60,879 nt of DNA, taken from NCBI GenBank assembly GCA_016219225.1, contig JACRBX010000014.1, positions 1 to 60,879 on the forward strand, written 5' to 3'. The notes below the pieces were generated by a model. It was not told the origin of the DNA, made no database searches, and worked only from the letters and a program-made list of their open reading frames with translations. Origin of the DNA: Deltaproteobacteria bacterium (GTDB lineage: Bacteria; Desulfobacterota; RBG-13-43-22). Of the stretch, positions 1 through 60,879 are shown piece after piece (the first letter of the stretch is position 1; the number at the start of each line of letters is the position of its first letter). The position numbers were made by a program, and so were the translations under genes.

Positions 1-1
1 G

Positions 2-1291
2 ATAGCCGTCTATGCCAGCGATTTCACCGTCCTGGGGGGGTCCATCGCCACCCAGCACGGACTGAAGTTCGTTAAATTAATGGAGATGGCCGCCCGCTGG
101 AGGATCCCCATGGTCTGGCTTCTGGATTCCTCGGGGGGCCGGTTGGGCTATCAGGATGTCCCTTCGGCCGGCATCGACTGGTGGTTTGCCCTGGAATCCA
201 GGTTTTCGGGAATGATCCCCCAAATCAACGTCCTCATGGGCCCCTGCATCGCCGGACAGGCCTATTGCCCGACCCTGTGCGATTTTCTCCTCATGAGCCG
301 GGGCACGGCCCATCTCTGGCTCGGTGGTCCGCGGATGACCCAGGCCGCCACCTCTGAAAAGATCGGGGATGATGTCGGAGGGGCTGATTATCACATGATG
401 TACAGCGGCACCTGCGATCTGGTGGGCGATAACGATCGCGCAACCCTCCAAAAGACCAGAGAACTCCTGGGTTTTCTTCCGGCCAACTGCTTTGAAAAAC
501 CGCCCCGGCGCGAGACTTCCGATCCACAGGACCGGGAAGTGGGAGAACTGATGGCTGTTGTCCCTGATCAATACGAAGAGACTTATGATATGCATAAGGT
601 CATCAAGATCCTGGTAGATGACGGAGAGTACCTGGAGATCAAAAACGAGTATGCCAAAAATCTGATCACCTGTTTCTGCCGTTTCAACGGCCAGGTGGTC
701 GGCCTGGTGGCCAACAATCCCGGTGAAGCGGGAAGCATCCTGGAGATCAATTCCTGTGATAAATACTACCGTTTTCTCCAGGTCCTGGATGCCTATAATA
801 TCCCCCTGATCAATCTGGTCGATACCCCGCCGCTGGTGCCCGGAGAAGACCAGGAGGCCCTGGGGCTCTTGAGACATTTTGGGAAAATACTCGATCTTTA
901 TGCAACGGCCACCATTCCCAAGATCAGCATCATACTCAGGGAATCCTATGGGGATGGCGGCGGAATACTCCTGGGGAGTGCCAAAGGTCTGGGAGGCGAT
1001 CTCTGTTATGCCTGGCCTATTGCCCGATTGGCCGTGGAAGCCTCCACCCTGGATTATCGGCAGGTTTACGGCCGGGGGATCGAGGAAGACGCCTATGAAG
1101 GGTATCTGAACCGCTCCAGGGAGCGGATCGATATTTTCGAAGCGGCGCGCAGTTGGACGGCCCAGATGGTCGATGAAGTCATCGAACCCAAGGATACCCG
1201 AAAACGGATCATCGAGGCCCTGGATCTGATCAGGGACAAACAGGAAACCCTGCCCTGTCGGGCCAGGGGACAGGGAACAGGACCGACGTAA
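2..1291 (+). CDS. Acyl-CoA carboxylase carboxyltransferase (beta) subunit, 5' end outside window
   Basis: The frame is open from base 2, so the start lies upstream. The product is the C-terminal ~429 residues of a biotin-dependent carboxyltransferase, which moves CO2 from carboxybiotin to an acyl-CoA. The partial N-terminal crotonase-like domain reads DFTVLGGSIATQHG. The second carries AKGLGGDLCYAWPIARLAVE and ends with the usual DEVIEPKDTRKRI helix. Where many propionyl-CoA-type subunits have AVMG, this one has AVEAS, so the acyl substrate is open. The biotin carrier and biotin carboxylase are encoded at 2455-4106. The last codons (RGQGTGPT) come from a 7-bp repeat that runs into the gene. 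Confidence 0.9.
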   Translation: MAVYASDFTVLGGSIATQHGLKFVKLMEMAARWRIPMVWLLDSSGGRLGYQDVPSAGIDWWFALESRFSGMIPQINVLMGPCIAGQAYCPTLCDFLLMSRGTAHLWLGGPRMTQAATSEKIGDDVGGADYHMMYSGTCDLVGDNDRATLQKTRELLGFLPANCFEKPPRRETSDPQDREVGELMAVVPDQYEETYDMHKVIKILVDDGEYLEIKNEYAKNLITCFCRFNGQVVGLVANNPGEAGSILEINSCDKYYRFLQVLDAYNIPLINLVDTPPLVPGEDQEALGLLRHFGKILDLYATATIPKISIILRESYGDGGGILLGSAKGLGGDLCYAWPIARLAVEASTLDYRQVYGRGIEEDAYEGYLNRSRERIDIFEAARSWTAQMVDEVIEPKDTRKRIIEALDLIRDKQETLPCRARGQGTGPT

Positions 1292-1322
1292 AAATTAACG
1301 ACGAATGTCGAATATCGAAAAA
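1260..1322. repeat. 7-bp-period degenerate repeats overlapping a gene 3' end
   Basis: Units of the GGGNCAG type repeat with period 7 from 1260 to 1287 and encode the C-terminus of the carboxyltransferase. They are followed at 1302-1322 by three units of the CGAANNN type (CGAATGT, CGAATAT, CGAAAAA). This is one of many such arrays in the window. Confidence 0.6.
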
Positions 1323-1391
1323 GGGAATCATGAATTTCGAAGGAAAATACTAAGACCTTTGATATCGGGAATGACGAAAAAGGAGAAATCT

Positions 1392-2261
1392 ATGGAAACC
1401 AAAACCATTATCACCTGCGCCCTGACAGGCGTCCTTACTGATCCGGCGGTGCATCACGTCCCGGTCACTCCGGAAGAGATGGCCGACCACACCCAACAGG
1501 CCTATGATGCCGGAGCCTCTATAGTCCATGTCCATTTTCGGAACCAGGGTCAGGGTCTGGGCCATTTGCCCACCTGGGATCTCAAAACCGTCGGCGATAT
1601 CCTGGCGGCGATAAAGGCCCGGGTCCCGCAAATACTTATCTGCATGAGCACCGGGGTAATGGGACCGGATATCAGCGGTCCGGCCGCCTGTTTAGAAAAA
1701 TTCAAACCGGAAATGGCCGCTTGTAACGCCGGCTCTTTGAATTATCTGAAACTTAAAAACGATGGCTCCTGGGCCTGGCCGCCATCCCTCTTTGATAACC
1801 CGGTGGACAAGGTCCAGCGATTCCTCGATGTCATGAAGGCCAATGGCGTCGTCCCCGAGTTTGAGTGCTTTGACAGCGGTATCGTCCGGAGTGTGGGTCT
1901 CTTCCAACGGAACAAAATGTTTGAAGGGCCGGCCCATATATCCCTGGTCATGGGTGTCGCCAGCGGCATGCCGGCCAAACCGCAGTGGCTTCCCCTGCTC
2001 AAGGAAGAAATGCCCCCGGGCGCCCATTGGCAGGTCATCGCCGTGGGCCGGAAGGAGGTCTGGGACCTCCACCGAAAATGTGTGGAATTAGGCGGAAATG
2101 TGCGCTCCGGTCTGGAAGACACCTTTTACCTCCAAAGCGGGGAAAAGGCCGCCAGCAACGGCGTTCTGGTGGAGGCCCTGGCCAGGATCATTCGGGAAGT
2201 GGGCAAAGAAATCGCCAATCCGGCCGAGGCCCGGGAGATATTGGGGCTGAGAAGCCAGTAA
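1392..2261 (+). CDS. BKACE family beta-keto acid cleavage enzyme (DUF849)
   Basis: The family condenses a beta-keto acid with acetyl-CoA to give acetoacetate and a new acyl-CoA; kce (3-keto-5-aminohexanoate cleavage) is the type member. Visible marks are PVTPEEMADHTQQAYDAGAS followed by the zinc-binding HVHFR, CMSTG in the barrel, and the C-terminal GLEDTFYLQSG...SNGVLVE signature. The ATG at 1392 is chosen because AGGAGA lies just upstream; an in-frame ATG at 1305 would add a poorly conserved tail from repeat-like DNA. It is 289 aa, close to family length. Its position between carboxylase subunits suggests it handles the keto acid from the same pathway. The substrate is unknown. Confidence 0.88.
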   Translation: METKTIITCALTGVLTDPAVHHVPVTPEEMADHTQQAYDAGASIVHVHFRNQGQGLGHLPTWDLKTVGDILAAIKARVPQILICMSTGVMGPDISGPAACLEKFKPEMAACNAGSLNYLKLKNDGSWAWPPSLFDNPVDKVQRFLDVMKANGVVPEFECFDSGIVRSVGLFQRNKMFEGPAHISLVMGVASGMPAKPQWLPLLKEEMPPGAHWQVIAVGRKEVWDLHRKCVELGGNVRSGLEDTFYLQSGEKAASNGVLVEALARIIREVGKEIANPAEAREILGLRSQ

Positions 2262-2276
2262 AATAGGAGGAAAATA

Positions 2277-2377
2277 GGGGTCAGGGGTCTGGGATCGGAT
2301 CTGAGTTTAAGAATAAAGTTGCAAGAACAAAAATCTTGATCCTTGTACCTTGCCTATAGCCCATCGCCTCTTGTAGA
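2277..2377. repeat. Two 7-bp-period degenerate arrays
   Basis: 2277-2304 holds four units of the GGGGTCA type. 2336-2377 holds six degenerate units of the TTGNNCC type. Both keep strict 7-bp spacing while the unit sequence drifts. Confidence 0.6.
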
Positions 2378-2380
2378 CGT

Positions 2381-2420
2381 ATTTTCATGTTTGTTAGTGC
2401 CCTTGCGGGTCATGAGCTCA
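2381..2420 (+). promoter_or_regulatory. Recurrent hairpin leader element, copy A
   Basis: It begins ATTTTCATG and continues to a short GC-rich inverted segment (CCCTTGCGGG). It ends 35 nt before the biotin carrier start. It aligns with copies at 7078, 10655, 11001, 14456 and 51839, and is closest to the 51839 copy. Confidence 0.45.
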
Positions 2421-2454
2421 TTCTATTCAGGTGAAATAAAAACAGGAGATTGAT

Positions 2455-2718
2455 ATGACAGAAACAGGAAGTTCCCATTTAATCGAAGTCCGGGCCCCCA
2501 TGTCCGGGGTTTTTTACCGCCGGTCGGCCCCCGATCAACCCCCCTATATCGAAGAAGGAGCTCTGGTCAAGAAAAAACAGATATTGGGGCTATTGGAGAC
2601 CATGAAGGTCTTTCAGAAGATTAAATCACCTTCGGACGGAAAGGTGGTCCAGATCATTGCAGCCAATGAAACGGCCTTGAAAGACAATGATTTGATATTG
2701 ATCATCGAGAAGTCCTGA
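2455..2718 (+). CDS. Biotin/lipoyl carrier protein (BCCP-like)
   Basis: This 87-residue protein is essentially only a biotinyl domain. It swings carboxybiotin between the biotin carboxylase and the carboxyltransferase. The biotinylation loop is LLETMKVFQ, with Lys51 as the expected acceptor; ETMK replaces the commoner EAMK. The matching hairpin strand KSPSDGKV follows. RBS ACAGGAGA lies 7-8 nt upstream of the ATG. It is followed after 14 nt by the biotin carboxylase, so the two are surely co-transcribed. The N-terminal proline/alanine linker of classical AccB is absent, as is common for split propionyl/methylcrotonyl-type complexes. Confidence 0.9.
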   Translation: MTETGSSHLIEVRAPMSGVFYRRSAPDQPPYIEEGALVKKKQILGLLETMKVFQKIKSPSDGKVVQIIAANETALKDNDLILIIEKS

Positions 2719-2732
2719 GCATAAGGAAAATC

Positions 2733-4106
2733 ATGTTCTCCAAAATCCTCATCGCCAACCGTGGAGAGATTGCCCTCCGGATCATTCGGACCTGCAAGGA
2801 ATTAGGGATAAAGACCGTGGCCGTCTATTCCGAGGCTGACAGCCGATCACTGCACCTCGAGCCGGCCGACGAACGGGTCTGTATCGGCCCCCCTCCGAGC
2901 GCCAAAAGTTATCTGGACATAAGGGGCCTCATCAAGGCAGCCAAGGAAACCGGGTCCGAGGCCGTACATCCCGGATACGGCTATTTAGCGGAAAGCGAGG
3001 CCTTTGCCGAGGCCTGCCAAAAGGAAGGGCTGATTTTTATCGGCCCCACCCCGCAAAATCTCCGGATGGCCGGGGAGAAAATCGCCTCCAAAAGGATCAT
3101 GAAAGAGGCCGGCATACCGGTTATTCCCGGCAGCGAAAAAGGGGTGGCCACGCTTCAAGAGGCCATAGGCCTTGGGGAAGAAATCGGTTACCCTATAATG
3201 ATCAAGGCTTCGGGCGGAGGCGGCGGGCGGGGGATCCGGATCTGTCCGGACCGGCAGACCCTTGAGGAAGATTTTTCCATTGCCCAGGCCGAGGCCCGGA
3301 TGGCCTTCGGCAATGAAGAACTCTATGTCGAAAAATATTTGAGCCAGCCGAGACACGTTGAATTCCAGATCCTGGCCGACGGCAGGGGAAAGGTCATCCA
3401 TCTGGGGGAACGGGAGTGCACTATTCAAAGGCGGTACCAGAAACTGATCGAGGAATCCCCCTCCCCGGTCCTCACCCCGGAACTGCGGCAGGCCATGGGC
3501 CGGATGGCCGTCCGGGCGGCCGAGGCCGTCCATTATGCTAATGCCGGAACCGTGGAATTTCTCCTCGACGAACAGGGCCAATTTTATTTTATGGAGATCA
3601 ATGCCCGTATCCAGGTGGAACATCCGGTCACGGAATTGACTACCGGTGTTGATTTAATCCGGGAGCAGATCCAGTTGGCCAGTGGTGCCAAATTGTCCTT
3701 AAGCCAGGAGACTATTGAGCCCAGGGGATGGGCCATTGAATGCCGCATCAATGCCGAAGATCCGGAAAGGAATTTCCTGCCCTCTCCGGGCGTCATCGAA
3801 GTCTACCGTCCACCAGGTGGATTCGGGGTGAGACTGGACACCCATCTTTACCAGGGCTATGAACTGCCCATTTTTTATGATTCCCTGATCGCCAAGCTTA
3901 TTGCCTACAATCGCACCAGGGAAGGGGCCATCCGTATCATGAAAAGGGCCCTGGAGGAATTCAGGATCGAACCGGTCAAGACGACTATCCCGCTCCACCT
4001 CCGGATCATGGATGATCCTCTTTTCAAAGCAGGCCGATTCAATACCCATTTTATTCAACACTTCCTCCCGCCTGATCCGGAGAAAGATGATGAGGAGGAG
4101 GATTAG
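2733..4106 (+). CDS. Biotin carboxylase subunit of an acyl-CoA carboxylase
   Basis: This ATP-grasp enzyme carboxylates biotin with bicarbonate. At 457 aa it matches stand-alone AccC rather than a fused alpha subunit. Motifs in order: N-terminal FSKILIANRGEIALRIIRTC, HPGYGYLAE, the glycine-rich ATP loop KASGGGGGRGIRI, RECTIQRRYQKLIEE, and the catalytic MEINARIQVEHPVTE. That last motif has INAR in place of the usual MNTR/MNPR. The C-terminal biotin-carboxylase domain is complete. The stop is 2 nt before the acyl-CoA dehydrogenase start, indicating tight operon packing. Partner subunits are at 2-1291 and 2455-2718. Confidence 0.94.
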   Translation: MFSKILIANRGEIALRIIRTCKELGIKTVAVYSEADSRSLHLEPADERVCIGPPPSAKSYLDIRGLIKAAKETGSEAVHPGYGYLAESEAFAEACQKEGLIFIGPTPQNLRMAGEKIASKRIMKEAGIPVIPGSEKGVATLQEAIGLGEEIGYPIMIKASGGGGGRGIRICPDRQTLEEDFSIAQAEARMAFGNEELYVEKYLSQPRHVEFQILADGRGKVIHLGERECTIQRRYQKLIEESPSPVLTPELRQAMGRMAVRAAEAVHYANAGTVEFLLDEQGQFYFMEINARIQVEHPVTELTTGVDLIREQIQLASGAKLSLSQETIEPRGWAIECRINAEDPERNFLPSPGVIEVYRPPGGFGVRLDTHLYQGYELPIFYDSLIAKLIAYNRTREGAIRIMKRALEEFRIEPVKTTIPLHLRIMDDPLFKAGRFNTHFIQHFLPPDPEKDDEEED

Positions 4107-4108
4107 CC

Positions 4109-5266
4109 ATGGATTTCGAGTTTAGCGAAGAACAGAAGATGGTCAAGGAGCAGGTCGGCCGTTTCGTCGATAACCAGGTGATCCCCCTGGCAGCGGTGAT
4201 CGATGAGGAAGAACGTTTCCCGGAAGAAAATTTCCGCGCCATGGCTGAAATGGGGCTTTTGGGCATGCCCCTGCCGGAGGAATACGGGGGAAGCGGGGCC
4301 GATTTTCTCTCCTGTGTTCTGGTTATGGAAGAATTGATGAGAGGGTGCGTCTCCACGGGCAATACTTATGGAGCCCACACGATCCTGTGCACCGAAAGTA
4401 TTTACCGAAACGGCAATGAAGACCAGCGCCGGCGTTTTCTCCCTGATCTTGTTGCCGGGAAAAAGATCGGGGCCCTGGCCCTGACCGAACCGGGGGCCGG
4501 CTCGGACGCCCTGTCTTTACGTTGCCGGGCCGAAAAAAGGGGCGATCGGTATATTCTTAACGGCTCGAAGACCTTTATTACCAACGGACCGGTGGCCGAT
4601 GTGGTCATCGTCTATGCCAAGACCAATCCGGAAGCCGCTCAGAACGGGATATCCGCTTTTATTGTCGAGCAAGGGTTCCCTGGGTTTTCCAGGGGAAAAC
4701 CCATGAAGAAGCTGGGGGCCAGAGGTTCCCCCACCGGGGAGTTGTTCTTTGAGGACTGTGAGGTCCCGGTGGAAAATCTCCTGGGTGAGGAGAACAAAGG
4801 GATCAGGGTTTTGATGAGTGGTCTGGACCGGGAGAGGATCTTCTGGTCCATTGCCCCCATCGGCGTGGCCCAGGGGGCCTTTGATCTGGCCTTTCATTAT
4901 GCCCAGGAAAGAATCCAGTTCGGACAGCCCATCATCCAGTTCCAGATGATGCAGGAGATCCTGGCCGACATCCGGACGGAAATCCAGGCCGGGAGGGTCC
5001 TTTCCTACTGGGCGGCCACCCTGGCCGATTCGGGGAAACGGGTCAGGCTGGAGGCCTCTTATGCCAAGCTCTTTTGTGCCGAGGCCGGGATCAGGGCCGT
5101 CAGCAAGGCCATGCAGGTATTCGGAGGCTACGGTTTTATAAGGGAATATCCTATCGAACGGATGTACCGGGACGTGAAGGGCATCGAGTTCGGAGCCGGG
5201 ACGAACCAGATTCAGAGACTCATTATTATCGGCGAACTGATGAGAAAAGGAGGTATCAAGACCTAA
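4109..5266 (+). CDS. Acyl-CoA dehydrogenase, isovaleryl-CoA-dehydrogenase type
   Basis: This FAD enzyme inserts an alpha,beta double bond and passes electrons to ETF. The 385-aa protein has the full fold: LTEPGAGSDA (FAD/substrate), GSKTFITNG, and the C-terminal QVFGGYGFIREYPIERMYRD. At the usual catalytic glutamate (YEGT) it has FGAGT, with Ala363. Isovaleryl-CoA dehydrogenase has the same GAGT and uses a glutamate one helix away; here GLDRER places Glu242 at that site. A branched or alpha-substituted acyl-CoA is therefore plausible. It starts 2 nt after the biotin carboxylase stop. Confidence 0.92.
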   Translation: MDFEFSEEQKMVKEQVGRFVDNQVIPLAAVIDEEERFPEENFRAMAEMGLLGMPLPEEYGGSGADFLSCVLVMEELMRGCVSTGNTYGAHTILCTESIYRNGNEDQRRRFLPDLVAGKKIGALALTEPGAGSDALSLRCRAEKRGDRYILNGSKTFITNGPVADVVIVYAKTNPEAAQNGISAFIVEQGFPGFSRGKPMKKLGARGSPTGELFFEDCEVPVENLLGEENKGIRVLMSGLDRERIFWSIAPIGVAQGAFDLAFHYAQERIQFGQPIIQFQMMQEILADIRTEIQAGRVLSYWAATLADSGKRVRLEASYAKLFCAEAGIRAVSKAMQVFGGYGFIREYPIERMYRDVKGIEFGAGTNQIQRLIIIGELMRKGGIKT

Positions 5267-5358
5267 ACGATAAAACAGGAAATTGGGATGTAATCGTTTA
5301 AAAGGGAGGAATTAAGCAGCACCTCGCCTCTAATCCTATAACCAAAGGAGGAAGAGAG

Positions 5359-7053
5359 ATGGAAGAAAGGATCTGGCATAAAGCCTATGACCCCCAGGTG
5401 CCACCCGGTATTGCTTATGAAAATTTCACCTTGAGCCAGGCTCTGGAGCGGAGCGCCCGAAATTATCCCGATCAGGTTGCCCTGCTGATGATGGGCAGGA
5501 AGATTTCTTACCGTGAATTGAACGCCCTGGTCAACCGCTTTGCCGCCGCCTTGCAGGATCTGGGGGTAAAAAAGGGAGACAAGGTAGCCATTCTGCTTCC
5601 CAACATTCCCCAGGGGTTCATCGCCTGCTACGCCGTCTTCCGTCTGGGCGCCGTAGTAGTCATGACCAACCCCCTGTACACCGAGCGGGAGTTGGAACAC
5701 CAGCTCAACGACTCGGATTCCACTATGGCCATTTCCCTGGACCTGTTGGTCCCCAGGATCCTTAAATTGAAGGATAAGACCGGGATCAAAATGGTGATCG
5801 CCTGCCACATCCGGGATTATCTTCCTTTTCCAGCCAAACAACTTTTCCCTCTGATTAAAAAAAGTATGCACCGCAAAACCGGTTCCGGGGAAGGGGTCCA
5901 TGATTTTCTGGATCTGATCCGGAAATACCCTCCTGGTCCCCGGGCAGGAGATGAAGCCCTCAAGGCCGAGGTTTCCTTTAATGACATAGCCGCCCTGCTC
6001 TATACTGGAGGGACAACCGGGGTTTCCAAAGGGGTTATGCTCACCCATGGGAACCTGAGTACTAATGTCCAGCAGCTTCGGGCCTGGACCTTTGATGCCA
6101 AAGAGGGCCAGGAAAGCCTTATGGGGATCTTCCCCATCTTTCACAGCGCCGGGTTTACGGCGGTCATGAATCATTGTATCTATCGGGGGATGACCATCAT
6201 TCTGGTCCCCAAGCCCGAGCCTGACGGGGTCCTCAAAATGACCCGAAAGTATCGACCGGACTATTTCCCCTGCGTTCCCACCCTCTATGTGGGGCTCTTG
6301 AATCACCCGGAATTTCCCAAAACCGATTTTTCCTTTATCAAGGGTTGTGTCTCCGGTGCGGCCCCTCTGGCCCTGGACACCCTCAAGCAATGGAAAGAAG
6401 CCGTAGGGACCCAGATCATGGAGGTTTACGGACTCACTGAGACCTCTCCCCTGTCCCATGCCAATCCCTGGAGGGGAAAGGCCAAGGCCGGCAGTGTGGG
6501 GGTGCCTGTTTCGGATACGGACTGCCGGATCGTCGATGTGGTGGATGGTCTGAAAGAGATGAACACAGGTGAAGTGGGGGAAATCCTCCTGAATGGACCC
6601 CAACTCACCCAGGGGTATTACAAGAACCCGGAAGAGACAGCCAAGGCCATCCGGGATGGCTGGTTTTATACCGGTGATATCGGCTACATGGACGATGAAG
6701 GCTATCTCTTTATCGTCGACCGCAAAAAAGACATGATCATTGCCAGCGGGTTCAACATTTATCCCAGAGACATCGACGAAGTCCTTTTTGAACACCCTAA
6801 AATAAAAGAGGCCTGTGCCGTGGGGGTACCCGACCCTTACCGCGGTGAAACGGTTAAGGCCTTTGTGGTCCCCAAGGAAGGAGAAACCCTTACCCCGGAA
6901 GAGGTCATAGCCTTTTGCCGGGAAAAACTGGCCGCCTATAAGGTTCCCAAGATGGTGGAATTTATGGATGAACTCCCGAAAAGCACGGTCGGCAAGGTTC
7001 TGCGGAGAAAACTCCGGGAGATGGAGATGGAAAAGAATAAGGGGAAAAACTAA
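5359..7053 (+). CDS. Long/medium-chain acyl-CoA ligase (FadD-like AMP-forming)
   Basis: This 564-aa ANL-superfamily enzyme activates a carboxylic acid via an acyl-adenylate. Motif order is typical: P-loop LYTGGTTGVSKGVMLTH, EVYGLTETSPL, the hinge GWFYTGDIGYMDDEGYLFIVDR, and the C-terminal catalytic lysine in PKSTVGKVLRRKL. RBS AAAGGAGGA lies about 8 nt before the ATG. It is 92 nt after the dehydrogenase and probably the entry enzyme for this block. Length and motifs fit FadD more than acetyl-CoA synthetase. Chain-length preference cannot be read. Confidence 0.92.
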   Translation: MEERIWHKAYDPQVPPGIAYENFTLSQALERSARNYPDQVALLMMGRKISYRELNALVNRFAAALQDLGVKKGDKVAILLPNIPQGFIACYAVFRLGAVVVMTNPLYTERELEHQLNDSDSTMAISLDLLVPRILKLKDKTGIKMVIACHIRDYLPFPAKQLFPLIKKSMHRKTGSGEGVHDFLDLIRKYPPGPRAGDEALKAEVSFNDIAALLYTGGTTGVSKGVMLTHGNLSTNVQQLRAWTFDAKEGQESLMGIFPIFHSAGFTAVMNHCIYRGMTIILVPKPEPDGVLKMTRKYRPDYFPCVPTLYVGLLNHPEFPKTDFSFIKGCVSGAAPLALDTLKQWKEAVGTQIMEVYGLTETSPLSHANPWRGKAKAGSVGVPVSDTDCRIVDVVDGLKEMNTGEVGEILLNGPQLTQGYYKNPEETAKAIRDGWFYTGDIGYMDDEGYLFIVDRKKDMIIASGFNIYPRDIDEVLFEHPKIKEACAVGVPDPYRGETVKAFVVPKEGETLTPEEVIAFCREKLAAYKVPKMVEFMDELPKSTVGKVLRRKLREMEMEKNKGKN

Positions 7054-7077
7054 GGGGCTTAATTTGAAAATGCGAAT

Positions 7078-7117
7078 ATTTTCATCTTTTGTGATCCCAT
7101 GGAGTATGAGGGTCTAA
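7078..7117 (+). promoter_or_regulatory. Recurrent hairpin leader element, copy B
   Basis: ATTTTCATCTTTTGTGAT is followed by CCCATGGAGTATGAGGG, ending 11 nt before the AOR start codon. Its 3' part merges into the RBS (AAGAGGA). It belongs to the family at 2381, 10655, 11001, 14456 and 51839. Confidence 0.5.
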
Positions 7118-7127
7118 GAGGATTATC

Positions 7128-9002
7128 ATGTCCGGAAGTTTTAATAAATACCTTGAAGTGGATTTGACCATCGGTGAGACTGCAATCAAAAGCTTCCCTC
7201 CTTCCTGGTTAAGATCCTATGTGGGAGGCGGCACCCTGGGTGCCCGTCTTTTTTTCGAAACCGCCGGGTTTGAGGCCGATCCCCTGTCTCCGGAAAATTC
7301 ACTCCTCATCATGGCCGGCCCTCTGGTGGGAACGACCTTTCCGGGCAGCTCCCGCTTTGTCTTATGCGCCCGGTCGCCATTGACCGGCCTTTGGGGGGAA
7401 TCCAGTTCCGGCGGGGCCTTCGGGGCGGATCTTAAAAAGGCCGGTCTGGACGGTATCCTGGTCAAAGGCCGGGCTGAAAAGCCGTCCTATATCTTGATCG
7501 AAGACGGCCGGGCGGCAATCCGGGAGGCCGGAGACCTCTGGGGGTTGGACACCTATGCCACGGTGGAGACCTTGCGCCGGCAGCACCCGGGGAAACAACC
7601 CATCAGGGTCCTGGCCATCGGACCTGCCGGAGAGCATTTAGTCAGGTATGCCTCGGTCTGTAATGACAAGGCCCATTACCTGGGCCGGACCGGCATGGGG
7701 GCGGTTATGGGCAGCAAAAGGATCAAGGCCATAGCCGTCAGGGGTACGGGAAAGGTTCCCATAGCCCGGCCAGAGGCTTATCAGGAATCCCGAAAGGCGG
7801 CCCTTCAAGCCATCAAAGATTCCATGATGGCCGATTCTTTTCACCAATTGGGCACGGCAGCAGCCATGGATCTGGGAATGATGACAGGAGATGTCCCTAT
7901 AAAAAACTGGTCTGTCGGAGTCGACTATGAAATGGCCGATGCCCTTGGGGGGCCTGCCTTGGTGGAGAAGCTAATCAAAGGCCGGAAGGCCTGTTATGCC
8001 TGCCCCATCGGCTGCAAACCCGTGGTCGAGTTCCTGGATCCTCCCTATCCGGTATCTAAAGGCCCTGGGCCGGAATATGAGACCCTGGCCGCCTTCGGCA
8101 CCCTGATCATGAACAACAACCTCTTGGCCGTAGTCCGGGCCAATGAATTGTGCAACCGTTTGGGGATCGATACCATCAGTTGCGGAGCTACCATGGCTTT
8201 TATCATGGAGGCCTTTGAAAGAGGCCTGCTGGCTGGGACCGATCTGGACGGGTTGGAGATTGCTTGGGGCAATATGGATGCGGTTCTGGATCTGATAGAA
8301 AAAATCGCCTTCAGAAAAGGTTTTGGAGACCGGGCCGCTGAGGGGAGCCGGGCCCTGGCCCGTGATTTAGGGCCGGAGACCGAGGATTTTGAGGTGACCA
8401 TCAAGGGGCTGGAACTCCCCATGCACGACCCCCGGGGGTTTCATGGAATGGCCCTGGCTTATATGACATCTAACAGGGGGGCCTGCCACCTGCAACACTC
8501 GGTTCAGGCCGTTGAACAGGGGGTGGTCTCCTGGCCGGAAGCGGGGCTTAAAGAGGACTATACGGCCCAGGAAAGCCAGGGGAAGGCCGAGATGGTTTAT
8601 TTATCCGAAAACCTGGGACAGATGGCCAACACGGTTTGTGTCTGCCACTTTGTCCACTGGACCATGGGCCTGACCAATCTTTTGAAGGGTTTTAATGCCG
8701 TGACCGGTTATGAATTCGATCTGAAGGAATTCATGGAAGTGGGCCAAAGGTCCTGGATTCTGAAACGGGCCTTGAATAACATCATGGGTCTGACCGGCAG
8801 GGAAGATCGATTACCTAAAAGGATCTTAAGGCCGTTATCAGAGGGTGGTGCTGAAGGAAGTATTCCCGATGAAAACTTAATGAAAATGGAATATTACCGG
8901 ATCCGGGGGCTGGATGAGCAAGGATTCCCCCTCCCCCAAACCTTATCCGTCCTCGGGCTTTCCTTTGTAAACAACAACCTTTTTCGAAAAGGAGGGAAAT
9001 AA
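7128..9002 (+). CDS. Aldehyde:ferredoxin oxidoreductase (tungsten/molybdopterin, AOR family)
   Basis: It oxidises an aldehyde to its acid, or the reverse with reduced ferredoxin, using a bis-pterin tungsten centre and a 4Fe-4S cluster. The 624-aa length is normal. Visible marks are GGGTLGARLFFE near residue 33, GPLVGTTFPGSSR, the pterin segment SSSGGAFGADLKKAGLDG, and cluster ligands Cys289, Cys292 and Cys296 in CYACPIGC. The following SCP2-like gene starts 4 nt after its stop, and an Fe-alcohol dehydrogenase comes next. Together they could interconvert alcohol, aldehyde and acid. Confidence 0.93.
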   Translation: MSGSFNKYLEVDLTIGETAIKSFPPSWLRSYVGGGTLGARLFFETAGFEADPLSPENSLLIMAGPLVGTTFPGSSRFVLCARSPLTGLWGESSSGGAFGADLKKAGLDGILVKGRAEKPSYILIEDGRAAIREAGDLWGLDTYATVETLRRQHPGKQPIRVLAIGPAGEHLVRYASVCNDKAHYLGRTGMGAVMGSKRIKAIAVRGTGKVPIARPEAYQESRKAALQAIKDSMMADSFHQLGTAAAMDLGMMTGDVPIKNWSVGVDYEMADALGGPALVEKLIKGRKACYACPIGCKPVVEFLDPPYPVSKGPGPEYETLAAFGTLIMNNNLLAVVRANELCNRLGIDTISCGATMAFIMEAFERGLLAGTDLDGLEIAWGNMDAVLDLIEKIAFRKGFGDRAAEGSRALARDLGPETEDFEVTIKGLELPMHDPRGFHGMALAYMTSNRGACHLQHSVQAVEQGVVSWPEAGLKEDYTAQESQGKAEMVYLSENLGQMANTVCVCHFVHWTMGLTNLLKGFNAVTGYEFDLKEFMEVGQRSWILKRALNNIMGLTGREDRLPKRILRPLSEGGAEGSIPDENLMKMEYYRIRGLDEQGFPLPQTLSVLGLSFVNNNLFRKGGK

Positions 9003-9006
9003 GATC

Positions 9007-9429
9007 ATGGCCAAACTGGATGTTTTCACCCAAGACTGGTGCCGGGCCTGGGAAGAGAAGGTCAGGGCCAGCCAGGATTTTGCCGTATTTAACAAGGGTT
9101 GGGAAGGGGATATCGGCTGTTTTATCATAAAAGACCCGGCAGCCGGTCTCCCGGAAGATCAATACCTCTACCTTGATTTCGAAGATGGGAAGGTCAACGC
9201 AATCTGTATGGTGGACAGGGAAAAGGCCGAGAAGGCTAAATTTATTATCTCCGGTGATTATATCCGCTGGAAGCAGGTGGCCCTGAAGGAGCTGGATGCA
9301 GTCAAGGCCATGATGCAGGGGAAGCTCAAATTGAAAGGTAACCTGCCCTATGTGGTCAAGTATGTGAAGGGGGTGCAGGAGTCCATCCGCTGTCTGACCG
9401 AACTGGAGTCCCGATTTCCGGATGATTAA
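9007..9429 (+). CDS. SCP2 sterol-binding-domain-like protein
   Basis: This 140-aa soluble protein matches the SCP2 sterol-carrier fold by pattern: a DGKVNAICMVD strand pair, then SGDYIRWKQVALKELDAVKAMMQGKLKLKG, the typical segment before the hydrophobic tunnel. No catalytic residues are expected; such proteins hold acyl-CoA or hydrophobic lipids. It is tightly coupled to the AOR gene and lies 11 nt before the Fe-alcohol dehydrogenase. A lipid or acyl-chaperone role for that pair is inference. A second, more divergent relative is at 11044. Confidence 0.7.
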   Translation: MAKLDVFTQDWCRAWEEKVRASQDFAVFNKGWEGDIGCFIIKDPAAGLPEDQYLYLDFEDGKVNAICMVDREKAEKAKFIISGDYIRWKQVALKELDAVKAMMQGKLKLKGNLPYVVKYVKGVQESIRCLTELESRFPDD

Positions 9430-9440
9430 AAGGTGAAAAC

Positions 9441-10601
9441 ATGACCTACGATGCCGATTTGAATTTTAATTATTTTGCTCCCACCAAGGTCCTTTTCGGA
9501 AAAGGGTCCCTATCCGACCTGCCTTATGAAGTGAAAAGATTAGGCCATAAAGCGGTCCTGGTGACTGATCCTGGAGTCGTTGCCACCGGAATGGTCGACC
9601 AGGTCAAAGACATTATGGGGTCTACTCTGTCCGGTATCTACGAGGATATTCCCCAGGACAGCGGCATGGAGGTGGTCGACCGGGGGGCCTCCCTGGCCTT
9701 GTCTTCCGGGGCTGATGTCATGGTCAGCCTGGGGGGAGGAAGCGTCATCGATACGGCTAAAGGGATGTGCATCATTATGACCGAAGGGGGAAGCCTCAGA
9801 GATTTTCAAGGCATGCAGATACTCACCCGACCCCAGACGCCCCATATCGTTATCCCCACCACGGCCGGCACAGGATCGGAAGTGACCTGTGCGGCGGTCG
9901 TCATGGACCGGCAGCAGGGACAAAAAATCCTTATCTATGAATATTTTAATACTCCTCGCGTGGCCATCCTGGACCCGAAAATGACTGAGGGACTGCCGCC
10001 GAATCTGACGGCTTCCACCGGGATGGATGCCATGACCCATGCCGTGGAAAGCTATTGCTCCCAACAACGAAACCCCATCTCCGATGGGGCTGCCCTTCAC
10101 GCCATTCGGCTCATCACCCGCTATCTGCCCCTGGCGGTCAGTAATGGTTCTGATTTGATGGCCCGCGGCCAGATGCAGCTTGCCGCCTTGATGGCCGGCT
10201 GGGCCTTTTCCAATGCCCTGCTCGGACTGACCCACGCCATGGCCCATTCCCTGGGGGCGGTTTGCGGTTTACCCCATGGATTGGCCAACGGCATCCTCCT
10301 GCCTCATGTGATGCGGTTCAATCTGGAAGAGACCCCCGAACTTCTGGCGGATATTGCCGAGGCCATGGGCGTGGTCACTCAGGGAATGACGAAGCAGGAA
10401 GGCGGAGAAGCGGCCGTTTTTGAAATGGAGCATTTCTTGAAAAGGCTCGGGTTGCCTTTGAGCCTGAAAGATGTGGGCATCGAGGAAGGGGCTTTAAGGC
10501 CCTGTGCGGAGTTAGCCATGAGCGATGGTTCCATCATCTACAATCCGAAAATGATCCCGGACCCTGAGGAGGTGCTTCAGGTGTATTTGAAGGCTTTTTA
10601 G
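9441..10601 (+). CDS. Iron-containing alcohol dehydrogenase
   Basis: This group III NAD(P)-dependent dehydrogenase has 386 aa, the family length. The nucleotide loop is SLGGGSVIDTAKG, then TTAGTGSEVT. Metal-site motifs are GMDAMTHAVESY and AHSLGAVCGLPHG, which together supply the Asp/His ligands. It probably reduces or oxidises the same alcohol/aldehyde couple served by the AOR two genes upstream. RBS AAAGGTG is 9 nt before ATG. The plus-strand block then stops for about 440 bp of repeats. The exact substrate is unknown. Confidence 0.92.
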   Translation: MTYDADLNFNYFAPTKVLFGKGSLSDLPYEVKRLGHKAVLVTDPGVVATGMVDQVKDIMGSTLSGIYEDIPQDSGMEVVDRGASLALSSGADVMVSLGGGSVIDTAKGMCIIMTEGGSLRDFQGMQILTRPQTPHIVIPTTAGTGSEVTCAAVVMDRQQGQKILIYEYFNTPRVAILDPKMTEGLPPNLTASTGMDAMTHAVESYCSQQRNPISDGAALHAIRLITRYLPLAVSNGSDLMARGQMQLAALMAGWAFSNALLGLTHAMAHSLGAVCGLPHGLANGILLPHVMRFNLEETPELLADIAEAMGVVTQGMTKQEGGEAAVFEMEHFLKRLGLPLSLKDVGIEEGALRPCAELAMSDGSIIYNPKMIPDPEEVLQVYLKAF

Positions 10602-10611
10602 CGCGAAAAAA

Positions 10612-10648
10612 AGTTCGGAGTTCGGAGTTTGGATCTCAGAGTTCAGAG
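10612..10648. repeat. 7-bp-period array (AGTTCGG type)
   Basis: Five units, AGTTCGG twice, AGTTTGG, ATCTCAG and AGTTCAG, follow the Fe-alcohol dehydrogenase stop by 10 nt. Confidence 0.75.
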
Positions 10649-10654
10649 AAAACC

Positions 10655-10697
10655 ATTTTCATAATTCATCGGCGCCCCCCTTAGGCATGAGGGTTTA
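10655..10697 (+). promoter_or_regulatory. Recurrent hairpin leader element, copy C (not next to a start codon)
   Basis: ATTTTCATAATTCATC is followed by CCCCTTAGGCATGAGGG. It has the same body as the other leaders but no adjacent reading frame, so it may be a relic or a mobile unit. Confidence 0.4.
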
Positions 10698-10715
10698 TTG
10701 CGAAAATCGAAGGTT

Positions 10716-10786
10716 GAATATAGAACATCGAATCTCGAATCATGACTGGATTTTTTCCTTTCCTTCGATATTCAGCATTCGTTATT
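10716..10786. repeat. 7-bp-period array (GAATNNN type) with inverted partner
   Basis: Four units of GAATATA/GAACATC/GAATCTC/GAATCAT are followed, about 20 nt on, by a reverse-complement-like arm TTCGATATTCAGCATTCG. The pair could fold as an imperfect hairpin. Confidence 0.5.
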
Positions 10787-10948
10787 ACTACAGCGTATTT
10801 TTTTGCTAATGCGCCCCTTAACCGTCATTCCGGCATGCTTTAAGCTTGTCCCCGACGTTCTTAATCGGGGAGCGGAATTCAGGGACTTTGGTTTTCTCAT
10901 TTTCTGGAAAAACCTGGATTCCCGATAAAGACATTCGGGAATGACGGT
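10782..10948. mobile_element. MITE-like palindromic element, family 1, copy 1
   Basis: The left end TTACTACAGCG matches the terminal repeats of copies at 20981 and 29609. The internal part starts CCGTCATTCCGGCATGC and ends ATTCGGGAATGACGG. No transposase is inside. The right terminal repeat is degraded or replaced by the hairpin at 10963. Confidence 0.7.
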
Positions 10949-10962
10949 AAAAGTGGAATTGT

Positions 10963-10991
10963 GTAGGGGCGGGTTTAATACCCGCCCTTAC
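10963..10991. repeat. GC-rich REP-type hairpin
   Basis: GTAGGGGCGGGT, a 5-nt loop, then ACCCGCCCTTAC: 12-bp arms with one mismatch. No T-run follows, so a simple terminator is unlikely. Confidence 0.65.
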
Positions 10992-11000
10992 GACGGCGGT

Positions 11001-11040
11001 ATTTTCATAATTCCTGTCGCCTCATGGGGCCTGAGGATTT
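11001..11040 (+). promoter_or_regulatory. Recurrent hairpin leader element, copy D
   Basis: ATTTTCATAATTCCTGTC is followed by CCTCATGGGGCCTGAGG, a perfect 5-bp stem. The element ends 3 nt before the ATG at 11044, so its TGAGGA serves as the ribosome binding site. Confidence 0.5.
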
Positions 11041-11043
11041 AAC

Positions 11044-11472
11044 ATGACAGATTCTTTTGAAATCCGTTTCGCCCCTGGGGCGGAAGAAATCGGGTTGGCG
11101 GTCATGCTCAAAGACCTGTTGACCCAGAATTTTGAACAGCACCCTCACAAGGTGCGGGACTTCCGTAAGCTTCGTCTGAGGATCGGGCTTGACGTTACCG
11201 ATGCCGAAGTGGCTTTGACCCTGGATTTCCAGGGAGGAATTTTGACCATACACCCCGGGATTCAGTCCCGGCCCCAACTCCTTATCAAGTCCGAGGCCGA
11301 TATGGTTATGGCCTTATCCAATGTGCGGATACGATGGGGACTGCCTTATTATTTTGACGGCCCTGGAAAGGAAGTCCTGGAGGCCATACGATCCAGGAGG
11401 ATCAGGATCAAAGGGATGATCAGGCATTTCCCGGGACTGGTGTGTTTGTCGAGGATTATGTCGGTGCATTAA
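11044..11472 (+). CDS. Small SCP2-like protein, divergent
   Basis: The 142-aa product has a central segment (GLDVTDAEVALTLDFQGGIL) and a tail (KGMIRHFPGLVCLSRIMSV) that resemble SCP2-type carriers, but the match is weaker than for the protein at 9007. The start at 11044 directly follows the leader element, which supplies TGAGGA. No catalytic motif or membrane segment is apparent. It is alone between two repeat-rich gaps. Call it a probable lipid or acyl-binding protein; hypothetical protein is the safe alternative. Confidence 0.5.
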   Translation: MTDSFEIRFAPGAEEIGLAVMLKDLLTQNFEQHPHKVRDFRKLRLRIGLDVTDAEVALTLDFQGGILTIHPGIQSRPQLLIKSEADMVMALSNVRIRWGLPYYFDGPGKEVLEAIRSRRIRIKGMIRHFPGLVCLSRIMSVH

Positions 11473-11480
11473 AGCCTTGC

Positions 11481-11515
11481 GGGTTACGAGTTACGGGTTG
11501 CGGGTTGCGGGTTGA
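11481..11515. repeat. 7-bp-period array (GGGTTNC type)
   Basis: Five clean units: GGGTTAC, GAGTTAC, GGGTTGC twice, and GGGTTGA. This is one of the least degenerate arrays in the window. Confidence 0.75.
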
Positions 11516-11537
11516 GAATATAAATGTGTTCCTCTTG

Positions 11538-11589
11538 CTGCACCCACCCGGCAGGAATTTCGCCGTATGATTGATAAAACTTTGTCGAT
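11538..11589 (-). repeat. Half copy of the ATCGACAA/GGGTGGGTGCAG repeat
   Basis: Read on the minus strand, it matches 16580-16631: a TTGTCGAT-type palindrome half, then a GGCRAAATTCCTG-like segment, then GGGTGGGTGCAG. It is degraded and lacks the second arm seen at 16706. Confidence 0.6.
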
Positions 11590-11625
11590 TTTGATTTACT
11601 AAGCGACTAGCAGAGGAGAACAACC

Positions 11626-13128
11626 ATGGAAGAATTTGATGTGGTCGTTGTCGGTGCCGGAAACGGGGGATTGACTGCCTCGACCGCCCTGGCCCAAAAA
11701 GGCCTGAAGGTCCTTTTATTGGAGCGGCATAATATCCCGGGGGGATGTGCCACCAGCTTTTGCCGGGGACGCTTTGAGTTCGAAGTGGCCCTGCATCAGC
11801 TCAGCGGAGTGGGGACTCCGGAAAATCCCGGCCCTTTGAGGATGTTGCTCTCCCAGTTGGGGGTCCTGGAGGAGCTGGAATTGGTGGAAATCAAGGACCT
11901 CTATAATGTGATCGGTCCGGGGGATTTCAGGCTGGAACTTAAGCCCGACAGGCAACAGGTCATCGCCGCCTTGCAGGAAAAATTTCCCAGGGAAAAGGAG
12001 GGGATTGAAAAATTTTTTGACCTGTCCTATCAGTATGCCTTTCAGATGCTCGCGGCCTTTTATTTCAAGGACCCGGAGCCTTCCCGGGAAAAATTCCCGG
12101 TCCTTTACCAATACGCTTTTAAACCGGCCATAGAGGTTCTGGATGATCTTTTTACCGATCCCTTGTTGAAATGCGCCATTTCCCTGTACTGGGGTTTCTT
12201 GGGCCTGCCCCCGACCCGTTTGTCTTTTGCCTATCTGTCCATGCTTTTTTTCACCTATATCGAGCTCAAGCCTTTTCATATCAAAGGAGGCTCCCAGGCC
12301 CTCTCCAATGCCCTGGCCAACCGGTTCTTGTCCCAGGGCGGAACGATCCGCTTTAATTGCGGTGTCCAAAAGATCCTGGTTGAAAAGGGCCGGATCGAGG
12401 GAGTGGTTACCGAACACGGGGACCGGATCAATACCCGTCATGTGATTTCCAATTGCTCTCCGGTGACCACCTATACCCGGCTTATCGGCCCGGGAAATGT
12501 CCCGGAGCCGGTGTTTCAGGAGATGCGCGGCCGGACTCTCAGCCCTTCGGGTTTTGTCCTTTATATCGGATTCGACCGGGAACCGCAAGAACTGGGATTC
12601 ACCGGGTCCATGACCTTCTTCCCGGGCCATACGGATATTACGGATAAAAATCTTATGGAGATGCAGGGATTGGATATGGAAAATCAATTTATGGCCATGA
12701 GCTGTTATGATGTATCCGACCCCGGATTTTCGCCGCCGGGAACCTGTCAGGCCAGTGTGGTGACCCTGAAATACGGCGAGCCCTGGCTCCGGATCCCTCC
12801 GACGCAATACCACCGGATGAAATTCCGTTGTGCCGAATCCATGCTGCGTCGGGTAGAAGCGGCCTTTCCGGGTGTGCGGGGCCATATCGAGGAAATCGAG
12901 GTGGCTTCCCCTTTGACCCACATGCGCTACCTGGGACATCCCAACGGGGCCATATACGGCTTTGAACAATACACCAAGGATTCCATGTTTTTTCAACCCG
13001 GACGGACTTCCCCCATTCAGGGCCTTTCCTTTGCCAGCGGATGGATCGGGGACTGCGGATTTCAACCCACCCTTCAGGCCGGGGCAACGGCCGCCAAGGC
13101 GATTATCCGGGAACTCGATGGGAAATAG
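11626..13128 (+). CDS. Phytoene-desaturase/CrtI-like FAD-dependent oxidoreductase
   Basis: The 500-aa flavoprotein opens with a Rossmann motif, VVVGAGNGGLTASTALAQKG, followed by LLERHNIPGGCATSF as in CrtI/CrtO/retinol-saturase proteins. The C-terminal FAD-contact region reads GLSFASGWIGDCGFQPTLQAG. No carotenoid genes are nearby. It is followed 6 nt later by a flavin/2Fe-2S reductase, which suggests a two-component oxidoreductase acting on a hydrophobic acyl or isoprenoid-like substrate. RBS AGAGGAGA precedes ATG. True carotenoid desaturation is unlikely in this context but not excluded. Confidence 0.8.
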   Translation: MEEFDVVVVGAGNGGLTASTALAQKGLKVLLLERHNIPGGCATSFCRGRFEFEVALHQLSGVGTPENPGPLRMLLSQLGVLEELELVEIKDLYNVIGPGDFRLELKPDRQQVIAALQEKFPREKEGIEKFFDLSYQYAFQMLAAFYFKDPEPSREKFPVLYQYAFKPAIEVLDDLFTDPLLKCAISLYWGFLGLPPTRLSFAYLSMLFFTYIELKPFHIKGGSQALSNALANRFLSQGGTIRFNCGVQKILVEKGRIEGVVTEHGDRINTRHVISNCSPVTTYTRLIGPGNVPEPVFQEMRGRTLSPSGFVLYIGFDREPQELGFTGSMTFFPGHTDITDKNLMEMQGLDMENQFMAMSCYDVSDPGFSPPGTCQASVVTLKYGEPWLRIPPTQYHRMKFRCAESMLRRVEAAFPGVRGHIEEIEVASPLTHMRYLGHPNGAIYGFEQYTKDSMFFQPGRTSPIQGLSFASGWIGDCGFQPTLQAGATAAKAIIRELDGK

Positions 13129-13134
13129 GAGGGG

Positions 13135-14295
13135 ATGATGCAAAAAGAATTGTTCAGGGAATTTGACGGTTATGACCGGATCGTGGAAGAAAGGGATTTC
13201 AGCCGGAAGTACGGTCTGGATTATTCGGCCCAGAAGGATCTGGCCGACCCCTATATCCAACGGCTCCATCCAAAACAGTTAGCGTTACGTGTTTCCGATA
13301 TCATTTTCGAAACACCCTCGGTAAGGACTTTGAGATTCGTTTCCCCGGAAGGCTATCTTCCGCCTTTTCTGGCGGGGCAATATATCGCCCTGTTTCTGGA
13401 AATTGGCGGGGTTCGGACCAGCCGGCCCTACAGTATCTCTTCTGCGCCCAACCAGACCGGGTATTACGATCTGACCATCAGGCGCCTGGAAGGGGGCCTG
13501 GTTTCCAATTTTCTTTTAGACAGTGTCGGAAAGGAAGATATTCTTCAGAGTTCCGGTCCGGAGGGCCATTTTTACTACAATCCTTTATTCCACGACAAAA
13601 CCATGGTCTGTCTGGCCGGGGGCAGCGGGATAACCCCTTTTATGAGCATGATTCGGGAGGCAGCGGAATGCGGCCTGGACCGGGAAATCTTTCTTTTCTA
13701 CGGTAATAAAAATATTCGGGAGGCCATCTTTCACCATTCTCTTCTGGAAATCTCAGACCACTTCGATCATTTTCACTATCTTCCGGTTATTGAAGATCCC
13801 CCGGCAGGATACATCGGCGCCTCAGGTTTCATCACCGGCGAATTAATCCGGAAAATCATCCCGGATTTGGGGGATAAGACCTTCTATCTGTGCGGTCCCC
13901 AGGCCATGTATGACTTCTGCCTCCCTGAACTGGAAAGATTGGGGATTCCCGGAAGGAAGATACGCAAGGAAGTTTACGGCCCGCCGGTTGACATCACCCG
14001 GGCGCCGAACTGGCCCGGGCAGGTAAAGGCCGATAATCCGGTTCGTATTAAATTGGCGGCCGGCCGAACCGTGGAGGCCCGCTCCGGTGAGTCTCTGGCC
14101 GCTGCCCTGGAAAGGCAGGGGGTCCTTATTCCCACCCTTTGCCGCTCCGGGGAATGTAGCCAGTGCCGGGTGAAGGTCTTGTCGGGCAAGGTTTTTCAAC
14201 CGGCGGGAGCTTCAGTGCGGAGGTCAGACAAGAGATTCGGCCATGTCCACGCCTGCGTCTCTTATCCGCTGGAGGATTTGGAGATTGTCATTTAG
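13135..14295 (+). CDS. FAD/NAD(P) reductase with C-terminal plant-type 2Fe-2S domain
   Basis: The 386-aa electron-transfer protein has three visible parts. A ~45-residue N-terminal extension has no clear match. A ferredoxin-NADP-reductase module spans about residues 48-285, with RPYSISSAP binding flavin and AGGSGITPFMSMI binding NAD(P). A plant-type ferredoxin covers about 300-386, with ligands Cys336, Cys341, Cys344 and Cys374. This ordering is that of phenol-hydroxylase/CDP-4-dehydro-6-deoxyglucose reductase relatives. It lies 6 nt after the CrtI-like gene and probably exchanges electrons with it. RBS AGGAGGGG. Confidence 0.88.
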   Translation: MMQKELFREFDGYDRIVEERDFSRKYGLDYSAQKDLADPYIQRLHPKQLALRVSDIIFETPSVRTLRFVSPEGYLPPFLAGQYIALFLEIGGVRTSRPYSISSAPNQTGYYDLTIRRLEGGLVSNFLLDSVGKEDILQSSGPEGHFYYNPLFHDKTMVCLAGGSGITPFMSMIREAAECGLDREIFLFYGNKNIREAIFHHSLLEISDHFDHFHYLPVIEDPPAGYIGASGFITGELIRKIIPDLGDKTFYLCGPQAMYDFCLPELERLGIPGRKIRKEVYGPPVDITRAPNWPGQVKADNPVRIKLAAGRTVEARSGESLAAALERQGVLIPTLCRSGECSQCRVKVLSGKVFQPAGASVRRSDKRFGHVHACVSYPLEDLEIVI

Positions 14296-14306
14296 TTTGA
14301 AAATAA

Positions 14307-14441
14307 AGTTTCAAGATGCAAGAGGCAAGTTTCAAGTGTGAAATATCTCGTAATGGCTATGGGCAATAGGCTATGGGCTATGGGCGAAGAAAAACTATAA
14401 AATTGTTGGGTTACCTATTGCCTCTGGCCCATCGCATAGAG
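14307..14441. repeat. Two 7-bp-period arrays plus an inverted third arm
   Basis: 14307-14341 has five units of AGTTTCA/AGATGCA type. 14355-14389 has five of GGCTATG/GGCAATA type. 14414-14441 carries four units of CCTATTG/CCCATCG type, approximately the reverse complement of the second array, giving an imperfect hairpin. Confidence 0.7.
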
Positions 14442-14455
14442 TCTCTCTTTATTGA

Positions 14456-14496
14456 ATTTTTATAATCCGTGGTGCCCCCATGGAGCATAAGGGTTT
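14456..14496 (+). promoter_or_regulatory. Recurrent hairpin leader element, copy E
   Basis: ATTTTTATAATCCGTGGT is followed by CCCCCATGGAGCATAAGGG, 68 nt before the crotonase start. Confidence 0.45.
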
Positions 14497-14563
14497 AAAA
14501 CGAAAATAGATTTTCACGTTGCAATTTTCTGCTTTGATCTTTATGGAAAGGAAAGAGTCTGAG

Positions 14564-15397
14564 ATGAGCCAAGAGAAAACAAGCGAAGACGGTTTGGTCG
14601 CCTACCACCAGGAAGGTTACCTGGGAACCATTACCTTGAACAGGCCGGAAAAAAGAAATGCCATGAGCTGGGCTTTGTGGCTGGCCCTGGAAAAAGCCAT
14701 TATGGAAGCCGAAGAAGACCTGGAGGCCCGGGTGATTATCCTCCGGGGCGAGGGCAAGTCCTTTTGCTCGGGGCTGGACCTGGGGCCGGAGAATGAACTC
14801 CTTCAGGCCATCGGGGCAACCCCCGGTGCCCGACAGAAGATGGATTTTTATCGGCTGGTCAGGAGGGGGCAGGATATCTTCACCCGCCTCGAGCATCTGA
14901 CTAAACCCACCATCGCCATGATCCATGGTCATTGTCTGGGGGCAGGGCTGGAAATGGTCCTTTGTTGTGATATGCGGTTTTGTTCGGCAGAGACCCTATT
15001 CGGCCTTCCTGAGCCCAGACTGGCCATCATCACCGATGCCGGCGGCTTGCAGAGGCTCCCTCAGGTGGTGGGGCGGGGCCATGCCCGGGAGATCGCCTTC
15101 CGGGGCCACCGCTTTGATGCCGGCCGGGCCAGGGCCATCAACCTGGTTAATGAGGTCTTCCCGGATACAGAGACCCTCGATACCAGGGTCAAAGAGATGG
15201 CCGGAGAAATTGCCTCCAATCCGCCCCTGGCGGTGCAGGGGATCAAAGAAGTCCTGGTGTTTAATGAGGGTTCTGACGTAAAACACTCCCTGCATTTCAC
15301 CGCTGCCAGGTCCAGTATGATTTTACCCTCAGAAGACCTTCAGGAAGCCATCGCCTCTTATTTAGAGAAAAGGAAGGGAGAATTTAAGGGGGCTTGA
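14564..15397 (+). CDS. Crotonase-family protein, dienoyl-CoA-isomerase-like
   Basis: The protein has the enoyl-CoA hydratase fold. Oxyanion-hole segments are GKSFCSGLDL and GHCLGAGLEM. Both hydratase glutamate positions are filled (GLEM and GLPE). Eight residues after the second lies an Asp (EPRLAIITD), exactly where mammalian delta3,5-delta2,4-dienoyl-CoA isomerase has its catalytic Asp; LQRLP follows as in that enzyme. Isomerisation of a polyunsaturated acyl-CoA is therefore likelier than plain hydration. The start at 14564 has GGAAAGAG upstream; in-frame ATGs at 14519 and 14543 are possible. 277 aa. Confidence 0.82.
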   Translation: MSQEKTSEDGLVAYHQEGYLGTITLNRPEKRNAMSWALWLALEKAIMEAEEDLEARVIILRGEGKSFCSGLDLGPENELLQAIGATPGARQKMDFYRLVRRGQDIFTRLEHLTKPTIAMIHGHCLGAGLEMVLCCDMRFCSAETLFGLPEPRLAIITDAGGLQRLPQVVGRGHAREIAFRGHRFDAGRARAINLVNEVFPDTETLDTRVKEMAGEIASNPPLAVQGIKEVLVFNEGSDVKHSLHFTAARSSMILPSEDLQEAIASYLEKRKGEFKGA

Positions 15398-15492
15398 TTC
15401 GATTTTGTGCCTTTCTTCCGGAAAGGTACAAAAATTAAGGCAATCCTGTAAATCCTGTCCAAGAAAATTTTTGAATCTCAAAATGGAGGAGC

Positions 15493-15522
15493 ACCGGCAG
15501 GGCCTTTTCAGGCTCTGCCGGT
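15493..15522. terminator. Strong hairpin between convergent genes
   Basis: ACCGGCAGGGCC, a 6-nt loop, then GGCTCTGCCGGT: a 12-bp stem with one G-T pair. It lies 11 nt past the PEP-CTERM stop and 95 nt past the crotonase stop. A T-run is missing on both sides, so termination is probable rather than certain. Confidence 0.6.
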
Positions 15523-15533
15523 GGTATGGAGGG

Positions 15534-16301
15534 TTAAGCAGGGAGTTGTTTCCGAAATTTTTTCCGACCATATCCGGCCATGCCGATTAAACCGCTGCCC
15601 AGAAGGAGCAAAGTGGTCGGTTCAGGGACTGGATTCGATGGAAGGTTTGGCTCACTCAGACCCGTGCCGTACTGAAAGGACACATTCGAAATCTGGTTCA
15701 GGGAGGTTCCCTGCAGGTTGCTTAATAAGAAGACCACGGAATTTTTGATCAGGGCATTGCTCCCGGTGACGGCGGCATTCCCGGTTGACGGGTTGTCCGC
15801 CCCTGAGGTAATGCCATATTGAACCCCGTCTACAGCCGATGGATCTTGAAGATTCGACCCAGGAAAATTCGCCCCGCCGAAGATCCCCAAGCCGGAACTG
15901 GAGATGCCTTGGGTTGCTCCATTGGGGGCACCGGAAGCGATATTAGTATAAGCCCACTCGCCGCCGACCACTCCCCCTGGGTCGGACCCGCCGAACAATA
16001 CCGAACTTCCCGAGGCCAGGGTCGCCGAACCCGGTGTCAATGAGGGATTCCCCGTAATATTGAAAAACAAGGCGGTTAATACGTCGGAAGGGGCCATTAC
16101 GTCGGCTCCGGTATTGGTCAGGGTCACCTGGAGAAAGGTGCCAACGATATCGAAGGTCGCACTGGCGCTGATAGCCTGACCCGTAATAGGGTTTGTCCCT
16201 GAACCGCTAAAGGTTATCGGGGTGGCTCCTACCTGGGCTGTCATGGTGAATAGTGCTATGACAGCGACTATTCCCATAATAGTAAAGATTTTTTTTCTCA
16301 T
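15534..16301 (-). CDS. PEP-CTERM sorted secreted protein
   Basis: The 255-aa exported protein has a signal peptide (MRKKIFTIMGIVAVIALFTM, then AQVGA). The glycine/serine/asparagine-rich body probably forms a beta-sandwich. The C-terminal sorting signal is VPEPTTLLLLGSGLIGM, followed by YGRKKFRK. PEP-CTERM proteins are processed by exosortase and usually go with exopolysaccharide. No exosortase is in the window, so it must be elsewhere. The start at 16301 is chosen because AAGGAGGG lies 7 nt upstream; the longer frame begins at 16340. A sigma-54-like promoter is at 16390-16404. Confidence 0.9.
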   Translation of the reverse strand: MRKKIFTIMGIVAVIALFTMTAQVGATPITFSGSGTNPITGQAISASATFDIVGTFLQVTLTNTGADVMAPSDVLTALFFNITGNPSLTPGSATLASGSSVLFGGSDPGGVVGGEWAYTNIASGAPNGATQGISSSGLGIFGGANFPGSNLQDPSAVDGVQYGITSGADNPSTGNAAVTGSNALIKNSVVFLLSNLQGTSLNQISNVSFQYGTGLSEPNLPSNPVPEPTTLLLLGSGLIGMAGYGRKKFRKQLPA

Positions 16302-16389
16302 GGTCGTCCCTCCTTGGGTGAATATCCTGTTGTGAATCATTTTTATGGATTTAATATTTGAAAGAAAAATCCGGTTAATTCTCTGTTAA

Positions 16390-16404
16390 GCAATTGATAT
16401 GCCA
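16390..16404 (-). promoter_or_regulatory. Sigma-54-type (-24/-12) promoter of the PEP-CTERM gene
   Basis: On the minus strand the sequence is TGGCATATCAATTGC, i.e. GG-N10-GC with exact spacing and 5 of 6 consensus bases in each half (TGGCA, TTGC). Transcription would start near 16378, leaving a leader of about 77 nt. PEP-CTERM regulons are known to use the sigma-54 activator PrsR. Confidence 0.65.
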
Positions 16405-16579
16405 AACCGATATATATTTATAACTTATTGATATCTATATTATTATTAATTGGAGGCCCGGGACGGGAACTAAGAATAAATTTTTTTTAGGACCTTTAGG
16501 GACAATTCCTGAACCGAAAGGGAAAAGAACAAAATGGGGGGAATCAAGAGAGATGAAGATAGGCGCTTAGTCAATCAAT

Positions 16580-16718
16580 ATCGACAAGGTTTTGTCGATC
16601 ATGTGGCAAAATTCCTGTAGGGTGGGTGCAGCGAAGCGTAACCCACCAATAGTCAATAAAAGTAGACCTAAAGACCATATTAGTCGGTGGGTTCCGTTAT
16701 CACTCCACCCACCCTACA
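16580..16718. mobile_element. Long inverted-repeat element with ATCGACAA palindrome
   Basis: It starts with the palindrome ATCGACAA-GGTT-TTGTCGAT (16580-16599). Outer arms follow: TGTAGGGTGGGTG at 16616-16628 and its exact complement at 16706-16718. Inner arms are GTAACCCACC and GGTGGGTTCC. A degraded partial copy is at 11538-11589. It has no coding capacity. Confidence 0.7.
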
Positions 16719-16750
16719 TTTTGCTTTTTGAAAAAACGGCGATAACCTCT

Positions 16751-16831
16751 CCGTCATTCCGGTGAAAACCGGAATCCAGGTATTATGCTGGGACGAAAAG
16801 AACCTGGATTCCGGTTTTCACCGGAATGACG
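16751..16831. repeat. Palindromic repeat, family 2-like, copy 1
   Basis: Arms of about 30 bp (CGTCATTCCGGTGAAAACC and its complement) enclose a ~20-nt loop. It would form a very stable hairpin. The GTCATTCC ends are shared with the elements at 17832 and 19386. Confidence 0.75.
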
Positions 16832-16902
16832 TGTGTGCAAATCAGGATTTTCAATCAAAAGTTTCAAGTTTTTCAAGGGCTAAATTGTTACGAGGAATGA
16901 GG

Positions 16903-17787
16903 TTATCTTTCTGATTCTAAATCCTTTTTTGCCGGAATCCTGGATTCGCAAGGGACCCCGGTTTGGCACAAACCGCAGCCATAGCCGTCAAAGGCGTAAT
17001 GGGTTTTGACATAATCGGCGGTATAGTTCCTTAGATGGTCAAGGCACTTGAGTTTGTCATGCCCGGTTTCGCTCAAGGCCCCTACCGGACATCGGGGAAT
17101 GCACTTTCCGCAAATCCCCTGGGAGAAAAAAAGGCAATAAGCCCGGTGATCGGTATATGAACGGGGGGTCGGAGGGATTTGGACAGCGGCCACCACCGAG
17201 CCGGTGCGCATGGCTTTGCCCCGGGGGGTAATCAGTCCGTCACAAAGGCCGAAGGTCCCCAGACCGGCGGCATAGGCGGCGTGCCGTTCCGACCAGTTGG
17301 AGGCAAAGGTATATTTCTCCGACTGTTTGAATTCCCAAAGGGGGGACAATAAAGGGGCCATGGCCTGTATCCCTTTTTCCTGCAAAGCGTTTACTACGCT
17401 CTGACGCAATTTTTTATTGACTTCTTCGCCGTAAATGCGGGCCCTGGCCCAGCGCTCGGATGGATAGGTCTTCTCTTTTCGATTATCGGCCTTGGTCGCT
17501 TTGGTCTGGGGCAGGATCCAACTGATGACCGTCAGGTCCTGGGGCTTGGTTGGCGAATCGGGGAAGGTTAAGGCAAATATTTCCAGAGGGGTCCAGTGAT
17601 AAGGGCCGACCAGTTCCTTATAACTTTCGTAGAGGGGATCATCACCCCTGGAAAAGCCAACCAAAGGATTTTCAAAGGCCTTTTCTTGCGCGGCATTTTG
17701 AAGGGTGTTTTCCGGGGATCGTTCGATAAAATCTTCGATGAGGGAGACTATCCAGGGGGCCAGGTCATCTGATTTTTTTTCGGACAT
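16903..17787 (-). CDS. QueG-like double 4Fe-4S cluster protein
   Basis: This 294-aa protein resembles epoxyqueuosine reductase in its C-terminal half. Cluster motifs are CGKCIPRCPVGAL with an upstream Cys (CLFFSQG), and a second set in CLDHL...GCGLCQTGVPCE. The mid-region GLGTFGLCDGLITPRGKAMR matches the GxxGxN-type segment of that family. It lies downstream of queC and queE on the same strand. It is shorter and more divergent than canonical QueG, so a different cobalamin or iron-sulfur reductase role is possible. The start at 17787 follows AAAGGA; the longer frame is an artefact of repeat DNA. Confidence 0.72.
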   Translation of the reverse strand: MSEKKSDDLAPWIVSLIEDFIERSPENTLQNAAQEKAFENPLVGFSRGDDPLYESYKELVGPYHWTPLEIFALTFPDSPTKPQDLTVISWILPQTKATKADNRKEKTYPSERWARARIYGEEVNKKLRQSVVNALQEKGIQAMAPLLSPLWEFKQSEKYTFASNWSERHAAYAAGLGTFGLCDGLITPRGKAMRTGSVVAAVQIPPTPRSYTDHRAYCLFFSQGICGKCIPRCPVGALSETGHDKLKCLDHLRNYTADYVKTHYAFDGYGCGLCQTGVPCESRIPAKKDLESER

Positions 17788-17831
17788 GGTAATCCTTTCC
17801 ATCTTTGACAGACATGTAAAAAGGCATTTAT

Positions 17832-17964
17832 GATGCTCTCGTAAAAACTCGTCATTCCCGCGCAGGCGGGAATCCAGGCCACACATAACCAGTTAAAAAC
17901 ACTGGATTCCCGTTTTCACGGGAATGACGAAAATGGACGTTCGGCGACTTTTTACGAATCCATC
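17832..17964. mobile_element. MITE-like element, family 2, copy 2
   Basis: The terminal inverted repeats are GATGCTCTCGTAAAAACTC and GACTTTTTACGAATCCATC. Inside is a GTCATTCCCGCGCAGGCGGG palindrome and its partner ending GGGAATGACG. It separates queE from the QueG-like gene. No coding sequence. Confidence 0.75.
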
Positions 17965-18005
17965 ATTTATACCTTCTTCTTTTAAATAAGAAGAAGATTC
18001 CCTCC

Positions 18006-18647
18006 TCAGCGAATTCCAAGCAACTTATGTATCTGCAAACCGAGACGCCATTGAGGGTGTTCGAGACAATACCGCACGGCCAGCCGGGTATTTTGTTTAA
18101 TAGCCGGACCGTCTTTGGGCTGTAAAAAAAAAACCTTAAAATTCAAAGATTCAAAATCCTCCGGATCGATTCCTTCTTGTGGAAAAACCAGTTTCAGCTC
18201 ATCCCCGGATCTAAGTTTGCATTCCGCCCCGGCTTTGGGACTGACGCAGATCCAGTCTATACCAGCCGGCGGCAGGAGGGTGCCATTGGTCTCAATGGCC
18301 ACCTCGAAGCCGAGGGTGTGAAAAGCGGAGACCAGGGCCTCGTCCATTTGAAGCAAAGGTTCCCCTCCGGTGCAGACTACCAGGGGGCTTATCCGCTTTG
18401 AAGCCATGGCGGGGAACTTATCTCTTACGGCTTGAGCCAAATCCATGGGATTTTGAAATATTCCGCCCCCAGGTCCATTAGTTCCTATAAAATCCGTATC
18501 GCAAAATTGACAGATCGCCTTATCCCGATCTTCTTCCCTGCCGGACCAAAGGTTGCAGCCGGTAAAACGGCAAAACACCGCTGCCCGGCCGGTTTGGGCT
18601 CCTTCGCCCTGGAGAGAGTAAAAAATTTCTTTTATGGTATAAGGCAT
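18006..18647 (-). CDS. queE: 7-carboxy-7-deazaguanine synthase QueE
   Basis: This radical-SAM enzyme converts carboxy-tetrahydropterin to 7-carboxy-7-deazaguanine in queuosine/7-deazaguanine synthesis. At 213 aa it is a small, typical QueE. It starts YTIKEIFYSLQGEGAQTGR, the usual N-terminus. Instead of the plain radical-SAM motif it has CX14CX2C (Cys at CNLW, then CQFC), the variant known from Burkholderia multivorans QueE. VVCTGGEPLLQ binds SAM. It is 35 nt after queC. RBS is not clear in the repeat-free gap. Confidence 0.93.
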   Translation of the reverse strand: MPYTIKEIFYSLQGEGAQTGRAAVFCRFTGCNLWSGREEDRDKAICQFCDTDFIGTNGPGGGIFQNPMDLAQAVRDKFPAMASKRISPLVVCTGGEPLLQMDEALVSAFHTLGFEVAIETNGTLLPPAGIDWICVSPKAGAECKLRSGDELKLVFPQEGIDPEDFESLNFKVFFLQPKDGPAIKQNTRLAVRYCLEHPQWRLGLQIHKLLGIR

Positions 18648-18682
18648 AAAATTTTTGTCTAAAAGAAATGGATTATTCCCAT

Positions 18683-19381
18683 TTATGTCCGCTGATATTT
18701 GCCCGGATCCTCAATTCCCGCTTCGGCAAACCCTTTAAGTCTCAGCAGGCAGGCATCACATTTACCGCAGGCCATTCCTTCCGGGGAAGGATCATAACAA
18801 GTGCTGGTTAAACTGAAATCCACACCCAATTCCAGCCCTTTTTTAATGATCTGGGCCTTATTTAACTTAATAAGAGGAGTATGGATTTTAAATCCCCGGC
18901 CTTCGACTCCGGCTTTGGTACCCAGATTGGCCATTTGCTCAAAGGCCTCGATAAACTCCGGCCGGCAATCGGGATAGCCGCTGTAATCCAGGGCATTGAC
19001 ACCGATAAAAATATCACGGGCCCCCAGAACTTCGGCCCAGGCCAGGGCCAGGGCCAGAAAGATGGTATTGCGGGCCGGGACATAGGTAATCGGGATATCG
19101 GTTGAGATCTCTTCCAGACCGCGATCTTTGGGTATTTCAATCTCAGCCGTTAAGGCAGAACCGCCAAATTGATCCAGGCCCACATCAAAGATTTTATGTT
19201 CGACAACATTCAGGTGATTGGCGATCCGCCTGGCGGCTTCGATTTCTGTCTGATGACGCTGGCCGTATCGAAAGGTCAACGCATAAAGGGCATAGTTCTG
19301 ACTCTTGGCCACGGCCAGGGTGGTGGAGGAATCCAGCCCCCCGCTAAGCAGAATGACCGCCTTAGATTTCTGATGGTCCAT
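18683..19381 (-). CDS. queC: 7-cyano-7-deazaguanine synthase QueC
   Basis: It converts carboxy-deazaguanine to preQ0 with ATP and ammonia. The 232-aa protein has the PP-loop [14 protein letters not shown] near residue 10, [12 protein letters not shown], and a C-terminal zinc site [19 protein letters not shown]. queE follows on the same strand; no queD or queF is in the window. The start codon lies only 4 nt from the end of a MITE-like element, and no good Shine-Dalgarno is visible. Translation may be weak or the leader may come from the element. Confidence 0.95.
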
Positions 19382-19385
19382 AATT

Positions 19386-19512
19386 GATGGTCTCGTAATA
19401 ACTCGTCATTCCCGCGCAGGCGGGAATCCAGGCTATATGTAACTAATTTAAAACACGGGATTCCCGTTTTCACGGGAATGACGTAATCGGCGCTTTTAGA
19501 CTTTTTGCGAAC
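19386..19512. mobile_element. MITE-like element, family 2, copy 3
   Basis: Ends GATGGTCTCGTAATAACTC and GACTTTTTGCGAA match the element at 17832. The internal GTCATTCCCGCGCAGGCGGG arm is identical to that copy. It is inserted directly upstream of queC. Confidence 0.75.
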
Positions 19513-19629
19513 GCAACAAAATTAAATTTTAAAAATTTCCTGATTCGTAGTTTACTGATTTCGGCCTAAAAATGCAAGGCCGCTTTGCCTGAGAATTTGA
19601 AATATCTTTTTTGTTTCTTCCTTTTCTCC

Positions 19630-19658
19630 TTGACCCCTTTTAGGGCTTATTTTATATT
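19630..19658 (+). promoter_or_regulatory. Sigma-70-type promoter of the EPSP synthase gene
   Basis: TTGACC, a 17-bp spacer and TATATT, i.e. 5 of 6 matches in each box. The expected start is near 19665, which rules out the ATG at 19661 as the start codon. Confidence 0.6.
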
Positions 19659-19693
19659 CTTTGCATCCAAATAGAATCCTAATGGAGGGGATT

Positions 19694-20983
19694 TTGAAAT
19701 ATATCGTGAAAAGATCCGATCTTAAGGGAACCACCCGGATTCCCGGCAACAAGTCGGCAACCGCCCGGGCCATCGTAATCGGTGGTCTGGCCGAAGGGGA
19801 ATCAAGGGTGCGCAATCCCTTGCCCGGAATCGACAGCTTTTCCATAGTGCATATGATGCAGGCCCTGGGCGCCAAAATTGACACCAGCCGACGAGAGGAA
19901 TGGGTCTTCGAAGGCGTGGCCAATCGGCCCCAGGTGCCCGGTTGCGTCCTTGATGCCGGAAATTCGGGCACCGGATATTACATGATCACCGCCGTCAGCG
20001 CTCTGATTGACGGGTACTCCGTTGTCTCCGGAGACCACCAGATCTGCTATCGGCCGGCTCAGCCTCTTATCGACGCCCTCAACGACCTGGGCGCCAAGGT
20101 TTTTTCCACGCGCAATTCCGGCACCGCGCCCCTGGTCGTCCGGGGACCCCTCCAGGGCGGCCGGACGAGCCTTCCGGGGATCAATTCTCAATGGCTGACC
20201 CCGCTTCTGATCGCCGGCCCCCTTACCCCCAAGGGGATCACGGTCTTAGAAAAGGACCTGGTAGAGCGTCCTTATGTGAATATGACCATGGCCTGGATGA
20301 AAAAGGCCGGTGTAACCGTCACCCATAAGGACTACGAGGAGTTCGTGATCCCGGGCGATCAGCGGTATAGAAGCTTTCTCGCCGACATTCCTGCGGACTG
20401 GGGCAGTTCCGGGTACCCTATGATTGCCGCTGCAATAACTGACTCCAAAGTAGTTTTCGAGGGCCTGGACCCTGATGATTTTGCGGGTGAAAAGGCCTTT
20501 CCTCATATCCTGAAGGACATGGGTGCCAAGGTAACCTTCAGCGACAATGGCAGCACGGTTTCCGTAGAAGGCGGCAGCGAGTTGCACGGCATAGAGATCG
20601 ATTGCTCGGGCACCCCGGACGCGGTGCCCATTCTGGCTGTGTTGGGCTGCAGGGCAAAGGGACAAACGGTCCTCAAGAACATCGGAGCAAGCCGCTTCAA
20701 GGAAACCGACCGTACCCGGTCCATCAAAGAAGAGCTTACTAAAATGGGGGGTTGCTTCGAAGAGACGACCGACAGCCTGACCATTTACCATTCAGAACTG
20801 AGAGGGGCTGCCATTGACGGCCGTCACGATCATCGGATCGTCATGGCCTCGGCCATTGCCGGAATGATCGCCGATGGCCGGACCATCATCGAGGGCGCTG
20901 AATGGGTAGGGGTTTCCTTCCCCAACTTCTATGAGATCTGTACTTCTCTTGGGGCTGATATGGAGAAAGTGGAGGGCATTTAA
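19694..20983 (+). CDS. aroA: EPSP synthase family (3-phosphoshikimate 1-carboxyvinyltransferase)
   Basis: It transfers the enolpyruvyl group of PEP to shikimate-3-phosphate. Key family segments are present: PGNKSATARAI, DAGNSGT, YRPAQPLIDAL, NSQWLTPLL, the catalytic Asp region PADWGSSGYP, RFKETDRTRS and DHRIVMASAIAG. The TTG at 19694 is preferred, with GGAGGGG 3-4 nt upstream, and because the promoter at 19630-19658 starts RNA at about 19665. It gives 429 aa. It is monocistronic and away from other shikimate genes. The DAGNSGTGYYMITAV segment deviates from the usual GNSGTxxR, so a specialised paralogue is possible. Confidence 0.85.
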   Translation: MKYIVKRSDLKGTTRIPGNKSATARAIVIGGLAEGESRVRNPLPGIDSFSIVHMMQALGAKIDTSRREEWVFEGVANRPQVPGCVLDAGNSGTGYYMITAVSALIDGYSVVSGDHQICYRPAQPLIDALNDLGAKVFSTRNSGTAPLVVRGPLQGGRTSLPGINSQWLTPLLIAGPLTPKGITVLEKDLVERPYVNMTMAWMKKAGVTVTHKDYEEFVIPGDQRYRSFLADIPADWGSSGYPMIAAAITDSKVVFEGLDPDDFAGEKAFPHILKDMGAKVTFSDNGSTVSVEGGSELHGIEIDCSGTPDAVPILAVLGCRAKGQTVLKNIGASRFKETDRTRSIKEELTKMGGCFEETTDSLTIYHSELRGAAIDGRHDHRIVMASAIAGMIADGRTIIEGAEWVGVSFPNFYEICTSLGADMEKVEGI

Positions 20984-21164
20984 TATACAGCGACAGTTTT
21001 CCCGTCATTCCCGAATGTCTTTATCGGGAATCCAGTTTTTTAAGAAAATGAGAAAACCGAAGTCCCTGGATTCCGCTCCCCGATTAAGAACGTCGGGGAC
21101 AAGCTTAAAGCCTGCCGGAATGACGGTTAAGAGGACGCATTAGAAAAAAATCGCTGTAGTATTA
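20981..21164. mobile_element. MITE-like palindromic element, family 1, copy 2
   Basis: This is the inverted orientation relative to the 10782 copy. The left end TATACAGCGACA and right end TCGCTGTAGTATTA form terminal inverted repeats. The body is the complement of the 10782 body, with the same CCGACGTTCTTAATCGGGG segment. The element begins at the EPSP synthase stop codon. Confidence 0.78.
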
Positions 21165-21177
21165 AGGCTCAGCTTTT

Positions 21178-21753
21178 TCATAAGCCGATCTGATCGGCTA
21201 CTTCCCGCAGGCCCATAATCACGTCATGGATGAGTTCGTCCAAATCCTTCCCAAGCATCTGGGCCCCTTTTTCAATGACCTCCCGATTAACTCCGGCGGC
21301 AAAATTTTTCTGTTTCCATTTTTTTTTGACCGACTTCACCTCGATATCCAGGACACTTTTCGAAGGCCGAACCAGGGTGGCGGCCGCCACCAGACCGGTT
21401 AATTCATCGATGGTATAAAGAAATTTTTCCAAATCCGTTTTGGGTTCCACCTCATTACATAAGCCCCAGCCATGAGAAATGGCCGCCCGGATAGTTTCTT
21501 CCGGCCAGCCCTGTTCTTCCAGGATGGATTTGGTTCGGTGGCAATGGGCCTCAGGAAATTTTTCATAATCCAGGTCATGGATCAGGCCGATAATCCCCCA
21601 TTGCCCTTCATCACCACCGTGTTTACGGGCCAGGTAGCGCATGACCGCCTCGACGGCCAGGGCGTGGTGGATCAAAGCTTCGTTTTGGTTGTATTGCCGG
21701 AGGAGGGTTAATGCCTCTTCACGACTCGGTGGGAGACTGGTCATCCTCTTCAT
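21178..21753 (-). CDS. HD-domain phosphohydrolase-like protein
   Basis: The 191-aa protein has an HDIG-type metal site: HHALAVEAVM, GLIHDLDYEKFPEAHCHR (HD pair) and AISHGWG. Asp in TIDELTG completes the set. Such stand-alone HD proteins hydrolyse nucleotides or phosphorylated metabolites; the substrate is unknown. The C-terminal part has a lysine-rich VKSVKKKWKQK helix. It is downstream of the AMACR-like gene (19 nt), so the two are probably co-transcribed. Start may be 21753 or the in-frame ATG at 21744; neither has a clear RBS. Confidence 0.8.
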   Translation of the reverse strand: MKRMTSLPPSREEALTLLRQYNQNEALIHHALAVEAVMRYLARKHGGDEGQWGIIGLIHDLDYEKFPEAHCHRTKSILEEQGWPEETIRAAISHGWGLCNEVEPKTDLEKFLYTIDELTGLVAAATLVRPSKSVLDIEVKSVKKKWKQKNFAAGVNREVIEKGAQMLGKDLDELIHDVIMGLREVADQIGL

Positions 21754-21772
21754 CCTTTTGAACTTCCGGGGC

Positions 21773-22954
21773 TTAATTAAAAAGCCCGCTGCCCTCGAAT
21801 TCTTTGATTTCCTGATCGTCGTAACCCAGTTCCTGTAAAACCTCCCGGGTATGGGTTCCGACCGGCAAGCCCACCTGATCGTATCGGGGCGGTGATTCGG
21901 AAAATTTGATCGGGTTGGCCAATTGTCTTACCTTTCCGCCTCCCGGCAAAGCCACCTCAACGACCATACCCCTCTCCTGGGCCAGGGGATCGTTCAAGGC
22001 TTCGGAAAGGGTTAAAACCGGCTCGACACAGGCATCCCAGTTCTGAAACCATCCGGTCCACTCATCCCGTGTTTTGGTTTTGATGATCTCCCGGACCTCT
22101 TTCTTAACCTGTTCGACATTGGGCGGCATGACACTACCCGGGATCAGATCCGGACGGCCGATCCCCTGGCAAAAGGCGGCGAAGAATTGGGGCTCCAGAC
22201 CGCCGAAGCTGAGGTATCGGCCGTCTTTGGTTTCATAAAAATCATACAGGGAGCCGCCGTTTAAATAATGCCCTTCCCGTCCCGGCTCCTGACCGGTTAC
22301 CAGAAAAGAGGCCCCCACCATAGCCGTAAAAGCCATTACGCCGTCGGTCATGGAGATATCCACATATTGGCCAATACCTGTGGCTTGCCGGTAGATAATG
22401 GCGGACAGGAGACCGATGATGGAATTGTACGATCCGGAGGCGATGTCGGCGATTTGCATACCCGTCAGGACCGGGCCGGTTTCGGTGCGGCCGGAATAGG
22501 ACATAAGACCGGATCGGGAAAGATAATTGATGTCATGCCCGGCCCGGCCTGTCAGGGGGCCGGTTTGTCCGTAACCGGTCAGGGAACAATAGATGAGCGC
22601 CGGATTCAGTTCTTTTAATGTTGGATAATCCAAACCGAACCTGGCCATGACGCCGGGACGAAATTGCTCGATCAAAATATCATATCGGTTGATCAACTGA
22701 CAGACGATACGGATGCCCCTTGGATCTTTTAAATTCAAGGTCATGGAACGTTTCCCGCGCCCTAAATAGGCCGAACTGGTAGAGAGGCCGGTGTCTCCGA
22801 TAAATGGTGGGGCCAGGGTGGTCAGGTCCGGTCGGGAGCCGGAAACAATTCGCAGCACATCGGCCCCAAGGTCCGACAACATCATGGTGGCATAAGGGCC
22901 TGGCAATAAGGTGGTGAAGTCCAATATCTTTAAACCTTGCAGGGGGCCGGTCAT
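21773..22954 (-). CDS. CaiB/BaiF CoA-transferase family III, alpha-methylacyl-CoA racemase-like
   Basis: This 393-aa protein belongs to the type III CoA-transferase fold. It has the features of alpha-methylacyl-CoA racemase: a catalytic His in RAGHDINYLS and Asp in GMQIADIASGS, spaced about 30 residues apart, plus GQYVDISMTDG. AMACR epimerises 2-methyl-branched acyl-CoAs, as needed for branched-chain or sterol side-chain oxidation. The ATG at 22954 is chosen because AAAGGAG lies 7 nt upstream; the ATG at 22960 is too close to it. A CoA-transferase activity is the alternative. Confidence 0.82.
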   Translation of the reverse strand: MTGPLQGLKILDFTTLLPGPYATMMLSDLGADVLRIVSGSRPDLTTLAPPFIGDTGLSTSSAYLGRGKRSMTLNLKDPRGIRIVCQLINRYDILIEQFRPGVMARFGLDYPTLKELNPALIYCSLTGYGQTGPLTGRAGHDINYLSRSGLMSYSGRTETGPVLTGMQIADIASGSYNSIIGLLSAIIYRQATGIGQYVDISMTDGVMAFTAMVGASFLVTGQEPGREGHYLNGGSLYDFYETKDGRYLSFGGLEPQFFAAFCQGIGRPDLIPGSVMPPNVEQVKKEVREIIKTKTRDEWTGWFQNWDACVEPVLTLSEALNDPLAQERGMVVEVALPGGGKVRQLANPIKFSESPPRYDQVGLPVGTHTREVLQELGYDDQEIKEFEGSGLFN

Positions 22955-23050
22955 TATCATGCTCCTTTAATACGAAAATAGGGTTTATTTCTGAATTATT
23001 GCTCAATTTTAAGAGACTTGGTTTCTGCAAAACGATCATCTTTCTTTTCA

Positions 23051-23875
23051 TCATCGCCAGGTTATTGGGGGCCGGTTTCGTATTGGCATCCGTTGATAGG
23101 CATATTTGGGATACCCGATCATCACCGCCCCGAAGGGCAGGTGATCCGGGGGCAGGGCCAGAACTTCCTGTAGCGGCGGATAGCTATTAGCCGCGGCCAT
23201 AAAATAGCCGGCCCAGCAAGTGCCCAGGCCGAAGGAGGGCGCCGCCAACTCCAGGTAAGCCAGGGCCAGGATACAGGACGACTGAGACGCAGCCAGGGTG
23301 GATGATCCGTGAGCCACGACCAGATGGGGTGCGCTGCGCAGGATTCGATCAATGCCCTGGTCCCAGGCGTTTACGATCCGGTCCAGTCTTTTGGTCAGGG
23401 CATATTCGGAACCCTCTTCCAGCAAGACGCGCATCCAGTCGACTACCAGTCCGGCCAGACGCTTAACTTTGATCGGGTCTTCAAAAACCAGCCAGTGCAC
23501 GGGTTGGCTGTTGCTGGCCGTGGGAGCGTAACGGGCGACTTCGATCAATCTGGTCAGGATATCACGAGGCACCGTTTTTTCTTTATACTTGCGCCTGGAG
23601 CGCCGGGAGCGCAAGAAATGCTCGCAATGTTCCTGCGCCAGGGAAAGTTCTTTTCGCACGGGAAGACAGTCCCCCGGGGTCATGGTTTTTAGGGATAAAG
23701 CCCCCTGGGGGCAAATAGACACACAATGGCCGCAGTTGATGCAACGTTCTTCCGCATCGGCAACAGGTGTTGGAAAACCTTCTGGGCCGATGAGTTCAAT
23801 CAGCATTCCCGGGCATTCCGCCGCGCAAATCCCGTCGCGTCGGCATTTTTCCTGATCAATAGTGAAAAGAGCCAT
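23051..23875 (-). CDS. Ferredoxin-nitroreductase fusion
   Basis: The N-terminal ~70 residues form a 2[4Fe-4S] ferredoxin (CRRDGICAAECPG, then CINCGHCVSICPQGA). The remainder is a nitroreductase domain that binds FMN, starting at RSRRSRRKYKEK and including ARYAPTASNSQPVHW. Such fusions in anaerobes reduce quinones, flavins or enoates with ferredoxin-level electrons. 274 aa. It lies 96 nt downstream of nothing obvious on its strand and diverges from the split lyase genes at 24058. The natural substrate is unknown. Confidence 0.9.
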   Translation of the reverse strand: MALFTIDQEKCRRDGICAAECPGMLIELIGPEGFPTPVADAEERCINCGHCVSICPQGALSLKTMTPGDCLPVRKELSLAQEHCEHFLRSRRSRRKYKEKTVPRDILTRLIEVARYAPTASNSQPVHWLVFEDPIKVKRLAGLVVDWMRVLLEEGSEYALTKRLDRIVNAWDQGIDRILRSAPHLVVAHGSSTLAASQSSCILALAYLELAAPSFGLGTCWAGYFMAAANSYPPLQEVLALPPDHLPFGAVMIGYPKYAYQRMPIRNRPPITWR

Positions 23876-23989
23876 GGAACATCCTTTCCGATCTGTTCTA
23901 TTTCGCCAATCCTTCTCTGTTTAGTTAGCAAAAAGGGATGGAGAAGTCAAGGGGTCAAGGGGGAATTTAAAATTTGGTATCTTTAATAA

Positions 23990-24005
23990 GGATATGATAA
24001 TATCC
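23990..24005. promoter_or_regulatory. Palindromic operator candidate upstream of the split lyase
   Basis: GGATAT-GATA-ATATCC. It includes TATGATAA, which resembles the half-sites at 25577-25606 upstream of the GntR regulator gene. Confidence 0.4.
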
Positions 24006-24057
24006 CCTTCTTGTTTGAATTGTTACTTGATTGTCAATCGGTGCCAGAGGAGAGATC

Positions 24058-24330
24058 ATGAAAGACAACATCCTTATTATTCATCCCCGGGACAACGTGG
24101 CCGTTGCCTTGAAAACCATGGGGATCGGAGACCTGGCGATCGCCAAGGGAATAGAAGGATTCCCGGTCGTGGAAGAAATTCCCGCCAGCCACAAGATTGC
24201 TCTGCGGAATATTTCTCAAGGGGAGGAAATCATAAAATATGGAGAAACCGTGGCGGTCGGCCTCCGGGACATTAAAAAAGGGGAATGGGTCCATACCCAC
24301 AACTTGGAAACAAAAAGGTGGAAGAAATGA
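24058..24330 (+). CDS. UxaA/SuyA-like small subunit (SAF domain)
   Basis: This 90-aa protein corresponds to the N-terminal SAF domain of altronate/galactarate dehydratases, encoded separately as in (R)-sulfolactate sulfo-lyase SuyA. It has HPRDNVAVALKTM, ISQGEEIIKYGE and the family ending KGEWVHTHN. The ATG at 24058 has GAGGAGAG upstream and replaces the longer frame at 24031. Its stop overlaps the next start (ATGA), so the two subunits are translationally coupled. Elimination of water or sulfite from a hydroxy acid is expected. Which one is undetermined. Confidence 0.82.
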   Translation: MKDNILIIHPRDNVAVALKTMGIGDLAIAKGIEGFPVVEEIPASHKIALRNISQGEEIIKYGETVAVGLRDIKKGEWVHTHNLETKRWKK

Positions 24331-25487
24331 TGGAAATCACCGGATACCGGAGAAAAAACGGGCGATTCGGCATCCGCAATCATGTGCTGGTCCTGCCCAC
24401 GGTTTCCTGTGTCAATGGGGTGATCCATCGCATTGCCCGGGATGTGCCGGCAGCGGTTTGCGCACCTCATGCCCATGGGTGCGGCCGGGGAGGACCAAGG
24501 GACCTGGAAATATTGTTTCGGATACTCACCGGGTTGGTGCATCATCCCAATGTGGGTGGAGTGGTTCTGGTCGGATTGGGTTGTGAGGTTTCCAATATTA
24601 GAAATTTGCTTCCTCTGATAGCCGATGCCGGAAAACCGATTGAGTTTTTTAATGTCCAGGAAGATGGCGGTTCCCAGGAGACCGCCCAAAAAGGGGCTGC
24701 CGCCGCCCGCCGGATCCTGTCGGAAATCAGCAGTCAACCGAGGGTCGCTTTGCCCTGGAATGAACTATTGATCGCTATGGAATGCGGCGGTTCGGACGCC
24801 ATGTCCGGTGTGACGGCCAATGTGGCCATGGGGGCGGTCTCGGATTGGCTGGTGGAAAGGGGGGCTTCTATAATCTTTGGGGAAAATACCGAGATGATCG
24901 GTACCGCCCATGTATTGACCGGACGGGCTAAGGATGAACAAGTGGCCCATCGGATTGAACAAATGATCGACGGGGCTGAAAAATTAACCCGTGAAGTGAT
25001 GGGAGAGCTGGCCGGGCTGGTGATCTCCCCCGGCAATATGGATGGCGGCATGAGCACCATTGCCGAAAAATCCATGGGCTGCATCTTTAAGGGCGGGACC
25101 ACCACCATCAACCAGGTCGTTGATTACGGTCAGGCCCCATCCGAACGGGGGCTTATCCTGCAGGATGGACCCGGCTACGATGGAGACTCCATGGCCGGAC
25201 TGGCGGCCAGCGGTTCCCAGCTTATGTTTTTTTCCACCGGACGGGGAAACCCGGTCGGATTTCCGGCCCTTCCGGTGATCAAGGTAGCCAGTAACTCCAG
25301 GATTTTTGAGGCCATGAAAGGGGATATGGATGTCAATGCCGGGAGCCTGGTGGAAGGCCGGGTTTTGGATCAATTGCGGGCCGAGATGATTGATTTAATG
25401 ATCCGGGTAATTAACGGAGAAAAGACCAAGGCGGAGATAAACGGCATGGAGGTCCTTACCTTTATGACCGTGCACCCGCCATTTTAA
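24327..25487 (+). CDS. UxaA/SuyB-like large catalytic subunit
   Basis: It is the catalytic domain of the UxaA hydrolase family: GYRRKNGRFGIRNH at the N-terminus, VGLGCEVSN, AMECGGSDAMSGV and ARPPSERGL-like QAPSERGLILQDGPGYD. It has 386 aa from the overlapping ATG at 24327, with a second ATG immediately after. Together with the SAF subunit it should dehydrate a sugar acid or eliminate sulfite from sulfolactate. The split arrangement favours the SuyAB or generic two-subunit form. A GntR/FCD regulator follows on the same strand. Confidence 0.85.
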   Translation: MMEITGYRRKNGRFGIRNHVLVLPTVSCVNGVIHRIARDVPAAVCAPHAHGCGRGGPRDLEILFRILTGLVHHPNVGGVVLVGLGCEVSNIRNLLPLIADAGKPIEFFNVQEDGGSQETAQKGAAAARRILSEISSQPRVALPWNELLIAMECGGSDAMSGVTANVAMGAVSDWLVERGASIIFGENTEMIGTAHVLTGRAKDEQVAHRIEQMIDGAEKLTREVMGELAGLVISPGNMDGGMSTIAEKSMGCIFKGGTTTINQVVDYGQAPSERGLILQDGPGYDGDSMAGLAASGSQLMFFSTGRGNPVGFPALPVIKVASNSRIFEAMKGDMDVNAGSLVEGRVLDQLRAEMIDLMIRVINGEKTKAEINGMEVLTFMTVHPPF

Positions 25488-25576
25488 AGGCGGATAGGAA
25501 TTTCCCTTTAAAAGTTAGAGATAAATTCGCAGATGTGCTTTGTCAGAACAAATTTTGCTGTGCAGTGATCTTGCAG

Positions 25577-25606
25577 TATGATATCAGTAAAGAATAGTAT
25601 ATCATA
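25577..25606. promoter_or_regulatory. Inverted-repeat operator candidate upstream of the GntR gene
   Basis: TATGATAT at 25577-25584 and its exact complement ATATCATA at 25599-25606, 22 bp apart (two helical turns). It is 30 bp upstream of the regulator start and suited to autoregulation by an FCD-type dimer. Confidence 0.5.
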
Positions 25607-25635
25607 ATACATAACTCTACGAGGCTGAATACCCT

Positions 25636-26340
25636 ATGGAAACGATCAAAAAAACAAACCTGTCCGAGGCCGTTGCCCAGCGACTCCTGTCCTTGATTTC
25701 GGAAGGGCAGGTTGAGCCGGGGGGCAAGCTTCCATCGGAACTTGAGTTATGCGGGATGCTGGGGGTGAGCCGGACCGCCGTCCGTGAAGGAATCAAGGCC
25801 CTGGCCGGAATAAATGTGTTGACCGTCCTTCCAGGGCGGGGGACTTTTGTGAATCAAACACAGGATGTCATGGTGGATGACCGGGCCTTGCAAATTGCCC
25901 TTGAGCGGGAGACGGTTAAAGATCTTTATGAAGTCCGGAGCGTCCTGGACACCGGCATTGCCAGATTTGCCGCCTTGAAGGCCGATGAAAAAGATATTGA
26001 GGCCTGTCGTCAGGCTTTGCATAAGATGGAAAAATCGCTTGAATTGGATCCGGTTGACTTTGATCTGGCGGCTGAGGGCGACGAGGAGTTCCATATAGCC
26101 TTATGCCGGGCAACCCATAACAGACTTTTGGAAAATATCTCCCGGCCTATCATCAATCATGCTGTGCTCCGGTACTGGAAAAAAGTGCGCGCCTCTGCAG
26201 AAAACGTCCGGTCCGGCCTCAAAGCCCACCGGCTGATCCTCCAGGGGATTGAGCACAAAGACGTCCAGGCGGCTATCGACGCCGTGGATAAACACCTGAA
26301 AACGGCCTTCAAGAACCTGTACGGCGATAAAAATAAATAA
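25636..26340 (+). CDS. GntR-family regulator, FadR/FCD subfamily
   Basis: The 234-aa protein has an N-terminal winged helix (LPSELELCGMLGVSRTAVREG, residues about 30-65). Its C-terminal all-helical FCD domain holds ligand and metal histidines in EEFHIALCRATHNR and AHRLILQGIEHKD. FCD regulators usually repress genes for organic-acid or sugar-acid catabolism. The likely target is the UxaA-like pair just upstream: both promoters carry TATGATA-type half-sites (23993 and 25577). It could also regulate distant genes. Confidence 0.9.
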   Translation: METIKKTNLSEAVAQRLLSLISEGQVEPGGKLPSELELCGMLGVSRTAVREGIKALAGINVLTVLPGRGTFVNQTQDVMVDDRALQIALERETVKDLYEVRSVLDTGIARFAALKADEKDIEACRQALHKMEKSLELDPVDFDLAAEGDEEFHIALCRATHNRLLENISRPIINHAVLRYWKKVRASAENVRSGLKAHRLILQGIEHKDVQAAIDAVDKHLKTAFKNLYGDKNK

Positions 26341-26397
26341 TTTTGCAGTAAACAGGCTTTAGCAAAGTCGCCACCGAGCCCAGGGGCAAGTCCTCCG

Positions 26398-26500
26398 GAC
26401 ACCCTGGAAGGCCTTTTCCAGGGTATGGTAAGGGATCAGGTAAAGGATCGGGGCAAAGGTCTCCTCCCGGACAATGGGCAGATCGGCCCGGGCCGCACAA
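26398..26500 (-). pseudogene. Relic of an aldehyde dehydrogenase
   Basis: On the minus strand this stretch translates in one frame to a peptide containing ADLPIVREETFAPILY and LEKAFQGV. This is the conserved region around the ETFAPILY segment of ALDH7-type semialdehyde dehydrogenases. Sequence on either side does not continue the family, and no start or stop belongs to it. It sits 27 bp from the NmrA-like gene, so that gene may have replaced most of an ALDH gene. Confidence rests on one ~34-residue match. Confidence 0.6.
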
Positions 26501-26526
26501 AGGCAGGGAACATACTAAAGAGGCTT

Positions 26527-27489
26527 TTAAGGTTTAATACCCCAATAAGTAGATACCCTGTTTCTCCAGACATAAGCATATTTTTCCAGAAGATCTGCGC
26601 AACAAAGTGGTTTTCTGCCAGTTAGTTTTTCTACGTTATCGTTTTGAATGGCCATTAAACCATCTCTGATACTGGACTCATTGGTTACCATATCGTTACC
26701 GCACCAGGGTACCGGGGATACGGAATAGTCACCGTAGGAATCTCGTGGTATTTTGATGGAATCTAAATATTCATAAAATGCATCTTCTTTTAAAGTTACA
26801 TATTCATAGTTTATACCCGAGAATTTGGATACCATTTTACAGATTTCACGCTGACTGATCAATTCTCCGCCTACTATATCATAGTCCATATTGTGTTCAC
26901 CTTTACCCAGCAAAAGTGCAGTAGCCACACGGCCGCTATCATCCTTGGGAATAAAGGTGGCTTTCCCGTCTCCAGCGGTAGTTACCCATTTATCACCGCT
27001 TATGTTGGCTAACATAACCGAATTCGTTAAGTAGTTTTCTAAATAAAGATTGTTTCTCATAATATTGAAGTTTACTCCGGACGAACGTAAATACTCTTCG
27101 GTTGCAGTATGGTCAGGCAATACAAATTGGGTGTATTCCGGTCTATCAGCGCCCAGGAATGAGGTATAGGTGATGTGTTCTACACCGGCGGCCATAGCGG
27201 CATCAATGACATTCTTATGCTGTTGAACACGTTCTGGGCCGATTATTACGCCGGATACCACGTATAAACGATCGCCATCTTGAAAAGCTTGAATCATTTG
27301 TTCCTTGTTGTTATAGTCAGCTTCTCTTAATGAAACGCCCAGGAATTCCCAATAATCTTTTCTCGGTTTGGGGACACGATTAAAATCCGGACAGGTGAAG
27401 GTTAACTGTTCTCCGGCTACCTCCGTAAGCATATCCGCTGCCACTCTGCCACCTAACTGCCCATCACAACCTGTAACAATATAACGCAT
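26527..27489 (-). CDS. NmrA-like NAD(P)-binding oxidoreductase (atypical SDR), AT-richer than neighbours
   Basis: The 320-aa protein starts MRYIVTGCDGQLGGRVA, an NmrA/QOR2-like Rossmann fold with GxxGxxG. It continues with EHITYTSFLGAD and YLRSSGVNFNIMRNNLY, where the family has the nucleotide/substrate cleft. The catalytic YxxxK of classical SDRs is not evident. Relatives reduce quinones or sense NADP. The start at 27489 has AGGAGG at good spacing. Codon use is visibly richer in A/T than all flanking genes, suggesting transfer, and an ALDH relic lies just beyond its 3' end. Confidence 0.75.
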   Translation of the reverse strand: MRYIVTGCDGQLGGRVAADMLTEVAGEQLTFTCPDFNRVPKPRKDYWEFLGVSLREADYNNKEQMIQAFQDGDRLYVVSGVIIGPERVQQHKNVIDAAMAAGVEHITYTSFLGADRPEYTQFVLPDHTATEEYLRSSGVNFNIMRNNLYLENYLTNSVMLANISGDKWVTTAGDGKATFIPKDDSGRVATALLLGKGEHNMDYDIVGGELISQREICKMVSKFSGINYEYVTLKEDAFYEYLDSIKIPRDSYGDYSVSPVPWCGNDMVTNESSIRDGLMAIQNDNVEKLTGRKPLCCADLLEKYAYVWRNRVSTYWGIKP

Positions 27490-27619
27490 GCTTTGACCTC
27501 CTATCATAAAGTTAAGTTTTTATGGCATACAAAACAGAGCCCCTCTGACTATCAGATTCCATTATCTACAATCCTTGACGGCAACCCCATCGTTTCTTAA
27601 TGGAGACCTTCAAAGCGGG

Positions 27620-28381
27620 TCACTGCAGGACCAGACCGCCATCCACGGCCAGAGCGGCACCGATCACGTAGGAAGCGGCATCCGATAACAGCCAGAGGGC
27701 CGCTTCGGCTTGTTCCTCGGGGGTGCCCATTCGTCCCGCCGGGACAACGAGTTTAAGGTACTCCAGACTTTTTTGCCGGTCACTTTCGTTGCTTTTGATA
27801 AGAGGCGTGTCTGTTACTCCCGGACATAAGGCATTGATGCGGATCCTGGTCGTTTTGGCATAGGCGGCGGCCGTGGCTTTCGTCAGGCCGATCACGCCGT
27901 GTTTGGCGGCACAATAAGCGGCGCTCCTCATGGAAGCCACCAACCCCGCGGTGGAGGCCACGTTAACAATGGCCCCCTTTCCCCGTCCGGCCATATGGGC
28001 GAGTTCATACTTCATGCACAACCAGACACTCTTGAGATTGACGTTTATAACGCTGTCCCAGTCCTCTTCGTCCCACTCCATGATATTGAAAGATTTCCCC
28101 AGGATTCCGGCGTTATTCAGGGCGCAGTCTATGTGCCCGTAGGTTCGGATCGTCTGGTCTATCAGGCCTTCGACTTCGTTTTTCTGTGTCACGTCGGCTT
28201 TGATGAAAAGGACCTCACCACTGTTTGCCTCGATAAGACTTGCCGTCTCCATACCGCCCTCAACATCCACATCGGAAAGGACGACCTTGGCCCCTTCCCT
28301 GGCAAAGACCAGGCCGGAAGCCCGGCCTATGCCCGAGCTTCCCCCGGTAACCAGAACCACCTTGTCCTTTAACTGCCCCAT
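27620..28381 (-). CDS. SDR-family oxidoreductase (3-oxoacyl/3-hydroxyacyl type)
   Basis: This classical short-chain dehydrogenase has 253 aa from the ATG at 28381. It has TGGSSGIGRASG (NAD(P) loop), NNAGILG, catalytic Ser in ASTAGLVAS, YCAAKHG (YxxxK) and PGVTDTPL. The final CxxxGG-type segment ALAVDGGLVLQ is normal. A GTG at 28405 would overlap the upstream gene and give a longer tail. It follows the Liv binding protein gene by only 8 nt, so it is co-transcribed with it. A hydroxyacyl-CoA or hydroxy-cyclic substrate is likely. Confidence 0.9.
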   Translation of the reverse strand: MGQLKDKVVLVTGGSSGIGRASGLVFAREGAKVVLSDVDVEGGMETASLIEANSGEVLFIKADVTQKNEVEGLIDQTIRTYGHIDCALNNAGILGKSFNIMEWDEEDWDSVINVNLKSVWLCMKYELAHMAGRGKGAIVNVASTAGLVASMRSAAYCAAKHGVIGLTKATAAAYAKTTRIRINALCPGVTDTPLIKSNESDRQKSLEYLKLVVPAGRMGTPEEQAEAALWLLSDAASYVIGAALAVDGGLVLQ

Positions 28382-28389
28382 AAAGTCTT

Positions 28390-29595
28390 TTATTTCTTCT
28401 TGCACCGGGGGTTGTCAATGTCCTGTTCATCGATCATGGTTACGGAAACCGGCATGGTGACCGGGACACCGAAAAAGGGCGGGGCCTTTTTGTCGATCGA
28501 AACGCACTGGATGGGCATAATCATCTGGTGGTCACAGCCCCGCATATACACCTCCCCGGTGATCGATTTCATGTGAAGGCCTTCGAGCGCCGGGATGAGC
28601 TTTTGGGCTTCGACAGAACCGGCCTTCCTGATACCCTCGAGAAGAAATTTCATGCCTATATAATCTCGGGCACTGAGATTGGTTGGGATGGGATATTCGT
28701 TACTTTTGATAAATTTTTTCCAGTTGTTTATAAAATCGACACTTTCTTTCGTGGGATTCGTATTAAACCAGGTGTCGCAGGCATGGGCGCCAAAGGCAGC
28801 CTCCGGATTTTCCCGGGCGACTGATACATCTGCCAGGCCAGGACCCAAGACCGTCGCTTTTATCCCCAGATCACGGCGCTGCTTCATCAGAACACTGATG
28901 TCGAGACCATAATCGGCAGTAAGAAGGACTTCGGCCCCGGACATCTTGACCTTGGTCAGAAAAGGGGAAAGGTCTTTTGACATGAGGGGATGATAGTCTT
29001 CGCCGACGATCTGGGCCCCGGGGATCTGCCGGGCCAGTTCTTTTTTTATGTTTGCCCCATTATCCCGCCCATAGGAGTAATCCTGGTTGAGAATATAATA
29101 TTTTTTGGCCTTAAGGGTTTTCGCCGCATAGGCCACGGTTGCCCGGGCCGACATGGCCGTATTCCAGGTGGGTCTGATGGAATTATAGCTGAAGTTCTTT
29201 CCCGTTTCCTCGTCCGCATGGGCAAACATAACCAGAGGAATATTGTACTGTTTGGCCAGGTCCTGAAGGGGCTTGACTACATTGGATCCGGCACCTATAA
29301 GGATATCCACCTTCCCGTCCAGGAGATATTTCTGGGCCTTTGAGGTGGCCACATCGGGTTTGAGGAGGGTGTCTTCAAAGATAAGCTCAATCTTGCGCCC
29401 TAACAGCCCCCCCTGGGCATTTACCTCTTCTACAGCCAGTTTCTCGCCAAGAGTCCATTGTTCCGAATTGGCCTTAATCGGCCCGGAAAGGGGATAGAGA
29501 CTAAGGATTCGGATGGGCTTTTCTGCCCATGCAGAGGATAAAATCAGAACGACCATACAGACTGCCAATAAAACCTTTGCCATAAAACGTTTCAT
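28390..29595 (-). CDS. livK: Branched-chain amino acid type ABC transporter, periplasmic binding protein
   Basis: This LivK/Leu-Ile-Val-type (type I periplasmic fold) receptor has 401 aa. The signal peptide is MKRFMAKVLLAVCMVVLILSSAWA. The mature part has LSGPIKANSEQWTLGEKL and VNAQGGLLGRKIELIFED, the usual family start. Such receptors in anaerobes often bind aromatic or organic acids rather than amino acids. The transporter's ATPases and permeases lie upstream at 29816-33132, separated by a MITE-like element, so the binding protein may have a separate transcript or promoter. Confidence 0.92.
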   Translation of the reverse strand: MKRFMAKVLLAVCMVVLILSSAWAEKPIRILSLYPLSGPIKANSEQWTLGEKLAVEEVNAQGGLLGRKIELIFEDTLLKPDVATSKAQKYLLDGKVDILIGAGSNVVKPLQDLAKQYNIPLVMFAHADEETGKNFSYNSIRPTWNTAMSARATVAYAAKTLKAKKYYILNQDYSYGRDNGANIKKELARQIPGAQIVGEDYHPLMSKDLSPFLTKVKMSGAEVLLTADYGLDISVLMKQRRDLGIKATVLGPGLADVSVARENPEAAFGAHACDTWFNTNPTKESVDFINNWKKFIKSNEYPIPTNLSARDYIGMKFLLEGIRKAGSVEAQKLIPALEGLHMKSITGEVYMRGCDHQMIMPIQCVSIDKKAPPFFGVPVTMPVSVTMIDEQDIDNPRCKKK

Positions 29596-29608
29596 AACGA
29601 CCTCCTTG

Positions 29609-29760
29609 ATAATTTTTTTTACTAATGAGTCCCCTTAACCGTCATTCCGGCAGGCTTTAAGCCGGAATCCAGGGACTTTGGTTTTCTCTCATTCTCTTAA
29701 AAAACCTGGATTCCCGATAAAGACATTCGGGAATGACGGGGAAAATGTCGCTGTAGTAAT
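29609..29760. mobile_element. MITE-like palindromic element, family 1, copy 3
   Basis: The body matches the 10782 copy (CCGTCATTCCGGCAGGC ... ATTCGGGAATGACGG). The right end TGTCGCTGTAGTAAT matches the terminal repeat of copy 2; the left end is eroded. It lies between livF and livK. Confidence 0.75.
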
Positions 29761-29815
29761 AGGTTACTAAATTCTAAGAGAAGGCTATAGCCTTGTGTCT
29801 ATAGCCATTTTTTAT

Positions 29816-30526
29816 TTAAACCGCCAGATATCTGTGCTGGATCTCCTCATTTTCCAGCACCTCCTGGCCGGTCCCCGTATGGGCGATCATGCCCTTGACC
29901 ATGATGTAAACCCGGTCGGCCATCCCGCAGGTTTCGGTCAGGTTCCGGTCAATGAGGATCACCGATATCCCCTGGGCTCGGATCTCTCTGATGATATCGA
30001 AAATCAACTCGGCGACGATCGGACTCAGTCCTTCTGTGGGCTCATCGATCAGCACCAGATTCGGTTCCCCTATCAGGGTTCTGGCCAGGGTCAGGATCTG
30101 TTGTTCCCCCCCGGAAAGGTTTCCCCCCAGGGTGGCGTCTCGCGCCGCCAGTTGGGGCAATCGGCTGTAGATCTTCTCTATGGAGGCCTTGCTCCGGACA
30201 TCTTTCCCGATCCCCTTTTTAAGACCCATGATCAGATTCTCCCGGACGGTCAGGCCGGGAAATATCCTTCTCTCCTCAGGGACGTAGCCAATCCCCTTCC
30301 GGGCGATTCGAAAAGGCTCCATTCCCACCAACTCTTCATTCTTAAAAAGGACCGTTCCCCTTTGGGGCGGAACCAGGCCCATAATGCTTTTCAAGGTAGT
30401 AGATTTGCCGACGCCATTTCTGCCCAGAATGGCTACCGTCTGTCCCTCGGCGATCTCCAGGCTGACCCCGTCAAGGACATGACTGTCTTCATAATAGGTG
30501 TGGATTCGGTCAATCTGTAACAGCAT
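29816..30526 (-). CDS. livF: ABC transporter ATP-binding protein LivF
   Basis: This second ATPase of the Liv-type importer has 236 aa from the ATG at 30526. Motifs are GRNGVGKST (Walker A), LSGGEQQ (signature) and LVLIDEPTEGL (Walker B). The longer frame begins with 50 codons that overlap livG out of frame and are rejected. It overlaps the end of livG by 17 nt. It is the last gene of the livHMGF run, 220 nt before livK. Confidence 0.93.
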   Translation of the reverse strand: MLLQIDRIHTYYEDSHVLDGVSLEIAEGQTVAILGRNGVGKSTTLKSIMGLVPPQRGTVLFKNEELVGMEPFRIARKGIGYVPEERRIFPGLTVRENLIMGLKKGIGKDVRSKASIEKIYSRLPQLAARDATLGGNLSGGEQQILTLARTLIGEPNLVLIDEPTEGLSPIVAELIFDIIREIRAQGISVILIDRNLTETCGMADRVYIMVKGMIAHTGTGQEVLENEEIQHRYLAV

Positions 30527-31277
30527 GGGAATTTTTCCTGTCCAGCACACCGCCGAGATAGACCTCCTTGACGGTCTGGTTATTTCTGATTTCTTCGGGT
30601 GTACCGGTGGCCACAATGGTGCCATGGTTGAGAACACTGATTCGGTCCGCCAGGTCGAAGACGACGTCCATATCATGTTCCACGATGAGGAGGGTCTTCC
30701 CTGCCGTGACCTCTTTGACTAATTTTACAATCTCCCTGGTCTCTTCCGGCGAAAGTCCTGCCCCGGGTTCATCCAGAAGAAGAAGGTCCGGATCAAGGGC
30801 CACAGCCAGACCGACTTCCAAAGCCCTTTGCTGGCTGTAGCCGAGCGTACCGGCCGGCTCATTTCGGAATGGCGAGAGATTGACCCGGCCCAAAAGAGAT
30901 TCGGTCTCTTCCCCGATGCCTTTCAGGCTTAAGAGCCGGCCGGTGAAGTTGAGGCTTAACCGGTGTTTGGCGGTTACGGCGATCCTCATGTTTTCATAAA
31001 CCGTCATGTCCCTGAAGATGTTGATGATCTGAAAAGACCGGGCAATGCCCATCTGGATAATGGCATAGGGTGCCAGCCGGTCTATCCGCCTGTTTTTGAA
31101 TAGTATGGAGCCCCCGGTGGGCTTGTAATGTCCGGTGATGAGATTGAAGAGAGTGCTTTTCCCGGCGCCATTGGGTCCGATAAGGGCATGTTTCTCCCCC
31201 TGGCGGACCTCCAGATCGACATCGACAATAATCGCCAGGGGGCCGAAGTATTTTGAGATGTTTTTGAGAGTCAACAC
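30510..31277 (-). CDS. livG: ABC transporter ATP-binding protein LivG
   Basis: This 255-aa ATPase has GPNGAGKST (Walker A), LLLLDEPGAGL (Walker B) and IVEHDMDVVFDL. The signature is LGYSQQRALE, a normal Liv variant of LSGGQ. The protein should start at the GTG at 31277, overlapping livM's stop (GTGTTGA), or at the adjacent TTG 3 nt later. The long N-terminal frame up to 31727 is antisense-like livM sequence and is rejected. GAAGGG and AGGAGG lie upstream within livM. Confidence 0.92.
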   Translation of the reverse strand: MLTLKNISKYFGPLAIIVDVDLEVRQGEKHALIGPNGAGKSTLFNLITGHYKPTGGSILFKNRRIDRLAPYAIIQMGIARSFQIINIFRDMTVYENMRIAVTAKHRLSLNFTGRLLSLKGIGEETESLLGRVNLSPFRNEPAGTLGYSQQRALEVGLAVALDPDLLLLDEPGAGLSPEETREIVKLVKEVTAGKTLLIVEHDMDVVFDLADRISVLNHGTIVATGTPEEIRNNQTVKEVYLGGVLDRKNSHAVTD

Positions 31278-32260
31278 GGCCCTTCGGCTCCTCCTTTTGG
31301 TTTCAGAAAAGGCACCCGGTTTACGATCTGCCGCACCATTCCCACGATTCCTTTGGGGTAGTAGAGAATGAGCAGTACAAAGAAAGCCCCCAGGATCAAC
31401 TGCCATCGCTCCGTAAAAGAGCTGAGATACTCGACCAGATATACGTAGATAAAAGACCCGACGATAGGTCCGGCAAAGCTGGCATATCCCCCGATCACGG
31501 ATATGATCAGGATGTCGAACGAGGTAGTCAGGTCGAGATAGTGAGGGGAGGCGGTTTTTTTGAAGAGGATGAACAAAGCCCCGGACAGGCCGGCGATGAG
31601 TCCGGAAAAACCGAAGGCGAAAAGTTTGGCCTGATTGACGTTGATTCCGAGGAAGTCCGCCCTGTCCCGGTTTGACCGGATACTGGAGAGCGTCTCTCCG
31701 AGGGGCGTCCGGGTAAGAAACCAGCAAAGCCCAATGGAAGCCACGGCAAAAAGGAGGACGAAATAATACAGGAAGGGGATGCTGGTCAGACTGAACGGTG
31801 CCAGTCCCGGAACCGTCACCTGCCTCATCGACCAGCCGGTCAGACCGTCATCTCCGCCGGTCAAACCCCGCCATTTCCAGGCCACGGCCCAAATCATCTG
31901 GCTCAGGGCCAGGGTGCCGAAGGCCAGGTAGATTTTGGTGAGCCGAAGAACCAGCGACCCGATCAGGAAACCACAGAGCAGTCCGGAGAGTCCTCCGATA
32001 AGAACCGCCAGAATTACCGGAAGACCGGAGAAATTACAGAGGGCGATGGCTGCGGCATAGGCCCCGACCCCGAATAAGGCCGCATGGCCGAAGGACATCA
32101 ATCCCGTATGGCCGAGCAGGAGGTAATAGCTCACGGCCACCATGGAATAGATGAAGCATTCGGTCAGCAGATAGGTGTGGAACCTGATCCCTGCCAGGGG
32201 AAAAACAGCCACCACCGCGAAAAAAATCAGAAGGCCGATGGAGTTGACAGATAGTTTCAT
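31271..32260 (-). CDS. livM: ABC transporter permease LivM
   Basis: A hydrophobic 329-aa permease with about eight to ten membrane segments. It carries the family motifs GHTGLMSFGHAALFGVGAYA and LRLTKIYLAFGTLALSQM. The cytoplasmic coupling loop reads GLCWFLTRTPLGETLSSIRS. The start overlaps the livH stop by an ATGA junction, so both permeases are made at a fixed ratio. It ends within the livG start. Confidence 0.93.
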   Translation of the reverse strand: MKLSVNSIGLLIFFAVVAVFPLAGIRFHTYLLTECFIYSMVAVSYYLLLGHTGLMSFGHAALFGVGAYAAAIALCNFSGLPVILAVLIGGLSGLLCGFLIGSLVLRLTKIYLAFGTLALSQMIWAVAWKWRGLTGGDDGLTGWSMRQVTVPGLAPFSLTSIPFLYYFVLLFAVASIGLCWFLTRTPLGETLSSIRSNRDRADFLGINVNQAKLFAFGFSGLIAGLSGALFILFKKTASPHYLDLTTSFDILIISVIGGYASFAGPIVGSFIYVYLVEYLSSFTERWQLILGAFFVLLILYYPKGIVGMVRQIVNRVPFLKPKGGAEGPC

Positions 32261-33132
32261 TCTTTCTTCCCGAAAAGCCCGCTGGGCTTAAGCGTAAAAA
32301 CCGCGGCCATGAGCAGATAAATGAGTACGATCGATACCCTGGGGATAAATATGACCCCCAAGGATTGAATCTGCCCGACGAGGAGAGAAGCGACAAAGGC
32401 ACCTCCGAGGCTGCCCAGCCCCCCGACCGCAATAACCGCAAAGCAGTCAGTAATCATATCGGCATACATGCCCGGGTAGACGCTCAGATAAGGGGCGATA
32501 ATGACCCCGGCGATGCCGGCCAGCCAGGCACCGATACCCATGACCACCATGGAAACGGTGGCTACGTCGGTCCCCAGGGCGTTGGCCATGTCTCCATCTT
32601 CCACGGAGGCCCTGATCGAAATTCCCAGGCGGGTCTTTTTGAGGATATAGAACATGAAGGCCAGCACCAATCCGGCCAGGGCCAGGATGAACAACCGGTA
32701 CAAGGGGTAGCGGACGTCGGCCCACAACCTCAGTGCCCCGGATAACTCGCCGGGGGTAGGTACCGGTAGAGGGGTTGATCCATAGATCCAGTTAATGACT
32801 TCGGTGATGACCATAGCCAGCCCGAAGGTGGCCAGCAGCTCATTGAGGTGCCCAGACCCGTGTATTTTGCTTATGAGGAAACGGTCTATCAGTATCCCCA
32901 GGAAGGCACAGACGACCGGCGCGACGACCAGGGCCAGCCAGAAATTGCCGGTCCATTGGATGATTTGAAAGCAGAGGAAGGCGCCGATCATGTAGACGGA
33001 CACATGGGCAAAGTTGAGGATGTCCATCAGGCCCAAGACCAGGGTCAGGCCGGAGGCGACCAGGAATATGAGCATCCCGTAGACGAGCCCGTGAAGCAAA
33101 AGGACAGGGAGCATAACTAATGGACTATCCAT
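32257..33132 (-). CDS. livH: ABC transporter permease LivH
   Basis: This 291-aa polytopic permease is the first gene of the livHMGF run. It has the signature GLTLVLGLMDILNFAHVSVY, then LATFGLAMVITEVINW and GGLGSLGGAFVASLLVG, as in LivH. The protein pairs with LivM in the inner membrane. Its start is 42 nt after the UroD-like gene's stop, so transcription probably continues from that methyltransferase block, linking the imported compound to it. Confidence 0.93.
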   Translation of the reverse strand: MDSPLVMLPVLLLHGLVYGMLIFLVASGLTLVLGLMDILNFAHVSVYMIGAFLCFQIIQWTGNFWLALVVAPVVCAFLGILIDRFLISKIHGSGHLNELLATFGLAMVITEVINWIYGSTPLPVPTPGELSGALRLWADVRYPLYRLFILALAGLVLAFMFYILKKTRLGISIRASVEDGDMANALGTDVATVSMVVMGIGAWLAGIAGVIIAPYLSVYPGMYADMITDCFAVIAVGGLGSLGGAFVASLLVGQIQSLGVIFIPRVSIVLIYLLMAAVFTLKPSGLFGKKE

Positions 33133-33174
33133 GTTTTACCTTAAAATCTTTTTTGGGTGTCGAGAGATTTACTT

Positions 33175-34473
33175 CTAATAAACCCCGTATTCATAAACGG
33201 CCTCGGTCAAAGCCTGTACGTTTTCCGGTTTGGCTTCATCAGGTATGCCCATGGAGCAGTCGATGATCAGACCGCCGTTGTCTCCGAAAATATCGATCAG
33301 TTCCTTGACATCCTCTTTGATCTGCCGGGGTGTTCCCGTACACATAAGGGAAGCCGGCACATTTCCCCAGAAACACATAATGTCTCCCAGTAAATTTTTG
33401 GCTTTCTTCCTGTCTACCTGGTCGAAATGGCCGATGATCTTTTTCGGAGGCAACTCCTTAAGATACTCCAGCCTCGGGGTATAATTGCCTTCGAACAAAG
33501 GAATAGGGGTTAATCCGGCATCAATCAAGCCCAGTAAAAGGGCCTTAAAACAGGGCCAGTAAAATTTGGCAAACTGCTTATCGGACATGAATCCGGCAGC
33601 CCCCCGATGCATGGGGATGAAGACCCCCCTGTTTTGGGTCTGCTCCGCCGCCATAATGCATCCTCCGATGGTCAGGGGGGTAAAAAGTTCAATGGCGGCC
33701 AGGAGCTTTTCCGGGACACGGTACATGTCGAGCATGGAGCCGCGCATCCCCCGAAAGGCATCCGATATCCAGTCAAAGGCCGGAAAGGTGATGGCCGCAA
33801 AGGATACAGGAAATCCCAGATTCATCATTTCTTGCGTATACCGGATCCTCAGTGCTTTCTCTCTTAAATGGGCTTCAGCCAAAGCCAACATCTTTTTAAG
33901 CAGCTCCATCAAAGATGGTTGGGAGAGGACATCACCCAAGAATTCGGGCAGGGAGTAGGCATTTGAAAGAAAAAGCAAAGGCGGAGACGGCATTTCGGAC
34001 ATGGCACTTAATGGGCCAAGGGTATCAGAGATGCGCGGCCAGAGCTTTTTTACCGCAAATCCGTTTGGATCGGCTAACATTTCATCGTATTCCTCCGCCA
34101 CCATATATTCTCCCTCAACCCATTGAAAGGGTTGGTCGTCAGGAAGGCCGCCTCCGGGCCATTTGATTTGCTTCATGCCCAAGATCTCCAGAGGGCGGGC
34201 CGGGCGAAGGGGGCCGAAGGGAGCGGCGCAATCCCAGTTGTGTTGGATTGCGGCCTCTTTCCAGGCCTGGACGGTGCTCTCTGTGTTATACATAGCCTCT
34301 TTGTTGGAGATCCCTCTGATTCTGGTGGGGTAATAGTGAACCACCAAAGGGGCTACGGGCACACGATCTGGTTTGCGGAGATTGAAGGCATCATCGAGCC
34401 GCTTTTTACGGGCCAGGAATTCCGGCAAGGGGTTAAAGTCTAAAACTTCATTTTGGGAATTTGCCCCAGACAT
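33175..34473 (-). CDS. UroD-family corrinoid methyltransferase (MtaA/CmuA-like), atypical zinc site
   Basis: This 432-aa protein has the uroporphyrinogen-decarboxylase fold used by corrinoid-dependent methyltransferases. Conserved parts are ARKKRLDDAFNLRKPDRVPV, GFMSDKQFAKFYWP, the late WGNVP and the C-terminal DCSMGIPDEAKPENV. The usual HxCGN zinc motif is replaced by LFEGN near residue 326, so neither the His nor the first Cys is present. A corrinoid protein is encoded next (upstream, 34527), so methyl transfer to or from cobalamin is likely. Heme biosynthesis is excluded by the family pattern. Confidence 0.82.
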   Translation of the reverse strand: MSGANSQNEVLDFNPLPEFLARKKRLDDAFNLRKPDRVPVAPLVVHYYPTRIRGISNKEAMYNTESTVQAWKEAAIQHNWDCAAPFGPLRPARPLEILGMKQIKWPGGGLPDDQPFQWVEGEYMVAEEYDEMLADPNGFAVKKLWPRISDTLGPLSAMSEMPSPPLLFLSNAYSLPEFLGDVLSQPSLMELLKKMLALAEAHLREKALRIRYTQEMMNLGFPVSFAAITFPAFDWISDAFRGMRGSMLDMYRVPEKLLAAIELFTPLTIGGCIMAAEQTQNRGVFIPMHRGAAGFMSDKQFAKFYWPCFKALLLGLIDAGLTPIPLFEGNYTPRLEYLKELPPKKIIGHFDQVDRKKAKNLLGDIMCFWGNVPASLMCTGTPRQIKEDVKELIDIFGDNGGLIIDCSMGIPDEAKPENVQALTEAVYEYGVY

Positions 34474-34500
34474 TTTTTTCCTTTCTGTATTTTTTTATTC

Positions 34501-34528
34501 TGCAATCCGCAATCTGCAATCCGAAATC
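34501..34528. repeat. 7-bp-period array (TGCAATC type)
   Basis: Four units, TGCAATC/CGCAATC alternating and CGAAATC, end at the stop of the corrinoid protein gene (stop at 34527). Confidence 0.65.
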
Positions 34529-35153
34529 AAGAGATCCACTCTTTACAGAGGTTGACGGCGGCAGCGGCATCTTTGCCATAGGCATCGGCCCGGGCGAACT
34601 TGCGGACCTCATCGTCCATCTGGCCGCCGCCGATCATGATTTTCATCTTATCCCGCAAACCGGCTTCTTCTATCGCCCGGACGGTCTTTTCCATGGAGTC
34701 AAAGGCCAGAGTCAAAAAACCGCTCAGGCCCACCACCTGTGGCTGGAATTCCTTGATCTTGTCTAAAAAGGTTTGAACCGGCACGTTGATGCCGAGATCC
34801 AGGACATCAAAGCCATTCACGTCCAGCATAAAGGTCACGATGTCCTTCCCGATGTCGTGGATATCCCCGGCCACGGTGCCGATCAATACTTTGCCTTTTT
34901 TCTGAGCGGCCTCTCCCTTTTTCAAAAGGGGCTTGACCTTGTCCGAGATGTTATTGAGGATCTCGCCGGCCAGGACCAGGTCAGGGATAAAATATTCTTC
35001 CGTTTCAAAACGTTTGCCCACAGTCTCCATGGCCGAGCGAGCATCGTCCAGGATGGCCATAGGATCGCCTCCCTGGCCGATTAATTCACCGACCAGGGCA
35101 TATACTTCTTCTTCCTTCAGGTCGGCCATAAGATCGATCAAATTAGTGTTCAT
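34527..35153 (-). CDS. Corrinoid (B12-binding) methyl-carrier protein
   Basis: This 208-aa protein has an N-terminal four-helix cap (to about residue 85), then a Rossmann B12 domain with GDIHDIGKDIV. His99 is the cobalt ligand and Asp97 the adjacent DxHxxG residue. Later SGFLTLAFDSMEKTVRA and GGGQMDDEVRKF fit the family. It carries the methyl group between the UroD-like protein encoded directly downstream and an acceptor such as tetrahydrofolate. No reductive activator (RamA-type) or second methyltransferase is in the window. Confidence 0.92.
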   Translation of the reverse strand: MNTNLIDLMADLKEEEVYALVGELIGQGGDPMAILDDARSAMETVGKRFETEEYFIPDLVLAGEILNNISDKVKPLLKKGEAAQKKGKVLIGTVAGDIHDIGKDIVTFMLDVNGFDVLDLGINVPVQTFLDKIKEFQPQVVGLSGFLTLAFDSMEKTVRAIEEAGLRDKMKIMIGGGQMDDEVRKFARADAYGKDAAAAVNLCKEWIS

Positions 35154-35185
35154 AAAAACTCCTCATTTCCTAAAAAAGATGCGCA

Positions 35186-35248
35186 GTCCAAGGTTCAAGG
35201 CATAAGGTATAGGTTTTTTTACACCTTACACCTTACACCTTAAACCTA
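35186..35248. repeat. 7-bp-period arrays in inverted orientation
   Basis: The left arm has four units of GGTTCAA/GGCATAA type. After a T-tract the right arm has ACACCTT three times and AAACCTA, approximately complementary. The pair can fold, and together with the T-tract may act as a terminator between DUF1329 and the corrinoid gene. Confidence 0.65.
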
Positions 35249-35254
35249 TTTCGA

Positions 35255-36487
35255 TTATCTGCCCCTTTTTAAAAGGCTGGCCGACGTAAAATCGCTGTAA
35301 GTATATTTTTGGTCATTTACCGTCACATCAGCCCCATAATAGGATGCCATGCCAAACTGTGTATCGACGCCAAAGGCACCATCCAGAACCGGATAATTAT
35401 CCCCCAACATGGCATGCCGCTTGAATGGCTGCATCCAGACCTTCCATATCTTCCCGGCCCGGTCCCAGGCAACAATATAGTAAATATTGCCGCCATTCTC
35501 CTTTTCAAGCCAAATGCGTTTTTTACTCTGAGGGTATTTGGGGTCTTTGGGTTTGATGTCAATGACATAGGTGTCCCGCACTTCATAACGGTCATAGGGG
35601 AATGGCAGCTCCTTTTTTTTCCAGGTTGCCGGTTTGGGTATAAATGCATTTTCCGTGATGGCCAGTATTTTCTGCTCCCTCACGACGGTGTAAGTAAATT
35701 CCGGGATCCTCCCATCAAACCCGAACAAATCGTCCAAAGCTGCTATGTTACCCAATAGCGGTGTGGATCGCTGCCCGGCTTCCGCCCTTAGAACACGCCG
35801 CATGCTGGGTAGATAGAGGTAGGTATCATCGGATTTATTCGGGTCCACATACCGGTAGGTGAGGTTGATGGTGTTTTTAACACTACCAGGATTTAAAAAA
35901 TGGACCATCGAAGCCTTATAAAGACCCAGTGGATTGGGCAGGTCGGGTTTAGGAGAGACACCCAGGCGGCTCTTAAAATATAGAAAGATCAGATGGGCAT
36001 TATTCCACCGGAGATCTTCTCCTTTCCTTTTTTCAAAAGATGCTCCCCTGGCGTGATCGAGATTTTCATCGAACTGGTATCGGCAATCGAAGTTCCACAT
36101 GAGTTTGGTGGCAAAATCCTTGTCGCTTCTCTGAAGGTCCGGGAAGGGTAGGCCTTCCCGGTTATATCCCCCGGTGAGGCTCCCCTGAGCATCGAGGCCG
36201 TATTTATTTTTATTCTTTGCCGATAAGGCAAGCCATTCCTTGGGAATGGGGATGGGTTTGGACTCAATCACTTTGACATGAATGGGAGTCATAAGTCCCC
36301 AACCGTCCTCAAAAGCTGGCAGAAACTCTTGGGGAAAGAGATGGGCATATTTTTTGTAGTTGCTTTTATCGATAGTCGTCCCTGATGCCGGCATCTCCTG
36401 ACCGAAGGACAACGAGGCCTCGAGGAAACCCGATATTATCAGTGCTGCAACTAACAGCGTCCAAAATCTCAAAGTTTTTTTGTGCAT
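35255..36487 (-). CDS. DUF1329 outer-membrane/periplasmic protein
   Basis: This 410-aa secreted protein has signal peptide MHKKTLRFWTLLVAALIISG. The body matches DUF1329, a LolA-like lipid-handling fold: YLYLPSMRRVLRAEAGQRS and DDLFGFDGRIPEFTY. It always goes with DUF1302 proteins in proteobacterial envelope clusters. It lies 21 nt downstream of the DUF1302 gene, so both are co-transcribed. With the MMPL exporter and YCF48 lipoprotein encoded upstream it forms a probable system for moving or sensing hydrophobic compounds. Confidence 0.88.
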   Translation of the reverse strand: MHKKTLRFWTLLVAALIISGFLEASLSFGQEMPASGTTIDKSNYKKYAHLFPQEFLPAFEDGWGLMTPIHVKVIESKPIPIPKEWLALSAKNKNKYGLDAQGSLTGGYNREGLPFPDLQRSDKDFATKLMWNFDCRYQFDENLDHARGASFEKRKGEDLRWNNAHLIFLYFKSRLGVSPKPDLPNPLGLYKASMVHFLNPGSVKNTINLTYRYVDPNKSDDTYLYLPSMRRVLRAEAGQRSTPLLGNIAALDDLFGFDGRIPEFTYTVVREQKILAITENAFIPKPATWKKKELPFPYDRYEVRDTYVIDIKPKDPKYPQSKKRIWLEKENGGNIYYIVAWDRAGKIWKVWMQPFKRHAMLGDNYPVLDGAFGVDTQFGMASYYGADVTVNDQKYTYSDFTSASLLKRGR

Positions 36488-36508
36488 CGCTTTATACCTC
36501 CTTAAAAC

Positions 36509-38125
36509 CTAAAAATTAAACTGGGTGGTGAGGACGATCATATCCTTGGTCCGCAGGATGCCCAGTCCTTCATAGTTGTTTTCACCATAGACGTTGATGT
36601 ACTTCAATTCCGCAGAGAACTTCTGATTCCACCAGCCGGGGGTCCATTTGACGGCCGGCATGATCAGGCCGCTGTTGGCCCAGGGCCAATAGCTGACTAC
36701 GATCTCCGTCGCAATCCGGTTGTAGAGCCAGTTGGTCGACAGGCGGCCGTTGAAACGGGGCACAAAGGACGGCTGTTTGGTGGCGTAGATAATGTACTGG
36801 AGATTATCGGCATTGGGGATATATTCGCCCACATGCTCGATGGTAACGTCGAAGGGGGCGGTCTTGTGCCAATCGAAATACAGAAAGCTGTTGAGGTCGT
36901 AGGCCACCATATATTTGAAATAATCCCTCCGGACAAGGGCATCGAAAACCGTTGGATCAAAGGTGTTGAAAGGCTTGTTCGGAGAATAGATGGCCTCGGC
37001 CCGGACCACACCCGGCCAGGGAAGCTGCTTGTTCATATAGGCCCCGATGATGTCCATAGAGGGATGGACCAGGGTATATTGCCGCTCCGGCAGAAAGCTG
37101 GCTGGTCCGGTGGGGATCAGCCTTCCGGTCAGGTTGCCTCTTTTGATCAGGGGATCATAGTTGTGGGTATGCCAGTAGAGGAGTCCGAACAGATAACCGC
37201 CGGCATTGGTGCTGGTCCGGAATCCGAAGCGGGTGTCGCCAATGGTATTATCCGGAAATTCTTCCCGTACCGTAGGGACTTCCGTGGGGACCCATGTCCC
37301 GGCCATGGGACCGGGAATAAAGGGGGGCAGTTGGGTCCAGCCCCTGGAAAAAGGAGGAGAGGCCACTCCCGCTGCCTGGGGGAAAATGAGGGTGTTGCCC
37401 ACCGAATTCGGGGAAAGGAACCGGTCTTCGGGATTGATGGCGAACCGCTGTCCTGATTGATTGATGATCGGACTGGCAAACTGGGCCAACCGGTTGACCC
37501 GGTATTTATCATCCACCAGAAGGGGATTGACGATCCATTCAAAACTGGAGCTTAAGGGATCGATATCATGGATACTCCTGATCATCCACTGGGGGATCCG
37601 GGTGTCCTCCAGGTTGGAGAAGGCCAGGGCAAAACGTTGATCCTCGGGGTGGATCACATCCCCAACCCGGTCGGTCAGGGATTCCCCCCAGATGGCGATC
37701 TGCCGGCCGACTTTAATGTCGTTCATTTTATTGGGGGTGAACTGAACATAGCCTTCCCGGATGACATCATTGAGATTTCTGTATTCACTGTATTCTTCCC
37801 CTCCTTTCTGGCTCACCGACCCGTCCTCGGCCTTATACCAGGGCTCATAGGCAAACTGGATAGCCGTATAGACCTTAAACTGGTCGGATGCTTTCCAATC
37901 CGCATAGGTCCGCAGCCAGGTCCGCTCTGTGGCCAGACGGTCATCATTCTGTTGATAGGGCTGTTTGTCAAAAAAAACACCGGTGTTATTCCGGAGCCAG
38001 CCCCAGACCGTCAGTTCCTGGTTGTCCCCGAAGGTGATCTTGTCAAAGGCCAGCCCCTGGTGGGGAATCAAAAGGGCCAGACAAACCAGGCTTAACCAGA
38101 TTCCTTTTACACTTTTTGTTAACAT
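36509..38125 (-). CDS. DUF1302 outer-membrane beta-barrel-like protein
   Basis: The 538-aa protein has signal peptide MLTKSVKGIWLSLVCLALL and alternating-strand segments as in porin-like barrels. DUF1302 marks include the N-terminal ELTVWGWLRNNTGVFF, GYVQFTPNKMNDIKVGRQIA and WGESLTDRVGDVIHP. The C-terminus ends with TTQFNF, an aromatic ending typical of barrels. It probably forms an outer-membrane channel for the neighbouring system. It follows the MMPL gene by 155 nt of 7-bp repeats. Confidence 0.85.
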   Translation of the reverse strand: MLTKSVKGIWLSLVCLALLIPHQGLAFDKITFGDNQELTVWGWLRNNTGVFFDKQPYQQNDDRLATERTWLRTYADWKASDQFKVYTAIQFAYEPWYKAEDGSVSQKGGEEYSEYRNLNDVIREGYVQFTPNKMNDIKVGRQIAIWGESLTDRVGDVIHPEDQRFALAFSNLEDTRIPQWMIRSIHDIDPLSSSFEWIVNPLLVDDKYRVNRLAQFASPIINQSGQRFAINPEDRFLSPNSVGNTLIFPQAAGVASPPFSRGWTQLPPFIPGPMAGTWVPTEVPTVREEFPDNTIGDTRFGFRTSTNAGGYLFGLLYWHTHNYDPLIKRGNLTGRLIPTGPASFLPERQYTLVHPSMDIIGAYMNKQLPWPGVVRAEAIYSPNKPFNTFDPTVFDALVRRDYFKYMVAYDLNSFLYFDWHKTAPFDVTIEHVGEYIPNADNLQYIIYATKQPSFVPRFNGRLSTNWLYNRIATEIVVSYWPWANSGLIMPAVKWTPGWWNQKFSAELKYINVYGENNYEGLGILRTKDMIVLTTQFNF

Positions 38126-38152
38126 CTTTTTCCTCCTCTCAAAGTTTTAAAA

Positions 38153-38283
38153 ACGGTATAAGGTCCAAGGTGTAAGATATACGGTATATGGCATAAGATC
38201 TTTCCTTGAACCCTGCATTTTGGCTCTTAGGCCTTATCTTTCTGTTTTTAACCTTGTACCTTTTGCCTTATACTTTGAACCTA
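38153..38283. repeat. Paired 7-bp-period arrays
   Basis: 38153-38205 has degenerate GGTATAA-type units. 38253-38283 holds ACCTTGT/ACCTTTT/GCCTTAT-type units on the same strand, i.e. the complement. The second arm is shared with the 3' flank of the other MMPL gene at 60844-60878. Confidence 0.6.
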
Positions 38284-40743
38284 TCTTTTCGGTAGCGTTC
38301 CGGGAGGAATGTGAAATCCTCCGTTGTTATCACCTCCCCTGGTTATGAATTTGGGCTTGATGATGTTGATGACCGCCGGCAGTACCAGGACGCCGACCAC
38401 CATATTGACCATCATCAATATCCCAAGCAAGATACCCATCTCCGCCTGAAAGCGGAGCGGAGAAAAATACCAGAAGATGACCCCGGCGGTCATCATGGTG
38501 GCGGTGAAAAAGACCGCCCGGCCCGAGGTAATGATGCCGCCGCGGACCGCTCTGGCCAGGTCTTTCTCTTCCTGATAGACTTCGATAATACGGCTGACGA
38601 TGTAGAGTCCATAGTCAACGCCGAGACCGATGCCGAGAGAGACTACGGGAAAGGTATTGATATTCAACCCGATCCCCTGAAAGACCATAAAGGTGAAGGC
38701 TAGGAAATTGGCCAGGATGAGGGACATGGTGAAGATGATCCCGGCCAATAAAGAGCGATAGGTGACGACACAAAGGACGAAGATGATGCCCAGAACGATG
38801 AAGAGGATCTGATCGTTCTTGACTTCGATCACCTGGTTGGCGGCAGCCAGGATACCGCCCAGCCCGCCGGCCGGTTTCGGGACGGCGTTTTCCATGAGCT
38901 TGGGATTGTCCTGGATAAAGCGGTTTACCCGGTTGATGACCTCTTCAAGCACCGGGCCTTCATGATTTTTGAGAAAGAGTTTTACGTTGGTGCTGGTGTT
39001 GCCATAGTCTATCCAGGTATCCATCTCACCGGGAGCGGCTCCCGTCTGGATCAGAGTGATCATGTTCTGTATGGCCTGTTGAGAATTGGGGATCGACTCC
39101 ATCTTGGGATCATTACCGTAGGCCAGCATATTGCTGCCCTTGATCAGGTCGGCCACTGAGATAGCAAAGCCCACATTGGGGTCGGCCATCATATATTGTT
39201 TGAGTCCCTCCATGCCGTTGATGACATCAGGATAAGTCACGGCCTGGGGGGCCTTCCCCTGGATGGCCACCCACATCTGGTCCACACCGGGAAACCTCTT
39301 ATTGATCTGAACAATGTCTGAGTTGTAGTCGGAATAAGGCCAGAGGATGGGACTGCCGGGGTTGGCATCGCCGAACTTGAGATGAGTCGAGGAAATGATG
39401 GATAGACCCAGAATAAGGACACTTAAGCCCACGGTGGTGTACCGGCCGGCCCCGAAGGTCCAGTTGGACATCTTGATGAGTATCCGCCTGAGCAGATGTT
39501 CCGTAAAATATTCGATCCGGTAGGTAAAGGTCCTGTCAATGATGGCAGATTGGGTGGTCACCCGTTTGGCAAAATCCGGCGACTTTTCGGCCAGGACAAC
39601 GGGCACAGCGGATTTCTGTGGTATCCGGATACGTCTGAACAGGGCAAAGAGCGGGGGGTAAAAGAAGAAGATAGTGAAGATCATGGCCCCGGACCAGAAG
39701 AAGCCCAGATAGGCCAGGTTTCGGAGTGTCGGGATGGGGGTCAGGCAGATGACCAGCAAGGCGAGCGTATCTGCCAGGATGCCGATCAGACCCGGAGGGA
39801 AGAGGCCGGTCCCGGTGATCAGGGCCGCCTCTTCGGTATCGGCTGATTTTTGATACTCCTCGGTGAACCTTTCCACCCATTGGACTCCGTGGCTCATGGC
39901 CCGGGCCGAGAGGAGAAAGGGGATGACGATGATCAGGGGGTCGAAGTGAAAGCCCAGAATGGCCGAGAAGCCCAAGCCCCAGATGGAGGTCATCAGGGCG
40001 CTCACGAAGGGCCAGAACCATAAGCCTCCCCGGCTCATATAGGCAAAAAGCATCAGAAGGATCACCACCGAGGTGATGACCAGGATGAGGGCCATATTGG
40101 GCAAATAGTGGTAGATCCAGCCGTAGAGAAGGGGCGTGCCGGTGAGGTAGATCCGATGGTTGGCATCCGCTTCCTTTTTCTTGATCTCCATGAATTTATC
40201 GAAAAGGACCCTGAAGTCGATCTTTCCTTCCAGGAAGTTGGCATCAAGACGTAGGGCCTTCTGATCCCGGGAGACCCAGATGCCGTTTACGTTGCCCGAG
40301 GTAAAGACCTTTTTCTTCAGCTCCTCCATCTCTCCGCTATTCTTTGGCACTTCTTTCATTACCGGGCTCGACGAGAAGCCGCCGGCGGTCTCTTTCAGGA
40401 CCGAAACTTTCTGGGATGCGATGGAGAAGATACCGAAATGATCGACGCCGGGGATGAGATCGACGGCGTCGGTAATACGGGACATCTTCGAGAGGGTCTC
40501 CGTATTGAAGATATCGCCTTTCTTGACCTCTAAAACCAGGGTAGCCTGGTAGGCCCCGCCGAAGTACCTGGCGTATTGCTGATGGACCTGCACATAAGGG
40601 TGGTTCTTGGGAAAGAGGTCCAGAAACTGTGTAAACATCTGGATACGGAATATTTGGCTCAAAAAGAAGAGGGTGATGACCGCCATAGCGACCACCACCT
40701 TCTTCTTGTGGTTGATGAGAAAGCCGACCAGTACCTTATACAT
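38281..40743 (-). CDS. MMPL/RND-family exporter, copy 1
   Basis: This 820-aa inner-membrane transporter has the RND/SSD architecture: one N-terminal segment (about 15-31), a large periplasmic loop, a five-helix bundle (about 210-370), then the same pattern repeated. The second bundle has GLGVDYGLYIVSRIIE and GRAVFFTATMMTAGVIF. It is highly similar over its whole length to the copy at 58383. It lies 3 nt after the YCF48-like lipoprotein gene, as in copy 2. Relatives export lipids, hopanoids or other hydrophobic molecules. The substrate is not known. Confidence 0.92.
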   Translation of the reverse strand: MYKVLVGFLINHKKKVVVAMAVITLFFLSQIFRIQMFTQFLDLFPKNHPYVQVHQQYARYFGGAYQATLVLEVKKGDIFNTETLSKMSRITDAVDLIPGVDHFGIFSIASQKVSVLKETAGGFSSSPVMKEVPKNSGEMEELKKKVFTSGNVNGIWVSRDQKALRLDANFLEGKIDFRVLFDKFMEIKKKEADANHRIYLTGTPLLYGWIYHYLPNMALILVITSVVILLMLFAYMSRGGLWFWPFVSALMTSIWGLGFSAILGFHFDPLIIVIPFLLSARAMSHGVQWVERFTEEYQKSADTEEAALITGTGLFPPGLIGILADTLALLVICLTPIPTLRNLAYLGFFWSGAMIFTIFFFYPPLFALFRRIRIPQKSAVPVVLAEKSPDFAKRVTTQSAIIDRTFTYRIEYFTEHLLRRILIKMSNWTFGAGRYTTVGLSVLILGLSIISSTHLKFGDANPGSPILWPYSDYNSDIVQINKRFPGVDQMWVAIQGKAPQAVTYPDVINGMEGLKQYMMADPNVGFAISVADLIKGSNMLAYGNDPKMESIPNSQQAIQNMITLIQTGAAPGEMDTWIDYGNTSTNVKLFLKNHEGPVLEEVINRVNRFIQDNPKLMENAVPKPAGGLGGILAAANQVIEVKNDQILFIVLGIIFVLCVVTYRSLLAGIIFTMSLILANFLAFTFMVFQGIGLNINTFPVVSLGIGLGVDYGLYIVSRIIEVYQEEKDLARAVRGGIITSGRAVFFTATMMTAGVIFWYFSPLRFQAEMGILLGILMMVNMVVGVLVLPAVINIIKPKFITRGGDNNGGFHIPPGTLPKR

Positions 40744-40746
40744 GCC

Positions 40747-41796
40747 TTACTCCTTCCCCTCGCCGCCCATAAAAGGAGGGAGGCCGAGACGGGTCCAGGA
40801 TTTACCGGCATCATTGCTGGCCAGGATCTTGCCTTCATTCCCCGCCAAAAACCCTGTGCCGTTGGTAAATGTGATGCCTGAAAGCCAGGAGTAGTGGCGG
40901 GGGATGCTCAGAAGGGACCAGGTCTGTCCGTTATCAGAAGAGTGAACTGCGATTCCGCGCAAACCTACGGCTAAGAGCCTGGAATCAAAGAAGCGGATTT
41001 TGAGCAGGGTGTCTTCCGTGTTGCTCCTGATCTCTTTCCAGGTTCTGCCGCCGTCGGAAGTGACCAGAATCTTCCCGGCGGTGCCGACCGCCGCGCCTCT
41101 CTGGGAATCTTTAAAGGCAATGCCGAAAAGTTTGCCTAATTGATCGCCCCGTTGTTTTTGAAAGGTCTTTCCACCGTCGATAGTATGAAGGATGGTCTCA
41201 AATTCACCGCTGATCCATCCTTCCCGTGGATTTAAGAAAACGAGGTCGTTTAAGATCACGTCGTCTTTGAAGGGCAACCTCTCCCAGATTTTCCCGCCAT
41301 CGTTCGTATGAAGAATGGTGCCGAAGGTACCCACGCAAAACCCTTCCCGGTTATTGAGGAATTGAATCTTAAGGAGTTTTTGATCGGCCACAGGGCTCTT
41401 TTGTCTCTCCCAATGGGCGCCTCCATCTTTCGTATGAAGGATGGTTCCCTGATCCCCGACCACCCAGCCTTCCTTATTATTCACGAAAGATACTCCTGTT
41501 AAAGCCTGAACCGTACCGGCCTGTTGGCGGGACCAGGTTTTACCACTGTCCGGGGAATGGGCGATAGCTCCGAAATATCCTACTACCCAGACATGATCCT
41601 TGTCAGGCGCCGCCACGTCGTAGAACTTGTCTCCGAAGGTGATGGGTGGAACAAGTCCCTTCAAGGGAATCGCCCCGCTGCCGGTCTTAGGTGGATTACC
41701 GCAGCCGGCACTCAATAAAATCAAACCCAGAAGCGCAACAATGGTTGAACGTCTTGTCTGGATGCGCCCAGTTTCTGCCCATTTCTTCCTGAACAT
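40747..41796 (-). CDS. YCF48-like beta-propeller lipoprotein, copy 1
   Basis: The 349-aa exported protein has a lipoprotein-type N-terminus (LLGLILLSAGC, Cys near residue 32). The repeats resemble YCF48/BNR, each with an aspartate-box-like SPDSGKTWSRQ, LHTKDGGAHWERQ, VTSDGGRTWKE or SSDNGQTW. Six or seven blades are expected. Photosystem II assembly is the eponymous role; in bacteria with DUF1302/MMPL clusters it is a cell-envelope partner. It pairs with the MMPL gene at 38281 (3-nt gap). Confidence 0.88.
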   Translation of the reverse strand: MFRKKWAETGRIQTRRSTIVALLGLILLSAGCGNPPKTGSGAIPLKGLVPPITFGDKFYDVAAPDKDHVWVVGYFGAIAHSPDSGKTWSRQQAGTVQALTGVSFVNNKEGWVVGDQGTILHTKDGGAHWERQKSPVADQKLLKIQFLNNREGFCVGTFGTILHTNDGGKIWERLPFKDDVILNDLVFLNPREGWISGEFETILHTIDGGKTFQKQRGDQLGKLFGIAFKDSQRGAAVGTAGKILVTSDGGRTWKEIRSNTEDTLLKIRFFDSRLLAVGLRGIAVHSSDNGQTWSLLSIPRHYSWLSGITFTNGTGFLAGNEGKILASNDAGKSWTRLGLPPFMGGEGKE

Positions 41797-41825
41797 TCTC
41801 CATTCTCCTTATCCGGTGGTTTACC

Positions 41826-43832
41826 TTAAACATTTAAAGCCGCATCGAATCCTTCCCTGACGGCATCGGAGATTTTTCGCGGTTCTTTGGCATCACCGAT
41901 GGTAACCACTTCTATTTTTAGGTTCCTTGCTTCCAGGGCAAGATCATTAACGGACCTGGACCCCGTGGCCATGATAACCGTGTCTGCCCGGATGGATTCG
42001 GTGCCAGCTTCCGTCTCTATAACCACTCCGTCTTCTTCGATGCCGACCACCTTAACTTGAGAACGGAGATGCACGCCCAAAAGCCCGAGATTTTTGAGCA
42101 GACCCCACCTGGTGCTGGGGCCCACATTCCCGGCCATTTTCGCCATCATCTCCAGGACAGTGATCGTACGACCGCTGCGCCAAAGCAATTCTCGAAGCCG
42201 GTCCAAATCTTCGGCCTCATGATAAGCCAAAAAGGTAAAGGCCTGACTATCCAGAACGTCCAACCGGGCCACATAAAGAGCCGTTTCGCATCCGATGGCC
42301 CCACCACCGATAATGACCACCTGCCGGCCGATTTCAGGTACAGAGCCCTTGAGGATTTCCCAGGCATTAAAGACTATCCGGTTATCTATCACCGGGACAT
42401 TAATCCCCAGCGGTCTGGCCCCGGTAGCCACGACTAATAAATCCGGCTTTTCTTTTTCCACGACTTCCCGGCTCAAGGTCATCCCGAGGTTTATTTTTAC
42501 CCCGGCCTTTTTTACACGGTGCCCCAGGCTTTTCACGGCCTGGGGAAACTCTTCCTTCCCCGGAACGCGGCCGATGAGATTCACCTGGCCTCCTGGTTTC
42601 TCCTCTTTTTCATACAGGGTGACGTCGTGGCCTCTTTGGCGGGCGGTGAGGGCAAATTGCAATCCTGCCGGCCCTCCGCCGGCCACCAGAATCCGCTTTT
42701 TCACCGTGGCTTCTTTGATTTCGGTTTCCCCTTCCCGGCCCACCCTGGGGTTGAGGGTGCAGCAAACGGACCGCCCGGAGAATATTGAGTCGAGACACCC
42801 CTGGTTGCAACCTATGCAAGGCATAATCTCGTCAAGCCGGCCGGTCTTCACTTTATTCGGCAGGTCAGGATCGGCGATGAGAGGTCTTCCCCAGCAGATC
42901 ATATCCGCTGCCCCGGAACGCAGGACCTTCTCAGCCTGCCGTGGGTCTCCTAACCGGTTGGAGGCGAAAACCGGGATCTTTACTTTTTCCTTGATACCCC
43001 GGGCCAGATAGACATAGGCACCGGGAGGGACGTCGCTGGTGATCTGAGGGACCGTGGTCTCGTGCCATCCGCCGGTGACATTGATGGCGTCCGCCCCGGC
43101 CTTTTCCGCCTGGGCACAGAAGAGGGCCGATTCCAGGTTGGTATGGCCCCCTTTGACAAAATCATGTCCCGAGACCCGGATGCCCATGGCCGAATCCTGG
43201 CCGATTGCCTGCCGGACCCTTTGAATCACTTCCAGACCGAAACGCATTCGGTTTTCCAGGGAACCGCCGTATTTATCGGCTCGTTGGTTGGTGACCGGCG
43301 ACAGGAATTCCCCGATCAGGTAGCTGCCGCCGGCGATGATTTCGATGTAATCGAATCCAGCCCAGATGGCCCGCAGTGCGGCTTTGGCAAAGGCCCCCTG
43401 AACTTCCTCGATGTCTTCCCCGGTCATCTCCCTGGGGATTTCACCGGTCAGGGGACTGGCCAGGGCTGAAGGGGCTATTGGGATTATTCCCGTGTATTTG
43501 GAAGAGGCGTTCCGGCCCTGGTGTATCAGTTGTATCCCGATCCTGGCCCCGGTATTTTGATGAAGCTCACCGACAAAATCCCGGATCGGATCGATGTAAT
43601 TATCGTCGAAGAGGGCCGGCATAAAAGGATTGCTCCCGACCCTATCGATGGCCAGGGGGCCCATAATCATGAGGCCTACACCGCCGTTGGCCCTCTCCCG
43701 GTAAAAGGCCTTGTAGCGGCTGGTGAAGGTATAATCGTTGGTATAAAACAAGGCCATGGCCGGCATGACAATCCTGTTCGAGATGGTCATGCCATTGATT
43801 GTTATCGGTTCAAAAAGCCTTATGAATTGCAT
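41826..43832 (-). CDS. NADH:flavin oxidoreductase / 2,4-dienoyl-CoA-reductase type (BaiCD/BaiH-like)
   Basis: This 668-aa multi-domain flavoprotein has an N-terminal FMN TIM barrel (FEPITINGMTISNRIVMPAM, then ADKYGGSLENR). A 4Fe-4S motif CIGCNQGC with a later CCTLNPRVG follows. The C-terminal FAD/NAD domains have VAGGGPAGLQFALTARQRGH and VVIIGGGAIGCETALY. Enoate reduction of dienoyl-CoA or steroid-type enones is typical. It lies 30 nt upstream of the YCF48 gene. The strict active-site Tyr/His pair of FadH could not be checked here. Confidence 0.92.
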   Translation of the reverse strand: MQFIRLFEPITINGMTISNRIVMPAMALFYTNDYTFTSRYKAFYRERANGGVGLMIMGPLAIDRVGSNPFMPALFDDNYIDPIRDFVGELHQNTGARIGIQLIHQGRNASSKYTGIIPIAPSALASPLTGEIPREMTGEDIEEVQGAFAKAALRAIWAGFDYIEIIAGGSYLIGEFLSPVTNQRADKYGGSLENRMRFGLEVIQRVRQAIGQDSAMGIRVSGHDFVKGGHTNLESALFCAQAEKAGADAINVTGGWHETTVPQITSDVPPGAYVYLARGIKEKVKIPVFASNRLGDPRQAEKVLRSGAADMICWGRPLIADPDLPNKVKTGRLDEIMPCIGCNQGCLDSIFSGRSVCCTLNPRVGREGETEIKEATVKKRILVAGGGPAGLQFALTARQRGHDVTLYEKEEKPGGQVNLIGRVPGKEEFPQAVKSLGHRVKKAGVKINLGMTLSREVVEKEKPDLLVVATGARPLGINVPVIDNRIVFNAWEILKGSVPEIGRQVVIIGGGAIGCETALYVARLDVLDSQAFTFLAYHEAEDLDRLRELLWRSGRTITVLEMMAKMAGNVGPSTRWGLLKNLGLLGVHLRSQVKVVGIEEDGVVIETEAGTESIRADTVIMATGSRSVNDLALEARNLKIEVVTIGDAKEPRKISDAVREGFDAALNV

Positions 43833-43894
43833 AGGTCCTTTTCTTCATCAAAAACTCAAACCGCTAAGGGAGCAACGAATCATGATAATGGGTT

Positions 43895-44010
43895 CAAGAA
43901 AAAAGCTCAAAGCTCAAAGCTCAAAGTGAAAACTCAGACGATGGGCAAGGTACAGAGTTCAAGGTTTTTTTACTGGCAACCTGCATCTTGCAACTTGAAA
44001 CTTTAAGCTT
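43895..44010. repeat. 7-bp-period arrays, inverted pair
   Basis: Three units of AGCTCAA with degenerate continuation (43900-43930) are followed by CAACCTG/CATCTTG/CAACTTG units (43977-44005). The complement of the second arm repeats the AAGATGC unit also seen at 14314. Confidence 0.6.
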
Positions 44011-44034
44011 CTTTGCTAAGCAATGTTCAACCAG

Positions 44035-44487
44035 CTACTTTTTGACCGGTCTCCATTTCGGAAGGCTGTATTCCGGTGAACCATCATCGAAAACGACCTC
44101 CAGTTCCATACCGTTCTTTATATCTTTTAAATCACATTCAACGATGGTGGAGACCATCCGAGGACCTTCCTTGAGATCTATTAAGGCCGTTACATACGGC
44201 AGGTCAGGCATAAATGGAAAAGGAACCCCGACCTCATTGACGGCAAAGGCGTAGAGCGTTGCCCGGCCTGATGCCTGCACCCATTCACTGTTGTCACTCT
44301 GACATTCCGTACAGTAAAGATAGGGTGGGTGATCGATATGACCACAATCCTGGCATGTCTTGAGCAGGAGCTTGTGCTCCTTTGCACCTTCCCAGAACGG
44401 TTTGGACCATTTTGTGGCGACCGGCAACGGTTTCCTTAGATCCTCATCGGTAACCTTAAATTTTTCTTTCAGTGTCTTGGCATCCAT
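44035..44487 (-). CDS. DUF35 OB-fold/zinc-ribbon acyl-CoA-associated protein
   Basis: This 150-aa protein has a zinc ribbon CQDCGH ... CTEC followed by an OB fold (GRATLYAFAVNE, ALIDLKEGPRMVST). DUF35 proteins form heteromers with thiolase-like subunits; BbsA of benzylsuccinyl-CoA thiolase and ChsH2 of the Ltp2 steroid retro-aldolase are examples. It lies 45 nt after the thiolase-like gene, its likely partner. The pair should act on a beta-keto- or beta-hydroxyacyl-CoA. Confidence 0.9.
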   Translation of the reverse strand: MDAKTLKEKFKVTDEDLRKPLPVATKWSKPFWEGAKEHKLLLKTCQDCGHIDHPPYLYCTECQSDNSEWVQASGRATLYAFAVNEVGVPFPFMPDLPYVTALIDLKEGPRMVSTIVECDLKDIKNGMELEVVFDDGSPEYSLPKWRPVKK

Positions 44488-44532
44488 CTGTTGGCTCCTT
44501 CATTTATATTCATGGTCATCACGATGTTATAA

Positions 44533-45741
44533 TTAAGGGACTTCATTTCCGAGGACTGTAAAATGGACATCGGAATAGGCCCCGCCGCCACAATTAAATA
44601 TAAGGAACTTTGCATCCGGAACCTGGGCTTTTCCGGCCTTCCCCTGCAACTGGCGCACAGACTCGGCGAACAAAGCAAAACCAACCCCGGTCCCTGTATG
44701 GCCAAAGCTCAGGGCCTCCCCATTAGTTATGGCAGGGTATTTACCGCCAGGGCTTGTCTCCCCGGCCGCGACGAGCGCTCCAGCCTTGCCCTGTTCGGCG
44801 ATACCCATAGCCTCCAGGCAGATGAGGTCCAAATGGGGATAGGCCCCGTAGGCTTCGAAAATATCCATGTCTTTCGGCCCCAGTCCGGCCTGTTCATAGG
44901 CCTCGTTGGCAGGATGCCTATAAAACTTGATCATTTTCCCCATATCCGCAAAATCCGGGACGGCACTGGTGATAAACCTATGGGAATAACGCGATCCTGT
45001 GCCAAGGATATAGACCGGTTTGACGCCGGTCTTCCTGGCCACCTGCCGAGCCTTCTCTGCGGTGGTCATGACGAAGGCGCTTCCCCCGTCACAGAGCACG
45101 TTGCACATAAAAGCGGTGAGGGGGGCGGCAACCATTTTGCTCTTCAGTACGTCTTCAGTGGTTAATTCCTTCTTATTGAACATCGCATTCGGTTGAAGAC
45201 AGGCCCATTTGCGGCAGGCTACGGAAACGGCGGCAATCTGTTCGATAGTAGTGCCGGAGTGCTCCATATAGGCATTGGCCATCATGGCAGCCAGACCGTT
45301 ATAGGTCATACCGTAGGGAACTTCCCATTCCAGGCTCGAGCCGGCCTGGGCAAAATACTTAATTTGCTCATTGGAGCTGAACTGGGAAAAGCGCTGTGCG
45401 TGCACTACAAGCACCATATCCGTGTGACCCGACTCGAGCACGCCCATGGCCGTCTTCAGGATGGAACTGGTTGAGCCTCCTCCGGAGATTGTAGTCGCAT
45501 ATATCTTGTTGTTCTTTGCGCCTATTGCTTCCGGCAGATGGCCGAAGAACATTTCCGTATTGTACTCGGTGCCCATGATGTGCGCGGCAGTCAAGACCGA
45601 ACCGACGTCTTTCATGTTGATTCCCGCATCTTTTACCGCAGCTCTGGCTACCGTATAAGCAATCTCGAATTCGCTCCGCTCCGGAAACAGGCCGTGGGGC
45701 ACCTCACCGGTACCTATAATTGCAAAGTCGCCTTTATTCAT
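44533..45741 (-). CDS. Thiolase-like (SCP2-thiolase/Ltp2-type) protein lacking the nucleophilic Cys
   Basis: The 402-aa protein has a thiolase fold (ARAAVKDAGINMKDV; late SFGHTGTGVGFALFAE with the GHxxG histidine; NCGGGAYSDVHF). Where SCPx-type thiolases have NNCATGS, it has TTISGGGSTSS, with Ser near residue 86 at the Cys position. Ltp2-type retro-aldolases that work with DUF35 partners also lack this Cys, so carbon-carbon cleavage by retro-aldol reaction is likelier than thiolysis. The start at 45741 has AGAGGAGG upstream. It is the first gene of a long minus-strand run. Confidence 0.85.
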   Translation of the reverse strand: MNKGDFAIIGTGEVPHGLFPERSEFEIAYTVARAAVKDAGINMKDVGSVLTAAHIMGTEYNTEMFFGHLPEAIGAKNNKIYATTISGGGSTSSILKTAMGVLESGHTDMVLVVHAQRFSQFSSNEQIKYFAQAGSSLEWEVPYGMTYNGLAAMMANAYMEHSGTTIEQIAAVSVACRKWACLQPNAMFNKKELTTEDVLKSKMVAAPLTAFMCNVLCDGGSAFVMTTAEKARQVARKTGVKPVYILGTGSRYSHRFITSAVPDFADMGKMIKFYRHPANEAYEQAGLGPKDMDIFEAYGAYPHLDLICLEAMGIAEQGKAGALVAAGETSPGGKYPAITNGEALSFGHTGTGVGFALFAESVRQLQGKAGKAQVPDAKFLIFNCGGGAYSDVHFTVLGNEVP

Positions 45742-45806
45742 AATTAGGCCTCCTCTGTTCTTTCCTGACTCGAGTCGCCTTTTAAAGCGCATTTTTCGTA
45801 AAATGA

Positions 45807-45818
45807 CTGACCGGTCAG
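45807..45818. promoter_or_regulatory. TetR operator candidate 1 (thiolase side)
   Basis: CTGACCGGTCAG is a perfect 12-bp palindrome. It lies just downstream of the predicted thiolase start site. Confidence 0.65.
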
Positions 45819-45830
45819 GTTTGAAGCCAG

Positions 45831-45858
45831 ACTATACGAAAATTTGGAGGCCTGTCAA
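45831..45858 (-). promoter_or_regulatory. Sigma-70-type promoter of the thiolase-DUF35 run
   Basis: On the minus strand: TTGACA, a 16-bp spacer and TATAGT. The operator at 45807-45818 lies just downstream, at about +6 to +17. Confidence 0.7.
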
Positions 45859-45954
45859 GAACTTTTTTATAATATTTAACTTTACGCATTATATCAATAT
45901 ATTACCGTGAAAATATATAATTCTGAGACCGATTGAGGGATTTTATTTTTTTTC

Positions 45955-45985
45955 TTGACATCGTTAAACAAGTAAATTATATATT
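45955..45985 (+). promoter_or_regulatory. Sigma-70-type promoter of the TetR gene
   Basis: TTGACA at 45955-45960, a 17-bp spacer and TATATA at 45978 (or TATATT at 45980 with 19 bp). A degenerate site TGACCAGTCA at 45992-46001 lies near the start of transcription. Confidence 0.6.
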
Positions 45986-46164
45986 GAACCATGACCAGTC
46001 AGTCAGTTTTTCAAAAAAGGTTTCGAGCGATTCTGCCGGTTGACGATTCGAATCAATCAACAGGGCTTTCCCATCACAATCGTTCGGCATTCATTGAAAA
46101 CCTCTCAGAATTATGCAATCATAAAAAGAATAGATCTAAATCACCAGAGGGGGAGGTTACTGAT

Positions 46165-47100
46165 ATGAATGACCGGTCATTAAGCAAAAAACAAGAGATC
46201 ATTGATAAAGCCATAGAATATTTTTCCAAGAACGGCATTGCCGAGACCAAGATAGAGGAAATTACCAATGCCCTCGGCATAGGGAAAGGGACCCTCTATC
46301 TTTATTTTAAGGGTAAGAAAGAGTTGCTGCTCAATTGCATCGACCGGTTGACCACCGTTGTCATACCCAAAGAGGTCTGGCTCGATATCCGGGAAGAAAC
46401 CAACTACAAACTCAGATTTCAGAAAAGGCTCGTTGCCTTTCTCAAGGCCTACCCGACCTTCTGCGGCATCCTGAACCTCGTTAACCAGAGCCTGGAAGGC
46501 AAAGATCCTGAGTTGGCTAAAAAGGCCGGTGATGCCTATCGGTTGCTCGCGGGTCCTTTGACAAAGGATTTCCGCTGGGCGATCAAGCATGGCTGGGTGA
46601 AGGAAATCGATGCAGAGGTCTTGGCCTTCATTATGCTGGGACTGGGTGAAGGCCTGGGCAATATGCTCAAGATCGATCCACGTTACTCACCCGAAAAACT
46701 GGCAGAGATTACCTGGGACATGACCATCAATGGTATCGGCTCCTCTGAAACGGTGAAACCGGAAGAAGCGGGTTCTCTCTATTGGGATTTACGCGATTCC
46801 GGTAATAAAAATCTGCGTATCTACAACCTCAGCTTTAATGGGAAAAGCTATCTTACCGGTGATTTTGGGAAAGGGGAACTCCAGGTTTCCTTAAGGAATA
46901 TTGCCTCTATGTCCATAAAGACTGCCGGTGATGCTTCATCAGTCATAGTGAAGACGAAGAATGATAAGTCCATCATCTTGATGGTTGACGGCAATACCCG
47001 CCTGTCCGCAGAAACGGAGTTCGGTCGTTATGAAATTTTTTTGCGACAGGTTACCCATATATCGGCCATATTAGAAGAAAGCCGATCAAGAAAGGATTGA
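46165..47100 (+). CDS. TetR-family regulator with extra C-terminal domain
   Basis: The N-terminal ~60 residues form a TetR helix-turn-helix (KIEEITNALGIGKGTLYLYFKGK). A helical ligand domain follows to about residue 200. The last ~110 residues (from about DLRDSGNKNLRIYNL) are an extra domain of predicted beta-strands with no family I recognise. Total 311 aa against ~200 for ordinary TetR. The start at 46165 has GGGGGAGG upstream; the longer frame from 45991 would begin at the promoter's start site. It is probably an autorepressor that also controls the thiolase run and the enoyl-CoA hydratase genes downstream. Confidence 0.85.
   Translation: MNDRSLSKKQEIIDKAIEYFSKNGIAETKIEEITNALGIGKGTLYLYFKGKKELLLNCIDRLTTVVIPKEVWLDIREETNYKLRFQKRLVAFLKAYPTFCGILNLVNQSLEGKDPELAKKAGDAYRLLAGPLTKDFRWAIKHGWVKEIDAEVLAFIMLGLGEGLGNMLKIDPRYSPEKLAEITWDMTINGIGSSETVKPEEAGSLYWDLRDSGNKNLRIYNLSFNGKSYLTGDFGKGELQVSLRNIASMSIKTAGDASSVIVKTKNDKSIILMVDGNTRLSAETEFGRYEIFLRQVTHISAILEESRSRKD
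46168..46181. promoter_or_regulatory. TetR operator candidate over the regulator's start codon
   Basis: AATGACCGGTCATT, a perfect 14-bp palindrome beginning right after the ATG at 46165-46167. It resembles the TGAATGA-N4-TCATTCA operator type known for the fatty-acid regulator FadR of Bacillus. Confidence 0.65.
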
Positions 47101-47162
47101 CGATTGTCGATTGAAAGATATTTTGAATCAAAAATCATCAACCATAAATGGAAAGAGAGAAG

Positions 47163-47963
47163 ATGGGAAAAAAGGTCTATGAGACCATCCTCTATGAAAC
47201 GAAAGATCGGGTGGCTACCATAACCCTTAATCGACCGGAGGTCCGGAACGCCATCAATCAGGAGATGGCCGCAGAATTGCTTGATGCCCTCCGTGACTTT
47301 AAAGAGGATAAAGAGACCAAGGTGGGGATATTAACCGGGGCGGGAGAAAAAATATTCTGCGCCGGCGGGGATATTGCCATGTTTTTTGAAAAACTGGCCA
47401 AAGATTCCATGGCCCGGTACGACTGGCTCATTACCGGTGATGAGATCACCCGGCTGATGATGGAGCGGATAGAAAAACCGATCATCGCCGCGGTGAACGG
47501 TCATTGCCTGGCTGGCGGCCTGGAACTGGCGATGGCTTGTGATTTCATCATTGCCTCGGAGAATGCCACCTTCGGGTTGGCTGAAATCGACATCGGCCTG
47601 ATTCCCGGATGGGGCGGGACGACCCGTCTGTTACGGGCCATCCCGGCCAGAAAGGCCAAAGAGATGATTTATACCGGGACCCGCATCGAGGCCCTGGAAG
47701 CGGAAAAGCTGGGCCTGGTCAATAAGGTTGCACCCCGAGGCCAGGCTTATGAAACGGCCCTTGAAATAGCGAAGAAGATTGCCGGTAAGTCTTCCTATAC
47801 CTTAAGACTGGCCAAAAAGGCCTTGACCTACGGATTGGAGGTATCGGGCATGGATGCTGCCCTATTCATTGAGCGGGGGGCGGCCAGCTTAGCTTCGGAA
47901 GGAGAAGGTTTTCAGGAGGGGGTAAGGGCATTTTTAGAGAAGAGGCCGCCGAAGTTTAAATAG
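47163..47963 (+). CDS. Enoyl-CoA hydratase
   Basis: A crotonase-family hydratase of 266 aa. The oxyanion loop is GEKIFCAGGDI. Both catalytic glutamates are in place, in GGLELAMACDF and FGLAEIDIGLIPG. PGWGGTTRLLR and the C-terminal FQEGVRAFLEKRPPKF are normal. It adds water to a 2-enoyl-CoA made by the acyl-CoA dehydrogenase encoded next. ATG 47163 follows AAAGAGAG; the ATG at 47148 has no RBS. It follows the TetR gene by 62 nt. Confidence 0.92.
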   Translation: MGKKVYETILYETKDRVATITLNRPEVRNAINQEMAAELLDALRDFKEDKETKVGILTGAGEKIFCAGGDIAMFFEKLAKDSMARYDWLITGDEITRLMMERIEKPIIAAVNGHCLAGGLELAMACDFIIASENATFGLAEIDIGLIPGWGGTTRLLRAIPARKAKEMIYTGTRIEALEAEKLGLVNKVAPRGQAYETALEIAKKIAGKSSYTLRLAKKALTYGLEVSGMDAALFIERGAASLASEGEGFQEGVRAFLEKRPPKFK

Positions 47964-48017
47964 GTCTTATTGGACCTATAGGGCATATTTTTTTGACAGA
48001 GGAACGGAGAAAAGACC

Positions 48018-49190
48018 ATGGATTTCGGATTCACGGAAGAGCAGAAGATGCTCAGGGACAATATAAGGAAATTTGTCAATAAGGAAATCAAAGGACCCTA
48101 TGCCCGGGACCTGGATGAAGACCCGGAGAAGATGTTTATCGATGAGGCCATGTGGAAGAAAATTAAAGACCTCGGGGTTTTTGAAATGGCCGTGCCGGAG
48201 GAATACGGCGGTGTGGGTGGAACCTTCATGGATGACGTGATCATCAATGAGGAATTTGCCCGGGGCTCGGCGGCTGTGGCCATGTCCTTCGGAGCCACCA
48301 CCGGTTTCGGGGCCAGGGCCATCCTTTTCAGCGGCTCGGAGGAGCAGAAACGATTCTTCCTTCCCAAGATCGCCGAGGCCGAGATCCGGTTCGCCATGGC
48401 GGTGACTGAACCGGGAGGGGGTACGGATATCCTCGGGGCCTTGAGGACCTTTGCCCGGCAGGAGGGGGACTCTTTCGTCGTTAGCGGCCAGAAGGTATTC
48501 ATCACTAATGCTCACAAGGCTGATTACCTATTAACTCTCGTAAAAACGGACAGGGAAACGACTAAAAAAACAAACGCCCTTTCCCTCTTCCTGATTCCGG
48601 TACGTGATAATCCGGGAATAAAGATCGTCCCCCTTAAAAAATTCACCATTAAAGGGGCCTCGGCCTGCGAAATTTTTTTCGACGAGGCGAGGGTCCCCGC
48701 TGCCTTCATGCTGGGCAAACTAAATAACGGCTGGTATGAGCTTTTAAAGACGCTTAACCACGAAAGAATCATGGTGGCGGCCCTGACCAATGGCATCGGC
48801 CAGGCGGCCCTGGAAGATATGGTCGAATATGCCAGGACCCGGGAAGCCTTCAGCCGGCCGATCGGACAATATCAGGCTATTCAGCATAAAATAGCCGATA
48901 CGGTTATGGATCTGGAATTCGCTAAACTGATTACCTACAAGGCCACCTGGCTGCTTGAGGCCGGACACCCCTGTCACCTGGAAGCCGCCATGGCTAAGCT
49001 GGTCAGCTCCGAAATGGCCTTTAAGGCGGCCACCCGGGGCCTGGATATCCTGGCCGGATACGGGGTCACCATCGAATATGATATGCAGCGCTATTTCAGG
49101 GATTCCCGTCAATGCACCTTTTCGCCCATCTCCAATGAAATGGTGCGCAATTTTATTGCCGAGAACTATGGCCTTCCAAGGTCTTATTGA
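48018..49190 (+). CDS. Acyl-CoA dehydrogenase with FSPISNEM-type C-terminus
   Basis: The 390-aa FAD enzyme has AVTEPGGGTDILGA, SGQKVFITNAH and LDILAGYGVTIEYDMQRYFRD. At the classical catalytic Glu site it has TFSPISNEM instead of YEGT. LNHER supplies Glu249 at the isovaleryl-CoA-dehydrogenase base position. The same variant recurs in the gene at 4109, but the two C-termini differ, so they are not recent duplicates. A cyclic or branched acyl-CoA is likely. It lies 54 nt after the hydratase. Confidence 0.9.
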   Translation: MDFGFTEEQKMLRDNIRKFVNKEIKGPYARDLDEDPEKMFIDEAMWKKIKDLGVFEMAVPEEYGGVGGTFMDDVIINEEFARGSAAVAMSFGATTGFGARAILFSGSEEQKRFFLPKIAEAEIRFAMAVTEPGGGTDILGALRTFARQEGDSFVVSGQKVFITNAHKADYLLTLVKTDRETTKKTNALSLFLIPVRDNPGIKIVPLKKFTIKGASACEIFFDEARVPAAFMLGKLNNGWYELLKTLNHERIMVAALTNGIGQAALEDMVEYARTREAFSRPIGQYQAIQHKIADTVMDLEFAKLITYKATWLLEAGHPCHLEAAMAKLVSSEMAFKAATRGLDILAGYGVTIEYDMQRYFRDSRQCTFSPISNEMVRNFIAENYGLPRSY

Positions 49191-49229
49191 TCGTGGAAAG
49201 CAAAAAATAAAAGTCAGGAGGAGTGTCCA

Positions 49230-50618
49230 ATGGAAGAAAAAGAGAGCAAGAAAGAGGTCTTAAAAAACTTAACAGCGCCGCTCAAAATAGGTCCCTTCGA
49301 ATTGAGGAATCGGATTGCCCTGGCCCCTATGAACGAGACTATGGCCGGCGCCAATGGTGAGTGCACCTATCAGGAAGTATGTTATTACGGCACACGGGCC
49401 AAAGGTGGAACCGCTCTGGTTACGACCGGTGCGATCATGGGTACCAGGCTGGGTTCGAGGTTTGTCTGGGGCCGTAACATGTACTGTTTCAACGCCGGTC
49501 ATCTTCAGGGCCTTGGGATGCTGACCACACATATCCACTATTTTGGTGGTTTGGCCAGTGCCCAGATGAGCATGGGCTTCGGCCGTCAGGGACACTCTTA
49601 TGACGAACATGAACTCGCCCCCGCTCCCACTGCCGGTCTTCCCTATGAGGCTGCGGTCGAGAGCTTTACCTCCGGAATCGGCCCTATTTTCCGGAAAAGC
49701 GAGAAGGCCCGTCAATTCCTTATCGGACAGCAGACCAGAGAAATGAGCATTTCCGAGATTCAATCCGAACAGAAGGAATATGCGGCCAGTTGCCAGCTTG
49801 CCGTGACGGCCGGTTTCGATATGATCGAAATTCATGGTCCCCATGGCTATCTCGAGCATGAATTCCTCTCACCGCTCTCGAACAAACGGACCGATATGTA
49901 CGGCGGGGAATGGAGAAACCGTAAACGCCTCATCAACGATACCATGGACCAAGTTCGTTACGCCTGTCCGGGAGTTGCCGTGGGTGTCCGAATCAGCGCC
50001 GAGGAACATCAGGAGGGGGGATTGACCCGTGAGGAAATGATCGATCTGGCCAGGGACCTGGAGGCCAGGGGGGCTGACTTCATCAGCCTATCCGATGGAG
50101 GAGGTTACGAAGAGACAAGCCACCTTGTAGGGACAAAAGAGGTGGCCGAACACATCCCAGACGCCGGGGCGGATTTTAAAAAGGCCTTAAAAATCCCCGT
50201 TATCGTGGCTTCACAGCATGATCCTATAAAGGCCGACGCGGATATCGGCGCCGGTAAATTTGATGTCTCTGCATTGGCACGGCAGCTATTTGTCGACCCC
50301 GAATATGCCAACAAGGTCATGGAGGGTCGACAGGATGAGATCATCCGCTGTAAAAGGTGTAACATCTGCCTCATGCGTTGTCTTTCCGGGATCACCCCGG
50401 AATGTCCGCAAAATCCCTGGCTTGGAAGGGAATATGCCAATCCCGACTATGGCTTCGGAGCACGGCAGAAACATGAATCGATCCTTATGAAGGGCATGCA
50501 GAATGCGCCTATGCCGGCACTGGATAAACCCTGGTGGAAGAAAGAGTTCCCTTTGATGGAAAAAAACTGGAGGGGGTTCCGTGGTCCCGGCGCGCGGTGG
50601 TCGAAGGAAGAGGAATAG
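49230..50618 (+). CDS. Old-yellow-enzyme-type flavin oxidoreductase with 4Fe-4S motif, no FAD/NAD domain
   Basis: It is a 462-aa FMN TIM-barrel protein (FELRNRIALAPM, LSNKRTDMYGGEWRNR). The cluster motif is CKRCNICLMRC with a following CPQNP. Unlike the 668-aa protein at 41826 it ends after the cluster and lacks the C-terminal dinucleotide domains, so electrons must come from a partner. Enoyl or enone reduction on the pathway intermediate is expected. Gap to the dehydrogenase is 39 nt. Confidence 0.88.
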   Translation: MEEKESKKEVLKNLTAPLKIGPFELRNRIALAPMNETMAGANGECTYQEVCYYGTRAKGGTALVTTGAIMGTRLGSRFVWGRNMYCFNAGHLQGLGMLTTHIHYFGGLASAQMSMGFGRQGHSYDEHELAPAPTAGLPYEAAVESFTSGIGPIFRKSEKARQFLIGQQTREMSISEIQSEQKEYAASCQLAVTAGFDMIEIHGPHGYLEHEFLSPLSNKRTDMYGGEWRNRKRLINDTMDQVRYACPGVAVGVRISAEEHQEGGLTREEMIDLARDLEARGADFISLSDGGGYEETSHLVGTKEVAEHIPDAGADFKKALKIPVIVASQHDPIKADADIGAGKFDVSALARQLFVDPEYANKVMEGRQDEIIRCKRCNICLMRCLSGITPECPQNPWLGREYANPDYGFGARQKHESILMKGMQNAPMPALDKPWWKKEFPLMEKNWRGFRGPGARWSKEEE

Positions 50619-50697
50619 CAGTGATGAGGCAGACCAATGGGACTGTTCCCCCTTAATCCGGGAGGTGCGGAGAACATAAACGCCTCTCTTAACATAC

Positions 50698-50731
50698 GGG
50701 ACAGTTCCGGCCTATGGCCTCGGGCTGTCCC
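50698..50731. repeat. Compound hairpin between genes
   Basis: GGGACAG pairs with CTGTCCC, with an inner GGCC-TAT-GGCC stem. It is 80 nt past the flavin oxidoreductase stop. A GGGACTGT segment at 50639 repeats the motif. No T-run, so its role is unclear. Confidence 0.5.
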
Positions 50732-50760
50732 GGCCAACACACAACATAAAGGAGCGTCGA

Positions 50761-51774
50761 ATGCCAATAGACATCAAGAAAGATGATTACTTTAAGATCG
50801 ATCCTGAAGCCCATCTGGTCGGCGAAAGTGCGCCTTTTGAATACTTCCCGGGTGTCCATTTGTGGTGGAATTCAATTGCGGCTATCAAACGGCCCATGAT
50901 GCTCGGACTACCGAAGTCATTCCTGGAGAGCGTTGAAACGCAGGAACTGCAAAAAGATGCCGATCCGGCCTCGCTTCTTAAAGCGATGGATAAGTATGGT
51001 GTCGATATCGCCTGTCTGCTGCCCGAGTCAATGATGGACACAACCGGATATACCGGAAGGTTCTGCAGTAACGGAGAAATGGCGAAAGTGGTCGAGGCCA
51101 ACCCGGACCGTTTCATGTACCAGCCGAACCTCTCCCCGATCAAATTCAAAGGCGTCAAGAACACCATCTGGGAGCTCGAATACTGGGTCAAGGAGAAAGG
51201 GGCCAAGATTTTCAAATTCTACCCTCCTGAAGACACCTGCATAAACGATCCCGATCTCTGGCCCTTCTACCGTAAGGCAGAGGAGTTGGACATTGTGCTC
51301 GATATCCATACGGGATTCGGCTGGTGCGCGCCTGGGAAATTCAGTAATGGTCTCCCTATGTATCTGGACGATGTCGCTCGCGACTTTCCGCGGCTGAAAA
51401 TAGTGGCCTTCCACATGGGGTATCCTCAGTGTGATGATCTCAATATGGTAGCCATGGCCCACAAGAATGTTTATGTCTGCATCAGCCTTGTGGTCACCTG
51501 GGCCTTATCCTCCCCGCGCAAGTTTGCCAAGATGCTCGGTGAAGCCCTGCGCTGGGTCGGTCCCGATAAAATCATTTGGGGCAGTGATGATCCGGCCCTG
51601 CATATACAAATGGCCTGTTCGGTTCGGGGGTTCCGGGACTTTCAGATGCCCCAGGACCTTCAAGAGCAGTACGGATATCCTGAGGTAACCGATGAAGACA
51701 AAAGGAAGATCTTCGGGGAAAACCTGGCCGGTCTTTTGGGCATCGATATCAGCCGAAGAAGGGTGGCCTTGTGA
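50761..51774 (+). CDS. Amidohydrolase family 2 (ACMSD-like) protein
   Basis: This 337-aa TIM-barrel hydrolase/decarboxylase of the amidohydrolase-2 group shows VLDIHTGFGW, VAFHMGYPQCDD and IWGSDDPALH for the metal and catalytic His/Asp positions. The N-terminal HxH motif of canonical members is not obvious (IDPEAHLVG instead), so metal ligation may be altered. Family reactions include decarboxylation and ring-opening hydrolysis. RBS AAAGGAG precedes ATG. Its place between a flavin reductase and an acyl-CoA ligase suggests hydrolysis or decarboxylation in the same pathway. Confidence 0.82.
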   Translation: MPIDIKKDDYFKIDPEAHLVGESAPFEYFPGVHLWWNSIAAIKRPMMLGLPKSFLESVETQELQKDADPASLLKAMDKYGVDIACLLPESMMDTTGYTGRFCSNGEMAKVVEANPDRFMYQPNLSPIKFKGVKNTIWELEYWVKEKGAKIFKFYPPEDTCINDPDLWPFYRKAEELDIVLDIHTGFGWCAPGKFSNGLPMYLDDVARDFPRLKIVAFHMGYPQCDDLNMVAMAHKNVYVCISLVVTWALSSPRKFAKMLGEALRWVGPDKIIWGSDDPALHIQMACSVRGFRDFQMPQDLQEQYGYPEVTDEDKRKIFGENLAGLLGIDISRRRVAL

Positions 51775-51799
51775 TCAGGTTTAGTTCGAAAATAGCATT

Positions 51800-51830
51800 C
51801 AGGGGTCAGGGGCCGGGGGCCGGGGATCGG
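51800..51830. repeat. 7-bp-period array (CAGGGGT type)
   Basis: Four units: CAGGGGT, CAGGGGC, CGGGGGC and CGGGGAT. Confidence 0.7.
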
Positions 51831-51838
51831 CGAAAGAC

Positions 51839-51883
51839 ATTTTCATGCTTCGTTATTGTCCGCATTAAGCGGGTATAAGGATT
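51839..51883 (+). promoter_or_regulatory. Recurrent hairpin leader element, copy F
   Basis: ATTTTCATGCTTCGTTATTG is followed by CCGCATTAAGCGGG. The ATAAGGA inside it serves as RBS for the start at 51888. Confidence 0.5.
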
Positions 51884-51887
51884 TGAT

Positions 51888-53420
51888 ATGTACACTTTGG
51901 GAGATATACCACGGAAAGGAAGTGCCCTGTATCGGGATAAGGTGGCCCTGGTATTTGAAGGCATCAATCTTACCTTTAAGGAATTGGACGACCGGGTCAA
52001 CCGTCTGGCCAATGCCCTGATGGACCTTGGACTTAAAAAAGGCGGCCGCGTTACCGTATTGGCCGAGAATACCCATAAATATATGGAGATTTACTTTGCC
52101 GCGGCCAAGCTTGGGGCGAGCGTTACGCCTCTCAATTTCAGGCTGTCTGACAAAGAGATTGATTATATCGGCAATAATTGTGAGGCCACCATCTATTTTG
52201 CCGGGGACGGATATGAAGAACGGTCCCTCGGGTTTAAGCAGAACCTGAAAAATATCAGGCAGTGGATATCCCTAGATAAAATAAATAATGGATTCATGTA
52301 TTATGAGGACCTTCTCCGGAATGCCTCGGAAGAAGAGCCGATGGTGGAGGTGGATGAAAATGATCTGGCCATCCTCATGTACACCGGAGGAACTACAGGC
52401 CTTCCCAAGGGGGTCATGCTTTCGCACCGGAACATCATGACGTCCATGTACGGGATGATCATCGGTTTTTCCTTCACGAGGAACGATTCCACCTGTTTTA
52501 TGCTTCCCTTGTTCCATATTGCCTTGTGGCCTGTCCTCAGTTTGCTCATGGTTGGCGGGAAGTCGGTCATCCTCCGTCGACCGGACATCGGGGAGATCCT
52601 GAGGTCGATTCACCAGGAGAGATGCACCCATATTAATATGGTGCCCACGCTTTTGAACTGGCTCATTGATGATCCCCGGATCGATGAATTCGACCTGTCC
52701 AGTCTGCGTCTCATAGGCTATGCGGGGAGCCCGATAGCCATAGAAGTATTGAAAAAAGGGATCGCCAGGTTTGGCAGCATTTTTACCCAGGGATATGGAT
52801 TGACGGAAGCCGCTCCCATTGTTTCCGTCCTGTTCAAGGAAGATCATTGGGTCGATGGTCCGGGGGTGAAGCTCCTTTCCAGTGTGGGCAAAGTCGGTCT
52901 CCCGGTGGAAGCCCGGATTGTGGATGAGGAGGATCGGCCGTTACAACCCGGCGAACCGGGAGAGGTGGTCGTACGGGGTAAAAATGTGATGATGGGTTAC
53001 TGGAAAAACCCCGAGATGACTGATTCAGCCCTACGCGGCGGCTGGCTCCATACGGGGGACGTGGGAACCATCGATGGGGACGGTTACATCTATTTGTTGG
53101 ACCGGAAAGCCGACATGATTATCACCGGAGGGGAAAACGTCTACCCCAAGGAGACCGAAGACGCCCTTTACGAGCATCCGGCCGTCAGGGAATGCGCCGT
53201 GGTCGCCGCCCCCGATGAGCGCTGGGGAGAGAAGGTACAGGCGGTGGTTGTTTTGAAGACCGGCCTGACGGCTACCGAAGCAGAATTGATCCATCATTGC
53301 AAGACCAGGCTGGCAGGATACAAATGCCCGAAAAATATCGTCTTCTGGGATGAATTGCCTAAAACTCCCGTGGGGAAGATATTGAGGCGGGAAGTGAGGA
53401 AGCACTTCGCAGACCTATAG
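51888..53420 (+). CDS. AMP-forming acyl-CoA ligase
   Basis: This 510-aa ANL-family ligase has LMYTGGTTGLPKGVMLSH, QGYGLTEAAP, GWLHTGDVGTIDGDGYIYLLDR and the C-terminal lysine motif PKTPVGKILRREV. It is the second acid-activating enzyme in the window and shorter than the one at 5359. RBS ATAAGGA is part of the leader element. An MFS permease gene follows 70 nt on, so import and activation of a substrate are probably coupled. Confidence 0.92.
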   Translation: MYTLGDIPRKGSALYRDKVALVFEGINLTFKELDDRVNRLANALMDLGLKKGGRVTVLAENTHKYMEIYFAAAKLGASVTPLNFRLSDKEIDYIGNNCEATIYFAGDGYEERSLGFKQNLKNIRQWISLDKINNGFMYYEDLLRNASEEEPMVEVDENDLAILMYTGGTTGLPKGVMLSHRNIMTSMYGMIIGFSFTRNDSTCFMLPLFHIALWPVLSLLMVGGKSVILRRPDIGEILRSIHQERCTHINMVPTLLNWLIDDPRIDEFDLSSLRLIGYAGSPIAIEVLKKGIARFGSIFTQGYGLTEAAPIVSVLFKEDHWVDGPGVKLLSSVGKVGLPVEARIVDEEDRPLQPGEPGEVVVRGKNVMMGYWKNPEMTDSALRGGWLHTGDVGTIDGDGYIYLLDRKADMIITGGENVYPKETEDALYEHPAVRECAVVAAPDERWGEKVQAVVVLKTGLTATEAELIHHCKTRLAGYKCPKNIVFWDELPKTPVGKILRREVRKHFADL

Positions 53421-53490
53421 GGTCGTCAGCCATCGGCTTGACCCATTGGCAAAATCCTTTACCGGAGAACTGTAAAAAGGGAGTCAGAGA

Positions 53491-54783
53491 ATGAACAGCA
53501 CTATTCAGTATCCAAGATTTCGTTGGTTTGCCCTGATCACCATGGTAGTAGGAGTTGTTGCACAATCGATAATCATGATTGCACCTGCGCCACTAATCGG
53601 CGAGGTAGCGAAATATCTTGGCCGTGAGTTGGGAATGGTAACATTTACGGTAATGGGTTTATGGACCGTGACGGTCTGCCTGGGAGGCATAGCCGGCGGA
53701 GCCATTGTTGACAAAGTAGGTGTGGCAAAAGTCTATTTTGTTTGTTCCATCTTTTTGATCGTGTCAGCGGTTTTTATTCCATTTGCCGGCAAGAATCTGG
53801 GTGCAATAATTCTGCTCAGGCTGATCGGAGGGGCCGCTACCGGACCGATTCTCACGACTATATCCCGCCTGACAGCGGAATGGTTCCCATCCGAGCAGCG
53901 CCCGATTATCACCGGTTTTCAGGGAATGGCTTTTGCGTTGGGAGTATTAATAGGCTTCGGCTTGGCCCCCGCAGTTTATACCTCAACTGAAAGCTGGCCC
54001 ATGACGATGGTTTATATGGCCGTTCCGGCCGGTATCTTTTTGATTTTATCATTAGTGATGGTCTTTGGACCTAAGGCCCCGGAGGTGATATTGGAAGAGC
54101 ATGAGGATCGACAGGCGGGCGACCGGGATTTCAAACTGGCGCTAAAGGATCCCGTCATATACCTCATGGTGGCCTATGTTTTTTTGTTTAACTGGTTGAC
54201 CCAGGCAGTCAATGACCTGACTCCGGGCTATTTTGCGCTAGCGGCCCCGGTAGGTGTGGGTTTTGGAATCACGGTTGCCGGCCAATTGATGATGATGTTT
54301 CTGGCCATGTATATGATTGGTTCACTCGTCAGCGGTTGGTTGAATCGCTATGTATACCGCCGAAGCACCAGGCTGCAGGTTATGTTTGCCTTTATTCTCA
54401 GTGGAATCTACTTCTTCGTCAAGTTCTCGGGCGTGACCGGGTCAGGGCCTAATCCGTTGCTGCTGGTTATTATGGCTATAACGGCCTTCTTCATGGGCCA
54501 GGGTATTCCCACGATAATGGGATTTATTGCCAAAAATTATCCGGAGCATATTACCGGTAGAGTGGGCGGCATGTCGATGGGCCTCGGTCTGATCGGTGGT
54601 GTCGTGGGCATAGGATTCGGTTCATCCGCCCTTACCAAAACCGGAACCTACCACGCCTCGATCCTGATCGTCACGATCGTCGCGGTCATAGGGTTCGTTG
54701 TGGCCTGGTGGTTAAGAAAGCCCGGGATTTTTGAGCAAAGTATGTCTGATGAACAGGCGGGGGAGGGCCCAGGCTCTGCATGA
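53491..54783 (+). CDS. MFS-family transporter
   Basis: A 430-aa polytopic protein with about 12 membrane segments. The loop after helix 2 has GGAIVDKVGVAKVY, the MFS GX3DK-type motif, and LRLIGGAATGPILTTISRL follows, as in OFA- or oxalate/organic-anion-like permeases. It is the last intact plus-strand gene of its block. The substrate is likely the acid activated by the adjacent ligase. Direction of transport cannot be read. Confidence 0.88.
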   Translation: MNSTIQYPRFRWFALITMVVGVVAQSIIMIAPAPLIGEVAKYLGRELGMVTFTVMGLWTVTVCLGGIAGGAIVDKVGVAKVYFVCSIFLIVSAVFIPFAGKNLGAIILLRLIGGAATGPILTTISRLTAEWFPSEQRPIITGFQGMAFALGVLIGFGLAPAVYTSTESWPMTMVYMAVPAGIFLILSLVMVFGPKAPEVILEEHEDRQAGDRDFKLALKDPVIYLMVAYVFLFNWLTQAVNDLTPGYFALAAPVGVGFGITVAGQLMMMFLAMYMIGSLVSGWLNRYVYRRSTRLQVMFAFILSGIYFFVKFSGVTGSGPNPLLLVIMAITAFFMGQGIPTIMGFIAKNYPEHITGRVGGMSMGLGLIGGVVGIGFGSSALTKTGTYHASILIVTIVAVIGFVVAWWLRKPGIFEQSMSDEQAGEGPGSA

Positions 54784-54892
54784 GCTGCAGCCGAAGTTGA
54801 CCAAACCCCGGCCTCCTTCAGTCCGAGTCTATGGAGGATGATCTCTTCCGGGGACACAAACAAAAATTGCCCGCTCATTTATTGGCTTATTT

Positions 54893-55060
54893 TCAAAGGT
54901 CGTTGGTTAATAACCAGAAAGAAATGGGGATGGCGGTTATGACAGTGAACAGAAAGGAGGTTTTACCGCTTCGTCTCACCCCGATCAAGGCAATGATTTT
55001 TCTAAAAGACAAGGGCGCTTCGATATCCCGGTCAAAAAATTCCGGGAGAGGCAAAGGAGG
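54893..55060 (-). pseudogene. Relic of an AAA ATPase (AAA_14/DUF4143-type N-terminus)
   Basis: On the minus strand this reads PEFFDRDIEAPLSFRKII followed by a P-loop, IGVRRSGKTSFLF. This matches the start of the ATPase family of toxin-antitoxin-like DUF4143 proteins. It stops at an in-frame stop about 25 residues after the P-loop, where intact members continue for over 350 aa. It also lacks a believable start and abuts the regulator relic at 55065. It is a short relic left between two other genes. Confidence 0.55.
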
Positions 55061-55064
55061 ATGA

Positions 55065-55256
55065 TTATTGCAAGAGACCGTTTTCAATGATGCTGAGAAT
55101 GGTTTCATTGACCTCCTCTGTAGAGTAGGCCCCTTGGGTGATCAATGAGGCATTGTACTGCCCCATACCCATGAGAAAATATCCGGCCCCCGAACTGTCG
55201 ATTTCCTTCCGAACGCGGCCCTCTTTTTTAAGATATTCAAGTCCCCGGATTAAGGG
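55065..55256 (-). pseudogene. Truncated regulator: C-terminal ~64 codons of a third TetR-type paralogue
   Basis: Minus-strand translation begins right after the stop of the intact regulator at 55257, in the same frame. It reads PLIRGLEYLKKEGRVRKEID, then GYFLMGMGQYN, SLITQGAYS and IENGLLQ before a stop at 55065. This parallels the C-terminus of the intact protein (PMVREIEYLQKQGRFRRDID ... GYYLMGIGEYGAYLANQGT ... LYGLLK). The first ~220 codons of this paralogue are missing. A deletion between tandem regulator genes explains it. Confidence 0.75.
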
Positions 55257-56099
55257 TTATTTCAGAAGACCGTATAAAATGAAATCATTCGCCATTTCTC
55301 GGATTTTATCAGGTTCAGCGGGGGCGGTTCCCTGGTTGGCTAAATAAGCCCCATATTCTCCGATCCCCATCAGATAATATCCGGCCAGTTGGGGATCGAT
55401 GTCACGGCGAAAACGACCTTGTTTCTGCAGATACTCGATTTCCCGGACCATTGGGTGGATCATCTGCCGGAGGAGGGCTTTAAATTTGTCTTTGAAGGCC
55501 TGGTTTTCGCCGACGGCAAGTCCTCTGACCAAATTCATCATTTCAATCCATTTCGGATAAGAGGTATAGAAACCCTTTCCCAGTTTTTCAATCCGTCGGA
55601 GTCTGTCTTCCTCATCCTTAATTTCTTGCCAGACGTTATTGTACATATCATGAAAGATGCGGTCCGCACACTCCATGAACAGTTCTTCTTTGTTCTTAAA
55701 ATGGAGATAAAAGGTCTCTTTGCTCATGCGGGCCTGGTGGGCGATATCGGCTATGCTTGTATTCGCATAGCCTTTTTGGAGAAAAAGTTCGATGGCAGAC
55801 GAAATGATTTCCTGATGCCTGTCGTAGGTGCTGATATCTTCCCTGGGATCTTCAGAGAAATACATTTTCCTCTTGATCTCCTCTTTGATCACCTTCAGAG
55901 ATTTGTGCTCCTTAAATTGTTTTTTTTTGATCAGCAGTATGGCCTTAAGGTGCGCCTTCGAATAGTAAGCCCTGGTCTTTCCCGTTTTTATCGGTGCCGG
56001 CAACAGGCCCTCGACGATATAGTACATTATGGTGGAGGCGGGCAGGTCGGCGGCCGCAGAAAGTTCGGATATTTTCATCAGATTTTTATGTTCCTTCAT
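55257..56099 (-). CDS. MerR-TetR fusion regulator 2
   Basis: This 280-aa protein carries two different DNA-binding modules. Residues about 8-77 form a MerR-type winged helix (MKISELSAAADLPASTIMYY, IVEGLLPAPIKTGKTRAYYS). Residues about 92-141 are a TetR helix-turn-helix (NTSIADIAHQARMSKETFYL, HFKNKEELFMECADRIF). A helical TetR ligand domain follows. It overlaps the upstream paralogue by 4 nt (ATGA) and is translated with it. It probably regulates the divergent YCF48-MMPL operon. Fusion of MerR and TetR domains is not a common arrangement. Confidence 0.85.
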   Translation of the reverse strand: MKEHKNLMKISELSAAADLPASTIMYYIVEGLLPAPIKTGKTRAYYSKAHLKAILLIKKKQFKEHKSLKVIKEEIKRKMYFSEDPREDISTYDRHQEIISSAIELFLQKGYANTSIADIAHQARMSKETFYLHFKNKEELFMECADRIFHDMYNNVWQEIKDEEDRLRRIEKLGKGFYTSYPKWIEMMNLVRGLAVGENQAFKDKFKALLRQMIHPMVREIEYLQKQGRFRRDIDPQLAGYYLMGIGEYGAYLANQGTAPAEPDKIREMANDFILYGLLK

Positions 56100-56941
56100 T
56101 TCCTCGTCCTATCCTTTAAAAAACCGTTTAAATTCATGTCCCAGGCTTTACGCATGATTTCGCCAACTTCCGCTTTATTCTCTTCAGAGTAGTATAAAAA
56201 ATATTCCGCTGAACCCATTATCATATAGGCCAAAAAACGACTGTCCATTGTTCGAATCTGCCCTTGTTGCATAGCTTTTTCCAGGTCTTCCCGAAGGGGC
56301 TCAGTAAGGTTCCTTATGACCTCATCCAGTTTTTCTTTTACATGTTTGTCTCCCCGGACGGCAGCACCGCGGATGAGATTGAGCATCTCCAACACATGCT
56401 GTTGGTGTTGCCCAAAGAATTTACCGCGCATCTGGAGTTTTTTGATGGGGTCGGTTTCCTCTTGGATTTCGGGTATATTTTCGCCGATCTCTCGAAATAT
56501 ACTGTCGGCGCATTCAATGAAGAGGTCCTCCTTATTTCGAAAATATTGATAAAAGGTCCCCTTACTGATACCGGCCCGGGCCGGTATATCAGAAATTTTT
56601 GTCCCCCCATAGCCTTTTTCCCGGAAGAGCTTAACCGAAGTCTTTATGATTTGTTCCTTTTTGGCGGTATTGATGGTGATATTTTCCTCTACCGGTTGTA
56701 TATTAGTCCCCTTTTCCCTGACAATCTCCTTTATGGCTTCGAGGGGTAGCCCCTCTTCTTTCAATTTCTGGACCTCCAGGAGGGCATTGAGGTGGTCTTC
56801 TGTATAATAGGCCATGGTCTTGCTCGTTTTCAGCGGCTTGGGCAGTAATCCTTCCCGTAAATAAAATCGGATGGCGGTAATTGATGTCCCGGCATAGGCG
56901 CTGAGCTCTGATATTTTCATATGTTTCGGGAGTTTGTTCAT
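56096..56941 (-). CDS. MerR-TetR fusion regulator 1
   Basis: The 281-aa product has a MerR-type helix-turn-helix at about residues 8-77 (MKISELSAYAGTSITAIRFY, LREGLLPKPLKTSKTMAYYT) and a TetR one at about 95-141 (GGTKISDIPARAGISKGTFY). It ends with a TetR-type helical domain (GSAEYFLYYSEENKAEV). It is a clear paralogue of the following gene. AAAGAAAGGA lies upstream of the ATG. Promoters at 57102-57151 diverge to it and to the YCF48-MMPL operon, which it probably represses. Confidence 0.85.
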   Translation of the reverse strand: MNKLPKHMKISELSAYAGTSITAIRFYLREGLLPKPLKTSKTMAYYTEDHLNALLEVQKLKEEGLPLEAIKEIVREKGTNIQPVEENITINTAKKEQIIKTSVKLFREKGYGGTKISDIPARAGISKGTFYQYFRNKEDLFIECADSIFREIGENIPEIQEETDPIKKLQMRGKFFGQHQQHVLEMLNLIRGAAVRGDKHVKEKLDEVIRNLTEPLREDLEKAMQQGQIRTMDSRFLAYMIMGSAEYFLYYSEENKAEVGEIMRKAWDMNLNGFLKDRTRK

Positions 56942-57101
56942 AGGTTCTAATCCTTTCTTTCCTTACAATCCTTTATAAGGCCGAAGGGGTGTTTAATCAA
57001 GGTAAATCGTATTTTAACCATTCCGGTTTACAGCCTTCAAATTCTCCTGGTTTTTTAATTTTATCTGTCATTTCATGGCTTAATCTAACTTTACCTTTTT
57101 T

Positions 57102-57129
57102 ATATTACTGGAAAAATTTTTCTTGACAA
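57102..57129 (-). promoter_or_regulatory. Promoter of the MerR-TetR pair
   Basis: On the minus strand: TTGTCA (complement of 57124-57129), a 16-bp spacer and TAATAT. The -35 box overlaps that of the plus-strand promoter. Confidence 0.45.
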
Positions 57130-57151
57130 GTTAAAAAAATAGAAATATAAA
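57123..57151 (+). promoter_or_regulatory. Strong sigma-70 promoter of the second YCF48-MMPL operon
   Basis: TTGACA at 57123-57128, an exact 17-bp spacer, then TATAAA at 57146-57151. Expected start near 57159, leaving a leader of ~195 nt. Confidence 0.75.
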
Positions 57152-57158
57152 CTAAAGA

Positions 57159-57173
57159 ACAGAACGGTACTGT
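57159..57173. promoter_or_regulatory. Operator candidate at the YCF48-MMPL start site
   Basis: ACAGAACGGTACTGT, an imperfect palindrome (ACAG ... CTGT arms), lies exactly at the predicted start of transcription. It could be bound by one of the MerR-TetR regulators. Confidence 0.45.
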
Positions 57174-57353
57174 ATTATAAAAAATTTTAATACCTCAGCC
57201 CGAACAGATAAGGAAGAAAATACATACGCAAAGGGAAAATCGCCATTATCGGTATAGAAAAACGGGCGTCCTTTGTAAGGGCGAACCACTCGATAAATGA
57301 TTTTCTCCTCTTCAAAATTCGCCTGGAACTTAGGCAAGAAAGGCCTGGTCGTG

Positions 57354-58379
57354 ATGATGTATAGCCTAAAACGGTTACTGGCACCGATTGCTTTATTAGT
57401 CTGTTTTTCCTGGACAGCCGGATGCAACCAGAACCAGAAGCTTAATGCCGTACCGGCGCGGGTTATGGGCAGTGTCCCACCCATCACCTTCGGCGACAAA
57501 TTCTATGACGTAGCCGTGCCCGATAAGGAGCATATCTGGTCTGTGGGCTACTTTGGGACCGTTACCCATTCATCGGACGGGGGCAAGATGTGGTCCCGAC
57601 AACAGGCCGGTACGACCCAGTCTTTAACGAGTGTATCTTTTGTAAACGATAAAGAAGGCTGGATCGTGGGCGATCAGGGGACCATTCTCCATACCCAGAA
57701 CGGGGGCCTTAATTGGGCGAAACAAAAAAGCCCCGTGATCGACCAGAAACTGCTCAAAGTTCAATTCCTCACTGACAAGGAGGGATTTGCAGTGGGTACC
57801 TTCGGGACAATACTTCATACGGCGGACGGCGGCGGCACCTGGGAAAAGCAGCCTTTCCAGGAAGATGTGATTTTAAATGACCTGGTATTCCTGAACTCAC
57901 GGGAAGGCTGGATCAGCGGTGAATTTGAAACCATCCTCCATACGATAGATGGTGGGAAGACCTTTCAGAAACAACGGGGCGGTGAATTGGGCAAACTCTT
58001 CGGCATCGCCTTTCATGATGATAGGCAGGGCGTGGCCGTGGGTACGGCCGGAAAGATCCTGGTTACTTCGGATGGCGGCCGGAGATGGAAACCGGTCAAG
58101 AGCAATACGGAAGATACCCTGCTTAAGGTTCGATTCTTCGGTTCCAGGCTTTTGGCCGTCGGTTTAAGGGGGGCGGTGCTTCAATCCGCCGATCAGGGCC
58201 GGACCTGGACGGCCCCGAGTATCCCCGGCCACTATTCCTGGCTTTCAGGCCTGGCCTTTACCGACGGGGTCGGGTTTCTGGTGGGCAATGAAGGGAAAAT
58301 CCTGGCCTCCAGGGATAACGGCCAAACCTGGACCCGACTCGGCCTGTCTCCCTTTATGGGCGTCGGAAAAAAGGAGTAA
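57354..58379 (+). CDS. YCF48-like beta-propeller lipoprotein, copy 2
   Basis: This is a paralogue of the protein at 40747, with 341 aa from ATG 57354 (or the next ATG at 57357). The signal MMYSLKRLLAPIALLVCF ends at a lipobox-like WTAGC. Repeats again carry SSDGGKMWSRQ, LHTQNGGLNWAKQ, LHTADGGGTWEKQ and VTSDGGRRWK. PPITFGDKFYDVA is conserved with copy 1. It is 3 nt before the MMPL gene, as in copy 1. RNA from the promoter at 57123 would give a ~195-nt leader; no clear RBS is visible (AAAGG at a long spacing). Confidence 0.87.
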   Translation: MMYSLKRLLAPIALLVCFSWTAGCNQNQKLNAVPARVMGSVPPITFGDKFYDVAVPDKEHIWSVGYFGTVTHSSDGGKMWSRQQAGTTQSLTSVSFVNDKEGWIVGDQGTILHTQNGGLNWAKQKSPVIDQKLLKVQFLTDKEGFAVGTFGTILHTADGGGTWEKQPFQEDVILNDLVFLNSREGWISGEFETILHTIDGGKTFQKQRGGELGKLFGIAFHDDRQGVAVGTAGKILVTSDGGRRWKPVKSNTEDTLLKVRFFGSRLLAVGLRGAVLQSADQGRTWTAPSIPGHYSWLSGLAFTDGVGFLVGNEGKILASRDNGQTWTRLGLSPFMGVGKKE

Positions 58380-58382
58380 GTC

Positions 58383-60845
58383 ATGTATAAGGCACTGGTC
58401 AGCTTTCTCATTAACCACAAAAAAAAGGTGGTGATCGCCATGGCGGTCATCACCCTCTTTTTTCTGAGCCAGATTTTCCGCATCCAGATGTTCACCCAAT
58501 TTTTGGACCTCTTTCCCAAGGACCATCCTTACGTCCAGGTGCATCAGAAATATGCCAGGTATTTCGGTGGGTCCTATCAAGCCACGTTGGTTTTAGAGGT
58601 CAAGAAAGGGGATGTCTTCAACACGGAGACCCTGGCCAAGATGTCCCGCATTACCGACGCGGTCGACCTCATACCGGGGGTGGACCACTTCGGTATTTAC
58701 TCGATAGCCTCCCAGAAGGTGACGATCCTGAAAGAGACAGCCGGGGGGTTTTCCTCTTATCCGGTCATGAAAGAAGTGCCCAAAGATCAGGCCGCCATGG
58801 AGGAGCTGAAGAAAAAGGTCTTTACCGCGGGGAATGTGAACGGCATCTGGGTTTCCCGGGATCAGAAGGCCCTTCGGCTGGATGCCAACTTCGTCGAAGG
58901 CAAGATCGACTTCAAGGTGCTCTTCAACAAATTCATGGAGATCGAGAGAAAGGAATCAGACACCAATCATAAGATCTACCTGACCGGCACCCCCCTGCTT
59001 TACGGCTGGATCTATCATTACCTGCCCAACATGGCCCTCATCCTGGCCGTCACTTCCGTGGTGATCCTTCTGATGCTCTTCGCCTATATGAGCCGTGGGG
59101 GCCTATGGTTCTGGCCTTTCATCAGCGCCGTCATGACCTCCATCTGGGGCCTGGGCTTTGCGGCCATCCTAGAATTTCACTTTGATCCGCTGATCATCGT
59201 TATACCGTTCCTTTTATCGGCCCGGGCCATGAGTCATGGAGTTCAATGGGTGGAGCGGTTCACCGAGGAGTATCAGAAATCAGGTGACACCCAGGAAGCG
59301 GCCTTGATCACCGGTACAGGCCTCTTCCCTCCCGGGCTGATTGGTATTCTTGCCGACACGTTGGCTTTGCTGGTGATCTGCCTGACGCCCATCCCCACAC
59401 TCCGAAACCTGGCCTATTTAGGCTTTTTCTGGTCCGGGGGCATGATCTTCACCATCTTTTTTCTTTATCCGGCGTTGTTCGCCCTGTTTAAGGCCATCCG
59501 GGTGCCGGTTCAATCCAATATGCTTCCGGTCGATGCCTTTAAAATGGAAAAGCTATCGGAAAAGGTGACCTCCCGGCCCTCGATTCTGGACCGAACCCTA
59601 TCCTACAGAATCGAATATCTTACCGAGCACCTGCTTAGGAAAATACTGACCAAAATGTCCGGCTGGACTTTCGGAGCGGGCCGATACGCCACTGTAGGTG
59701 TAAGTGTCCTCATCCTCATAGTGGCTATCATTTCCTCCACGCACCTTAAATACGGCGATGCCAATCCAGGCTCCCCCATCCTCTGGCCCCATTCGAGGTT
59801 CAATCAGGATATCACTGAAATCAACAAAAAGTTTCCCGGGGTGGATCAGATGTGGGTGGCGGTGGAAGGAAAAAGACCGCAATCCGTGACCTACCCGGAC
59901 GTGATCAATGGGATGGAAGAGCTCAGTCAATATATGATGGCCGACCCCAATGTGGGCTTCGCCATCTCCATAGCCGATTTAATCAAAGGGGCCAACATGC
60001 TGGCTTATGGGAATGATCCTAAGATGGAGTCGATACCCCATTCCCAGCAGGCCATTGGGAATTGCATCGGCCTGATTGGAGTCGGTGCCGCCCCGGGCGA
60101 GATGGACACTTGGATCGACTACAATATAACCAGCACCAATATCAAACTCTATCTAAAAAACCATGAAGGCCCGGTCCTGGAAGATGTCATCAATCGGGTT
60201 AAAAATTTTATAAAAAACAATCCCAAGCTCATGGAAAATGCTATCCCGAAACCGGCGGGAGGTCTTGGAGGGATCCTGGCGGCGGCCAACGAGGTGATCC
60301 AGACCAAAAACGATCAGATTCTTTTTATCGTGCTGGGTATTATCTTCATCCTCTGTGCAGTAACCTATCGCTCCATTCTGGCCGGGGTGATCTTTATCAT
60401 GTCCCTTATCTTAGCCAACTTCCTGGCTTTCACTTATATGGTCTTCAAGAACATCGGCCTCAACATCAATACCTTCCCGGTGGTCTCCCTGGGCATCGGC
60501 CTGGGGGTGGACTACGGGCTGTACATCGTCAGCCGGATCATCGAGGTCTATAAAGAAGAGAAAGACCTGGCTAAGGCGGTCCAGGCCGGTATCATCACCT
60601 CAGGCCGGGCGGTCTTCTTCACCGCCACCATGATGACCGCCGGAGTGATCTTCTGGTATTTTTCTCCGCTTCGGTTTCAGGCTGAGATGGGAATATTGCT
60701 TGGTATTCTCATGATGGTCAATATGGTGGTCGGCGTTCTGGTCCTTCCGGCGGTCATCAACATCATCAAGCCTAAATTCATAACCAGGGGAGGTGATAAC
60801 AACGGAGGATTTCACATTCCTCCCGGAATGCTACCGAGAAGATAG
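58383..60845 (+). CDS. MMPL/RND-family exporter, copy 2
   Basis: The 820-aa RND transporter has exactly the same length as copy 1 at 38281 and aligns end to end. Shared segments include SQIFRIQMFTQFLDLFP, NEAR the second bundle GLGVDYGLYIVSRIIE and GRAVFFTATMMTAGVIF, and the C-terminal GGDNNGGFHIPPG. Divergent parts are the linker at about residues 375-395 and a few periplasmic loops. The operon runs with the YCF48 gene from the 57123 promoter. Unlike copy 1, no DUF1302/DUF1329 genes lie beside it within the window. Confidence 0.92.
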   Translation: MYKALVSFLINHKKKVVIAMAVITLFFLSQIFRIQMFTQFLDLFPKDHPYVQVHQKYARYFGGSYQATLVLEVKKGDVFNTETLAKMSRITDAVDLIPGVDHFGIYSIASQKVTILKETAGGFSSYPVMKEVPKDQAAMEELKKKVFTAGNVNGIWVSRDQKALRLDANFVEGKIDFKVLFNKFMEIERKESDTNHKIYLTGTPLLYGWIYHYLPNMALILAVTSVVILLMLFAYMSRGGLWFWPFISAVMTSIWGLGFAAILEFHFDPLIIVIPFLLSARAMSHGVQWVERFTEEYQKSGDTQEAALITGTGLFPPGLIGILADTLALLVICLTPIPTLRNLAYLGFFWSGGMIFTIFFLYPALFALFKAIRVPVQSNMLPVDAFKMEKLSEKVTSRPSILDRTLSYRIEYLTEHLLRKILTKMSGWTFGAGRYATVGVSVLILIVAIISSTHLKYGDANPGSPILWPHSRFNQDITEINKKFPGVDQMWVAVEGKRPQSVTYPDVINGMEELSQYMMADPNVGFAISIADLIKGANMLAYGNDPKMESIPHSQQAIGNCIGLIGVGAAPGEMDTWIDYNITSTNIKLYLKNHEGPVLEDVINRVKNFIKNNPKLMENAIPKPAGGLGGILAAANEVIQTKNDQILFIVLGIIFILCAVTYRSILAGVIFIMSLILANFLAFTYMVFKNIGLNINTFPVVSLGIGLGVDYGLYIVSRIIEVYKEEKDLAKAVQAGIITSGRAVFFTATMMTAGVIFWYFSPLRFQAEMGILLGILMMVNMVVGVLVLPAVINIIKPKFITRGGDNNGGFHIPPGMLPRR
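60804..60823 (+). other. Hairpin inside the MMPL 3' coding end
   Basis: GGAGGA, an 8-nt loop and TCCTCC. It lies in a block conserved at the DNA level in both MMPL copies (see findings). Confidence 0.4.
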
Positions 60846-60878
60846 GTTCAAGGTACAAGGCAAAAGGCACAAGGTTAA
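60844..60878. repeat. 7-bp-period array (AGGTTCA type)
   Basis: Five units AGGTTCA, AGGTACA, AGGCAAA, AGGCACA and AGGTTAA follow the MMPL stop. The same array in diverged form follows copy 1 at 38253-38283. Confidence 0.7.
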
Positions 60879-60879
60879 A

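Follow-up and report, generated by a model that had tools for sequence, protein, structure and literature searches.

Paired MerR-TetR fusion proteins as probable subunits of one local repressor in a deltaproteobacterial genome

MerR and TetR proteins are among the commonest bacterial regulators and are treated as separate families. TetR proteins usually homodimerise, and members of the MerR family classically bind promoters with a long spacer and activate them. The closest described TetR relatives of the proteins reported here are the FadR proteins of Bacillus (3whb/3whc, 5gp9) and Thermus (3ang) and MbdR (4uds). These are homodimers of a single gene product without a MerR module; they are encoded beside CoA-thioester genes and bind a palindromic operator at the start site. 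Mycobacterium tuberculosis has a double-TetR repressor, Mce3R (9b7y), in which two unequal TetR units of one chain form an intramolecular asymmetric four-helix bundle. It represses a lipid-transport/catabolic locus locally, is autoregulated, has no MerR modules and recognizes a non-palindromic site of 25 bp. On the MerR side CueR, CadR, TipA, BmrR and others share an N-terminal winged helix. The family described below joins the two types of regulator.

We analysed a stretch of 60,879 nucleotides of a Deltaproteobacteria bacterium (contig JACRBX010000014.1, assembly GCA_016219225.1), here called the window. Three features of its minus strand are central:

56096-56941, minus strand: gene A, 281 aa; MerR winged helix (residues 8-76), linker (77-95), TetR_N (98-144), TetR ligand/dimer domain (145-276)
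55257-56099, minus strand: gene B, 280 aa; architecture as in A
55065-55256, minus strand: remains of a third paralogue, of B type; its last 63 codons and the stop, in frame directly after the B stop

The first-pass annotation had proposed that A and B each join a MerR-type winged helix to a full TetR protein, and Pfam searches with both proteins and an AlphaFold2 model of A bore this out. MerR_1 (PF13411, curated cut-off 21.6 bits) matched residues 8-76 with an E-value of 1.5e-19 and 70.3 bits in A, and of 9e-13 and 48.6 bits in B. PF00376 scored 32 bits in A and 30.2 bits in B (cut-off 28.2). TetR_N (PF00440, cut-off 24) was found at residues 98-144 of A (E 1.6e-17, 63.4 bits) and 98-143 of B (E 6.7e-17, 61.4 bits), and residues 98-276 of either protein make up a complete TetR protein. 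The combination is unusual for this genome, which has 44 TetR_N matches and only three MerR_1 domains, two of them in A and B.

The model of A had a mean pLDDT of 89.6 and was confident for both modules. The winged helix comprises helices 10-17, 21-29, 48-62 and 67-76 and a wing strand at 44-46. A floppy, low-confidence joint (86-88) directly precedes the TetR helices, and residues 92-272 adopt an all-helical TetR fold with the C-terminal ligand/dimer helices at 137-272. In a Foldseek search with A the top matches were FadR proteins of the TetR family, among them the complex with stearoyl-CoA (3whc); together with MbdR they are what the C-terminal two thirds of A and B match best in sequence and structure. 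In a separate comparison with PDB chains, each of the best 60 matches covered one module, none both. The NCBIfam FadR equivalog scored 59.9 bits against a cut-off of 200, and no other NCBIfam model was reached by A or B either. In TetR proteins the helix-turn-helix at the N-terminus is usually, if not by strict definition, the sole DNA-binding domain, whereas in A and B the MerR_1 domain comes first. Unlike MerR proteins, A and B have no MerR-type effector domain, and the long antiparallel coiled coil that follows the winged helix as a dimer interface is absent from the model of A. The usual MerR wing is of the GYRxY type, in place of which A and B have KTGKTMAYY. We regard the fusion as a variant of the TetR-type one-component regulators and not as a new category.

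The suggestion that the fusion belongs to no standard family held in part. A named family was not found, and a search of the open-access literature returned no description of a MerR-TetR fusion or hybrid, though an earlier mention may exist elsewhere. The fusion is, however, no local oddity, as it occurs in at least 64 loci. When 84,980 species genomes were scanned for the wing signature T[GS][KR]TMAYY, 69 loci were found, of which 64 encode a TetR domain in frame with it. Most belong to Desulfobacterota or Actinomycetota, and some records are labelled Syntrophomonadaceae, Dehalococcoidia, Myxococcales or plainly Proteobacteria. Full-length MerR-TetR proteins were present in 16 of 395 genomes sampled across Desulfobacterota. 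Of 31 genomes in the class to which the actinobacterial member G549 belongs, 27 were positive, with up to 8 fusions each. A plasmid collection yielded no match. Mean conservation within the family was 2.69 bits for TetR_N, 1.87 for the TetR ligand part, 1.0 for the linker, and 2.65 for the MerR module (2.84 for its helix-turn-helix part), the value for the wing being inflated, in part as an artefact, because the loci were collected by that motif. The high values for MerR and TetR_N indicate that both DNA-binding modules are under constraint. The fusion is a large, conserved and widespread family for which we found no description, with A and B apparently representing one ancient heteromeric branch. 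It spans at least two phyla and lies beside anaerobic CoA-thioester pathways, about the regulation of which little is known.

A and B are 39% identical and overlap; the tandem duplication that had been noted for them was borne out. The A stop and the B start share 4 nt (ATGA), and GAGG/AGGA lies shortly 5' of the B start. A maximum-likelihood tree of 84 units separated two subclades, each with a support of 100/99. In subclade A, the A protein of the window groups with the leading gene of a pair in a second genome (G347) and with the N-terminal halves of three long proteins; in subclade B, the window's B groups with the second gene of that pair and with the C-terminal halves of the same long proteins. 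The order was A then B in all five genomes in which both are complete. They are separate, overlapping genes in the window and in G347, where the overlap deduced from the coordinates is again 4 nt. In L122, L124 (also found in G033) and L126 they form a single frame of 593, 594 and 589 aa, respectively, with the architecture MerR-TetR-MerR-TetR. Singletons in the genomes G481, G482, G538 and G546 scored about equally to A and B, as expected for lineages outside the A/B duplication. Among culturable relatives, Desulfatibacillum alkenivorans and Desulfosarcina widdelii have the regulator as a single gene, divergent from a thiolase operon.

All three long frames come from metagenome-assembled genomes, which could mean that they are assembly or sequencing errors and that A and B are ordinary neighbours. 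We consider this hardly credible. Each frame stems from a different assembly, and the L122 and L126 linkers resemble each other in both length and sequence, the linker of L124 being related to them. B has also lost, in L122 and L126, the start methionine at its former position. Furthermore, a partial fused frame lies at a contig edge in G427, which is of the same genus as G033. An AlphaFold2 model of the fused A-B chain, built from a shallow alignment, was of moderate confidence (pLDDT 70.3, pTM 0.57). Its best match in the PDB was Mce3R, with which it shares the two TetR units per chain; in the window these units are divided between two genes. Because the superposition was poor (15 A rmsd, TM by target 0.51), we counted the match as weak support for an intramolecular dimer.

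Do A and B act together or apart? Most members of the family are single genes and hence presumably homodimers, so that A and B might likewise each form homodimers of their own, with targets that overlap or differ, and be neighbours merely through a tandem duplication. Yet the duplication is old, given the identity of 39% and the grouping of each protein with its counterparts in other families and classes. Moreover, the order is fixed, the genes overlap, covalent fusions recur and a single operator is present (see below), which makes independent homodimers unlikely. Proteins that have been co-inherited since ancient times, keep a fixed order, are translated in a coupled manner and also occur covalently fused are usually parts of one complex; for A and B this combination points to an obligate heteromer.

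A truncated third paralogue in frame after the B stop had also been proposed, and the similarity searches confirmed it. The 63 codons matched B-type proteins with E-values from 3.6e-14 (B of the window) to 3.6e-12, whereas other members of the family set gave hardly any match. Compared with the C-terminus of B, 23 of 46 residues are identical, and the differences fall 17/11/29 on the first, second and third codon position. The preference for the third position and the similarity to B imply that the remnant is real and formerly functional and did not arise by chance. By this pattern of substitutions the third paralogue was a working B-type gene for most of its history and became shortened and decayed later.

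Upstream of A lies the divergent operon with the candidate regulatory elements:

57123-57151, plus strand: promoter of the divergent YCF48-MMPL operon, read from sequence; TTGACA, 17-nt spacer, TATAAA
57154-57173, strand not assigned: candidate quasi-palindromic operator of about 20 bp between A and the divergent operon; AAAGAACAGAACGGTACTGT, on the minus strand ACAGTACCGTTCTGTTCTTT; core 57159-57173
57297-58379, plus strand: gene for a YCF48-like lipoprotein (PF14870, E 4.3e-41), divergent from A; likely target
58383-60845, plus strand: MMPL/HAE3 RND transporter gene, same operon as YCF48; likely target

A stock promoter scan did not list this promoter because it accepts only -10 boxes that end in T. 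The TATAAA box adjoins the candidate operator, the centre of which is 41 nt downstream of the TTGACA start. The predicted site falls within the region 57100-57180 that had been suggested for DNA-binding assays. A site of the ACAGTACYGT type occurs upstream of A in all five A/B loci that have upstream DNA, which amount to about four independent loci because L122 and L126 are close relatives. It is kept although the divergent gene varies, being YCF48 in the window, a thiolase gene in G347 and L124 and a LuxR gene in L122. In G347 the site is a nearly perfect 20-bp palindrome, ACAGTACCGTTCGGTACTAT. The singleton L125 and sister singletons carry similar sites; the sister site, GTACCGTACGGTAC, was found without a starting motif (five-member set, motif score 70 versus 48-52 for shuffles). 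The spacing is conserved as well: the centre of the site is 41-44 nt downstream of the TTGACA start of the divergent operon in three A/B loci including the window. Among ten A/B, basal and sister loci, eight (window, L155, L124, L125, L118-L121) have an exact TTGACA that begins 41-45 nt ahead of the site centre, with the -10 box abutting the site, and in the desulfo9 subclade a TTGACA-like box lies at 38-46 nt. The closely related fused loci L122 and L126 have no TTGACA at the expected position.

Four other subclades, the sister set among them, were scanned without a starting motif, and the scores were compared with those of shuffles. The three besides the sister set gave palindromes well above the shuffles (124 versus 70-78, 206 versus 100-104 and 151 versus 97-102). 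A further motif set, delta_other, gave no clear motif (72.7 versus 63-69). The palindromes were GGGAATGACAAGTCATTCCC-like in actinobacteria, TTGACCnTAnAGTCAA in one group of Desulfobacterota and GAAAATGACGnnnCGTTTCT in another. The actinobacterial palindrome resembles the FadR box of Bacillus, a likeness for which a literature search found no paper. In desulfo9 (L077, L082, L092, L073, L096 and L103) conservation upstream of the genes extends beyond the palindrome, as CTATAGAAAATGACG...CGTTTCT, and may represent MerR half-sites; a second TCTATAGAAAA copy lies about 35 bp away.

It had been proposed that the fusion could bridge two types of operator, the MerR and TetR modules reading different operators at different places and thereby linking them. 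Two complete and conserved DNA-binding modules would suit such a role, as would the extended conservation and the second TCTATAGAAAA copy in desulfo9. However, the A/B loci share one conserved element, the divergent promoter's -10 box accounts for the flanking conservation, and the genome of the window has a single site within one mismatch. We rejected a further operator elsewhere in the window or genome, as the remaining matches have two mismatches and are fewer than those of a reversed-pattern control. We therefore find the bridging proposal unsupported and rather improbable; a single close site implies that the regulator is local. Alternatively, the MerR module might turn on a long-spacer promoter, the classical mode of its family, with the TetR domain serving solely as ligand sensor. 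In that mode the operator lies between the -35 and -10 boxes, which are 19-20 nt apart. The target promoters here have TTGACA and 17-nt spacers with the palindrome downstream of the -10 box, and activation of the MerR type is thus highly improbable. The comparison of loci instead reveals the arrangement characteristic of TetR proteins, a palindromic operator that overlaps the regulated promoter.

The genes on the other side of A and B belong to a catabolic cluster:

47148-53420, plus strand: genes for ECH, acyl-CoA dehydrogenase, OYE-type oxidoreductase, amidohydrolase_2 and acyl-CoA ligase; catabolic cluster adjoining A/B

We scored seven cluster genes (thiolase, DUF35, ECH, acyl-CoA dehydrogenase, acyl-CoA ligase, OYE and amidohydrolase), which in the window lie at 44035-53420. 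At least five of them were near 23 of 63 family loci compared with 1 of 20 control TetR loci from the genome of the window. OYE and amidohydrolase occurred together near 17 of the 63, but near none of the 20 controls. YCF48 and MMPL, in contrast, were near 0 of 63 related loci. The link to YCF48-MMPL genes raised by the first-pass annotation is hence not conserved, and we rejected them as conserved partner; the conserved neighbour is the acyl-CoA catabolic cluster. Relatives of A and B probably control this cluster from the same type of operator, as judged from the sites upstream. In the window, the adjacent catabolic operon yielded no copy of the operator, so that here its control by A/B is an argument from proximity. 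With the site located at the YCF48-MMPL promoter, the exporter appears to have come under a regulator that governs the pathway elsewhere. Similar YCF48-MMPL genes are part of a 'nanopod' cluster of a benzene-degrading Desulfobacterota strain, a cluster for which transport of hydrocarbons across the membrane has been proposed (PMC13101534), a precedent that fits export or import of the pathway substrate. A second YCF48-MMPL cassette is present in the window, and the two (38281-41796, minus strand, and 57297-60845, plus strand) flank the acyl-CoA catabolic island.

Taken together the best explanation, which we hold to be probable, is that A and B are subunits of one heteromeric, autoregulated repressor that acts at a single operator and is released by a CoA thioester. 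Each subunit would consist of a MerR winged helix joined to a TetR repressor of the acyl-CoA type, and the two would pair via the C-terminal TetR helices. The heteromer would bind the quasi-palindrome of about 20 bp, which would span the point where transcription of the divergent operon begins, and, as in other TetR systems, sterically block RNA polymerase from starting there. In the window the target would be YCF48-MMPL, and the same site probably also limits expression of A and B; in relatives the same regulator and site would act on the neighbouring operon for CoA-thioester breakdown. A CoA thioester from the pathway would bind the TetR pocket and cause release of the DNA, the acyl-CoA type of ligand being suggested by the FadR structure matches and the cluster neighbours. 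The MerR modules most likely add grip on the flanking DNA without twisting the promoter, a function disfavoured by the ordinary 17-nt spacer and the position of the operator downstream of the -10 box. A and B together thus probably hold nearby genes for breakdown or export of fatty or aromatic acids off until a CoA-linked acid is present.

More tentatively, the fusions might constitute an undescribed class of one-component regulators with two different DNA-binding modules per subunit, in which the MerR modules read the second part of a composite operator, the A/B branch acts exclusively as heterodimer and the fused proteins are single-chain regulators. We regard this as possible, though less likely than not to hold in full. 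If the A/B branch were heterodimer-only, it would bring together four DNA-binding modules, of two kinds in two versions each. The clade-specific operators and the A/B pair in its separate, overlapping and fused forms provide a series for tracing the path from homodimer to obligate heterodimer to single chain, and for asking what the second DNA-binding module contributes.

Finally, several related architectures were observed. The wing motif occurs without a recognisable TetR domain in L117, L127 and L123, which carry Myxococcales or uncultured delta proteobacterium labels. In the window a plus-strand gene at 45991-47100 encodes a TetR protein that resembles A and B in its TetR part and carries at its C-terminus an additional domain of about 100 aa, without a Pfam match. 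The same domain also follows MerR-TetR in a protein of 460 aa (L030/L044), and similar long frames of 421-489 aa exist in G079 (L058 and others), indicating shuffling of domains within the family. Two further open reading frames in the genome of the window (G000:C79:8209-8988, 434 aa, and G000:C58:564-1343, 447 aa) both contain a pair of TetR_N domains, a layout like that of Mce3R.
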